Below are positions 1 to 64,000 of a stretch of DNA of 64,000 bases, piece by piece. This stretch comes from Neelides folsomi (taxonomy: Eukaryota > Arthropoda > Collembola > Neelipleona > Neelidae), in assembly GCA_034687125.1 (NCBI GenBank), contig JAQGBZ010000032.1:292209-356208 (forward strand). Direction: 5' to 3'. How positions within the stretch are numbered: position 1 is the stretch's first letter; each line of letters opens with the position of its first letter. Position numbers and translations under genes: made by a program. The notes below the pieces were generated by a model, which was not told the origin of the DNA, made no database searches, and worked only from the letters and a program-made list of their open reading frames with translations.

Positions 1-2
1 GC

Positions 3-1664
3 AGAAGAGGAGTATTTGAATTGAATCCTGAAACAATTAAGATTTTGGGAGGTGAAGTTGATTCATTAAGTACAAATAGATTTGACATGATCATAGCGAG
101 AAATCTGTAAGTTGTTTAAATGATTAAAGATTGTTAAAAAATTAAGATTAATGACATCTTATTCACATAATATTGTATGTAGGCATGTTAAAGCATTTAT
201 TAAATTTTATAATATTATAAATTTTATTTATTTTGCAGTGATCTTCCAGCACCTGCTTTAACTGATATTCCATCTCAAGCAACTCAAAATTCTCAAAAAC
301 TTATGACTGATTCGATTTCAACTTCCAACAGAACAACTCAGTTTATTGGTATTAGGAGTCAAAACCAAAATGTTCCTGATTCTGTCGAAGATGTTTTTGG
401 AGAAGACGATGACGATTTCTTTATGGACATCGATGAAACAGCATTAATTGATTCTTCGATTAAAGCAGAAAGTCTCTCTAAATCAGTACCTGTGAATGTA
501 GTGCAAATTCCTACCACTACTAGTAGACCGCCAGAGTCAATGCATAATCAACCTGTAACGAGAACAAATCAAGCATCTTTTGTTAATTCTGGAAGACCAG
601 TTCAAACGTCTTTTCCATCAAATGCTTCGTCAACCTCAGCTAACATTAAGACCATATCTGCTGTGTCTTCATTTAAACAAACTTCGAATAAAATTCCCAC
701 AACTTCAAAACAAGCTTCAATCTCAAAATACCTTGTTCCAAAGGATAGTAAAGTTATTAAATTGACAGAGGATCAGGAAATAATAGATCTTTCAACTGAC
801 GATGAAGAGGATTACATTCCGAAAAATTCGACTCGTGAAGCCACTACTAAAAAAGAAAGTGAGGAAATAAATACTGATGAATTGTTTGCGGATAATTCAG
901 ATAATCCATATGTAGATTTGGCAATTGAGGAGACAATGAACTCCCTCATCGAACTTGACTCACCTCCTGCCTCAGATCCATTGACGAAAATTCGGGCCGA
1001 AATTCCAAAGGAGCCATATCAATATCTTATTGATATTAAACCCGATTTCAGGGGAGTGGTTAAAGTCAAAGCTTGTGTATTGACTCTAGCTTCTAAATGC
1101 CAAGCAGACGAAAAGAACGAATGGAGTCTTTTTGTTGTTTTGGCTGATGGGAGTGGAACATTAAAAACTAAAATTTGTCCAAAGGCAAGTAGTATTCTTA
1201 ATTATTATTAAATATAAGAATTTGAATTTTTCATCCTTTGAATCAAATAATAATTATTAATGCCTAATTATAAATTTTACTCCTGTTTTGCTATTGCTTT
1301 TGTTTTTTAGTTTCTTGAAAGACTGATTGGTTTTAGCACAGTAAACTACAAATCTGCTATGACGTCCAAAGTCTCCTCACAGAAAGAGCAAGCTAAAAAG
1401 GTATGTTGTTTTAAAATGTTTTAGCTGTTTATGTTATAAAATTATATTTACATTAAGCGTAGAATTAAGCATATGATATTCTTACATTAAACTTTAAAAT
1501 ATTTATTGTAGGGTTTAATCAATTTAACGGAGAAATTGGTCCAGCTTAATGAAATTGTTGAAATTAGAGTCATCCCTGGATTCGATCCTTTAATTACAAA
1601 TTTTTTCCCACTTACTTCTCAACATATTACTCAATTAAATAATAGGTTACTCGTGTGTTGTTAA
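3..1664 (+). CDS. RMI1: RecQ-mediated genome instability protein 1 (RMI1), 5' end missing
   Basis: RMI1 is the OB-fold scaffold of the BLM-TOP3A-RMI dissolvasome, which resolves double Holliday junctions in the nucleus. Exons: <3..106, 239..1184, 1311..1400, 1512..1664. The window opens inside the N-terminal OB domain: the first codons give RRGVFELNPETIKILGGEVD, matching the family's RRGV..L.PE..KVLGGEV segment. A long acidic, Ser/Thr-rich linker follows (about 470-990). The C-terminal OB domain starts near PYQYLIDIK and runs through FLERLIGFS to VIPGFDPLI. All junctions keep the frame. Intron 2 uses a GC donor (AAG|GCAAGT at 1184/1185). A polyadenylation hexamer lies at about 1809. The 3' end faces the convergent gene at 1925. 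The family call is secure; the true start lies left of the window. Confidence 0.88.
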
Positions 1665-1924
1665 TCCCTTTAAATATTATTTTCTACAAGTGCCTTATTA
1701 ATGAAATTTTGCCTAATGTGAAAGAGTTCAATTGAATTTGTTTTTTAAAATTTTATTCCAAATAACATGTACAAAAGGATTTAAATTTTTATACCAATAC
1801 TGATTGTGAATAAACTTTTTTATGGGAGAAGGAAAGGTATAATTTTTGGAAACAATTAAGTTATGTTACATTTTTAAACAATTTCATAAATGGTAAAATT
1901 GTTTCAAAATCTCACTATTTAACT

Positions 1925-4772
1925 TTATTTTCCCTTATAAGGTTCCATACAAAATCCACTAACAGGTCCTGGGTTTTTAGGGAAGAATCTTCCATCGCTG
2001 TAAACATTAATGTCATCAGCGCAGCATTTCATTTTTCCAGGACAATTGTGATCTCCCACACATGCGACCATTGCATTTCCGTTAGTTATTATTGAGTAAC
2101 CCGGTCTTGCCACCGGACCTCCATAAGGACTTCCAATTTTCGAAGGCTGGTAGAACCCACCTCCAGCCTTCACCTCATTTTTATTATTGTTTTCTGCTTG
2201 AGGTTCGGGTTCGGGTTCTCCTTCGTTAGTTTTGTTTGCGTGCATTGAATCAGGGCCCATTTGATATTTGTTGGCCATGGCTTCCATTGGACACATACCG
2301 GGTTTCCCATCTGTATTATAAAAAAACGTTATTGAATCTATGCATAACTGCATTATGTTTATATTAAATGAAATGACTTGTCACGCGACATTTTGCCAAT
2401 CATGCTAGTTACTTTAATTCAATGAGATAACAATGAAAAAGTATTTTAGATCTCTTTCAACAATACAATATTGTATTACCTTGTTATACCATACTTTTTA
2501 ATGGGTATAGATAAATTGTTTTTCCACTCACCTCCATCACATTGATACTTGATACAACAACCGTAAGAATCTCTAAATCCAATACAGTTCATTTTATTTT
2601 TGGGAGGATTAAGACATCCTGGTTGAAGTTGTTTAAAATGACAATCTTTCGGAGTTGTTCCTTCTTCACAGAAATATTTTGGACAACAAATGTCGTTGTA
2701 TACATAGCCAAAGCTTGGTTGTGACATCATGTCATTTGTCTCATATTCCATACAAGTTCGGTTGAATGGTTTTGGGTTGCATTGATGATGCATGCAATGA
2801 TCTGAGTAAATGCATTAAAAACAATTTAACTTCAGATATTAATTAATTGAATGAAAAGGGTTGTGAAACATTCGTTCGACAATACCAGGTACAGAAGTTA
2901 AAGGGCAGCAATCCCAAGGTGTGGCTATCATTAAAGTATCAGTCCTCCCTTGATTCACACATTCAAGAAGCCCACGATTTTGACATCCATTTCTATATTT
3001 GAATTTCTCCTTGTCTGTACCATACATTTAAAGAGAGAATAGTCAAAATTACCTATATACCAGGTGACAAAAAAGTCCATGTCATATTTGAAAATTGGAA
3101 TTAGTTTCATTCTATTAAATGTATACTGGTGATATATGATCAATATACATGCGTTCTAAACGTACATATTACTATTTCAATGAACGATTTATGAATCATT
3201 GTGGTTCTTGGCACGGAATCGTTGCATAAACAAAGACAGGTTATTCGGTTATTTGTCAGACTAAAAGAACTTTTGGCGTCTAATTCACTCGTAATGAGGT
3301 AAGATTACTTTATAATAAGATTAGATTATTCTTTATTATTGCAAAATAACATGTGAGTAAGATTAATTTTAATTTTAAGAATGAAAGAGCAAAGAAATTT
3401 GAGAGCCGCTATTGTCCGTCTTCATGAGCACGGAGATTCGCCCAAGGAGATTCAGAAAAAACTTTACACGACAAGTCGCTACGTAAAATCACCTTAAAGC
3501 GATATGAAGATCTGGGTACAATTGATGATAGACCAAGATCTGGACGCCCACGCACAGTGAGAACACCAAAATTGATCCAATCATTAAAAAGACGCATCCA
3601 CCAAGCTTAACTGTATCAAGCAGTTCATCAAGACCTTGGCATGAAAGCCTTTAAATATTCGAAAGCCCACTTCATCTCAAAAGGGAACCAAATCAAAAGA
3701 GTCGAAAAATGCAAAAATTTGCTTCAAAGATTTAGCACCAAAAAATCTGTAAAAATATACTTTTTACGGATGAAAAAATATTCACTGTTGAAGAAAAGTT
3801 CAATGCGCAAAACAATTGTATCTATGCAGTTAGTACCTTTATAAAAAATTTAAATTGCAAAAAACTTATCCGGCTTATGTTATGGTTTGGGCCGGGGTAA
3901 GTTGGGAAGGAAAGGCCCCCTTGCATTTTGTAGAGAAAGGGGTAAAAGTTAATAAGAATGTTTATAAAGAAGACGTTAGAAAGATTGCCAAACCTTTGAG
4001 CAAAACCCTCTTTAAAGGACAACGCTGGGTATTTCAGCAGGATTCTGCACTGTCACACAGTGTCAAAGCGACTCAACAATGGCCGAGAGAAAATCTTGCC
4101 GACTTCATGTCTCCAGACGAATGGCCCTCATGCAATCCCGATTAGAGTCCATTGGAATACTCAATATGGGGTCAACTTGAATCAAGGGTGAATAAAAAAC
4201 AACATTCAACTTTAGAATTGCTGAAGAAAACCCTACTTTGTGAATGGAAAAATTTTCCAATGGAGAAAATCCGATCTGCAATTGAATACTGGCGTTCTAG
4301 ACTTCAAAATTGTATTGATGTTGAAGGAGCAGTTTTTGAACATAAATAATTATTTAATACTTTAGCTTTAATCTATGCTTTATACTATAAACTTAAATGC
4401 AATCAAATTGTAAGATGAAATTCTAATAGAATTAAAAGAAATTTCCATATTTTCAAAAATGACACGGACTTTTTTGTCACCTGGTATACAAAATATTAAT
4501 TGATGATTTATATTATGTGTCTACAATATAAAGACAATATGTACCAATGCAGTGATATATTGGATCTTCTTGCCAAGGAAGTCTCACACTTATACACGTT
4601 TTCATTGAATCAGGTTGAGAGAGTCCACAGAGTTCGACTAATTTAGAAATTCAATATTTGATGAAATAAAATATTTTTTAAATCAAAAGTCAAATTATTA
4701 TGTCAAACCTCCATAGATAGAAGTAGTGTGGGCCAAGATAGCTAAAAGCCAAGAAGATTGACGTAATCCCAT
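1925..4772 (-). CDS. Secreted cysteine-rich protein with degenerate WAP-like C-terminus
   Basis: Five exons in transcription order: 4772..4709, 4637..4545, 3014..2886, 2801..2532, 2310..1925; every junction is phase-compatible and the protein has 313 residues. It starts with a signal peptide (MGLRQSSWLLAILAHTTSIYG). Three cysteine modules follow, each with a CC pair: WDCCPL, DICCPKYFC and YGCCIKYQC; the second and third look VWC-like. The last exon resembles a WAP four-disulfide core (KPGMCP ... DHNCPGKMKCC ... GFCMEP). About 80 residues rich in Glu, Pro and Asn are inserted after the first cysteine, and two of the usual eight cysteines are not evident. Role unknown; a secreted or extracellular protease-inhibitor-like protein is a family-based guess. 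The intron 3015-4544 carries a dead transposon. Confidence 0.72.
3060..3113 (+). repeat. Left terminal inverted repeat of the Tc1-like element
   Basis: Inverted copy of 4431-4484. The first 19 bases match perfectly, then scattered mismatches appear. Confidence 0.88.
3381..4349 (+). pseudogene. Broken Tc1-like transposase
   Basis: Pieces of one transposase lie in different frames. There is an N-terminal helix-turn-helix part from ATG 3381 (ends at a stop near 3497), a GRPR-type hinge near 3541, and a first catalytic motif FTDEKIF near 3760. The VMVWAGVSW and WVFQQDSA motifs lie in the frame 3855-4145. SPLEYSIWG follows directly after an in-frame TAG at 4143-4145. The spacing from the second Asp (QQD) to the acidic residue in PLEY is 37, as in DD37 families, with Glu where those usually have Asp. 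At least two frame breaks and stops make it inactive. Confidence 0.88.
4431..4484 (-). repeat. Right terminal inverted repeat of the Tc1-like element
   Basis: Reverse complement begins CCAGGTGACAAAAAAGTCC and stays similar to the left arm for about 50 bases. Confidence 0.88.
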
Positions 4773-5938
4773 GATTGTATTTTGCAAAGCTTGAGAGCGT
4801 GAACGATCAAAAGCCAACTGGAGAATTCCGTCACTATTCCAAAACTTTTAAGTGAAAATGGACAATTGACAGGAAGTAAGGTACATTGGGTTTGCCTCAA
4901 AATCATTTACTCTCCTCATATGAATTATATCGTTTTTCATGTGGTCCATCTCCGGACGCAGTTCTATTCATCTCTTAATGTTTCTAGGAATACAATTTGT
5001 CGCAAAAACGATAAAATGCAAAAACTGATGTATGAATTAACAAGAGAATCTAAAAAAATGCATGAATTTTCTGCACTCAGGTACTAAAATGAATCCACGC
5101 GTGTAGTGGTTAAAGATAGAATTTTCACATTAAAGGGAAAGAATAGAGAATGGAAACTCCCAAAATGATCTATTAAGGATGAAAAGGATGAGATCATTTC
5201 ATATTGAAATTTAGAGTGTGCTTGCAAAAAACCCTATATCAATGAATCTCAATTTCAAATAGACGTCATTCTTTAAAAAACTCGTTTGATGTTATACGTG
5301 AGGTATTAATTACCTATATTTAGTTAATAAATTCTTACGTTTGGTAGATGTAAGTGCTCAAGGTATGCGTGAACAGTAATAAATTTTCATATTTTCTTTT
5401 TTAGGTAAAGTGCCATATACATAATCTAAGTATGGTTTATTAAAGAAACTGTAAGCTCTGAATATCCAAAAGTTTGTCAGGTGATATAAATATCTTAGAA
5501 CTTCTTGTATATTTATTAAGGCGCTTAATAAAAATAATTAAATTCACAAATCAAACTTATTTCATTGATTTTATACTTAAAACGTGTTAACAATAAATTA
5601 TTGTTAAAATAATTCACACTTTTACACACACTATTATTTACAATATACTCCTAATTGCATTTTATGTATTTATGCTATTTAAGTATAACATATTAACCTT
5701 TAATTAGGTACATAAGTATAACAAACATTGTACATAGAATAATCATTTAAAAAAAATAAAAGTTGCATTTTGTGAACTTGATGATGATAGTTAAATTAGG
5801 TACCAAGAACTTATTAATTAATTAACAAATACTAAAAATACATCAGTATCTACCTGTAACTACCTACTAACTATAAAATACATATTTGGATACAATATTT
5901 ATGTAAATACAACATTAAGTAATTTCATATTTTATTGT
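4773..5938. other. Intergenic, divergent from nothing recognised
   Basis: Upstream flank of the cysteine-rich gene and 3' flank of the USF3-type gene. The minus-strand hexamer AATAAA (5931-5936 on this strand as TTTATT) lies a few bases past the USF3 stop and may be its polyadenylation signal. The short open frame at 4866-5087 has no family features. Otherwise AT-rich sequence with nothing recognised. Confidence 0.6.
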
Positions 5939-8900
5939 TTAAATATTCGGAGGACCGGGATAGTAGCAATTGTTGGGATTATTCCCTCCAGAATTTCCTG
6001 TACTCCTCTTTTCTATTTCGGGAAAGATCGAGCTCATATTAAAATTGGAAACAGAAGATGAATTACTGGATTGGAAATTACTATTATCAAAATTAAAATG
6101 TTGATTTCCACCACTTTGGTAATTCTGCCCTTGAAAATTGTACTCGGCATTGTTTTGCGTAGGTTGATACACAAATTGAGGGACTTGAGATGAAGCGGGC
6201 GGTGGAACAAAATTAATGTCATTCCAATCATTATTTTTTCTTAATAGAGATTCCGCATAATAATTCGAGCCAGTAAATGCCGAGAAAGTTGAAGGAGTTT
6301 GTCCAGCAGATCCTCCACTTGGATTCCCAACGAGTTTAGACACAGAAAATGTATTTCCACTTGAAGTCGATTTCCTATATGGTGGTTGATCCGTCATCCA
6401 GTTGACTGGCCTTGAATTATTCGCATTATTATTTCCATTGTTATTTGATCTTCCACTATTGTATCCAGAGTTCGGCTGCTTTGACTTTTGTATGGGTTGT
6501 TGCTGATTCATTGAAGTGGAAGCTCGACTGCTCGCAGGTGCAGAATTTGATGGAAGAGGAAGAGGAGGAAGAGGCAAATTAGGAATTTCTTGACTTTGCT
6601 GATTAAATGGAATATTTTGACATGGTTGTGCTCGTTGCTGCTGCTGCTGTTGATGTTGCTGTTGTTGTGAATATTGTTGTGTTTGGGTTTGAGTTTGACA
6701 ATGAATATTTGGGTTAAAATTATTTGGATTTCCAGTATTGGTATATATTTTACTTCGATTTTGGACTATTGAACTGTTATTGAAGGTATTATTAGAAATA
6801 GAAGAAGTTGCTTTTGATTGTTGTTGAGGTTGAATTTGCTGATGCTGCCGAGGAAGCTGTTGGTCTTTTCCTTGTTGCTTGTGCTGAGAATGTTGGGAAT
6901 TTGTGCCTTGGTGGAGAAATGGTAAATCAAAATTTGGTAAATTGTGAACTATTTGAGCAGACTCTGGAAGATAATAAGGCCTTTTTTGTTGTGATCTTGT
7001 TTGTGACTGTCGTGGAAGTAAATCAAATTGATTTGTAGAAACTGAAATACTGGGTGTGTCATTAAGCATTGAATGAAAAGTGAAATTAGGAAATTCACTG
7101 CTTTGACTTGTTCTCTGAGAAAGATGAGACGGATTCTGAACATTCGCATTACGACCCTTTTGCTGAGGTCCTTGGCAGATGTTGCTATTACTATTGTTCA
7201 ATGTCCCAGCTGAAAAATCAATTTGTGAATTGGTAGGATTTTTTGCATTTCTCGAAAAAGAATTTTGATTTTTTCGCGATTTCGAATTTGTCGCATTTGG
7301 TTGGATCTGCTGCTGAGGGAAATTTCCTTGTGGCTGGGCTATTTGTAATTGTTGCTGAATTTGATAATTTCTATTTGTATTGGAGTTAATGGATGAAGGT
7401 TTATTTATTTGCTCATCCGAGCTTGAAATTGTTGGTGGATGTGAATGAGCAGTAAACGAACCGGATTGAGAAATATTAATGGGATTTGAGCGAAAAAATT
7501 GACTTTGCTGTTGGGACTTTCCCCTGATCTCATTATTTAATGTAGGAGCATTGGAAGTTGAAGCGAAATTCATTTGAAGTTGCGGCGACTGCTGAACATT
7601 TTGCTGTAATGTTGGGAGTGAAGTCGATCGTTTTTGATTGGGCGTATGACTCGTCATCTCGTAATTATCAGTCATGGTGGCTGGACGGAAATTAATTGTT
7701 TGTTTGTTCTGCTCATTCTGCTGACTAGGATTTATATGTTGGGGAGTTGTGGAGCTTTTACTATTATTATTATTATTATTCGTACCACTTTGAATTGGAT
7801 TGGCTAACGTTGTGTAATATGGCTGCCGATTTTCTCTTTCATTTCCAATATCAAAAGGATGATAAATTTGTACTGAATCACGCCGTTGGGTTCCATGAAC
7901 TGACTGCGCTTCTTCTTCAACAATTCCCCCAAGTATTTGATGAGCGAATAAATTCTCATGAGAGAAACTTCTTTCGTTATTCTGATGGTAAAATCTCTCA
8001 TCGTTGGATTCATTAATGTTTGAAGTTCTTTGCGGCGATAAATTATTGCTATTTTGCATATTATTGCTGGAGCTTAAAATGCTACTTGTAGAGTGGTTTG
8101 ATTGAATGGAGGGAGCATTTGAAGAAGCGTTGATAATTGGATTGAAAATATCAGCAAAAGTTACCGAAGAATTAATAGTTGAGCTTAATGTTTGGCTTGG
8201 ACGATGACCAGTGGAATGAGATCGATGATGTCTGACACTTGGCGTTCCTCCACTTGGATTTGAAACTCCTGATGAAATGTTGGTTGGAGGAACTGGTGGA
8301 ATTGGTGGGAGACTTGACGAAGTCACATGAGGTGAATTAAAATTAAAAAGATCTCTATGAACAGATTCCATCTCGTGATTCTTTGAGAGTTCATTCGTCG
8401 AAGATGGAGGGTATGAAGAGAACCCAGGTGTTATGGAGAGACAATTGACAAGAGAATCCGTGAAGGAATTGAAGCTCTGAGATAAATTCTCTGTTAAATT
8501 AGGAGTCATTGCAAGGCAAGTTGAAATCGGAGTAAGGGGAATGGTCGATTGACGAGAAGTAAAATTCGTGTCATCTGGTAACATTGCATCAATGAAAAAT
8601 GAAGATTTATTTCCTGAATTCCCTATCCCACTAATAAATTGAGAACTTTTGGAATTTTCGGCCTCGCGTGGTAAAAGAGGAAACATTGACAAAAACATTT
8701 GTGTTGGAGAAATCGGAGATTTGGTCGTATCGGACCAATCCGGTCCCAATTCCATTAATCCTTCTGGAGGATCTATGAGGCCAATGCTCCTGGCAATGCA
8801 TTCGCTGATTTTGTCATGGCTGTGATCTTCAATATGAAGAGGAATTAGCTCAGCAATTGAATGAGCATGTTGGTTATGGGAATTTTCCTCTTTTCTCTTT

Positions 8901-10615
8901 TCTTTCCCATTTTCTGATAAATTCATCATTTCAATGTCATCTTGGTTATCCAGTCTGGATAGATCTTTAGATTGAGTTGAACAAAGTAAAAGATTTTCCC
9001 CATCGTTCCTTCGTGGTTCAGGGGGAGTATTAGCCAAAAGAACAATCTGTGGATCATTTTCATTTAATATTGATGGACTCGGCTCTCGCTCAACATCGTA
9101 GTTTTCCTTTTCTACTTCATTTTCCATTATTTCCTCTAATTCTTTATTATTTAATGATTCAATACCCTCTGGAGAGATTTTCTTTGGGATGTTATAGTCA
9201 TGGTCGGAAATCAACTTTCTCTTTAGTAAACTCCTCGTGCTCTCTTCATCTTTAGATGTCGGAGATTTCTCAGGAGCATCGACCGAATTCTCTTCAATGA
9301 GATTTGGAGTTTCGGGTGACTTTGAAATCGAAGGAAGAAATGAGTCCTTGGATTTCTTTGGAGTTTCTAATTGTAGGAGATTTGAAGAAGGTACTTCTTC
9401 TTCGGAGAGTGAAATCTCAATTAAAGGAGTTTCATTTTCTTTTATGTTTGCACTAACAATTTTAGGAGATTCTGTTTCAGTAATTTGATTTAAGGAAGGT
9501 GTTTCGTTAGAGTTGTCTTTGGGTGGAACAGGAACTGATAGAATCTTTGGTTTTATTGTACGCTTTTTCCTCTTTTTAGGCGCTACTGTTTTTCTTATCG
9601 ATTTAATCGGGATTTTTTGATTAATTTTAGGAAGAATTTGATGTTGTAATGTTAGGCTTGTCATCTGAATTTGGGGCTGTTGAATTGAACATGGAGCGAG
9701 AATTATTGTAGTTTGAAGAGGTAAATTGTTCATCAGATTTGTTGGAGTCGCGATTGGCGACAATGAGGCAGAATCTGATGATACCGATGAAGAATTTAAA
9801 GGTGGAGGTTCCAAGTCGATTACTTCAATAACATCTCTTGATTCCTTATTTTTTAATTGCTCCTTTAAGGGAGTGGAAGTTGAAGGTTGTGTCTGAACAT
9901 CTAAATAAGACAAAATATAATTAATTTTAAATCCATATAAATTTTTGCTTAAATTTTTAAATGTGAGATGTAAAATATAATATAAACAGATCATCTTGTT
10001 TTCTACTCCTTGTCAGAAAATTGATAAGAAGTATGATTGTACTTGTGTTATATCTTTAAATATAGAAACTAATAAATTAATTTATTTGAATTTACCATTT
10101 GGCGTTGAAATCGAAGTATTTTGTTCATTCTCGAGATCTTCTGGCCTCAATTTGTTCGAATATTTGAGTTTTCTATTCCCAAGAATATTTAACGATGGTC
10201 CGTAAGGAATTGTTATTTTAGCTTGAACCAAAAGAGCTTTCAATTGTTTTACCCTGAGTATCAGCTTATTCACTTCATCTTGCAATTCTTTTATCAGCTT
10301 ACCTAAAATTCAAAAAATTAAATAAATTCAAGGAACAAGCAATTTATGCAAACTGCAAGATAATTTGTTTATAAATTATTTAATAAAAAAAATATAAATA
10401 CTCTTTTCGTCGTTTTCAGTTCGGTCGATTAAAAGTCTCGAACTTGATAATCGAAGTTCTTTAATAAACTGGGCTGACTTTTCAAGAACATCAATTTTGG
10501 CATATGTTTTAGCTGGATCGTAAGTTGGTAATAGTTCTGATAACGTCTTAAATGCATCATTTAATCGATCTCTTCTCCTTCTCTCCCACTCCTTATTCTT
10601 AGAATTGTCTTTCAT
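5939..10615 (-). CDS. USF3: USF3-type bHLH transcription factor
   Basis: Three exons: 10615..10402, 10302..10096, 9900..5939; phases agree and give 1460 residues. The ATG at 10613-10615 is the only in-frame ATG before the bHLH; the reading frame is closed by a stop just upstream. The bHLH is at about residues 6-57, with basic region ERRRRDRLN, helix 1 AFKTLSELLPTYDP and helix 2 KIDVLEKSAQFIKEL. A leucine-rich coiled segment follows. Exon 3 encodes a huge low-complexity tail rich in Gln, Asn and Ser, with poly-Gln and poly-Asn runs. Near the end, NFNMSSIFPEI closely resembles NFNMTSLFPEI as I recall it from the C-terminus of vertebrate USF3, and YYAESLL recalls YSAEALI. Vertebrate USF3 is longer (about 2200 residues). 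Nuclear, DNA-binding role inferred. Confidence 0.7.
6634..6681 (-). repeat. CAG/CAA triplet run encoding poly-Gln
   Basis: Interrupted CAG/CAA repeat, read on the minus strand, within the USF3-type tail. An ATT/TTA triplet run at 7762-7780 encodes poly-Asn in the same gene. Both are likely length-polymorphic. Confidence 0.8.
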
Positions 10616-11166
10616 TTCCAATAATTTGGAAGAAAATCACGTTCACATTTTTAATATATACACGACTTCAAATAAGTTTTTCCTGAATATCTCACAATGA
10701 ATTGAATATGGCTTTCCATTAGTTTCCTTTCTTTCGTTTTTCTTCATATGAGAATTGCCTATAACTTCACAAATTGATCTGGGTCAAATAATTCCTGTAT
10801 TGTAATTAAATTCTTTGCTCATTTCAAAGATTTTTCATTGTAGGTGCGCTGTTTACTTCAAGGATTCAAGGATAGCTGAAAATACTGGCAGCATATGATT
10901 ACAAATTACAATACATGTTTTGTGTGAAAGTCCCACAATCCTACCTTGCTCGATTCAAAGTCAATAAACACACACATATGTTATGTAAACATGTGCAGAG
11001 TGCTTATTTATAAGCTTATGTGCATGATATAATTAAAGTTGCATTTACATAATTACTACAAATCTTTAAAGTTCTTACTGCAGTTTTGCAGAATCTTTAA
11101 TAAACAAACCACTTTTCTAACTTAAAAATTTTATCTACTGAATTGAATTGTACTAAAGTCGTGAGA
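10616..11166. promoter_or_regulatory. Candidate bidirectional promoter region between USF3-type gene and 88-residue gene
   Basis: A 551-bp gap between two divergent start codons. AT-rich, with no clear TATA or initiator pair that I can assign. The call rests on gene orientation alone. Confidence 0.35.
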
Positions 11167-11787
11167 ATGTCGCAGGGTGAATCCGAATTTTTGGACTTTG
11201 AAATAGAAAAGGCAAAAAAGAAGTTTAATGCAGCATTAACTGCTAACAAGTAATGTGAATTTTCTATTTTATAATACGAGTATAATTGAAATTAAAGTAT
11301 TGTTATCATACAATAAGAAGGTTCATCTATAATTTTTTTAGGAGAGAGCATAAGAGGAAATGGATGGAAATTTCCAGTCTCACAAACAACTATTTGCTAC
11401 TATTGCTGTAAATCAATAAATAACATACTTCTTTTAAATAAATTGCATGCTAATCAATTCTTAAAGAAATGAAGTTTACAGAGACATTCTATAATATAAA
11501 CTAAATATAAAACATATATTATTACAACATGGTACTTATAATATGCACTATTATGAAGTTCCATTATTCAAATAACTTGTAACGAATGAGAAAATTAAAG
11601 TATTTAGTCACAACCAGTTAACTAAGATATATTCAAATTGACTTGCATTGAATGTCATTTTATTTTCAGACCTTATCGCTCAATGCTGAGCCACATTAGT
11701 GACCTTACAGAGAAGAGACGATTCCTCTTTCCACCAGAAAATGAAGCAATCCAAAATGACTTGAGTGATTCAAGTATAGTTAAATAA
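11167..11787 (+). CDS. Small three-exon gene, 88 residues, function unknown
   Basis: Exons 11167..11249, 11342..11407 and 11670..11787, joined by GT-AG introns with matching phases. The product is 88 residues. Without splicing, exon 1 stops at once at TAA, and the first intron removes that stop. The N-terminal half is acidic then very Lys-rich (FLDFEIEKAKKKFNAAL), then a helical segment KRKWMEISSLTNNYLLLLL, then PYRSMLSHISDLTEKRR and an acidic tail. It could form a coiled coil or a short amphipathic helix pair. I do not recognise the family. Three consistent junctions in so short a gene support it, but there is no independent evidence of expression. Confidence 0.5.
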
Positions 11788-13732
11788 TATTAAATTCTTA
11801 GTTAATAAACGGTATAATGTATTTGTATTAACAACGACCCAAGCAAATTTTAAATTATAATAAAACGCCTCACTTCAGCGCAATTTTAAATAAATAATAT
11901 TCATTGTATATATCTTACTTATACTATACGTATTGTAGGTATATTACTGTAAAATGGACAATCGAAAAATATAATGAAAAACATGTATTACTAAAAATAT
12001 TTATGCATACATATATTTATTTTTTAGTAATTAATAAATATACATAATACAAAAATATTTATTTTTATGCCCACAAGTTGGTAATTGTTTATTTTATAAG
12101 CTATATTATTAAGTTAAAAAAAATTACTAAATGCTATTATGTATTTAAGAACTTAATGGGTGTTTCAAATATAAATCTACTTTTAATTTCTATTATACCA
12201 ACTGTTTGAATCACTTTTAATTGTTTTTTCAACAATTTTTGGAAATGTGAACTTTCATTTGCATGATTTTGATATAGGGTACCTATTCTAAATTCTATGT
12301 ATTTATAAACAAAATTATTGAAATAAAAGTAAAAGAGGTTGCATTGGGCCTTATGATTCACTCATTAAAATATTTATTACCATTTCCTAAATACTCGTAC
12401 ATAAATAAAGTAGGTATGTATACACATATTAGTTATATCATAATATGTAGGTATATGCTTGAACATACTATATAGTATACAGTATTTAAACACGTAATGA
12501 ACATTATAAGTTGATATTTATGTTCAATTTCACATGATATTTTAGTAAAATGGAGAAAGCTATAATAGGTACAGTAACTACTTTATTTGATTGGTGTAAT
12601 GGTGTATGCATAAATTTATATGTAACTATTTGTATGGGTGTAGTATCGATAAGAGAAGGGTTGGCCGATAAAATTGTCACGAGTGGGAATTTCCTTAAAT
12701 GATTTTGGTGAGAGTAAATTGAACTTTTGTATTTCCAGTAAAATCAAATTTTCGATTAGCCCAGATAAAATATGGAACGAAGTTGAGGGAGTGCAATTAA
12801 GGACGAAGGAAAAATATGTTTTTTTCTCGATTCTTACTACCCAAACTTTTAGTAAAAGTTTATTAAGCTTCTTAAAATTCATATCTTCACTACATAGTAT
12901 TTCATAAGTGCCATACTATATTTTTTCATGTTTTTACATTTTGTAAAGCCCTACAAAGCCCTTGTACATAATATATCGCTCAAGCAATTAAAAGCTATTC
13001 ATTAAGAAAGATAAGGGTCTAAAATTCAAGACCTTATGGTATCATATATACATTGGAACTATTATATGAAATATATTATACTTATAACAAACCTTTTGTG
13101 ATTTAAAATTTTAATGTCACAACATGTGTGCAAATGCAAACTGTTCATATGCATTATATCGCATTTTCAACTTTGTCAGATCTGAAGTATTAAAGACTTT
13201 AGATAAATTCATACATATAGAGAAAATGATTGAGCTAACACGGGGCATGAAATGAATTGAAATAAAACTTGGATATTCTGCTGTTCTGCTTTACTCCAAT
13301 TTTCTCTAGTTTCGTGGAATAAACAAGGAGCCTTAAAATGAGCCTCGTAATGGTCGTTAGTATTGTTAGTTGTTAGCTTATAAGTAATTTTCTCTTTCAA
13401 TTTGGTCCCATTGGGCATTCAGTTATTCCGTCTGGTTTTATTGTACTCTTTGTACAAGTATTACGATGGAGTTAGATATAAGGGTAGTGTGTTGTAGTTG
13501 TAAAGTTAAGCGTTCAATTCCTCTGATACGAGATGTTCATTGCTCGGGTAGTCAGGGTTGCTCGTTGCTCACGAGGTAGTGTTAATCTGATTTGTTCCAT
13601 CCAGCACCATAGCCTTGGATTGGCCTTGAGTTATGGAAATGCTGGAGAGTCGTAGTGTGTGGACGATGAGCTTGTGACAAGGGTGGGTGAGTGTCCATCT
13701 CCTCGGTCACTCTACATTGCTATCGAACCTAC
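11788..13732. other. Intergenic, AT-rich
   Basis: Open frames on both strands near 12616-12907 and at 13209-13418 have no family features or splice support. The last 250 bp before the PSAT1 start (about 13480-13730) is less AT-rich and probably holds its promoter and 5' UTR. Confidence 0.55.
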
Positions 13733-15906
13733 ATGTCGTTGAGTCTGTTTGCGAAGGAGTTGGTGGATCGAAGTCTGCAGTCGGCTCTCAGTCAAGCCTT
13801 AGCTCTGCAGTCAAAAACACCTCCGCTCGAGACCATCAAAATGGATTTCATCTACTTCGGCGCCGGACCCGCCAAGCTTCCTCAAGAGGTAAACAATCTG
13901 CGACCCCAAGGCCGAACGTCCTCAATATTTAATCATGGTTTGTCCTAGGTCCTGACCAAGGCCCAAGCGGAGTTGTTGGACCATGAGGGAAGTCATGTGA
14001 GCATCCTGGAAATGAGCCATAGATCTCCCGAATTCAATACCATCATTAATTCAACCATCAAGAAGGCTGTGGCTCTCCTGTAAGTTTTTTAAATCATGAT
14101 TCTCCTCTTGACTCTTATGAACCCAAAGTATGAATTTGGATGGTTAAAGTCGAGATAATTCCTCTGAAGTATTCTACTGCAGGAGTAATGTATAATGCTG
14201 TACTGGTGCTCATAAAAAAGTCTCCCTTGTAGGAATTTATTACACTGGCCTCTCTTCCACTTGACTCCTCCTCGTACCTCGTGCACAGCAGCAATTCCTA
14301 CAGAGAATATTCATCCTCTTTCTACCTCTAGCTTGTGATTTTAAGAGAGGCAGTTTAAAATACAGGTTCCAGAGATGAAACCATCCCTCCGATCCCCATT
14401 GTCTTTTCTTTTAACTTTACAATACATTTTTGAGAATATTTATATTCTTTACTTTGTCCAATGCAGACTTCTCAAATCATTTTTTACGAATGACAATCAC
14501 TATCACTAATACATAACAGATAAAACATCTCTTATTTAATTTTAGTTAGATTACAATTATTTATTTGTAGTATTATGTATGTCTCGATGCTGTAATGATT
14601 TTATGTGTATTAATTTACTTCGTATACTTAATATGTAATGAAAGGAAAAACTTTTTAAAATGCGTCATAGAAGACATTTCCAACTTTTAATGAAAGGCTT
14701 AAAGTGGATTAAAACTGAATCAAGAATTGCTTTTTAGGAACATCCCGGATAACTACAAAGTTCTTTTCATGCAAGGAGGAGGAACCGGGCAATTCGCCGC
14801 GGTTGCAATGAATTTGATTGGAATTACTGGAAAGGCTGATTACATTGTGACTGGATCATGGTCGTCCAAGGCTGCTAAAGAGGCTGCTAAATATGGAACA
14901 GTTCGCGTAGTCCACGACAAGCTTTCCAAGTACGGCAGCATTCCTCCTCCAGAATCGTGGAAACTGGATTCTGAGGCTTCTTACGTCTACTATTGTGCCA
15001 ACGAGACCGTCGAAGGCGTTGAATTTCAATTTGTCCCTGAAACTAATGGCGTCCCTCTTGTAGCTGACATGTCATCTAACATCTTCTCACGTCCTGTTGA
15101 TATCTCAAAGGTGAGTTGAGTCATACAAGTTTATGTACCTATTAACTTTGTCAAGACTTCTGCTCTGGTAACTATTTATTAAAAGTTAAAATAATTAAAT
15201 TTTAATAATTAAATTTTTAATTGATTTGGATTTTTAGTTTGGCCTTATTTACGCCGGAGCTCAGAAGAATATTGGACCTGCTGGAGTTACAATTGTGATT
15301 GTCCGAGAGGATCTTTTGGGGAAAGCTCTTCCCTCAACCCCGACCGTGTTTGACTATGCCGTCATGGCCAAAGAGAATTCTCTCTACAACACACCGCCAT
15401 GCTTCGCGTAAGCAGCATTTGATTATAAGAATAATTAACCCTCAAGTTATAGGAAATTAAAAGAATGGCATTTTAAAGCTCTCAAGGAGGCTTATTAGGA
15501 TTCCTAGTTAAAAGGTATTTATATTATGCTATTGGTTAAATATAGGATCTACACTATGGGTCTCGTATTCGATTGGATCCTCGCGTGTGGTGGAGTCGCA
15601 GAGATGGAAAGACGGTCGATTGAGAAAGCTCAACTCCTCTATGACCTCATTGACTCTTCCGAGGGATTCTACTCATGTGCAGTGGAGGAGAGGTCAAGGA
15701 GCAGGATGAACGTTCCTTATCGGGTCAAAGCCGACGAGGCCGTTGAAGGGAAATTCCTCAAAGAGGCGAAGGCTCTTGGGCTCTTGGGGTTGAAGGGTCA
15801 TCGGTCTGTCGGAGGAATTCGAGCGTCAATTTACAACGCCGTGCTTCCAGAACATGTGAAAAAACTCGAGGAGTTCATGCAGAACTTCATGAAGAGCAAC
15901 AAATGA
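13733..15906 (+). CDS. PSAT1: Phosphoserine aminotransferase
   Basis: Second enzyme of serine synthesis: it transaminates 3-phosphohydroxypyruvate with glutamate using PLP. Exons: 13733..13888, 13949..14079, 14738..15110, 15238..15407, 15546..15906; all phases fit. Family segments in order: [68 protein letters not shown] (the Lys is the PLP-binding residue), NTPPCF, and C-terminal [17 protein letters not shown]. From ATG 13733 the protein has 396 residues; from the in-frame ATG at 13841, which has a better context (AAAATGG), it has 360, close to the 370 of human PSAT1. The inner start is more likely the main one. AATAAA lies at 16084. Confidence 0.95.
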
Positions 15907-16773
15907 GTCGAGGGATCTTTATACAAGCCTTGATAAAAATATTACGTAAGGATGATATTCAGTAGATGCCTTGATCAAGATATCAATTTATGCGAGCCAC
16001 ATCTCTTTTAAGTGCCATTATTGCCTTCATCAGTCTTCTACACTTATAAATGTATATTGCAATAACGACTATACCTTTGACTCAATAAAGTTCTTCACAT
16101 TATATTAGAGACCTGAGACCTACTCATTTATTTTTAATCACAATTCATGGAACTTTATATGAGATATGGATAAAATTATTGCAAGTACTCAAGTTCCTAT
16201 TTATTTCATTAATAATATAAACCTTATTATTTGTATGTCAGATTTCTCTTAATTGTTATTGTTTATATTAAAATTGTATTAACAATAAGTAACATTATAA
16301 CGGAGTTAATGAGAAAACAGAAAAAATAAAAGCTTCATAGGTAATTGCATTGAAGGTAATATGTTCAAAGTATGTATTTGTAGAGTTTGGTTAAAAAAGC
16401 CGTTACTTTATTTCAATATATGATGTCTATAATGAGATTGTAATAGGCAATGGGTTATAAACAATAGGTTTGCTAATGGCTATTTAACAATCAAAGTAAA
16501 GCACCTAGGTATATGGAAAACACAGGTGAGAGAGAAAGCAAAATATATCGCATTGAATTCAATGATAAAATGAGATGTGAATGTTAAACGTGTAGCAAAT
16601 GTTGAACCACGTTGGTTTTTTAAAGACCTGACGCGGCACTCGACTTACTTTCCTTTTAATTACTTTATTCAATTTCATTTCTTTCTGTCTTTCATTTCTT
16701 CACTTATTTCTAAAATCTTTGACTTATAATTGCATTTAGAATAAAAAGTAAGTATTGACTATCATTAGCTTAA
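15907..16773. other. 3' UTR of PSAT1 and intergenic sequence
   Basis: Holds the PSAT1 polyadenylation signal near 16084 and, toward 16770, the presumed promoter of the next gene. Nothing else recognised. Confidence 0.55.
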
Positions 16774-17739
16774 ATGAGTTCGTTTTTTGACGAAGAAGGA
16801 GACCCAGACATTGAATACCAGACCGAAGATGATTTTTCATTCGAAATATTAAGAAAACTTCATCCATTTCATGTAGAAGCTAAACAAATTAATTTTAATG
16901 ACAAAGACCGTCTTGACAAAATCTTCAAAGAATTGCTTGCTGAAATAGAAAAGGGAAGTTCATTTCGTCCGATTAATCTGCCAATCAATTTGCATGAAGA
17001 ATCAAACTTCCAACCAAGTTCTTCAAAGTTAAAAATTAATTTTGAAGGCCATAAGATAAAGACCAAATTACAGAATACTGATGGCGATGACATTGAACAG
17101 GATCAACCTCCTTCTGTCTTTATGAAATGGAAAAAACCTAAATTGGATACACGTTATTCAAAAGAAAAAGAAACCACAGAAAATTCTGAAGACTTGTCGT
17201 TAGAATCCGATAAATCTGATTACTTTCACACTCCAGATCCAAGACCATCAAAATCAAAGTAAAAACATACAAATAGAGTAGATTCCTTAAACATAACTAC
17301 TTTTTATACTTATATGTCAATGTTAAAGCTTAATAATTTATTATTGATAGGATTTTATTGGAATTTTTTTAGAGAAAAGTCAAAATTGGTGTATTCCTGT
17401 CTCTACTCTAAATTGTCAACAAGGAAGAATAAGAAGTGGGAGGACGATGGATATTTATTTGTCACTGATGGACAGCATCTTACACTCAAGGTGACTCTTA
17501 TTCTAGAAAAAATTCTTAGAATTTTACGAGATTCACTTTTAATAGCCAATCGATAATTTAAAATTAAATGTCGATATTTTAAATGATAGGATCAAGAAGG
17601 CAAAGTGGTGACTGTGTCAAATAATTACAAGTTCGCCGAAGATGTCAATGGTTCTTATTTAGATAATGGAATAATTCTAAAAGTTAGTAGTAAGGAAATT
17701 CTTGTTGGTGATATAATTAAAGAACCCAACTTTTATTAA
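16774..17739 (+). CDS. Stand-alone RAD54B N-terminal-type domain protein
   Basis: Exons 16774..17258, 17373..17490 and 17590..17739, in phase, 250 residues. The N-terminal two thirds is acidic and charged with no domain that I recognise. From about residue 163 the sequence YSCLYSKLSTRKNKKWEDDG, then LTLKDQEGK and ILKVSSKEILVGD, closely follows the segment that precedes the helicase in RAD54B (FSVVWCKKSSKKHKKWEGD ... SFTLKNLEGKDI ... MICGKEIEVMGVI, from memory). A short basic WKKPKLD stretch precedes it. The reading frame ends shortly after this domain (stop at 17737-17739), and no SWI2/SNF2 helicase follows; the next gene runs the other way. Probably nuclear and DNA-repair related, as inference. 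The related N-terminal domain of ZGRF1/Mte1-type proteins is an alternative. Confidence 0.6.
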
Positions 17740-18418
17740 GCAATATTTATTATTTTAATATTTTTGTATTTCGTTTGCTCAATTTTAACAATTTGACTTA
17801 TAAAATTAACGCTAACTAAATTCTATCATTTTCGATTCAGTTAGGACTTATTAATGTGCGATTTATTAATTTTTTATTGGATTTGTTTATTTGTCATCAG
17901 TTGATTAATCATTACCTATAAAATATGTATTTACCATTATAGCATGTTACGAGAGCACAAATTATTTATTGCTTATTATTCAAATTATTCTACTCTATTT
18001 GATATTTAAAGCAGTTTGTCATTGGTTAGTTATATTTAAATTCTTTCACAATAAATACAATTCTTTTTAAAAGTACACAAAACATGGCCTATATGTTTAA
18101 AAACAGTTTTAAAATTTTTTGAATTAAGTTAATTATCAAAATTTAGAAATATCACACTCGCAATCGAGGTCAATAAATATATATTGTTTTTAATTTTATA
18201 CAGAATTTTTTACTCTACATGTATGTATTTTGATTGTCTATAATGATGAAAAACGGAAGTAATATAGTAACGGAAGTAACTTTACATGTGTTATACATAT
18301 TTTGCACAAAGCAATGGCACAAAACATTGATGATCAATAAATTAATAACAATTCTTGTAAAACTGTGATGTGATTTTTGATCCATTTTCAATGAATGAAA
18401 TGAATCAGAATTTAAAGG
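17740..18418. other. Convergent 3' flanks
   Basis: AT-rich sequence between the stop codons of the RAD54B-type gene and tatD. Nothing recognised. Confidence 0.6.
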
Positions 18419-19622
18419 CTATGATTGAAGCCCGAATAATTTAACTGCATTATATGTCGTGGACATTGCGACTTCTTCTGGTGGTTTGTTCATTAAGTTT
18501 GAAATCATCTCAAGTGTAGCTGGGAGAGAACAAGGTTCATTCCGTTGGAATGAGCAGTGCCGGTTCAAATAATTTAATGATCTGACAAAATAATTAATCC
18601 AATTATTTCATAGTTTATGAGTTTCTCTTTATGATTATAATTATAATTTCATTGTTTCATCCTACCTCGGAGTAAGAATTTCCTTAATATCAGCTGCCAA
18701 TTTGGCAGATCGAGTATTTGGAAACATGAAAGGAGCATCAGTTTCAAGGAGAAGGCGATCAATTGGAATTATGTTGTCAGTTAACAATTTTCTCACTCCA
18801 TCATCCCCTTTGTCTTTCCAAACGTATCCTAAATTCAATTGTCAAAATTACAAACAGCAAACAAGATTTATTATATAATTCGTTATATTACAACATTAGT
18901 AAATTGCATAGTAAACTTAAGTTCAATTCTCACCTGTAATTCCAATATAAAGACCCAAATCTAAATAAGCTTTTGCTTGGTCAACTGTTCCAGTAAAACA
19001 ATGGAGAACAGAAGGCGGAAGTTTATCAACGTATTTTTTTAAAATCCCCATCATTTCTTCATGGGCATCTCTCTCGTGCAAAAACATTGGTTTTTTCTTT
19101 TCACAAGCAATGACAACTTGTTTCTCAAATACTTCAAGTTGAGTTTCCGGTGGAGAAAAATTCCTATTAAAATCAAGTCCACATTCCCCAATTGCCACAC
19201 ATTCAGGATTTAAAAGCAGAGCTTGAATGTCTTCTCCGGTTCCTTCCTCCCAACTTTTTGCATCATGTGGATGAACTCCTATGATCAACAAATCAAAACC
19301 ATTGTATTAATAATAACATCTGCATATAAATTAATCAACTGATCGACAAATAACTAAATCACAATAATGATTATTATATTGAGATTTTATTAATTATCAT
19401 ACCGGCTGTAGAGAAAAGAATGTCTGGAAAAAGTCTTGTAAGTCTGAGGGCTTCTTTACTCACTGACACATTCGTCCCAGTTACCATAATTTTCTGTACT
19501 CCGGATTCTTTCGCTCTTTGGACAACTGAATCGATGTCTCTTGAGAATTTCTTGTTGGTCAGATTTGCACCAATGTCCACTATGATGTAACTGTCTGACA
19601 TATCACGCGATGGCCCTGACAT
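18419..19622 (-). CDS. TatD-family metal-dependent nuclease, bacterial type
   Basis: Exons 19622..19403, 19278..18934, 18828..18666 and 18581..18419, phases consistent, 296 residues. TatD enzymes are TIM-barrel 3'-5' exonucleases for single-stranded DNA and RNA. Visible segments: DIGANLTN near the start, STAGVHPHD, the metal-site Glu in AIGECGLDFNRNFS, His in FLHERDAH, His in VLHCFTGT, YIGITG, and Asp in LLLETDAPF. Near the C-terminus is RNEPCSLPATLEMI. These match Escherichia coli TatD better than animal TATDN1, in which the corresponding part reads STVGCHP. Four exons show it is a resident eukaryotic gene. The tail is longer than the 260 residues of the E. coli enzyme. Confidence 0.9.
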
Positions 19623-20548
19623 TCTAATGAATCTTGAATATTGAAATGATGACTTGAAGAAAGCTGACTAGAAGAGTTTAAAAACCCTATATAAATTAAG
19701 CTGTATATAACTTAAAAGTTAAATAAGTTTAAAGTAAATAGGGTTTAAATAATGGAGTTTGAAAACCACACCCGAGTGTTCGCAGTTGAAAGGGTCGAGA
19801 GAAGAAACATATGCTGACTTCATATGGAGATGAGAATAGAAGTGATGAGAGAGAGAGCCGGCTTTCGACACACAACCTTTATTTTCATTTTTTACGCTTC
19901 CTCGTCTGTAGTACATGGAACCCTTTCCGGACTGCAGATTCGTCGCAGAAAGTTAAAAAACATAATGCTTACACATGGTTTGGAAATGTAACAAATATCT
20001 CGAACTAATTGTGCACATAGGATATGAGTTATTGTGAGGAGTATAGTATATGAATATGATATGCTGAATTCATGATACGAAGCGACGTTGGTTTGTTGTA
20101 AAGAATTGATTTGAAATAGGAAGTCGTACGAGAGTAATTTATTTGGCAAATAGTATTATTATTCTTAATTGTACATATTGGTTTTATAAAATATTGAGAT
20201 AAAGAACTCCGAGAAGTTCAAATGACACTATAAAATCTATTAGATTACTCAATTAAAAATTAAGTACATTCGATTTATGTGACAAATAACCATTTAGTAA
20301 TATTAATAGATAGTTAGTAAAATAATACAAGATGTGACCATTTTAGATGATAATTAAGAATTGGAGTGCAATCTATATATAACTACATTTAACGATAAAT
20401 ATCAAAAAATTAAAACACGACATGAAGTAAACAAATTAACTAAATATGGATTATTCTCATATGGAACCCATCTGACATTTTTAATTTGCTTTTTCATCGC
20501 GATACGTTCCATTCATGGATTATCCCTATTAAGTTAATTTGGTTCATA
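19623..20548. other. Upstream of tatD, downstream of TMEM39
   Basis: Presumed tatD promoter toward 19623-19750 and the 3' flank of the TMEM39 gene. Short open frames on both strands near 19719-20149 overlap one another and have no family features. Confidence 0.5.
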
Positions 20549-22733
20549 CTAGGAACACTTTACAATCATTTCTTCAGCTTCGTATATTTTCCATGTAATA
20601 ATAAAATCTCTTGCAAGTCGAATGAAAGTGTATAAACTCATAAAAAGAACAGTACTGATCGAAATCACTTGATACCATTCATTTGATCTTAAAAGGATGA
20701 CGAGAGTCATTACCAATATTGTGACATGGAATCCTAGGAGTATCCTTGTAAGACTGCTCTTTATAAATAGCGTCTAGATTAAAAAGAATAAATTAGTATA
20801 ATGAAGGATCAAATATTTATAAAGATATTTTATAGAAGAAAATTAACATTTTAATTCATTTTCATTTACCTGAAATCGGGAATGAGTAATGTTTCCAGGT
20901 TCAGATGAGACCAAAATGTAACCTTCTGCTTTGTAAAGTTCCCTCGAATGCTTCACTATAACTCCTGGTTCTAACGAGTCACCCGTCCAACTTTAAAATC
21001 AAATTAAAAATATCAATTAGCAAATTGGAAGCATAAATATTTTGATGTTATTAATTGCTTAAACTAATTACAAATGTTTAATTACATATTTGATGGAATG
21101 TGATTCGGTCTTAATTTCGTCCATTTGCCCAAATGGCAAGCAACTTTGTGAAGTGAGTCATTAAACTCAGGTCTGAATGCTCTACTACAGAGCAGAGAAA
21201 AGAGAATCATCCATCCTATTAACAGATGTTGGCACACAAACTGAAGATCGTAATGAACAAATGGCTAAAACAAAATAAATATATTTTAGACAAGACAAAG
21301 TGATAAATATGGAATCGTAAAGTTTACTTTACTATGAACTGTTCTTATAAGTGTGAATCTTTAAACAAAATACCTGAACAAATGTCCATGGGATAAAAGT
21401 AGAAAAATAAGCAGCAATGAATGAAGAACAAAGCACAGATCGAAGTCTGTAATTAAAAACACTTCGAAGCTGATCGGCTTCTTCACGAGTTTTATATGCA
21501 TCAGAGCAAATGTGAAAATTTTGCATTTCTTCAAACTCAGGTCGAGTAAAAATCATGTCTAATCGAACACCATGTGCATTCAATTGAAAACATGTCCTAA
21601 AATAATAATAATTTAACGAATTTCAATATTAATACCATAAATAGTTAATTGGAATAATAAATTTTCTCGATTATAATTATTTTGTTTACTCCATAATTAT
21701 GAGAACTTACGGAAAAATGACGTAGAGTAGTTGACTAGCGTTCATGTCCTATACATTTTGTAATAAAAGAATTATTAAGTGTGAGTATTGTACTTAAGTA
21801 TTAAGTAACTTTAAGTTAATAAATTAATTTACGTAATGTGAACTAAGGTACTTTACAAACACAATGTATTTTAAAAATATCAAACTCACCAATTTATAAG
21901 AGATGAAGGAAATTAAAAGAACGAGGATCATTGTTGCATAATAAATGTTTGTAAAATTAAAAATGAGCTTCCTCAATTCAATGGTAAATATTAGACATAT
22001 GACCCAAGGGTTAATTAGATGAAAACTCTGTAAATTAACACAATATTAAAAAATTATAAAATACTAATATATGGGTCATTATATTCGTGCACTTTTGAAT
22101 AGTGAAAGGTAGAGATTGGGAGTTGATTATTAATATATTTTATTATTAGTTTTAACTTTAAATCTCAATTACGATGGTCAAAATGCATAATTTGATTTTG
22201 ATTTAATATAATTTAACATTATTTGTGTTTAAACTACAATTTCTACAAAATCATTTTTCATTCAAAAGTGCACGAATATAATGACCCATATATTACATTA
22301 GGCCATTATTTTACTTGTCTTGTCTCTTAATTTATTTTATACTTTTTTTTTATAAATCTTACCATCCCTGAAGAATTGAAACTTTGAGGCAGCCACCAAA
22401 CAGTTCTGTAGAAATGTAAATATTGAAGTCCAGTTAATACACAAATGTGTAAAAAATGAATCAATTCGAAGAGATTCTTCGATTCTGCGGGTAAATGTGG
22501 TAGCCGAATATGCTTCATCTCTGGGGATTTTCTGTAAAACCAATGCAAACTCTATTTTATTTTAAGCTTTTTTGCCAACATATTGTCGCATTTAATTAAA
22601 GTTTTTAATGTAATTTTTAATGAAGAAAAATAATAAATTGATTATTAATTTGTTAAACGACTTACGCTTGCGGTTCCTCGTAATTTTGATATATTTTTTG
22701 AGGAACTCGGACGATCCTCCGTCCACCAGCCAT
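20549..22733 (-). CDS. TMEM39A: TMEM39-family multipass ER membrane protein
   Basis: Eight exons: 22733..22666, 22531..22363, 22027..21890, 21748..21711, 21596..21374, 21264..21086, 20990..20870, 20773..20549; all phases agree, 386 residues. Family landmarks: IRLPHLPAESKNLFELI, then YLHFYRTVWWLPQS (TMEM39A has INIYKTVWWYP). Then come LRSVFNYRLRSVLCSSFIAA, HKVACHLGKWTKL, and WTGDSLEPGVIVKHSRELY (TMEM39A has W..N.IWPQGVLVRHSR.LY). It ends with hydrophobic helices. Several membrane segments are evident in exons 2, 3, 5, 6 and 8. Vertebrate TMEM39A (488 residues) is an ER protein tied to autophagy and secretion. The A versus B paralogue cannot be told apart here. A MITE lies in the intron between exons 2 and 3. 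Confidence 0.88.
22070..22290. mobile_element. MITE with perfect inverted termini, mariner-like
   Basis: Arms 22066-22100 and 22260-22294 are perfect 35-base inverted copies. The outer part reads TATGGGTCATTATATTCGTG. With TA flanks at 22068-22069 and 22291-22292 the element is 221 bp. The AT-rich interior has no coding frame. It lies inside a TMEM39 intron. The size, the TA duplication and the long terminal repeats fit a non-autonomous Tc1/mariner derivative. Perfect arms suggest a recent insertion. Confidence 0.85.
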
Positions 22734-24787
22734 GTTTTACCTTACCCGCTATAAATGCAATCTTTAGAGTTTCAATTCAACATGCCATATTGGCTATCCC
22801 AAACGCCATTTATACATTACTACATATTATTTTATACATAATTTAAGAAACAGATGCCGATTTCTTTACATTTTATGTATGGTACATATTATCTATATTT
22901 TTTATATAGTATACCATATAAAAATATAATATGATATGGATATAAGGACATGTACATATTAAAAAATATGATAAAGATAAATAACAAAATATGCATTTAC
23001 AAATTAGTTTAAGTATTATGTAATTATGGCATATGATACAGATACAAGTAATTTATCAGATAAATGCTTGTATTTAAATCAGAACAAGAATTTTTTGGTA
23101 TATATTGTATAATAGTTTAATTGTGTATGCTTTGCATCATCGGCTACTTAACTAGATATACATAGAGTACTCTTGTATTTATTTATACCATGATTATACT
23201 TATTAGCAACCGCTGCACACTAACTGTCTGGTATTTTCACATTTTAAACTTCTAATTTTCGAAATACAGAAATATCTAATAAAAAATTGACAATATTAGA
23301 CAAACTACACGAGTCGAGATTGTAAATCCAATATTGCACAATATAAATTGGTGTTATAAATAAGTAAAAAATCATAACATTTGTATATTTATATTCAATA
23401 GCATTAACATCAAAGTAAGACTCGTTGTTCGTTACTAAAGTTGATTACATTTCGGCATATTCGAGATTAGCGTCACACCCCTCCACATTTAGAGTACATT
23501 ACATAATGTATTAGCTAACATTAAATATTAAATATGTAGTAGTATGATGTTGGATACTTTGTGTCTTACAATACTTATCACTAGCAAAGATAGGAAGAGG
23601 CTTCGAGTTATTATAATAATAACATTATAATAATAAAATGGAATAAACATTATATTTTTATAAAGTTGCCTCAATGGTAAGAATTTGAAGAAAATAAAAT
23701 ATACAAAAGTGATTTAATCTCCAGAGTCTTCCACTTGAAATTCTGCAGAAAACACATTTTTGCATTTAGATTAAAGGAATTATATCGAATACATCTTATA
23801 CAGGTTATTGTAATTTATAATAGTTAGTAACTTCATAAGTTATAAATTTATATAAGTTTGTATTATAACAATAATCAGTTATAGAAGTAATATCTTCTTT
23901 TTCATACTCGTACAAAGTAGAAAAACGCATATCCAAAGATAATTTTAATTTACATAAGTTATTTATTATTAAGAGCGTTAGTCTTTTGATTAATTAATTA
24001 TTAGTTTTGAAGTAGATATTGATAATCAAATTGTTTCATAATTTATGATATTCTCACATGTGTTTATGAGTTATAATAATTGGTAATGGGTATTAGCTTT
24101 TTTCAAAGAATCTTAATTTTTGAAGTGAAACAAGTATAAGTAAAATAATACACGTAGAGTAGAGTACACGTTTTTGTTAAAAAAGCCGTGTTCTGAGAAA
24201 GCAATAGCTTTTCTAAATATTTCTAGATATTTGAAGAAAAAGTGACATTGAATCGATGATGAATAAACAAAAAAATCATTGTCATTGTAGTAGTTATAAA
24301 GCATTACTGCACATGTATCTAATTACTAATTTTTACTTTACTCCAAGTATTGCATGTTAAATGACTGATAAAAAGACATAACCTACACATACCTCCACAA
24401 TTAATATTATTTGCGTCCAAATTTATGTAAGCATATAAATTACAAATGCTAATAATGGAATTACAATGTAGATTATAACACGGGTGATTACACAGATAGA
24501 TTATATTGGACAAGAAATTTTACAAATTAAATGTGATTTTTATATTAATCAATTTACAATGATATAAAATATAAATACTTAAATATAATATGCGTGAAAT
24601 ATAATGTGTTTTAGCTATATGTACATATTGGTAGTACAGATACATAGTGTTTACATGTTTAAAGGCAAAAGTTACTAAAGCTCAAAATAATTGACATTAA
24701 AAGTAAAATGCATTTTAGAATGATTGAGGGAATAGAAGTAGAATGACTAGTGTTTGGTTTTTCCCTTGGCACTCATGATTTCGTATG
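22734..24787. other. Intergenic, very AT-rich
   Basis: TMEM39 promoter end and POPDC 3' side. The only coding-like item is a possible alternative last exon of the Popeye gene at 23714-23742 (listed separately). Small open frames at 24113-24304 and 24319-24513 show no family features. Confidence 0.5.
23714..23742 (-). other. Possible alternative last exon of the Popeye gene
   Basis: A minus-strand acceptor (pyrimidine-rich stretch then CTGCAG) is followed by an in-phase short tail EFQVEDSGD and a stop. It would join the same phase as the final exon at 24840..24788. Support is splice site and phase only. Confidence 0.2.
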
Positions 24788-26511
24788 TCAGACGGGAGTC
24801 TCCTCGTCAATCTTCCCAAGTGACCAGACCAGATCATTAGCTGTTATTACATACAAGTTAAGTATTTTTAGCTGATTAGTTGAAGCCTTCAAGTTAATCG
24901 TTACTTTTTTATATATGGAAAAATTCTAACTCACCAAAATATTTAATATTGGGCGGATCTGTAAAATAGCACACAATTTATTTATTTACAGTCTAAATTA
25001 GTTAATCCTAAACTATTAAAATTAGATTTTATGAGAAAGGAATTGTAATTTGTACCTTCCGCTGGAATCATCGGATCAAATTCATTTTTTTTCTCCTTGC
25101 CAAAATTCCCGTCAGATACCTTGAATAATGTAAGAATAACTCATTTGAATTTTAATACATTTGAATTCCTTATATGGCACATGTAATTGTAGAGGTTGTA
25201 GGGAAATGAGGCAATGTACAATGTATTTAATGTATAGTAGTAAGTAATATGAGGTACAATTTACAATTTAAATCATTTTAAAATGTTCAACCTGAATGAG
25301 TTTTCTCACGACATCTCGTCCTAGTATATGATCAAACATAATTCCTAAGAATTGATCCTCCATTATGGTCAGACGGAGTTTGTCTCTATGCCATACTAGA
25401 ATCTTTGACTCTTCAACTGAAGTTATCGTGACCTTTTATAAAATAATTTGGGTGTTAATTTTCATTTAAGCAAATTGATAATTTGAGTGTCAAGAGAAAA
25501 TGGAAACCTGAAAAAGTTCATCAGTTGAAACTCCGAAATACTCAGGAGAGTCGACGAATTGATTTGGATGGATTACATGGAGAGCTCTGTTGTTTTGGCT
25601 CACCACCAATCTAGGTTTAAATGCATATATACTCCATTCATATCAATTATCACTTTCTTATAATGCATAATATTAATACTTATGATAGGAAATATACCAA
25701 TTAGTATCTGTAATTACTTCACTATGTGCTATGTACTCTACTATAAATACCTTTATTAGACTTTATACAACTTGTATTAGATTTAAGAAAATTGAGAATT
25801 AGTAAATATTATATAAACTAAACTAATGTAAACTCTTATCAAGGAATGTTGTTTATAGAAAAACGGCATTTACCTCCCAGAGAGGAGAAGAGCGAGTGAA
25901 TCCACTCTTGTTGACTTTTCAATTGCATAAATTTCTCCAGGATGTAGAACACGAAGATTTCTCTTACAACTTAAAAGTTTTCTAAATTGCTTCCTTGTCA
26001 CTTTAAGTGGTGCAAATAATTTCTTGTAAACCTGGAATTAAGAGATTAAAGTTTAAATTCATCCAATACAGATATTTTTGTATGTATCCCAATTGGGAGA
26101 AGTGAATGGTTCACCTGTTCAAGGTCTCCATTAAATCTTCTTCCACCACAAAATGCGGAAATGAGGAGAATGAAGTTAACGAAGAAATAAATACATCCCC
26201 ATATCATCGACCCGTGTTTCTCTTCAAGGAAAGAGACGTAAATGACAATGGCGGAATAAACGAGGGCGAAGAGCGGAGAACAGCATCGACGTTTGACAAG
26301 GAAATGACTAAAAAATCAATTCCATTCATTGGGAATGAATGGGTGGAACGGGGATTGGGATTGACAGGTCAAAAACTCACCATAGGAGGACGAGATGGGC
26401 GAGATGATGTGTGATGGCCAAGGAGTGTTGGGCGAGGAAGTTGGTGATGAACTTTCTCTCACCTTCCTCACCTTCGTCTCGACCCTCCTCGTAGTCGACG
26501 TCCATGTCCAT
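24788..26511 (-). CDS. Popeye domain-containing protein (POPDC/BVES family)
   Basis: Eight exons: 26511..26381, 26307..26115, 26031..25874, 25610..25508, 25432..25292, 25119..25056, 24958..24935, 24840..24788; all phases fit, 288 residues. Popeye proteins are membrane cAMP-binding proteins of muscle and other tissue. An acidic N-terminus (MDMDVDYEEGRDEGEEGE) is followed by hydrophobic segments in exons 1-2. The Popeye domain starts at VYKKLFAPLKV and includes the GEIYAIE and LALLLSGR stretches. The two hallmark cAMP-site motifs are present: DSPE in exon 4, and FQVT formed across the exon 4/5 junction. The C-terminal tail is short. A second ATG two codons downstream (26505) could also serve as start. 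Confidence 0.92.
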
Positions 26512-27604
26512 GAGGAGGACGAGCGAGGATTGCTCGTCCCGTCTGTTTTGGGAACGGCAACGCCGCTTATGCTACAATAACATTCTTCTCCCTAAATCCC
26601 ACGAAATCTTTCGATCCTCTCCTATGTAACATCTCTTCCTCTTTGGTTTAATATAAGTGAATAGAGAGTGGAGATTTCCTCCACATGAGACTCGCGTGTG
26701 CTGTAGCTTATTATTTTCATCCTTCTTTTGAAGGTGAGTGGGTTTCCTTTGAGGATTCTCCCTCACATAAAAAATTCATAAGATGGTAAGCGAAGGAAAT
26801 GAGATTATGAGATTACGTACATCTCCAACTACCTTTATAGAACAAATGATACTTAATATGGAACAACAAGGTGAAGAGTGTTAATTTATACTTAATTATT
26901 ATAGACAAAGTGAATGAAATAATAGTACTATATTGAATGAATTGAATATCACCATACTTTATTTAATATTCAGAATAAGTTAAATAAGTACGTATCGGTT
27001 GTATGTGAATTTGGTTTGAGACAAATTAAACGAAATAAAAATTTTAGTTTTAATATTATTGGTTGATTTTACTAGTTGTTGTAATAATTAATGGTCCTTA
27101 AAGAATTTTAAAGTAAATTAATATTACTTATATTTAATTTGTATTATACACGTAATAATATAGTAGGTAAGCTCATAAAAAATCTAGTTATAAAGTGTTC
27201 ATCGACTTAAATAAAATGTGATTGATCCATAATATAAAATATTAAATCTCAATATTTATTGCATGATGTTAAAGTTAACCATTGAATTATCTAATTGAAA
27301 GCACTATTATTTACATCAGTATTACTAACAATGTAATTGTATATGTTTGTTAAATATCCTTAAAATTTATCAATTGTACATAATTATATACAGAATCACA
27401 CCAATTATTTAAATACTATATATTTGAAAATTGAAAATATAACGTTAAAAAACACGCACAAAATATCATAAATAATAAATATGGATACAACTTTAGTAAG
27501 ATATCAATTTTATAGTTAAAACGTTATATTTATTAAATGGGCTGTAAATAAGTATATTTCTTGCTTAACAATTTGTAAAATTTGGGATTAAACTTCAAAT
27601 AAAA
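26512..27604. other. Upstream of the Popeye gene, 3' flank of GID8
   Basis: The first 250 bp is GC-richer and likely carries the Popeye promoter and 5' UTR. The rest is AT-rich with nothing recognised. Confidence 0.5.
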
Positions 27605-28506
27605 TTATTTTGGATCTTCTATTGTGGCTGTGGCGAGATCAACCATTTTGGGATATTTCACTTTCTTTTTGTCAAGATCTTCTTGGGCCCAAAGAATGAA
27701 TTTGAGAAGATATGCGAGCTTGGAACCACATGACTCTTGATCTTCCATTCCCAAGAATGCGGTGTTTAATTCTGAAGCAACTTTTTGTCGATGGGAAAGG
27801 GCAAGAAGATCACCAAAAGGGGAATTCTCTGGATCATCGAATGCTAAAAGCGCCAAGGTCCTAAATAACAAAACGAATGATATAATAATTGTAGAATTTC
27901 AACATGCTTATACAAAATTATAGTAAGTTATAAAACAAGACATTCGTAAAATTGTAAATAGAGAATTTATAAAATCCTTGTTAATTTTCATGATATGATT
28001 TATTACAGAGTTGTATAAGTAAAAACATCGTTTGTATCTTATAAATATTAATTTATAATTTACCTTTCAAGCTCTTCGAGTACAGATGAAGATTCCTCTC
28101 CTTGATCCGCTAGATTTTCCTGGGCAAATTTTAAGGCTTCTTCGATGTTCTTGTGTCTGATGAGCTCGATGAGATGTTGTTGTTGAAGGTGAAAAAAGAG
28201 ATATCTGTTGTCGTCGAGTAACTGAGGTTGATAAGAATTAATCATTCGAACAGCCTTCTGAATCTGTCCATCTTGAATGGCTTCAAGAATTTTAATCCTC
28301 TGGTCTAGTGTTTTGAGGTCAATTCCAGGCTCAGTCCCTGACTCCAAACTGAATTTTTCTGCAGCATCTTTGAATCCTTCAGTGACGAGGTAATTCATAA
28401 TTAATTTGTTAACTTCTGATCTTGGGATCTGCACACCATCGATTTTCTCCATCCATTTATCTTTTGAAGTTAATGGGATTTCTTTCCCTTTAATTTCCCC
28501 TGCCAT
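27605..28506 (-). CDS. GID8: GID8 homolog, CTLH E3 ligase subunit (TWA1)
   Basis: Two coding exons, 28506..28064 and 27860..27605, in phase, 232 residues (human GID8 has 228). GID8 is a core scaffold of the CTLH/GID ubiquitin ligase. LisH motif: [21 protein letters not shown] near residues 24-45. The CTLH region follows ([20 protein letters not shown] and [14 protein letters not shown]). The CRA region contains [16 protein letters not shown], as in other family members. The ATG is five bases after a good acceptor (ATTACAG at 28512-28518). A donor CAG|GTAATC lies at 28783/28784, so a 5' UTR exon from about 28784 rightwards, separated by a 272-base intron, is likely. Confidence 0.95.
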
Positions 28507-30099
28507 ATTCACTGTAATAGTTAATTAAAATATCAACATTAGCGATTACTCTCTTGTCAATCCCAAGAGTTAATAATAAGCAAACGCTAAACCCTGGCTT
28601 TCTATCATTAACAAAATAGACAAAAAATCAACCAAAATCCTAAAATTAATTGATTATGATCCTTACAAAATCAAAATCAAGTGCTTAATAATGATTATAA
28701 GAGTGACCATTTGTTTAATGGAATGTAATTGAAATCAAAATTACAAGATGCATTTGACGCAGTTAAAATAAATAAATGATTACCTGAATAAAAGTGTAGA
28801 TCCAGATTGATTGACCCGGGGTTGTCTGCTCTTTTAGGATACAATTGGAACTTGTAGAAAGTTGGAGATGAAAGCTGGCTTTCACTTTAAAATGTTTCCA
28901 AGATTGTTTCGGTTATTTTAAACGGGATTTTCGGATATTTGCAAAGACGAGTTGAATGACATTGCAGGTGGTGGTTGAAGATTTGGTGGGAGCCGAAAGG
29001 GAATGATCATGTGGAAGGAAGAGGAGAACGCAAGGCACACAATCCTCACCCACAATACTCATTTCACCCATCGAGAGCTTCACTGTCGTCCCTATGCACA
29101 TCATCATACATCGCAAGCATACATCGCAAGCTCTATGTATTTATTAGTTACTCCGAGATCCTGCTATAGGGACCAGAGCATATAGCGGATACTTCATTGG
29201 GTGGTGGAAGTGCCGTATAGACTCACCCGTTCTGTCTTTCGCGTTTTATTGAAGATCCGTCGGTTTGAGTGAACTCGGGACTTGAACTGGCTGAACTCCT
29301 TCGCTGCTGCAAAAGATTAAAACCTCCTTCCCGACACACATCCATACCCACCGAGGAAATACCCGAGAGGAGATCGGGTGCTCAACAGCGGAATAGTGTG
29401 AGGTTCGCCTTCTTTCTTTGAACCCCCAGCAAACCTTTGCCAATTTTATCTCTTCATCGAGGATTCGGCCAACCCTACCCAAAACTCCACATAGAATAGA
29501 AACTTCTTAGCTCATTTCTATTACACAATAGGTACGGGCCTGGTGTATTTATCATTTCATTTGATATTTTATTCTCCGCTCCCTCCTTCTCGGAGGCAGG
29601 TAGGTAATCCCTTGTTTGGCATTATTCCTCCTTAGAATTTACTTAAATTAATTCAGGGCTTGTTCCATTTATTCAATCTTGAGGAACACAATTGAAGAAA
29701 AAATATATTATAATCGACTCACTCGCGCAGTTCAAATTGAGTTCATTTGAGTTTCTCTATTATTAAGCAAAAGAGGTTCTCCCTGCACAAACAGCCGATT
29801 CAGTTTCGAATCCTCCCAACCCAACCACATTTAAAACCAGATAAGATAGGAAATAACAAGGGCTGGTTGTGAACAAGCTGCAGTATCCATTAGTCGTTAA
29901 TTTCATTATAATTAGATAAAAACTGACGCGAGTGGCCATTTTACACGCCCTATCAATATTTATTGATTCTCATTCTGCTGCAGATAAAAGGAGGTCTCCC
30001 TCGTCCTCGACGCTTCCACTCGACGAAACCTGCAAATTCTCTCACGGACACTATTAAACTCTTTCCAGAACAAAGTCGGCAAAAATCTACGGTCAATAA
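28507..30099. promoter_or_regulatory. Divergent upstream region of GID8 and SH3BGR-type gene
   Basis: Contains the probable GID8 5' UTR exon (from 28784) and the 5' UTR and promoter of the plus-strand gene. A 13-base direct tandem repeat (CATACATCGCAAG twice) lies near 29105-29130. Open frames at 28913-29482 on both strands overlap and carry no family features. Confidence 0.4.
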
Positions 30100-31012
30100 A
30101 TGATCATGGGCGTGAAAGTTTACTATTCGGAGATATCGGGAAACAAGGAGGTTTGAATCGATTACAATATTATTATTTATCTATAAATCTCATCTTATTG
30201 TTACATCCTTAATTTGTATACAATTCTAACTTAATTTTGGTTCAATTCAGTCAAAGAATTTCACAAATCAAAGAGAAATCGATCCATTTTAAATAATTGG
30301 ATCTATTGGGGAAGGAATGTTGATTAGGAGTTCATTAACAGAATTTTATTCCATAGGTAAAGAAACGTCAACAACGTGTGATGATGATATTGGAGAGCAA
30401 GACGATTCCTTACGACGCAATTGACATTACTGAGCCTGGAAAAGAGTCAGAAAAGGAGTTCATGTTCAAGAACGCGAAAACAAGAGGAGATTGTAAATAT
30501 GTACAGAGTCCACAGATTTTCAACGATGAAGTTTATTGCGGAGTGAGTCATTTGATTTAATCATCATTCCCCCGTCACATAAGTGAAACTCTTTTCTTCT
30601 TTACAATGCCATATTAACCTTTTTCACTGATAACGATTATTAGCGATAACCTTTAGAAGCTACAAAAAGGGAAATATTATTAAATATGAACAACTTGTTT
30701 GATTAGAAAACAAAAGAATTTGGATGATAATATTGTTGAATAAATAAATAGGATTATGATGACTTTGACATGGCGAATGAAAATGACGTGTTAGAAGAAT
30801 TTCTCCATTGTCCGAAAAAAGTTACGAATGGAGTAAAGTCGAGAGAGGGATCAGCTGAACAGAGTAAGAATGAACCAACCCCGCCTCCACAGCCACATCC
30901 TGTTGAAATCCCATCTGTGGAGACACCCGCTGAAGACGAAGAACCTGAAGAACAAATTGCAGAGCAAAAAATGCCCGATGAAGACGAGGAAGAGGAAGAA
31001 GAGGAACAATGA
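30100..31012 (+). CDS. SH3 domain-binding glutamic acid-rich protein (SH3BGR family)
   Basis: Exons 30100..30150, 30357..30542 and 30752..31012, all phase 0, 165 residues. A second in-frame ATG (30106) gives MGVKVYYSEISGN, closer to the family's usual start. The N-terminal thioredoxin-like fold has the family signatures KKRQQRVMMILE, DITEPGKE, PQIFNDEVYCGDYDDFDMA and ENDVLEEFL. A Pro-rich stretch PTPPPQPHP follows, then a Glu-rich acidic tail ending EEEEEEEQ. No CxxC redox motif is present, as in other members. Human SH3BGRL proteins are shorter (about 114 residues); SH3BGR has the longer acidic tail, so this is nearest SH3BGR or insect Sh3beta. Confidence 0.93.
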
Positions 31013-32659
31013 AGAATTTTTTTCTTTACAATACAATCAAAACTATTTAAATACTTACCATTTTACTTTTTATTCGAAGTTGTGTGTAACGTGGATTGTA
31101 CGACTATTTAAATATGTGTATAGTAGTTCCAAAATATCAAAATTTTCATTTTTATAATCCTTCAAAAATGAATCCCTTTTGAGTATAACAAACGTTACAA
31201 TATTAATTAAATTTTCACTAAAATGCCTTATATAAAGCCTGAAAATCATCAATAGATAGGGAACAGAACAATTTAACAAACCAAAATGCATGAAATTGGG
31301 AATTGATGCTTGGGCTATTGGGCTAAATAGCCTATTTAAACTACGGTAAATTCTATAAAGTGCGTATTAATCGTTTTCGGAGATTGAGTCTTACAATTAG
31401 GGATAAAAACTTTCCAATGAGGCTTCATAGGGCTCAAGGGGGAAAGAAGGAGCTTAGGAATTTTAATCGACATTTCTCTGCGTAGATTTCGATGGTTCTG
31501 CCCTCACTCTCCCAATTAACTCATCAGTGCCTCGGAGTATTCTTGTGGCATTTACAAAATTCTATACTTTTTTCTCAAAATGAACAAAATTGATCAAATT
31601 GATTCAATCCACACAATTAATTCATTTTTTTAATTATAGTCCCTTCGATTATCATTTTTATTTAAAATTCAAATATTTAGAAAGAAATCATCTATCCCAA
31701 GTTATTTAATTTAATCTTTAATAAGAAAAGTTCCCATATCAAGTTTTCTTTATATCTTATATTTATTATAAAAATTATCTTTAAAAAAGTCACTATACCT
31801 AATATTGCATTATTTATTTATGTATAGTAGTTAACCATTAAAGACTTATCACCTCTACCAAGTAATACCATTAAAATATGATTGCTCATATAATTAATAA
31901 TTAACTTATTGTTTGAATAATTGTAATAGACCATGATGTCATGAGTGAATTATATTATGAAAGTTCAATCGGATTCATTCAATTAATTGTGCCTGTGCAA
32001 TTTTCCAATATAACTTATTTTTAAGATTTATTGCATAATTAAATTATATGTTTAATTATGTTACACTACTCATACGTACACACATTATGAAATACATAGA
32101 ATAGAATCTACTTAATTAATAAAAATATTTAATATTAAAACAAGAAATAAATAACATTTCTTCTCATTAAATATTATCGACATGCAATATTAAAGGCTTT
32201 TTTCATTTCTCGCTCTCTATTATGTTTATAGTCGAGGGAGTTTTTCATTCTCAATCAGACAATAAAAGTGAAGTTTTAAAACATTAGGTTGTTTATTCAT
32301 TTTAAAAGCATTTTAATAGCATTGTATGGCTATATGTAATTTAACATAAAAATCACTCCTAGAAAATTCATTCATTTTTAAAATTTTTTACCCCTATAAG
32401 ATATCACAAAAATATTCAATTTAAGCATAAAAATGGTTGAGATGATAATTAGGAAAAAATGACAAATATATGGTAGGTAACTGTTTCCTTATGGTAAAAG
32501 TAGAGAGAATGTGAAGGAATTGAGATTGAGAACAAATTCAATAACTGAATCGTGGCTTTAAGTTATGATGAACATGCAATGTTGAATTGACTTAAATATT
32601 TCGGATACTTGCCGTATATTAAAAATTAAGGAAAGTTATATCAAAGTTGGAAAGAAAAT
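31013..32659. other. Convergent intergenic region, AT-rich
   Basis: Between the stop codons of the SH3BGR-type gene and UPRT. No coding feature, repeat or RNA gene recognised. Confidence 0.6.
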
Positions 32660-34099
32660 CTAATCTGTTCCAAAATATCTTTGACCTGTAAAATAGAAGG
32701 AAATGAATTATTATGTAGAATATTCATTATGTTAAGGCTATAATAATATTTTTAAATGGCGATATGTGTCTGAAACTCACCAAAATGATTAGGAGCAACT
32801 GGATGAACCTCTGAAGTCAATATTTTCATCTGAAATAATTAAGATTGTTAAAACACATTCTACTAAATTGATATTATAAAACGTGTTCTATTCTAGTTCT
32901 GAAGAACTATACCTTCGGAAATGTACTCAAGACACTTCTAACAGCATGTGGTGTGCAGAAGAGATTCGCAAGAACGACGTTTTCTTCAAGTACATTATGC
33001 TCTTTGAGCACATTCACAGCTTTAATCACTGTATTTCCAGATGACTACAATATAATATATCGTTATTATAGCATAATATTAACTAGAATTAACTTCGTAA
33101 AATATAATTCATAAGTGTTAAACAGATAAGTTCAATACCATTATTGGGTACATGAGTATCACTTTTCTTATAGAAATGTCCTCGGGAAATCGAGCTAGAT
33201 AAAACCAAGAAACATAATTAATATTATTAGATACATAAGACAGCGGGCATGTACGAGTATTTGAATAATTGTAGATTATGAAGAGTAATCTTTCCTCACG
33301 ACCAACGGCCTTTAGGAGTAGATTATAATGAATGAACTATGCAATGATTATGATTTTAATTACCGTAAACGACATGAGCTTCGTGAGTTTCTAAGTCGCT
33401 TTCAACGAGAATTTTTCCAATTCTTATTGAACGGCAACAATCGCGAAGACCTATCAAAACATAACTTTTTATGATTTAAGTTCTGTACATTATAAAAATG
33501 CAAAATAATAAGAATAAATATTGAATAATAAATCTAATGGAATCTTGAGTAATATTTTAAGAAGTCATTGCCTTGTTCCATTGCTTCTCCACTTCTTACA
33601 ATGCTGACTCCGCAATTTCCTTTCTCGTACTTGAGACCTTCGTACGGATTACCAGTTGGAGTTTGAATTGTAATCTTTTTAAATGGTAGTTGATTCAAAC
33701 TCTCTTCTATTACCATTCTGATCTAAATTAACATCAGGACAAAAATATGAGAATAATGAATTTTAATTAGGTATTATATATTGATGAAATTACCAGTCGA
33801 TCAGCGTAGAATTTGAAATCACTCCGTGTAGTATTTCTGAAAAAAATTAAATAAAATATTAACTATGATAAATAAAAAAATAGATCATGGGAGTAGGCAG
33901 TATTATTATTTTATGCTTATGGATTAGGATAATAATTTTACTTGTCTCGTATGATTGTCTGGAGTTCCCTTATTTGATCACTCGTTGGAAGCAATTTGAA
34001 ATTGTTTCCAAACTCCGTCTGAATTGGACTTGGACTGTAGCAAAGTGGAGGTGTTGAATTGCCTTTAAGATGTTTTTCCGAACATTGTTCGTTAACCAT
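32660..34099 (-). CDS. UPRT: Uracil phosphoribosyltransferase homolog (UPRT)
   Basis: Eight exons: 34099..33942, 33836..33794, 33722..33572, 33450..33364, 33194..33139, 33044..32913, 32829..32781, 32685..32660; phases agree, 233 residues. Family segments: DQIRELQTIIRDK, YADRL, EESLNQLPFKK, GNCGVSIVRSGEAMEQG, LRDCCRSIRIGKIL, MYPIMSSGNTVIKAV (the PRPP-loop region), TSEVHPVAPNHFGQRYFGTD. The third intron starts with GC (CAAG|GCAATG at 33572/33571), the second GC-AG intron in this window. UPRT would make UMP from uracil and PRPP. As in vertebrate UPRT, the PRPP loop and C-terminal end differ from bacterial enzymes, so catalysis is uncertain. It is head to head with ABCB7. Confidence 0.92.
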
Positions 34100-34339
34100 T
34101 TTAACGAGGCTAATTGTTAAAGTATTTAATATACTCTTTTCTAAAGTAAATGAATCAATGCGAATTTAAATATGGACTCGCTGAATCAATGAGAGAGAGA
34201 TCGAAAGAATAGTGCGAGTACTGCGAGTAAACAAAATGGTAAAATGTGCAGAGCGGACGGAGTTGGAACATGTGGAATTTGTATTCGATAAATTTTGATC
34301 TGCGCGGGAGCTAACGTGTTTAGTTAGTTAGGAGCTCTA
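34100..34339. promoter_or_regulatory. Bidirectional promoter between UPRT and ABCB7
   Basis: Only 240 bp separate the two divergent start codons, so the core promoters must share this space. It holds GC-richer stretches and no clear TATA box. Confidence 0.55.
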
Positions 34340-37300
34340 ATGGCTTACGTGTTGGGAAATTGGAAATATTTTATTAATCAAAATTGTAAATGTTTTATTA
34401 ATGCTAGTCAGCTAAGATACTCGTCATCATGTCCAAGAGGGACCGGTGGGTCAAAGTGGAAAAGATGTTTGAAGCAGCCCAAAATTCCGAATAATTTGAA
34501 ACAATTCCAGGTAGGTTCATTTTAAATTCATGGTCAAGCACCATCAGCTGCGAATGAGACATTTCTCATCAGCGGTTGCCTAAATGTTTCACAACATATT
34601 TGACTATTAATTTATGTAATTTAATTATCAATCTAATTTAATTATACAATATTTAAACATTGTTACACGTGGTATATCTTTTGACTTCAAAACTAACCAT
34701 TTAACTGACAAGTAAACTTGTGGAGATTCGCTGTTCGTTCTCTTCATTCTTCATCCAAAGGAAAGTGCATTAAAACTACAATTTAAACAAAATGGACTCA
34801 AAGCCAAGTTTATCAACATCTGGAAGGATAAAACGGTTGAATTGTTGTGAAGAAAATATAACCATTTTAAAATGGTTACACAAGAGAAGTCGTGATTTTC
34901 AGAAAGGAGACATTGCACCGGCTAATTTCTATTTTATTAATTCTAAAGGGGAGGAAAATTACTACAGAGGATTTTCAGCAAGATCTTCTATCTGCAAGGG
35001 CTCTAACATTCTCACATTACCTGAAAAATTATTAATCACATCAAATGAGTTCTCTTCAGAATTGTTTCAGAAATTGTCAATTTTGGAAGAATCTGAAGGA
35101 TGTAAAGTTGAAATCCAAGATAAATTCGCCTTATTTCTTTTCCTTCAACTCGAAAATGGAGATAATGGCAATAATGAATACTCACCTTATTTGAAAACAT
35201 TACCAAAATCATTTTCTGAATTGCCAGCTTACATCGATTCATTTGAAGAACTTCCCTTTCCTCCATATTGTAAAAGTCTCATCAAAGATCAACTAAACAA
35301 GATTCGGAAATCTTATGAAATTTTTAAGAAAATCAAAACAGACTTGTGTTATGAAAAGTACAAATACTCGTGGTTTGCTGTCTATACACGTTCCGTTTTT
35401 TATTCAAACAATGGAGAAAAAGAAATGGCTCTTGCTCCATATTTCGACTTGTTCAATCATTCTTCAGACCCAAATACTTCAACAATTTTTGATGCAAAGT
35501 CAAAAAGCTACGTAATAACTGCTACATCGAACATAAAGAAAAATGAAGAAATTACCATTTCTTATGGCCCTCATCCAAATTACAAGCTTTGGATTGATTA
35601 CGGATTTGTCCCGAATTTCAATTCACACAATTTCATCCCTCTTAAATTTGAAGAGCTGAAAAACGAATTCTGGTTAATGGATACAATGAAGGATCTGAGA
35701 AAGAAGAATTTTATTGAAAAAAATAGATTCAATCTAGAATTGAATTTATTACATGGACATGAAATGAGTTCCAATTTGTTGTTTTTAATTCAATCTTTCT
35801 TTTGGAACCCAAAATTTTCATTTTATGATTTCTCTTTAAATTCACAAAATGTTCCTACAACCAAAGTTAAAGAAATAATGAAAGAAATAGTTTTAAGAGA
35901 GTTAAATAAACATAAGACGTGCTTAAGCCTATTAAGTTCAAATTCAAAAAGTGCAAGTCTTGAGACTGCAGAGCAATTTCTGACCAATTCAATCATCTTC
36001 TTGATGGGATTTAAACTTTAGATTCTTGTTGTGCAACCTTGTCGTTCGTGCTTTCATCCTGGAGTCGCAAGCTTAGCTCGTGAATCAATCAAACTCCCTG
36101 ATGGAGCCGAGAAGGAAGTCAAGTCTAGTCAAATGCTTAAAGCCATCTTATCTCATTTATGGCCTAAGGTATCATAATTTAATTCTAATCCTAATTTATA
36201 CACTATAAGTAAAATTAATTATTATCCAATTAATTGAGTTTTGATAAACAGGATGAACCTGAAATTCGCCAAAGAGTTTTGGTGTCTCTTGGACTCCTCA
36301 TTGGTTCTAAAGTAGTGAATGTTTCAGTTCCATTTCTTTTTAAAGTCGGGGTTGATTCCTTAAGTCCGGGAGCCTTAGTATTGAACGACGTGGTGGGCAC
36401 AGTCAGCAACTTCACTTTCGCTATCCTTCTTGGCTGTGAGTTTCGCTCTCCTTTCTTTTTTAATTGCTAGGTGGATTTTTACACGGAACGTGTAATGTAA
36501 TCTGATTAAACTTTTTTATGTTTCATTATATTATAGACGGGATAGCCAGAGCTGGTGCGGCAGGATTCAATGAGTTGCGGAATGCAGTTTTTGCCAAAGT
36601 TGCCCAACGGAGCATTCGAAAAATCGCGAAAAATGTTTTCCTTCATTTGCATAACTTGGATCTTTCTTTCCATTTGAGTAGACAGACAGGCGCGCTATCA
36701 AAGGTAATCTGCTAATTATTTTTTATGTTTACTCTTCTCACATTATTTATAATTTGTATATAGACAATTGACCGGGGCTCAAGGGGAATTAACTTTGTGC
36801 TCACAGCAATGGTGTTTAATGTTTTTCCTACAATCTTTGAACTTGGACTTGTATCAGCATTACTTGTAAGTAGCACATTCAATTAATAAAAATGTCATAT
36901 TTTTAATTGAGGGTTATAATTTTTTGAATTTTACAATGTTTCTTTATTACTGTATAATTCTTATTGTACATAACGAAAATATTTTTTGAAGGCGTACAAG
37001 TACGGAGCTGAATTCGCTTATGTGTCTGTTGGATGCGTGTCAGCCTACGCCATTTACACTTTAGCTGTCACTCAATGGAGAACAAAATTTAGAATTGACA
37101 TGAACAAAGCAGAGAACGAGTCAGGGAACCGAGCCGTCGACTCCTTGCTCAATTATGAAACTGTCAAATATTTCAACAATGAGAAATATGAAGCTGATCG
37201 CTATGATAAGATTTTAGAAAAATTTGAAGTCGCATCCCTTAAGACCTCGACCTCCCTCGCAACCTTAAATTTTGGACAAAATGCAATATTCAGTGTGGCC

Positions 37301-40300
37301 TTAAGTGGAATTATGTTACTAGCCGCTAAAGAAATCGCTAAAGGTAAAATAAGTCAATTATACTTCACTTATCTTTCATTCATTATAACTTTATAATATT
37401 ATAATTTCATTTTAATTGTGATAATTATTTTATTTAATTGCACATTTTGATATTGATCTAATTTAAATAATTAACTTGTAATAAAAGGTAACATGACCAT
37501 TGGAGATCTTGTGATGGTGAACGGTCTTTTATTCCAACTATCCGTCCCGCTTGGATTCTTGGGCTCCGTGTACAGAGAAGTACGTCAAGCGATGATTGAC
37601 ATGACGACCCTCTTTGCCCTCCTCTCAGTCAAAACGAAGATACAGGTGAGGAGTTTTTCACACTCGGTCCACCATTTCCTCCCGATTCCCATCAGGGGCT
37701 CTTTGGTCCGTAAACGAGTATCACCACTCACGGAATCATTCAAACTCCAACGAGAAAGAAGTGAATTAAGACGAGTGGATTTGCATCCTTAACATCCACT
37801 TAAACTCTTCATTTCCCAGTCATAAAAGAACGAGGTGTTTAATTACATAGTGGGTACATCCCTTGTTTTTGAAATTAATACTTTAAGTGGTGAGATCTTG
37901 ATCTGATGGTTAAGGCTGAGAATTGAAGACTTTATCACTTCAATCCTTTCAAGTCTTACATTCATTTCATTCATATCTCCTTTTTGAATTAAATGATCAT
38001 CTTTGCTCCTTTTTCATATGCCGTTTATTTATCATATAAAATTAAATTCAATCAAAAAGTAATTAACTTTTATCTTGCATGACTTCTTATTCTTTACTTC
38101 ACATCTCTAGTCTCATTTTAAACGTTTAAGCACTAAACTGTTTAAACATTCGCTTTTTTTCAATTGGAGCATCCATACAATATCTTCAATCTATCTATCT
38201 AAATATATTATTACTCTTTACGCTCATAAACCATAACTTTCTTAGTAAGTTTTTAATTATTTGAAAACTTCACATTAGATAATCATCAGGTGATGATCCC
38301 AAGTTTAAGTTATAAAAAGTTGGCTTTAATGAATGACTTTAAATTTTATCATTATTGTGAATTTACATAAAATGGTTTTTTAAAACTAGGAATAAATGAC
38401 ATTAATGACCGAATTGTTATTGAGGATATTCTTTTATTTTTCTTGTTTTTATATGAAATCTCATTAAAAGTTATACAACTGTTGTATAACACGAGCCCAT
38501 GGAGTGTGCGATTCATGATTTAGACAAGCCGGTGAGGATTTGAATGAAACTTCACTCAAAGTGTGAACGACTTGAACCGGATTAGGATAATAATGGACAA
38601 AAAACTGTGGTTGTGAAGTACAATCAAGTTACATTAATGGGTCCTCTTTAAAAATCCCTAAAAATAGTCGTAGTGACGCAAATCAAGCTTTTGAGTGTTT
38701 CAATTGGTCACCTTTAGCTTCCTCCTTTCTATCACAATTACTCCCACCGAATTACCATAAAGTGTGAGAAAAGAAGAATGAACTCTTGTGAAGACGACGC
38801 AGAAAAGTAGAGGAGCCGGAGGCGCCGTTGCACGGCGGGAGAATTTTTTTATTTGTCATGAAAGTGTTTAATATCTTTAATAGCTTCACGGTTCCTCTTC
38901 CATTGATTCGACGGAGTGACGTGAACAGAAGAATTTTGACGTTTGTTTTTCCTAATAAGATAATTTTTACAGTCAAAGGATTCCGCACCAATTTTACACG
39001 TTGGTCGAGAGAACGCTTCGATTGAATTGAACAACGTCACTTTCGGCTACTTCCCAACGGCCCCGATCCTTAGGAACTTGAGCTTTCGAGTGGAACCGGG
39101 TCAAAAGATTGCCATCGTAGGGGGGTCCGGATCCGGGTAATCTCTGTTCTTTATCTTTCTCATATATCATTTGAGGGCTATTAATTTTCTATGATGAACC
39201 TTTTAATTGTCGGTTCAATCCACTTTGTTTTGACTTGAAGAGCCCGTGCGGAAATGCGAGAGAGTAAATTAGTTATAATGTGGTTCTTTCAGAGGTCACT
39301 TAATTAATGATGTTTGTTCAAGTTTAATTCATCTCAATAAAAAGGTTTCTGTTGAGAGGTTGTAAGATACTAAGAAGCGATATCTGAATGAAATACGACA
39401 TTACTGTTTAATATAGGAAATAAATTACATCTTCAATTTACTTGAAACTTATACAGATTAATCAGATGATTATATAAGTATGAATGAATGATACAAGTTG
39501 TTGCTTTCTTATTGTTAAAAGATATGGGAGTCCGCACGTGCTTTCTCGCTTCAAATCATCTCATTATGTATTCATCCTTTATACTCCATTTTTACGATTT
39601 GTGCATATTATTGTTACTCAGCTCGTTGATTAAAGACGGTTATTGAGAGCATATTATAGGGAGAATTGGTCATTTATATAATCTGGTCTATCTGCTTTTA
39701 CGGTAGTCTTTCCCCTTTCTTATCTTTGAACATGGTAATGTTAACGCTGAAGTGAACTCCAGTAGTAATTAGAGATCACTAGTATTTGTACATTTGATTA
39801 GTAAAGTAGGGATTATATGGATGTGATTAATAGGAACGACGGTATTAATTACAGGCCGTGGGTTACAATTAGCTAATTAATAACATAGGTTGTGAAGGAG
39901 CGGAGGTGAGGAGAATGTGGGATTATGAAGTGTGAATGGAAACGGCCGTGCGTGAATTCTTTGTTGGAAAATTAAAATAAGAGAGTACGTCATGTTCGTA
40001 GGTAATACAATAATAGTGCTTGTCCCATTATCACCAGATATGAGACGTGAATTTTGAATATTCTTTTCCCAAGGGGAAATATAAAAGAAGAGATTGAAAG
40101 TGAATGCCTTGAGGGAAGAACAAAATGAATTTAAAGAGAAGTGAAAGAGAGAAATTCCTCTTATTTCACTCATTGTCAATGTCAAAGAGAAAATGATTAA
40201 AAGGGAGTTATCTAACCTACCTCAAAACATGGACCCATAAAGCTTTGCTTTTAACGGTTGCTGATTCTCTGGATTTTCGTGTTAAATTATAGCCTTATTA

Positions 40301-41988
40301 AACCTTATTGGATGCGTAGTTTTTGGGAGTTTCAAGGTTACTTTTTCCTCCTCTTACTTGTCGTTAGATATGATCACTCACTAGAGGAATTCAAGCTTTC
40401 GAGACTTTAGACCATTAGAGAAATTAATCAAGAGGGGTCTACATGTTTTTTTAAATCATAGTCATATTGTTCAATCAAGGACCGACTTGTATCATGTTAA
40501 GAAAGAAATGACTCATTGATCTCTGAGGAGAACATTGGCTTTTGGCTTTCCAGGGGGTAAAGATAAAGCTCCTGTCTTGAACGAATTTTCAATTTGGAAT
40601 TTTGATAATTTTTTATATATCTTGTGTACCATATAATCATTTTATGCTCATTGATTCTTCTTTTAATTAACATTCTATTATAATTACAATATGCTTACTT
40701 TGCCCTAACATAACAAAAGCCCTTCATGGCAATTCATGTAGTATTCGTATAAATGAGAGGAATGCTCTTTATTGATGTTTACTATTAGGGCTAATAAGTT
40801 TGTATTTGCTTTTATTATTACAGGAAATCTACAATTATTCGACTTCTCTATCGATTCTTTGAACCCCAGGAAGGGTCGATCAAAATAGGTTCAAAGGAAA
40901 TTTCCGAAGTTGACTTGGAATCGTTAAGGAAGTCAATCGCTATCGTACCACAGGTGACGAACACTTGGAACTTGATACATAAAAATAAATATATTAAGCC
41001 TGTGTACCAGAAGTTCTACAAATAAACAATTATTTTAATGTTTGTATTTCATGGTAAACTTTTTTTGAATGTTGTAGGACTGTGTCTTATTTCATGACAC
41101 GATTGGTTATAACCTCAAATATGGGAATTTGAATGCAAGTGATGAGGAGATGAAGGAGGCAGCTCAGATGTCAAATCTCCATGAAGCAATTCAAAGGTGG
41201 CCAAAGGGATATTCGACCCAAGTTGGTGAACGAGGCCTTAAATTATCTGGTGGAGAAAAACAACGTGTGGCAATTGCAAGGGCCATTCTTAAGGAAACTC
41301 CTATACTAATATTTGATGAAGCAACGTCCTCCCTCGATTCTATTACAGAAATGGTCAGTATGCATTCCTAGTTTTTACTTAACAATGGTAATTCCTTACA
41401 GCTTTGACAGATTTAGATGTAAATAAGAAGATTAAAGAAAACCTTTGAAGCCCTTTAGTTAAGAACTGTTTGGCCCTTTTCCTAGGTTCCGCGTCAAGAA
41501 TATTTATGGACAGTACATAATATACTCGTACTTAAATACACCCATTCCTATATTTGTAAATATTGGTCTCATCAATCAGCACCTTTCAGAATTTTTTGCT
41601 TTTAGGGAATTTTGTTATTAGATAGTCTGAATGAATTTCTTGATATTTTGAGATTATTCGTTAGCTTGAATTATTCCTCGGAAGTTGTTCATGGGACATA
41701 CCTGTATTCTATTCTAGGTATAGGTACAAGGTGAAATGGAACATTGTAATGCAATAGTTTACATTCTTACAGAACATACTGGAAGCACTGAAAAAGGCTT
41801 CGGCCGGGAAGACATCCATTTGGATAGCCCACCGTCTCTCCACCGTTCAAGACGCCGATGAAATTCTGGTTCTCGAGAACGGTTGCATCATTGACCGCGG
41901 ATCCCACAACGAGCTCCTGCAGAGGAAGTCGCCGTTGTACTTTTCACTCTGGGCCACTCAGAACAACACGAAAGGGATTGACAAATAA
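34340..41988 (+). CDS. ABCB7: Mitochondrial ABC half-transporter ABCB7
   Basis: Exons: 34340..34510, 36022..36168, 36252..36435, 36537..36703, 36764..36865, 36992..37343, 37488..37645, 38973..39136, 40824..40953, 41078..41353, 41773..41988. All phases fit; 688 residues. It exports a glutathione-linked sulfur or iron-sulfur species from mitochondria for cytosolic Fe-S assembly. Exon 1 encodes a presequence without acidic residues near its start ([17 protein letters not shown]). The membrane domain has [40 protein letters not shown] and [20 protein letters not shown]. The nucleotide domain has Walker A GGSGSGKST across introns 8/9, [16 protein letters not shown], Walker [13 protein letters not shown] and the H-loop in WIAHRLSTV. 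Introns 37646-38972 and 39137-40823 hold nothing recognised. Intron 1 contains SETD4. The vertebrate protein is about 60 residues longer, with a Cys-containing tail missing here. Confidence 0.95.
34792..36021 (+). CDS. SETD4: SETD4-type SET-domain protein, intronless, nested in ABCB7 intron 1
   Basis: A single 409-residue open frame from ATG 34792 to TAG 36019-36021. SETD4 is a SET-domain lysine methyltransferase of the LSMT/SETD3/SETD6 group. Seen: [11 protein letters not shown] at the start, [39 protein letters not shown] (the NHS-type cofactor motif), and [17 protein letters not shown] (the YGPH..N..L...YGF signature). A helical Rubisco-LSMT-like substrate domain follows. The stop codon provides the AG acceptor for ABCB7 exon 2, and the two frames are in register. 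No introns are present, unlike vertebrate SETD4, so a retrogene origin is plausible. The promoter must lie in 34511-34791. No obvious polyadenylation signal is seen before ABCB7 exon 3. Confidence 0.92.
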   Translation: MDSKPSLSTSGRIKRLNCCEENITILKWLHKRSRDFQKGDIAPANFYFINSKGEENYYRGFSARSSICKGSNILTLPEKLLITSNEFSSELFQKLSILEESEGCKVEIQDKFALFLFLQLENGDNGNNEYSPYLKTLPKSFSELPAYIDSFEELPFPPYCKSLIKDQLNKIRKSYEIFKKIKTDLCYEKYKYSWFAVYTRSVFYSNNGEKEMALAPYFDLFNHSSDPNTSTIFDAKSKSYVITATSNIKKNEEITISYGPHPNYKLWIDYGFVPNFNSHNFIPLKFEELKNEFWLMDTMKDLRKKNFIEKNRFNLELNLLHGHEMSSNLLFLIQSFFWNPKFSFYDFSLNSQNVPTTKVKEIMKEIVLRELNKHKTCLSLLSSNSKSASLETAEQFLTNSIIFLMGFKL

Positions 41989-44900
41989 AATTATCGTAAA
42001 ACGCTCCCACTTATTATTTATTGGGTTCAACATCGATGTGCGTCAGTTTAAAGGGATTTTTATTTTTTACAAAGTTTAAAGTATGTAAATATAGATATAA
42101 TCGATCTTATAATTTACTAGTAAGTAAAAACTACAAGTTTAGTTATTTATGCACATAATTTGTAGATGCATCTACGTCCGCTCAATAGATTAGACTTGCA
42201 GAAAAGGAAATAGTGAATTATCAAGTAGAGATGATGGAAACTTCCTTCCATGATGTTTACCTGAAATAAGTGCGAAATTTTCCAAATGAATCTTTCTATG
42301 ATTATATATGGTTTTTCTATTAAGCTTCCTACGGTGCTAGCCAATTACAATCGTGAAAGGTTTTGAGAAGAGTTAGAAGTCTTCAAACTAATTGCCCATT
42401 TGCATTCGCTCCATTTGAGCCAATCATGGTAGTTCAATGAGAAAGGAAGAAATTCATGAATTCGTAATAGATTACATAGGATTCTACCATTATTCTACCA
42501 TTCATATTTAATGATTTTGTTTAACTTCAACCTACTTTAAATTACTTATTACGTATAGAATACTTACCCAGTTATAAAACACAAATAGTATCATTTCAGA
42601 ATTAGGCTTTTGAAATTTGTCAAGGTTGTCATTTACGATCAATGAAGAATTAATTATTCAAATGGAGTTCCAGATTTAAGCTGAGCACAACTTGAAAGCA
42701 TATGTATTTAAGCCCAAGCAGGGATTATTAAGTACTTATTTACTTATTAAATGTTTGCCTGACCTACCTGAACTCGTTCATGGTTGGCTTTTTTTTATTA
42801 GAAAGCACGACATTCTTAGACTTTGACCTTTATTTTAACTCAAATATGTAGCTGCGCTTGGGACTCGTTATGATCGCAAATCTTGTAAATTTTTGCTATG
42901 TAGGTGAGAAGTCGAGGAGCTTCGGAAGAATTCTTATTGAATGCAGATGGGACGTGCAAACTGCACAGAGTCACTGTGCACATCACACCTTCCTTTATTT
43001 ATTTACATGGCATGAGAGAAAGAAGAAAGAATGTGTGAAATGAGCCAACGGACCCTCGCGACTTTCTTGCAGTTAAATTAATTACATCCGTCGTTTGTAT
43101 TAATTAAATCCACAGGTTTGGAAGATGACCGCTATTAATTATGAGTAAATTTTTATTTTATAATTGACAAGAACAAGTTTAGAAAATGAAATTCAACCGC
43201 CACGTCCTAGTAATCCAAATGAGGATGAAATTTTTGACGAGAAAGACAAAAACATTTTATTCTAATGAAATTCGTAATTTATATTAGCTACAAAAGTAGT
43301 TTTAACTGACATTAAGACGACTCTAGTGGCTCGAGGTGGAGAAACGGGATTTGGGGGCATTTAGACTGAATGATTGATTATTCATGAATATTTAAATTTA
43401 AGTTGGATCTGATTGGGACGAACATGACAGTTCACTTTGTTTCCCCAAGTTTTCTAACTCATTATGGTAATAAAGGTCAGTTTACTTGGCTGAAACAATG
43501 AAATCTTCAATGTTAAGGTACGATTTAAAAACACCAATTATTGTGAATCTATTGGGTCATTCTTAGCAAAACGAGGCATTTTGGTGTAGTTAAATGACAA
43601 TAAGGAAGGTGTAAATGAATACTCTTCTATAGTGAATGCTCGCAGTAGTGTTATTTGAATCATGTTACGATCCAACAACTACCATAATACATATTTTCCA
43701 CCGAGATCTCACTATGTACGATAATTAGAGTGGAGCCGAAGCAAAGGATCTAAATGGTATAAATTAAAGATAAAACTCGTAGACTGAAAGATTTGTGGAA
43801 TGAAAGGTGAAAGGACATTTATTGATGAGAAAGATTAATCCTACTTGGATTTCTAAAAGAAGAGTTATGATATAGAAAACTTGCATAAAACTTTTAATTC
43901 TTCCCCTTTTACTTTAACAACTTTAATGGCGTCTTTCGTTTTCTTATGCACATAAAGTTTTTTTTACTTGTTTTCTAATCGAGTTGTCTCAAAAGTTTAT
44001 TTGAGCCAATTCCCTTTTATGACAGGGATTGACGATGAGTTGAACACTTTAATCTTGAACAGCTTCGATCGCGTTGATCTTTTCATCCACGACGGTAATT
44101 ACAAGTTATCAAACAAACTAACTTCATATCTCTTAATCCATCGCCTCAAAGATCTACAAGTTTTTAGAATTGGGGGGAAGGAAACTTGCGACGAAATCCA
44201 ATGCCATCTGAAAATAATAATATTTATTTGGCCAATTTTCTTTTATGTAAACCCATAATAATATGTAAAATAATAGCCCGTGTTCATTTTAATGATATTG
44301 TCTTTTTATATAAAATAAATTCATAACGATAAGCATTGATTGACTGTTATCAAATTCATGTTAACACAATAGATGGGAAATGAATTATGCAAGGGTTTTG
44401 AATTGACTTCTCCCTTTTGATGTATTTACGATGAATATTTCTCTTCAAATTGAAAGAGTTGATTGGAGGTGAATATAAATTAGAGAATCGTGATATGAAT
44501 TTTGAATTTCGTTTCATTATTTTAAAAGGGAATGTGCATTAATAAAGTAGGAGAAATTTGCTGCAAAGCGGAAAAGGGAGCTTGTCGTAGAACAATGACC
44601 CAATTCTTTCTGAGGTTGGGTCGGGCAGCAGTTACGACTCCTTAACCTATCACAAGGTTTTCCCTAATAGAGTTGGAACACATATTTGACTCTTCTTCAT
44701 CGAATGAACCGAAAGTGGGTAAATGAAAGAGGGAATGAAGTTATGAGCAGATTCTTGTTTCTCATGCCAAATAAATCCAACCCTCACTTCCAAATATATT
44801 GAGGCAGGAAGGACTTATTAGCATTTTTATCCATTAAAACCTGCATGAAACCTGGGCCTTCCCATTCCTATCAAATTTCTCCATAAACTTTGAATATTTT

Positions 44901-47900
44901 GACTTCCTCTTCTTATTCGCTTCCTCCCAAGTCCACCTTCATCTATAAGCATGTCGATGATCTTCTAAAATAAGATAAGCTTACATGTGCTCTACATTCA
45001 TTTAATTAGAGCTTACTTAGTTTAGAAATAACTTTTAATTTACACATTAGGACCAAATTACTCTTATTTACTAACTTATTTATTATGTAGCTTAATTTTT
45101 AATTACTAGAATTGCACAACTTAAATAGTAAATAATCAATGCGTAAATAATAAATATGTAAGCAGTGTGTATGTTCGAATGCACATTAAATTAGACATAA
45201 TACATTAATAATAAATGATAGATTTTGAGATCCGTCATAAATAAAAAGTGACAATTGCTTCTCATGATAAGCGATGTGCTTAAGCGAACTGCGCACAAAT
45301 TTTTGCAAATTATAAGACGTAGAAGCCATATAGCTCTTAAACTCTTACATAAAAGTACTTGTAAAGAGGAATAAAGTCTTTGGAAGTCATGAAGAATGAA
45401 TGTCATTTGGGGGGCGGAATACGTCATATTTTTTTTCTTAATAAAATTATGAAAATGGGGGTAAATTGAGTTTGGAAAGCCGAAACAGAAGCCCATCAAT
45501 TGTGTGTGGGGGAGTGGAAAACGCTACAGGTTGTACGTAGCGTAGAATGTCTAGGAACTAACCTATCTCAAGGAGAGAGATGGAGAGGCTGTGCAGACCC
45601 TGCACGCATCCTCATCATTATTATGACACATCCATTCCGCGAGTAAAAACTTGGGGAAGGGTAGGGTTGCTTCAAAGTCATTTCCTTCACACCTCGTTTG
45701 CTCCCAGCGTTAGAGGACGAGAGGTTGCCCACCTCAGCCCAAGACAGATATTAACCATCCGAACTTCACAACCCATCAATCATCCAATGCTCAAATACCC
45801 CATTCATTCCACCACACATGAACATTAAGAGGGGATTCCTTAAATTAAGAGAGGGTTTCTTAAGATTCTTAATTTTGCCAAGGTCTGTGCTAAATGTCTG
45901 GGCCTTCAAAGTAAAATGTTATGATCGATATTTTTAAAATTGAATAATTTAATAGTTCATGGGAATGAGCTCATGTTTAACTTCCAGACTAGTTTGGCTC
46001 AATGTTCCTTTTGTTGTGCTAGGTTAGGAGTTTGAAGAATGCCGACTTGGAAGCCTTTTTAACATTTTCACTTCCAACCTTTAAAATTTCATTATTGATT
46101 TAGCTTGAAAATGGAAACAGTATTTTTGCTAAAGTCTACATAACTTTACATAGATTTGGAAGAGAGAAATTTCACTTTTGCAAACGAGCGCTATATAAAC
46201 TATAAATGGAATGATTATATTACAAACATGATACATTTTATTGCATCAAAGCACAAGGCTGAGATTTAAAAGATTTAGAATCAAAAACACATCTTCACTC
46301 TTAATATGCATATCTATCTAAACAGATGGGCTTCATAAAGGTCAAAGGTAAAGGAGGATGCGTATCATGGCGTCTTTACAAAAATGAGGATCTTGAACCT
46401 TTAACGGCCGATAATACATACATTCTCAATGAAAGCCCTTTCTATGCAAAGTGTGGTAAAAGATTAAGTTGTTTGTTTGGAAAAGGCTAATAAAAGAATG
46501 TTCAAATGTCGATTGTTCATGTTCGCTCTCCATCAATTCTATTTCTGCTTTCAAATTCATGAAAGTAATATGATTGGTATATCTATTAGTTTATGTAATT
46601 CGCCAAATCATCAGCATAGTAGAAGTCTGTTAGTTATTGAAGTGGATATGTTACTCGCTTTGTCTCCTCTTTTTAAGCGGTTTAGGAATGACGTCGAACT
46701 TGCATGATAATACATATTTGCCTGTTGTCTCGAGAAGAGTAAACATGAGAACGGAACTCAAGACGCAAGCCTATGAAAACGGCGGAAAAGTCCCGACCTG
46801 CCTCAATGTCAAATGAAGATCATTTGAAGAATCCATTTAACATGAGTGGATCGAACCGACATGGAAGCAATAGGAAAACCTTCACTCACTCTCATACATA
46901 TGGTGAAAAGCAAATGATGAATCTCTTCAGCTCAACCGATGCGCAATTTCATATAAGCCCCATTCATCCAACAACCTTCGGCTATTAACTCCTGTTTATA
47001 ATACACTTCATAATAACACTAATATGATAAGTTGTGGAGAACTTCTTTCTTTATATCTTTATCTACTCAACTATCAACATGAATCATTCACTTGACATTC
47101 GACTGTGGTGTCATTCTCGTTCTGTTATTTTCATATTCCCTGATTGACATTTCTGTTATTAATTAACCATATTTTGCATTTTCTTGCCGAGTCGTCGATA
47201 AGTCACGAAATTGAACCGTGTTTTTAAAGGTTTATGAGGCAAGTAAGGTACGCATTTAGAATTATTTTTATCCAAGCTTGATTATCAATTTAATAAGATT
47301 CCCTTATCTTCGACTAGAGTAGAGTTTCATGTAGAGTGAGAGTTTCATGAAAAAGCTAATTTATGCTACAATCATTATTCAATACCTCGACGTATTCAAG
47401 TTCAAGGGATGAAAATGGTAAAAAATGTTATGTGAGTTGATTGCTGAACGAGTTAAAATGCTTATAGGAGCTTAATGTTCATAATTATAAAAATCTTCTT
47501 TTTATGTGATTGCATAATTTTGGCTCTTGATTTAATAGAATGTGAGTATGACTTGGCACTTGATAAATAATTTTGCGATTTCGTCTACATTGTATAGCTT
47601 GTTTCATATTACATGCGAACTATTTTCAATAAATAAATATTTCGTGTTTGTGACTTATTCAAATTACAAGATTTGTATTTATTTTCTGCACAACTAGTAC
47701 ATACATAATATCTGTGCTTGATTGTTTATTTAGACTTTATTATATGGTAGCCTGGTTTATTATTTTTGTATCGTTTTAATGATACTTTTAATAGGATATT
47801 AAATACGCCAGTGTTTTTATTTGGGTATAATTTGGAACCATGTTTCATATATTGAAATATGAATACTTTATTAGAAATAATTTGGCTCGGTTATGCGTGT

Positions 47901-50900
47901 ATTTTACGAGTTTTATACAATCCAACACTTATGAATGAAACACGATGTGAGAAATATATCATTGTTCATATTCATGACATGTTTATTTTCTCTTGAGCAA
48001 AAAAATATGACGATATGTCGTATAAGATTATGAGGTCATTTAGAGCCATAACATTTATTTAACTTGTTTACAAAGTTGAACTCTTCTCCGATCCTTTTTC
48101 TTCGATCTCTATAAATGAGAGTTGCAGATAAGGGTCTGGCACTCATAAGAATAAAATGTAAGTTGAAGACTATTGAGGTAGGATATGGATAAAAGAAAGT
48201 CCCAAGTTGTTCTGTACATATTTGATGTTCATTTTGAGTAATGATAAGTACAGGTTTTTCAAGCCAGCATGCAACATGTCTCATTAAAGTGAAGTTGAAA
48301 TGAATCTTCCTATGCTATTGTCGTATGTAAGTAGTTGCTTCAATTCTCTCTTCCAACTAGGCGAATTTGGCTCTGTTAGTAAATAAATGGAAACGAGCCT
48401 TGTATGCGTCAACTCGCGTGGATGGCTTGGAATCTCTGCGAATTTATAGAAAGTCGTACCAGCACAGTCTCATCTGTCAACGATCATTTCCAATCATTTT
48501 TATATTATAAACTTTCTTTGTATTTATTTTTCTATTAACACCAAGTTTGCATACAGTGCCTTCTTCAATTAATAATAATAATAAACACGAGAAAAAATAA
48601 TTGGAAATGAATCAGAGTTATTTGTACGCATAATTATAATGTTAGAACATTTCCCTTTGAGTATCATCATAACAAGTATGTAAAGTTGTGATGACATATG
48701 GAAATGATGGAGACTTTGATTTAAATAAGCTATTTACTTTTAGTGACATTATAGTTAGTACACACATTAGCCATACAAAAAACATACTGGTTTCATTTAT
48801 TACCTTTTTTAATTATAATTCCGCATTTCCACACAAAATTAAACTTCTCAAGTTTAATTCTTATCTGATCAAATAACCTGCTTAGCAAACTTTAAACTAA
48901 AAGTTCCGACTCTCACAACACATGCCCTTTTCATAATATTCCCAATATTGGTTTTTTATCTGAGGTAGAAGTAGTAAGCATTTAATGTTTTGATGTAATT
49001 TCCAACAAATAACTCAGAAATGGGGAAATACAAATTGTAGAGAGCCATTAAATTCTCATTGAAATGCCGAGTGAAAACTGTCAATTGTCATTTCTACACG
49101 AAGAAGATGTAAAAATTGAGCACACAACACCGGTCTGACCTGAAGTGCAGAAACAGTTCATGGAATATTTATCGAGAACGGCAGAGATGTCTCATATCAA
49201 ATGCATCAAGTAGCCCAAAAGAAATTGAGAGTAGTATTTGTATGGATGAGGATGAATTGTGAAGAGATTATTTAACCAGATTTCATTCCCTGAAGAACCA
49301 TTTATCCCCGCTTATTACGGGTAAGTATGGGCCATAAGTAGTCTTATGATGATTTTATGAACATGTGCAATCATACAGAACATACATAATAATTCGAGCG
49401 AAAACTGGAGATTTGCATAAGGAATAATAAATGAACAAGAGTTGGGAGTACACATGCGTTCGGCCCTGATAAATAGAAAAGAATCCCGCACCAAGTTGTT
49501 GAGCCGAGTGAGTGAGTGTTTGAAGGGGAATGTAAAGGATATTAAGGAAGGTTAGTTTGGGAGAATCAATACAATTATAATATGGTAGAATGCTTCATAT
49601 GCCCCGGCTTCCAAAAAGAAATCAATTTGTACAGCTACTCGTGTCCATTCAAAGCACTCTAAACTTTTAATGTTATTTATCTTTGAGACGATCAAATATG
49701 AATTTTACTCTCATCCTACACAATAGGATTTTAAGGTTCAAAATGGGATCTAATTGTGTTATATTCATATCACTTATTGTTTCTTACATATAGAGATTAA
49801 TACGCCGCTCCATGTCTCCATTTACTTAGCTCTTTTTGAAATAAAATTCCAGGAGGGGAGTTTTTAGTATGGTAGGTCAAGAGAGTCGATGGATTCCCCC
49901 CAACATTACTCATAAATGTCCCAAATAGGAGGCGTGAAGTTCTTTAATTGAGACTTAATGTACCCACCGACTTGATTCCAAGAACTGCTGGCCTCTGGAC
50001 TTATTGGATTAAGAAGGAAATGAAGGGGTTGTTTAAGCCCGTGAGTCTCGGGTTCTAAGAATAATTTTTGTCTTTATCCTTCCTTCATTGGTGACAATCC
50101 GTCAATAAACCCCTTCCCAACACTCATTCACAGAGAATTGAAAATTTGTTCCTCGTGGTTCGATAAGTATTTGATTCATTTCTCAGACAGACTTCCAGAC
50201 ATTGAACTTTTGATGCTTCCTCAATGATATTTTTAACATTTTCTTTTATGTCGCGCATTAACCTAATGTATTTTAATGCCTAGCTTGATAATATTCGTGT
50301 GATTCAAAACACTGCTCACTAATTTATCAATGTATGATGAACACATGCTATATATCTGTACATATGTTCGTATTTAAGTCATTTAGTAAGTACATCATGT
50401 ACATAGTACACGTATATATGATATGATAATGAAAACTAAGAAACATAAAATTAAGCCTGAACATTGAAATGTATTAAATAATTGGTAATAGAATAGATAA
50501 TTGAAAACGTATTGGTCAAGAGGATCTTGAACTTTTAACGTGCCATCGTCAACATATAAGATTTGTGTACTAATCCTTTCGAAAATTCAAAATGCTCAGA
50601 ATTCGGCTTTTGATGTTTCAGTTTAGCTTCTTATTTTACATTTCAATGTTAAATCAATGTCATTTTAATAACATATGTCCGTTCAAGACTACATATAACT
50701 TTAAATTCACAGTTCAATAAGTTAAAAACGATACTACTCGTATAAAGGCCCAAAATTGAAAATTAAGTATCTAGAAATAATTAAGTATCTTTACCTGTAG
50801 ATTATAAGTATTTAATAAACGTATATTACCCAAAGTAATGATTTAAATTCTATCTGAATGTCCAACTAGCTCACCATATTTTAATACAAAAGTTACACAT

Positions 50901-53900
50901 TTACTCAAGTAATAAAAGGTTGAAGGAATCCACAATACACATAATAAATATATTTTGTATATAAGTTTATATTATGTATGTTCTACTTTAGATATTTAAT
51001 GATTTAATGGCTCTCCTAATTAATTTGGAATATTTTAATGTGATAAATTTTAGTATCTTAAATTTTTGTAAGCATCTAAAGTCTTTTCATTTGTTTATCA
51101 ATTTTGCAAACTAAAAACAAAACTATCGGTCTATACATATTTGTGTTGATTATATGAATGTAAACAAAAGTTTATAATATTATTGCACACGAAAATGTTT
51201 TTTACACATACTAATACTTATAAAGATAATTAAAGGTTTACGAAAGCTTTCCTTATGCATTACCAGTGTCAATTATTAGAGTCGAAAATATCTCACTCAT
51301 TGTCAGTATCAGTGTTTTCAATTTATGCGCTTTAATTTTACTATTTATCATAAGTACGACGTAATCTCGATGTCAGAGAAGTCAAAGATAAAGTTGGACT
51401 AAAGTTTGAAAATAATTCAATATCATAATGGATCCAAAAGTTGGATATTTACAATTTGTTGTTTTTGCATGAAGGAAATTTTTAGAGTGAGTGTAAATAA
51501 TGCCAATTGTATTTCATTCAAACTCATCGATAACAAGTGAGGAGCATTGTATTGTAATCTCTATTTAAAATCTGGAATTCTTTTATGTATAATAAAGTTG
51601 AAAGTTTTGAAGTGAAAATGATCATTTGTTATGAACATGCCAATTGCGTGCTTTTTACTCTAAGGAATTTTTATGGTGGATTATTTGGAGCTTCATAACC
51701 CGAACCTTACGCAAATTGTGTTTATCGAAGTTTGAAATGTAATATGCTCAATAATTCGCCCACTCATGTTTGCTCACCGTTCAGAGTTCAAATGGAAAAA
51801 AATAGTGAGGAACAATAAAATACTATTGCGTATATTTGAGACATAATCTTTTATTATAGTATACTGCTACTACCTAATTGTTCCATAGAAGAGTCTCCTC
51901 TTCATTTAATAAACATTCCATAAAGTGTTTTGAATCAATAGGAATGGGATTTTATCAAATCATCAATTGCCTGATGTAAAACATGAAAATAATTAGGTAT
52001 TAATAATAATGTAATGGAATTTTTATATTTACATTCATCATCAGCCAGACATTGAATTCAATTGAATAATTGACATTAACTTTGTATTTAAACCTTTGTA
52101 ATAACTGTAATAGGGATGAAGTCAAAATATTTTACCAACTGTACTAACTTTAAGTAGCTTATAATTATACAAATGGAAGAATCTTTTGCTTCGGCAAATA
52201 TTTAAAAAGGACTATAATGATATACACCAATTCAAAACAAGTTATTGAAATAATTTCTATAAAGTCAAAATATTGTAATTTGTGAGTATCGGGATTTTTC
52301 AATAATCATACTATTCTGGGAATTCCACAAGACCAAGAACCCGGGGGATTTTGTGATTCGGAGAAAGAATTCACATTAGAAACGTTCGAATGTATGGAAA
52401 ATTACATCCCTGATAATTATCATATTCATCTTACTTAAAATTATATCTATTTTTATTTATAACACAACAAATGTGTTTTGATAGAAGAATCAAATCCAAA
52501 CAAATCTAGCACCTGGAATGAAACGAAAGGGTGAATTTATTCAGCCGCTATTTAACCTAACACAAGTACCTAAGTTAGTTATCAACTACACATAACTATT
52601 ATTATTTTCATCAGTCATTAAAGTTAAACGTGTCTGAACGATCGTACGGATTGTTTACACACCTTTTATTAAACCAAACAAGTATAAGTTTTATTTCATT
52701 TTTGTATTTCATGATACACTTATTTTCCTGTGAAGTAAATAAGGTAGTTACAGATAATATGTAAGTACAGATATGTATAAATATAAGCTGATACATTCTG
52801 AGAGAATGTTCTGAATCAGTTAAACATTAATATTATAAAAGAACTTTACCTACCTCAAACTTTATTGGAAGAAAGAAGCAAACAGTTCCATTTGAACTAA
52901 AAGGATGTTACACATGAAAATAAAATATATGAATATGAGGTTGACAGGCCGAGCTTCATTTACTCAACTTATCGTTTTGTTTGCTTGAGGGCGAGACGGA
53001 GAAAAGTTCATTAGTTCCTCTTCACTGGAGTTGGAACTTAATGAAAAGTGACGACTTGAATGCTAATTTTAAGTCCTTTATACAACAAAGAGCAAATGCG
53101 TTTAATCAGCAACTTCAAGAATCCACCTATAAAAATTATGGTTAAAAATGCATTTGGAATTTGGAAAAGAAATGATACGAGAACAAGTTGAATGTAGAAA
53201 TACGAGTTTCGTCAATTCATTGCTTCATCTCTACATGGCTCATCAATCAATTCATCTTTCAGACAGAACACCCTTAATATTGTTTTATGGTTCTTATTTA
53301 TTAGCATTTTGTTAGCATAGTATCTATTTATCACATTCAATTTCAAATTGTAACTTGGTCATACTTAAAGTAAGTATGGTATATAGGATTGTACTGCCTG
53401 GTATATTTACAATGTGAATCATGATCATTTGACTTTATGAGTAATTTTGTGAGAATAATACAATAAAGCGTTCATAAAGTAAATACAATACTTTCTTTGA
53501 ATTTACTGTGAGAAATTCCTCAAAGGATACCTTAAAAACTGAATTAATAAATAGGAAGTAATTGACAACTCTTGTTCATTTTTGCATAATTCACATGTTC
53601 CTCTCCTATTAATTTCTCCAAGATTATAATATTTAATATTGTACATGTGTTTAGTTTTTCTTTGACTTTTTATAGCACATGAGATAGGGGAGAAGAGAAG
53701 CAAGGTGATTTGCAACAAGATGGATGATTGGGTTAAGCCAGGTCAAGAATGGATAAATGGATATTCAAACCTAGCCTAACTTTTTCTTCCTTGCCTCTCA
53801 TTATACATGCAAGAAAGTAAGTGTTTTGAATGGATAAGGAACGAGACTGCACACATATCAACTATATAATATACACCACGCCACTTCGACCGCCATCGTG

Positions 53901-54340
53901 ATCTCATGAGGTTTAATATCTTTATGTTAATAGCACGAGTAAGACGTGCGCTCTACATGGAACTCTTATGAAATTTGGCTCACTCTCAGTACTTGCTTCT
54001 TCTTCTAAATAGTGTAAATAGAATCTTGAAATAAATTGTGAGAAATGGAATCTAATTCTAATTTATGCAATTGGGATGGTGGGTGCCGAACTGTTGATCA
54101 CGTTTTATTTGTCATTAATAATATTATAAGCTAAAATTTTGAAGAGATTCTTCTGTCTGGGATGTCTTATTTGAATTGACGGGAGTGAATGGACTACATA
54201 AAAATACCAATTAAGAATATATTGCAAGTACTTTTGTATCTCTATACAGTACCAGTATTTAATAATGTAAAAGTCGAGTGTCTCGCCATAGTGCGTCTAA
54301 TATTATTAAATAAGTAGTCGACTACTAATTCTCTCTGTAG
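41989..54340. other. 12-kb stretch with no recognisable gene
   Basis: AATAAA overlaps the ABCB7 stop (41984-41989). Short open frames (for example 42858-43043, 43968-44258, 45191-45499, 45580-45828, 46477-46707, 46773-46988, 48036-48284, 53503-53718) have no family features and no convincing splice partners. Slightly GC-richer islands occur near 45540-45720 and 54390-54680. The region may hold 5' introns, untranslated exons or enhancers of the zinc-finger gene to its right. Confidence 0.5.
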
Positions 54341-54350
54341 TGCCTATGAT

Positions 54351-57300
54351 ATGAACACTGGAGGAGTATTTAGCATTCAATCGAACAGACCTGATGTGAA
54401 TGGGAAGGTAAGGGCGAGGAGGATGTCTGCACTGTATGTATATTTTCCAACCTTTTTTGCGATAGGATGGCAGAAGCCGGCTCCCATCCAGTTAATGCTC
54501 ATGAGCTGCAAGGCGGATGGGGCACATCAAGTTTTAAGTTGTTGTAGGTAAGGGTTCGCGTTGACGTCTTGAAAAGCAACTCCTCTTCCTTCCTACCCTC
54601 ACTCCCTCGTTGCTCCCACGACGAGCGGATGACTTCAAGCGTCCTCGAACCCCCATCACCAACCACGTCGACGACGGACCTTAACACGTGCTCAAAAACA
54701 GACCATCTCTCCTATTAAATATATTGGTGCCTCCGTAGGACTATTTTACTATAAAGTTCATTATGAGTCAAGTCGAAAATATTATTACAAGTGTAATTTA
54801 ACTATAAGTAATAAAAAGGAGCTTCGAATCAATCAAGAGACAGGGTTAATTGTGTCCTATTGACAATGACAATATTTGCAAAGTGGATTAAATACAATTA
54901 CTTGAACTGTGACCCTGTGATCTGTTTACATCATGAATACCTTCAAGGACTAAAGAAATCAAGTTTGGACGTTCAGAAAGCTTGAGCCGTTTTGATTCAA
55001 TTTAAGATAAAAAAGTTGTGTGGGTCTTTTAGTGGAATGTGATTCAGGTCCTGAGTGTGATTATGAATTTGATTGAAAAGCTGAAGAATTTGTATTATGG
55101 GTCCTAGGAAATGTGTTCTTGGGGGAATGACCACTGTAATCAAAGTAAGTCGAGGGAAATTGGGGTAATAGGGATATAGATTCATTTCGGGGAGGTTAAA
55201 TTATATAATATGGTTGAGCTATACAATATGCAATATTTATTAACCCTTTTATTTTCCTGGTAGAGAAATGGAGAGGAGAAAGGAACTTTATTTTCTCTTT
55301 AGCTTTTATAATATTTACATAAATAAATAAATGAATCCTAAAAGCCGAGTTCCTTTTGATATGGAAGTGGAGGAAGTCGAGATTTTACTTGCGTTTATTC
55401 CATCAAGTTGGATTCTCGAAGTTGAATTTAATTGAGTGGTTTTGGGTCACCGAAGTAGGAAATTTAGAACAAGAGGAATACTATTGTGATAGGTCTGGCC
55501 CAACGACGAGTTTGGCGTATTCCAATTGAGTTTCACGACCTCCGTCCCCTGGATCCTCTCCAGACTTTCTTTATTTAGATCACACAGCACCAATTTACCT
55601 TTACGAAAGATTTAACTCATCCATCAACCCAATTCTATTTTATAACCAATAATAAATCACTAATTAACACATTCCCTCGCTTTAAAATGAAACAAGCTCA
55701 ATAAATATTTTAAAGTGTTTATACAATAATACATACTCAATGTTTAATTAAAACTTCTTGATTAAAATCGTTTCCCTATTAAATTACAAAGACTGATAAA
55801 ACTAAATATAATTAATTATAGCAAAAATTTACCATTGAATTAAATAGCGGTTTGGCGCATAATTAATTAAGCACACACATAGTCCAAATGAACGCTTTCA
55901 ATTCATTATAATGAAGACAATACTAAAAATATCCACATAGTACTTACCACCATTTGATTAAATAATCTAATTTTGTTTTACGTACTACTTCCTTTCACTG
56001 AATCGGTGAATGATAGAGCTAAAAATGTCTGCGGTATATTTGAATGGTAGAGGAAAGGAAGCGCCATGTTAATTATATTACATATGTCTTATTTATTAGT
56101 TGATGAGACATTGAGAGAAACAATCTTTAACTCTTGTGTCAATGTTTTACATGTATTTACTTATTGTTAAACCATGCCTTGTTTCTCCCATTCTAATACA
56201 GTTTAAAAAATCCTTTTTAGCATGAGTTGACAAAGATGTAATTTGCCAATATCAATGACCAATTCAAGTTCAAAATCACATTTGGCCAACTTGAATAAAA
56301 CGTTTAATTTTTATCTAATCGAGTGCAATTCTTGGGAATTCCAAATAATTTCTTCTTGATCCTCTTTTTTCCAAAAAGGTGTTTATCAAGCTTAACTTGT
56401 TTACCCATAGACAAGTACTATTATTCATGACTAGTGATATGTTGACATGTGTCGGAGGACTTCTTTCATAAGTATATGGGCGATAGTAAAATTTTAATTG
56501 TTCTAGTATTATTGAATTGAGCCCAATTGGTTTTTATTATATAGCAAGTCATATTATTTTTTTAGAGTGGTTGGTTGGTATGTTCTAAAATATTTAACTC
56601 TAAAATAAGTTACCTATAAAAACTGATGTTTACAGGAGGGGGGACTTCTAAGGAACTCTGGATCTTGGACTGAAGACGTTGAACGAATGTCAGGAATTGG
56701 TGAGAGTGTAGACGTCTGCCCAATCGCCCCACACGACCTCCTCAGCATCCGCCTCGACATCCATCTTATTCCAACCATCCCCTTCGACCCTTTGAAGATC
56801 TTCACTCCCACTCAAACCCCGAAATCGAAGGTAGGAATTTCCTCCTTCTCCAATTGAACTCTACACCTTTCCCGCACCACACCAATGGACTTTTATGTAT
56901 ATATTTTGCAAAATAAGAGAGATATGCCATTTGGGACGTAATACAAATGTAATTACCCACCTTCTTTTTTTAATTGTTCGAGTTGATTCCGTAAGTGGGT
57001 ATATTATTACTACAAGTTATTTAATCTTATCTCTCTCAAACTATTATGATATGTATGATAATCATATAATATTATTATAATCTTTCCTCATTGAGGTGTT
57101 GAAACGTGCTATTCACAAACTCCCACCTTTTCGCTCGCCCGATTCTAATCATTAGGTTCAATGGGTATTTACAAATGTATTTATACGGATTTATTAGTTG
57201 ATGGAACAGAACATAGGACAACTATTTATAATTGTAGTTTTTTTTCATTCAATGGAAACTTTCAGGTCATTTATCGCTAAGTCTCTCTCTAATTCTCTTA

Positions 57301-60300
57301 ATTGGTTTATCACTTCCAATTTATACTATCTAAGTAAAGGGTCATTTGTAGATCTTCTTAAATCTGGGCACTTAAACCTATTAAACGGGATTAGATGGAA
57401 CTATTTATTCAAATCGACTGTGGGTATTTACTTAATCTATATTATATAAATAATATGAATTTGTCGGAAACAATTTATTAAAGGCTTAAAAACAATTGTA
57501 TTAGTTGAGAAAAATGGCAAGCTATTTGCAAACTTTAAGTAGATACACATTTTTATGATTTTTACTTTTCCAGAGTGGAAATGCTTCATTTGGAGTTCAT
57601 AGCATTTTACATAATGTATTTAATGTGAATCTATAATGAGAATGAAATGCGGATGAACTAACCGGGGATTTGTTTTCACCAGCCTCACCTGAACCTCCTT
57701 CCTAAGATGAGCAGCAAAGGGGGAAGCGATGAGGAACACGTTGTGGAAATCGAAGATGATTCTTCAAGCCCGGAAACCCAAGAAGAAATTCCCCTGACTG
57801 ACCCATCCTCCTTCCTATTCATCGGACCTCTAGGTAAGCTCCCAATCCTCCCACTACATCCGCACTCACTATCCTTACACTAGATTCACTTAGGTATCTC
57901 CTTTCGCGTAATTCACTTTACAATCAACTTCACTCTTGAGTTAGTCGTAATTAATAGTCTTTTAAAAGACCTCCCGGAATTAGCACGTAAAAGTATTGTA
58001 TCGTATATATCCTTTAATATATCCTCATATGAGAAAGGATAGTTTACAGGATTTCACCTGTCTAATACTTACTAATAATATATTTCTACCTTTACTTCGT
58101 ACACAATAAAGTATCCAATATATTTTATGAGTACACACGACCCTAAATAAGAATTTTTATAATCATGGTGAATATACTTAAATTAGGTAAAAAGAGACGC
58201 ATGGTGCGTGAACGAGAAAAGTCAGGTGAAAGCTCAAATGTAAAGCCATTGTCTGAACGTGATCCTGAACGTGATCCAGACCGACCAGAAGATGACGAGA
58301 GAGAGAATGGAGAAGGGAAGGGGCAGGATGAACCACTGAATTTGACAGTCGCATCTCCATCGCCTCGTTCCTCTCCTCCAGAATTCTCATCCAAAGTTCC
58401 CGTCATTGTTGAGCAATGGAAAGGTCGTGGGTCGACAACAGGAGAACCAGAAACCTCAAGTCAAGTCAGCGTCATTGTCACTGGATCTCCTCCAAGACAT
58501 TCTCAGTTTTCGCCAGCAGCCTCAGCGTCGCTTTCCTCTCCGACGACTTCAACAGCGTCGAAGGAAAGCTGCGGGAGGAAGAAACTGGCATGTCCCGACT
58601 GTGGAAAGGAGTTCAGCCAACTTCGAAATTACCGATACCATCGATCTCGTCATGAAGGGTCGACTCAATTTGCATGTACCTGTCCCGTATGCGGGAAAAC
58701 GTTCAATGACAAAGGTTACCTCTCCAGTCATCTCAAGATTCATCGTAATGCGAAGGAGTATCAATGCGAATGGTGCACAAAAAGCTTCAATCAACGCGTC
58801 GCGTACAACATGCACGTGAGGATCCACACAGGACACAAACCTCACAAGTGTCATCTTTGCACGAAGGCTTTCTCCAGGAAAATGCTTTTAAGACAGCATT
58901 TGCGAACCCACACAGGAGAACGCCCATACACGTGTGAAGTATGTGGCAAGGCGTTTGCTGACAGGAGCAACATGTTGCTTCATCAGGTAAACCATTCTTA
59001 TAAATCTTTCAAGATATTTTAATCTTATACAACACACATACCTTTAATTTACCATAAGTTAGATCTTTTATAATCCCTAAGTAGTTATGTAAGAAAATCT
59101 GAAGATAGTAAAGATAGATAATACAAGTAACAAATCGCTGTTATTTTTTATTATATTTTTTCTCTTAAAATAGCCCCTGAAGAGTTTTTTTATGCCAAAC
59201 TGCATCCCCGCATTCCCCATGAAGGTTGGATAATAGAAGAGTAGTAGTAGAGCATTGGCACTTTATGGTAGAATGCTCCTTAATAACTCTCCTGCACGCA
59301 GGGAATGACGTCAATCGTACGCACCTCGAAATAATCATTTCTGTTCACTGTCATTTTTTTATCATAACTTAAAGTTGAGGGAATTGTGCTCAAGAGAAAC
59401 CTCATTCATAATTCCAAACCTTATTAAATCCTATTCAGAGGCTTCACACGGGGCAGCGACCATACAGATGTGACATTTGTGGGAAGTCATTTTCAAAGAA
59501 TCATCATCTCAAGACGCATCTCAACCATCACGCTGGTATGAAACACTTATTCTTCACACAGATTGCTATAACTTTGACTTTTATTGCCCATTTCCTCAAG
59601 TGTGATGACGAAGGATGAGGAAATGGGGGTAGAAGGATTTTATAGCATTATTAAACAAGATGAATGTTGCTTTAATGCTATAGCCTTTTCTTTTGATCGA
59701 CAGGTATCAAGCCGTATCAGTGTGAGAAGTGCAAAGCGACGTTCAGCCAATCAAGTAACATGAAGACTCATTTTCGCAAATGTACGGGTATTGTTTCACC
59801 GCCTTGTCTTGTGAGTTGTACAAATTTCCCTTCATCAGCTGCTGGATCGGCGGCGGCCGCGGCTGCATCATCCTCACCCTTTATCCCTCCTTATGAACAT
59901 TTCCCCCATGACTCGACCCTATTTGGTCTTCAACATCAAGAGACCATCAGGAATCCACATCTTTTGTATCCAGAGCTCAACATTTACTCTCATCTCCATC
60001 AGCAGCATCACCAACACCAACAACAAATTCAGATGCAACAGCAACAACAAAAGTCACCCCAACATGAGTCAAAATTCCAAGTCCCACTTTCCCTCACGAG
60101 CCTTTCGCCAACTTCACTCCTTTTTCCTCAAACAGCTTCATTAAGTTTGGGAAGTCCACCAAAGGACATTCCTTTACCACCACCACTCCCTTCACCACCG
60201 AGAAGATTCGTGGATTGGTACAATCGTCCAATTACAAGTTTTTCTCAAATTCCTCGACAATTTCCCATCCCACCTCCAATGCCTCCTCAAGTCCTTTTTC

Positions 60301-60374
60301 CACCACCGCCTCCTGAACCACCAAGATCTAATCAACAAAATATCCATTGGCCTTTTAAAAAGGAAGGGCCATGA
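54351..60374 (+). CDS. C2H2 zinc-finger transcription factor, seven fingers, with CtBP-type motif
   Basis: Exons proposed: 54351..54407, 56636..56830, 57683..57833, 58187..58986, 59439..59535, 59704..60374; phases fit, 656 residues. Fingers 1-7 span about residues 270-460: [63 protein letters not shown]. The first six end in His-x-His pairs; the seventh ends HFRKC (C2HC). Linkers such as TGERPYTC and TGQRPYRC are present. Upstream is an acidic segment, a basic KKRR stretch and DEPLNLTVA, which resembles a PxDLS CtBP-binding motif. The C-terminus is Ala-, Gln- and Pro-rich. The first exon is the least certain: an acceptor just before it (CTCTCTGTAG at 54331-54340) implies further upstream exons, and GCC TAT GAT before the ATG is open. 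I cannot name an orthologue. Confidence 0.8.
54466..54547 (+). other. Possible alternative or poison exon of the zinc-finger gene
   Basis: 82 bases between a pyrimidine-rich acceptor (TTTTTTGCGATAG) and a strong donor (TAG|GTAAGG). Inclusion after exon 1 would shift the frame and reach TAA within ten codons. An ATG inside gives [20 protein letters not shown] with a TAG as the last three bases of the exon. Support is splice-site strength only. Confidence 0.3.
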
Positions 60375-61183
60375 AAATAACATTTACAAGTATTTTCATG
60401 TCATCTGCGGAACACACATAATTTATTTATTGTGTGGGGTTTATTTATCGTTTTTTGGAACTTAATTCTACAAATATAAACTTTCGCTATTAAATGATTT
60501 CAATCAATGATTTCAATTATTAAATTATATGATATTTATTTAATTTATTAATCTTATGAAAGTGTGATGAATACATGCAGAGTTAGTGAATTCTTAATGT
60601 AATTTTATATAAATGTACAATATATTCAATATTATTAAAACATAAAGATAATATATTTAATTTAATGTGTGACTATCATTTAAAATAGCACGACATTCCA
60701 AGTCACATTGAGACACCCTTTTGTCGTGAACTTGTTCATGTTTACAAGCAGAAGCAAGAAACATTCAAATATAGTTTATTCAAACTTCTAAATACGAGTA
60801 CCATTTTTCAAAATTGAATTTTGATTTGTTCACTAATACAATATTTCTTTGATTATTTTAACATTTAATTTTTCTTCAATTATATATTTTATGTTTGGAG
60901 TAAAATCCGTCAATGAAATTATAAGCTCCTTTTAATTTTTAAAAAAATTTCTCAAAACATTTTATTTAATTTAATTTCAAGTAATATTTTGGCAAGCACT
61001 GAATGTTCAAGAATTAATTAAAATGACTTGTTCTTGTGTTTGAATTGATTTTAAGGATACCATTCCTTTACATCTCAATTATTTACCATGCAATTTTTCA
61101 ATTTCCATTAATTTATTTAAACAGGTATTTTGTTTTTCAAAATTCTTATTTCATATCAATTTCCTTTATCGTAATTAATTAAT
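60375..61183. other. Convergent 3' flanks, AT-rich
   Basis: Between the stops of the zinc-finger gene and GET1. Nothing recognised. Confidence 0.6.
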
Positions 61184-62367
61184 TTAATTGTGCAGAACAA
61201 ACCCAATTGCATTTTTTGTTAAAAAAGTAAACATTGGGATGCTCACTGTTCCTTCTGCACCGTTTGGTAAAGCGAGGATTTTTCCCAGTGGAAAGAACCA
61301 ATTTTTGGGAATGACGAAAACTGGACTTGATGCTCCATGATATAAGAGGGCAGAGAAGTAAATTGATGCCTGCAAATAATATAGAGGTAACATATATTTT
61401 AAAAGATCAAAAATTAAAACATTGAGATAAAATATTAAAAAATCTTTAAAATTATTCAGAAATTACTGTTAATGATAAGAATAAGATGCTGAAAGCCCTT
61501 GAAAGTTTTGATTGAAGCTCTTTTCGACAGCCAACTATAATAAATTAAAACATTCAATATTAAATTTAATATAAAAATAGATTTATTTAATAATATTTAC
61601 TTAAATATAATTAATTACATGTATTAATATTTAATATAATACGTAAGTTATTGCTATCTTTTATGGTGTTTTGTGTGTTACAATCATAAAATATCATTTA
61701 AGCCGATGTATCATAATGTTTATTAAGTGATACACCTAATATTGCACTTATTGCCCTACTACTTATAAACGTATTTTTTTAGTAATACTTTAACTCATAC
61801 TGCATGCATATTTATATGTTCACAATATTGTTAATACATAATTATGATATATCACATTATAAAATTAAACTATTTAAATAAAACTTACCACTAGACTCAA
61901 TATCAAGTGTCAACTGATTGAGACGCCGCTGCAGCTTCGAATATTTAACAAAATCATCGGTGATTGAGATTTGATTCATCTCTCTTTTGATTTCGCTCGC
62001 TTCTTTCATAGACTTCATCTCTTTTGGTTCAGGCAAAAAGAATCGCTTTGAGATCTACAAATAATTAATAAATCGGTCATATTCTCACAATTATAATAAA
62101 TAAGCCTATTAAAAATACACTCATATTAAAAATACAAATACATTATCGTAGGCTATACGCGCTATACCGGTAAATAAACATTTCTGTAAATCTAAATACA
62201 TTCAATGATTCAATGAGGCATGTATTTGTAAAAATGTAAAATGTCAGTAAATTATAAAAAAGTTAAATGCTCACCATTTCAGAGAGATAAGGTACGATTT
62301 TGTAAAGAAAAATGGTTAGAAAAACAATAAAAATTAAAACATAATTAACTTTGAGTTCGTCACTCAT
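61184..62367 (-). CDS. GET1: GET1/WRB, tail-anchored protein insertion receptor
   Basis: Exons 62367..62275, 62054..61889, 61534..61467 and 61369..61184, in phase, 170 residues (human WRB/GET1 has 174). With CAMLG, GET1 forms the ER receptor for GET3 (TRC40) carrying tail-anchored proteins. The first exon encodes a membrane helix (VNYVLIFIVFLTIFLYKIV). Exon 2 is the cytosolic coiled coil that binds GET3 (KSMKEASEIKREMNQISITD, then FVKYSKLQRRLNQL). The C-terminal part has FFPLGKILALPNGAEGTVSI and ends in a helix before FVLHN, as in WRB (SKWITPLDRLVAFP ... IVLH). The initiator ATG overlaps the TGA of an upstream open frame (ATGA). Confidence 0.93.
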
Positions 62368-62534
62368 TTCTCCTCATTCCCCGTTAAAAACTCGGAGTTA
62401 GAGAAAACGAAAAAGAGTTCCCATTTAATTTCGGGGATCCTCCGTTCAACTTTAGCACCTTCCTGATTCAACACATGGATTCTGTAAAGAAGTGGTCCAT
62501 CAGGCGCCATCTTTGCTCCAACGCATCTCTTCAT
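62364..62534 (-). other. Upstream open reading frame overlapping the GET1 start
   Basis: A 56-codon open frame starts at ATG 62534 (MKRCVGAKMAPDGPLLYRIH) and ends in TGA at 62366-62364. Its stop overlaps GET1's ATG by two bases (ATGA). Whether it lies in the GET1 mRNA depends on the transcription start, which I cannot see. It may damp GET1 translation or feed reinitiation. Confidence 0.45.
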
Positions 62535-64000
62535 CAATCTCCTTACATCATCCAAACCCTTTAAGTCCCCTTCAATTACTTGACCCCGTTAATTCGACCA
62601 TCATCCTCCAAAGACAATTCATGACCCATACATAATCTTCGGTTTTTTACCGAGTCCCTTGCTCCGATCAGGGAGAACTCGGTGACCGAAGTAGGGAATC
62701 TGAATGGTCGGGGCTGGGTGGGTGCAAAGAGTTGGGGAGGAAAGAGTTGGGGAGGAAGGGAGGACTCTGGGAAGGTTCGGAGGGGAGGGAGGGAACGCCA
62801 TCGAGGGTGTCGACCAGAGCCATTTTGCCAAAGTGGAGTGAAAGGCAGTGAGAGATCGATATGCGAGTGGAGCACGAGACATCGGCGACCTGGTCAACGG
62901 CCCGCCTCGACCCGCCGAACCAACCCCGCCGACTGTCCGGACAACTTTCCTGGCCTGTTGGATCCACCCACCTGTGATTGGAACACCCGGGTCAGGGAGT
63001 CGCAGGTGAGGGGCACCCCTTTTTCCCGCATTAGAATCTCCCGAACAGTCGAAAGTGGGTTCGTGGGGAAGGAAACTTCTCTTGACAAGTCTCCCAATGG
63101 TCAATCCACTGTCACTCTCACTTCCTTCCTCCGCCACGTTACGCTCTCACCTCCTCGCTCACCCCGAATTAACTCCTGTTATCTCTCTCATTAGCTAATG
63201 GGAGAGTGAGGAGGGACGGAATATTATATCATTTCCCACTTTCCATTTTTCCGAAAGTTGGACTTCAGGAAGAGAAATTTTACCTTCTTGGGCTCTTACA
63301 TAATAAGTAGTCCAAATAGGAGGAGGAGGAAATCGAACAATGCGTTTAATGAAATGAAAGCTTTGAGAAATTTTTAATATTGAAAGAGAGAAGGATCTCG
63401 TGGAAAAAATTAGACTGGAAGAATTCGTTGATCCTGAACAGACACAGAAAATTGTCCTGAATTGTTTTATTGGACTATAAAAATAAGTGTAATTTTTATT
63501 TAGAGTAAATACTAAATTGTAAGACGTTAAATTGTTTTTTGATTTGACGATGAAAATATTATCGACAATATTTTATTACATAAATTGTGACCTAAATGGT
63601 TCAAATTTTATAATTTTAATACAACAATCAACAAACACGACTGTACCTATGTACAGTCGTAATACTTTATGTTATATAAAGTATTATCTACCAATTTTAT
63701 TTACTTTTGAGCGAGTCTGAATCATATTACTTTTAACAATTCCAATGAATTTTTAAAGTACCGATACTTGATAAACAATATTATAAAATGGTGTAATATA
63801 ATAATCTTATGCTTATTGTTAGTTAGTTAAATTAATAACGATTAACGTATATAGCTTAAAGTATAAATTCGTATTGACTGATTTATAAAGTGTAATATAA
63901 ACCACCAACCAAACATAATAAATATTTATACTCTATTCCATTTGAGAAGATTATTGAGAATTGAATCATGTTACTTGACCGGGCAATCGAATGTCATGTC
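62535..64000. other. GC-rich block and AT-rich right end
   Basis: 62650-63190 is much richer in G+C and CpG than the rest of the window and is open in several frames on both strands, as happens by composition. On the plus strand CAG|GTGAGG at 63005/63006 is a strong donor, so a first exon of a gene running off the right edge is possible. On the minus strand ATG 62823 (MALVDTLDGVPSLPSEP) opens 51 codons in a good context. No family is recognised in any frame. It is probably a promoter/CpG-rich start region. 63200-64000 is AT-rich, with two hairpins. Confidence 0.4.
63637..63686. repeat. Two adjacent perfect hairpins
   Basis: First stem ACGACTGTAC with a CTAT loop (63637-63660). Second stem TAATACTTTAT with loop GTTAT (63660-63686). 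Both stems are perfect and they share one base. Confidence 0.8.

What the first reader, a model, noticed from the sequence alone, without database searches (positions are those of the whole stretch)
34511..36168. Nested intronless SETD4 whose stop codon is the ABCB7 splice acceptor
The sequence shows an intronless 409-codon SETD4 frame filling most of ABCB7 intron 1. Its TAG (36019-36021) supplies the AG acceptor, so ABCB7 exon 2 begins at the next base. The two frames are in register: read-through of that one stop would fuse SETD4 to the ABCB7 body. A SETD4 transcript has no visible polyadenylation signal before ABCB7 exon 3, so it may continue into ABCB7 as a bicistronic or alternative-promoter mRNA. 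Retrogene insertion is the likely origin, as inference. The stop is locked by two constraints, termination and splicing.
Basis: partly seen in the sequence, partly recalled or inferred. Interest (0 to 1): 0.78.

Follow-up and report, generated by a model that had tools for sequence, protein, structure and literature searches.

The report
Gene nested inside a transporter gene
An intact, uninterrupted methyltransferase gene (SETD4) sits inside the first intron of a mitochondrial transporter gene (ABCB7) in an arthropod, and its stop codon appears also to serve as a splice site of its host; gene-in-gene arrangements like this are known, but the shared stop and splice site is an unusual detail worth an RNA test.

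Summary
A 409-codon intronless SETD4 frame (34792-36021) lies on the same strand inside a 1511-base phase-0 intron of an 11-exon ABCB7. ABCB7 exon 2 starts at 36022, directly after the SETD4 TAG, and the human ABCB7 alignment begins at that codon. It is the only SETD4 found in the 75-Mb own genome, an arthropod's. The further claims are weaker. Retrogene origin is plausible, but no parent, convincing target-site duplication or poly(A) remnant was found. No AATAAA/ATTAAA lies between the stop and 36505, but 25 of 75 other long frames also lack one within 400 bases. The in-frame stop is partly automatic: a phase-0 intron with a TAG acceptor stops any frame open in that register. New: the acceptor scores poorly (rank 35 or 11 of 82 AGs), while 8 or 6 of 9 other ABCB7 acceptors rank first, so intron 1 splicing may be inefficient or regulated. 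Read-through fusion is unlikely. The architecture resembles the cholinergic locus (VAChT in ChAT intron 1) and nested retrogenes: a known kind with an odd junction. No RNA evidence was available.

The parts
34340..34510 (+). ABCB7 exon 1: ATG, 57 codons, probable mitochondrial leader, donor CAG|GTAGGT
   Evidence: leader role is inference, no homology support
34511..36021 (+). ABCB7 intron 1, 1511 bases, phase 0
34617..34791 (+). ATG-free 175 bases before the SETD4 start, candidate SETD4 promoter and 5' UTR; CACGTG at 34666
   Evidence: 2.3% of 17,734 overlapping background stretches of that length are ATG-free; promoter is inference
34792..36021 (+). SETD4 intronless coding sequence, 409 codons and TAG
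35980..35984 (+). CTGAC, branch-point-like, branch A 38 bases before the acceptor G; lies within SETD4 codons
   Evidence: consensus match only, one of 6 CTRAY in the intron
36010..36015 (+). TTTAAA, weak variant polyadenylation hexamer just before the SETD4 stop
   Evidence: 36% of random 40-base stretches hold one of 13 variants, so no evidence by itself
36019..36021 (+). SETD4 stop TAG, whose AG is the inferred acceptor of ABCB7 exon 2
   Evidence: weak by score
36022..36168 (+). ABCB7 exon 2, 49 codons
36252..41988 (+). ABCB7 exons 3-11 with their introns; stop TAA 41986-41988
33537..34099 (-). Part of a UPRT-like gene, head to head with ABCB7; ATG at 34099 taken as its start
   Evidence: UPRTase match for the fragment 33537-33722; the fragment 33938-34165 had no Pfam match, so its place in this gene and the start are read by eye

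Best explanation
A working SETD4 gene, most likely of retroposed origin, lies in intron 1 of ABCB7 on the same strand. Shown by sequence: one intact SETD4 frame, complete ABCB7, one shared junction. Inferred: ABCB7 mRNA starts at the UPRT-ABCB7 divergent promoter and removes SETD4 as part of intron 1, using the AG of the SETD4 stop. SETD4 mRNA starts from a promoter of its own inside intron 1 (about 34617-34791). It has no canonical terminator nearby, so part of it runs on and is spliced through ABCB7 exons, and part ends at weak sites near the junction. For a given transcript, splicing from exon 1 to exon 2 and production of SETD4 exclude each other. SETD4 codons occupy the place of the polypyrimidine tract before the acceptor and may weaken it, so ABCB7 splicing may be less efficient or regulated.
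For: Open SETD4 frame and SET domain; tyrosines Y258 and Y270 in the same spacing as human Y272 and Y284; full ABCB7 with the human alignment starting at exon 2; single SETD4 found in the genome; 175 ATG-free bases before the SETD4 start; no canonical polyadenylation signal for 483 bases after the stop, while 7 of 9 other frames of 300 codons or more have one within 60 bases; weak acceptor; like architecture in the cholinergic locus of ticks.
Against: No transcript data. The polyadenylation argument is soft: the 300-codon cut was chosen after seeing the list; of all 82 other distinct frames of 120 codons or more, 29 have A[AT]TAAA within 60 bases of the stop, and of the 75 with 400 bases held, 25 have none in 400, much like background (22% with one in 76 bases, 27% without one in 410). 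No convincing target-site duplication and no poly(A) remnant (and by eye). No TATAAA, TATATA or TCAGT in 34511-34791. A SETD4 mRNA spliced through ABCB7 exons would carry its stop 147 bases before an exon junction and so risk nonsense-mediated decay (general knowledge). SETD4 residues 323-409 do not align with human SETD4, so the original C-terminus is uncertain.
Confidence: 0.5

Rival explanations
1. SETD4 is an ordinary nested gene with its own complete short transcript: promoter in intron 1 and cleavage just past the stop, for instance TTTAAA at 36010 with cleavage in 36025-36045, or at AGTAAA 36208 or GATAAA 36243 in intron 2. Nothing bicistronic is made.
For: Variant hexamers at those places; many long frames here lack a canonical signal within 400 bases (25 of 75), so its absence need not mean run-on; the U/G-rich start of exon 2 could act as a downstream element (read by eye).
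Against: Variant hexamers occur in 36% of random 40-base stretches; 7 of 9 other frames of 300 codons or more do have a canonical signal within 60 bases.
Confidence: 0.35
2. Shared first exon, as in ChAT/VAChT: SETD4 mRNA uses ABCB7 exon 1 spliced to an acceptor near 34760 (or 34712), so the two proteins are alternative splice products of one promoter.
For: Tick VAChT uses a shared exon 1; AG at 34760 after a pyrimidine-rich run (by eye).
Against: Exon 1 contains the ABCB7 ATG, and with 31 bases from 34761 to the SETD4 ATG the two are out of frame (counted by eye), so SETD4 would depend on leaky scanning; these AG sites score low (34760 rank 43, 34712 rank 67 of 82).
Confidence: 0.1
3. The ABCB7 model is wrong at the 5' end: exon 1 at 34340 is not joined to 36022, and ABCB7 starts another way.
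For: The 36021 acceptor is weak and better-scoring AGs lie inside SETD4. Exon 1 has no homology support, and the first residues of exon 2 align with low confidence.
Against: Exon 1 has ATG, an open frame in the right phase and a consensus donor; acceptors upstream in this register run into the TAG; the next downstream AG, 36064, scores worse (ranks 63 and 72 of 82).
Confidence: 0.05

Closest known systems
Cholinergic gene locus (VAChT in the first intron of ChAT), as described for Ixodes ticks in PMC7524744 (passages seen)
   Same: Whole coding sequence of one gene in one exon within the first intron of another; two different proteins from one locus.
   Different: There an 82-bp first exon is shared and confirmed by RT-PCR; here exon 1 carries the host start codon and SETD4 probably starts on its own. 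The passages I saw say nothing of the VAChT stop being the ChAT acceptor.
Intronic retrogenes such as KTI12 in TXNDC12 and Mcts2 in H13 (PMC5408686, passages seen)
   Same: Retrogene in a host intron that can alter host splicing or 3'-end choice.
   Different: Here no parent copy was found and the stop abuts the host exon; retroposition is not proven.
S180r opsin retrogene in an intron of gephyrin in swordtail fish (PMC3087554, passages seen)
   Same: Retroposed gene in the intron of an unrelated host whose own expression persists.
   Different: S180r keeps one intron and its related genes still exist; no shared stop and acceptor is described in the passages seen.
Bicistronic loci such as MOCS1 and Adh/Adhr (recalled, not looked up)
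   Same: A stop codon between two frames of one transcription unit.
   Different: Bicistronic RNA is established there as I recall; not shown here.

Membership tests
SETD4 (class VII SET methyltransferase) | SET domain | tested here: met
   PF00856 E 7.6e-14, residues 60-259
SETD4 (class VII SET methyltransferase) | Two conserved tyrosines, Y272 and Y284 in human SETD4, the second absent from SETD3 (PMC9277757, passages) | tested here: met
   Y258 and Y270, spacing 12; SETD3 shows S at the second place (alignment). The second tyrosine is shared with SETD6, so it does not exclude SETD6 by itself
SETD4 (class VII SET methyltransferase) | Closer to SETD4 than to SETD3 | tested here: met
No SETD6 chain was named among the 15 PDB matches at E 0.01
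SETD4 (class VII SET methyltransferase) | C-terminal Rubisco-substrate-binding-like domain | tested here: inconclusive
   No Pfam match; residues 323-409 unaligned; single-sequence model unusable, mean pLDDT 34.7
ABCB7 | Full-length match to human ABCB7 | tested here: met
   Residues 58-682, E 1.6e-242, ahead of Atm1-type relatives (5.6e-213 and weaker) and ABCB6 (6.2e-144)
Retrogene | Intronless copy of an intron-bearing parent | tested here: inconclusive
   Intronless, yes; no parent found in the assembly
Retrogene | Target-site duplication or poly(A) remnant | tested here: not met
   Only AT-rich 10-mers shared between flanks; such marks fade if the insertion is old, so this does not exclude an old retrogene
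Cholinergic-type nested locus | Shared first exon | not testable with these tools
   Needs RNA

The most novel reading that the evidence does not exclude
The junction is a regulatory switch. SETD4 has no terminator of its own, so transcripts from its inner promoter are bicistronic SETD4-ABCB7 mRNAs that compete with, and lower, the iron-sulphur exporter ABCB7; they may also give a leaderless ABCB7 starting at the in-frame ATG 36133-36135. A quiescence-linked methyltransferase would thus be wired in cis to mitochondrial iron-sulphur export.
Probability: 0.1. Interest if true: 0.65.

Novelty: new member of a known kind. Interest (0 to 1): 0.3.

Why it matters
If RNA confirms the junction, it is a clean natural case of one trinucleotide under two constraints, translation stop and splice acceptor, and of a coding sequence that must also carry the branch point and tract of its host's splice site. 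SETD4 has been tied to diapause in Artemia (PMC9277757, passages), and ABCB7 serves iron-sulphur export (general knowledge; named so), so a coupling of the two would be testable biology. As it stands it is an instructive but not very surprising nested gene.

Tried and rejected
Stop read-through fusion: rejected as the main route (stop context from general knowledge; product without leader). SETD3 identity: rejected by the second tyrosine and score. A second SETD4 in the genome: not found; next match 25% identity, E 0.005; among 29 loci from other places scanned by tblastn the best match had E 4.6e-4. ABCB7 duplicate: none seen; the three other places, on C555, are 32-41% identical. Chance open frame: rejected. 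Structure of SETD4: single-sequence model too poor to use. NCBIfam: no match. Species name: not reached; 39 chitin_bind_4 places show an arthropod, and the rRNA search never ran. No Rfam family or tRNA in the window. Literature, in the held open-licence library only: no paper with SETD4 and ABCB7, SETD4 with nested, intron and retro, ABCB7 with UPRT and synten, or nested gene with splice acceptor, stop codon and bicistronic. No comparison with relatives was possible, as the own genome has none here.

Method limits. Acceptor models were trained on only 9 sites of the same gene, and most of the introns compared hold far fewer AGs (4 to 30; the two long ones 67 and 108) than the 82 of intron 1 with exon 2. 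In some searches four loci that repeat the window (L001, L007, L032, L033) were left out; the frames there are not all proven gene ends and much of the sequence comes from SET loci. The ATG-free background includes 42000-57000, assumed non-coding.

Full report
What is there. The + strand holds a stop-free frame from 34774 to the TAG at 36019-36021, with an ATG at 34792. The 409-aa product has a SET domain; its best solved relatives are SETD3 chains. Both tyrosines that a review lists as conserved in SETD4 (Y272 and Y284; PMC9277757, passages) are present, at Y258 and Y270, while the SETD3 chain shown lacks the second. The same review gives 397 aa for the Artemia SETD4, close to 409. I take the protein to be SETD4. 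Its last 87 residues do not align with the human protein, and no substrate-binding domain was detected.

The host. Eleven exons with GT-AG borders give a 688-aa ABCB7. A human ABCB7 chain aligns with E 1.6e-242 over residues 58-682; residue 58 is the first of exon 2, though the first residues align with low confidence, so exon 1 encodes only a non-conserved leader. Intron 1 runs 34511-36021 and is phase 0. SETD4 was found once in the 75.1-Mb assembly, and so was ABCB7; these searches score only the best candidates. The 39 chitin_bind_4 places mark an arthropod.

The junction. ABCB7 exon 2 begins at the base after the SETD4 stop. A TAG acceptor in a phase-0 intron stops any frame open in the host register, and 4 of the 10 ABCB7 introns end in TAG, so what mainly needs explaining is that SETD4 runs right up to the border without a 3' UTR. 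The AG before the acceptor lies 48 bases upstream, and a CTGAC has its A 38 bases upstream, as a working acceptor would; but a gap of that length is only the 7th longest of 86 here. Against the site, it scores poorly: rank 35 of 82 AGs with a position matrix and 11 of 82 with a pooled model, whereas 8 of 9 and 6 of 9 other ABCB7 acceptors rank first in their introns in the same tests, the two long introns among them. The models rest on 9 sites. No better acceptor keeps the ABCB7 frame; the next AG, 36064, ranks 63 and 72 of 82.

Ends of the SETD4 transcript. No AATAAA or ATTAAA lies between the stop and 36505. Among other frames of 300 codons or more in held sequence, 7 of 9 have one within 60 bases of the stop. 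But this cut was chosen late: of all 82 other frames of 120 codons or more, 29 do (35%, background 22%), and of the 75 with 400 bases held, 25 have none in 400 (33%, background 27%). So the absence is real but not unusual. Weak variants at 36010, 36208, 36243 and 36339 are expected by chance. At the 5' side, 175 bases without ATG precede the start, seen in 2.3% of background stretches; no TATAAA, TATATA or TCAGT was found, only TCATT at 34517 and 34744. An inner promoter is the simplest reading, by inference.

Origin. Retroposition fits the lack of introns inside a host with 10 introns, but single-exon SET frames that look SMYD-like by eye also occur in this genome, the flanks share only AT-rich 10-mers, no poly(A) remnant is visible and no parent was found. 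The ABCB7 start lies 240 bases from the likely start of a divergent UPRT-like gene (the first UPRT exon is by eye). I recall that ABCB7 and UPRT are also neighbours in human; if that pairing is old, SETD4 is the newcomer. That was not tested.

Known relatives of the arrangement. The tick cholinergic locus has the VAChT coding exon within ChAT intron 1 (PMC7524744, passages). A retrocopy review gives about 20% of 84,483 animal retrogenes as intronic and describes KTI12, whose expression forces cryptic acceptors and early ends in its host, and Mcts2 (PMC5408686, passages). This locus therefore belongs to a known kind. No held paper names SETD4 with ABCB7.

Verdict. Observation confirmed; interpretation partly supported; interest moderate to low until RNA is seen.

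Noticed in passing
33537-34340: A UPRT-like gene on the - strand seems to start 240 bases from the ABCB7 start codon, head to head (start by eye). I recall the two as neighbours on the human X chromosome, which would make this an old pairing; not tested.
   Followed up: partly
41984-41989: ABCB7 has an AATAAA overlapping its own stop codon, and some other long frames in this genome have A[AT]TAAA within a few bases of the stop; over all frames the excess over background is small.
   Followed up: partly
36022-36168: ABCB7 exon 2 is 147 bases between two phase-0 introns, so skipping it would keep the frame.
   Followed up: no
34792-36018: SETD4 has lower third-position GC (0.30) than its host ABCB7 (0.44).
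   Followed up: no
5942-10012: An uninterrupted 1357-codon frame on the - strand with no Pfam match at E 0.001.
   Followed up: no
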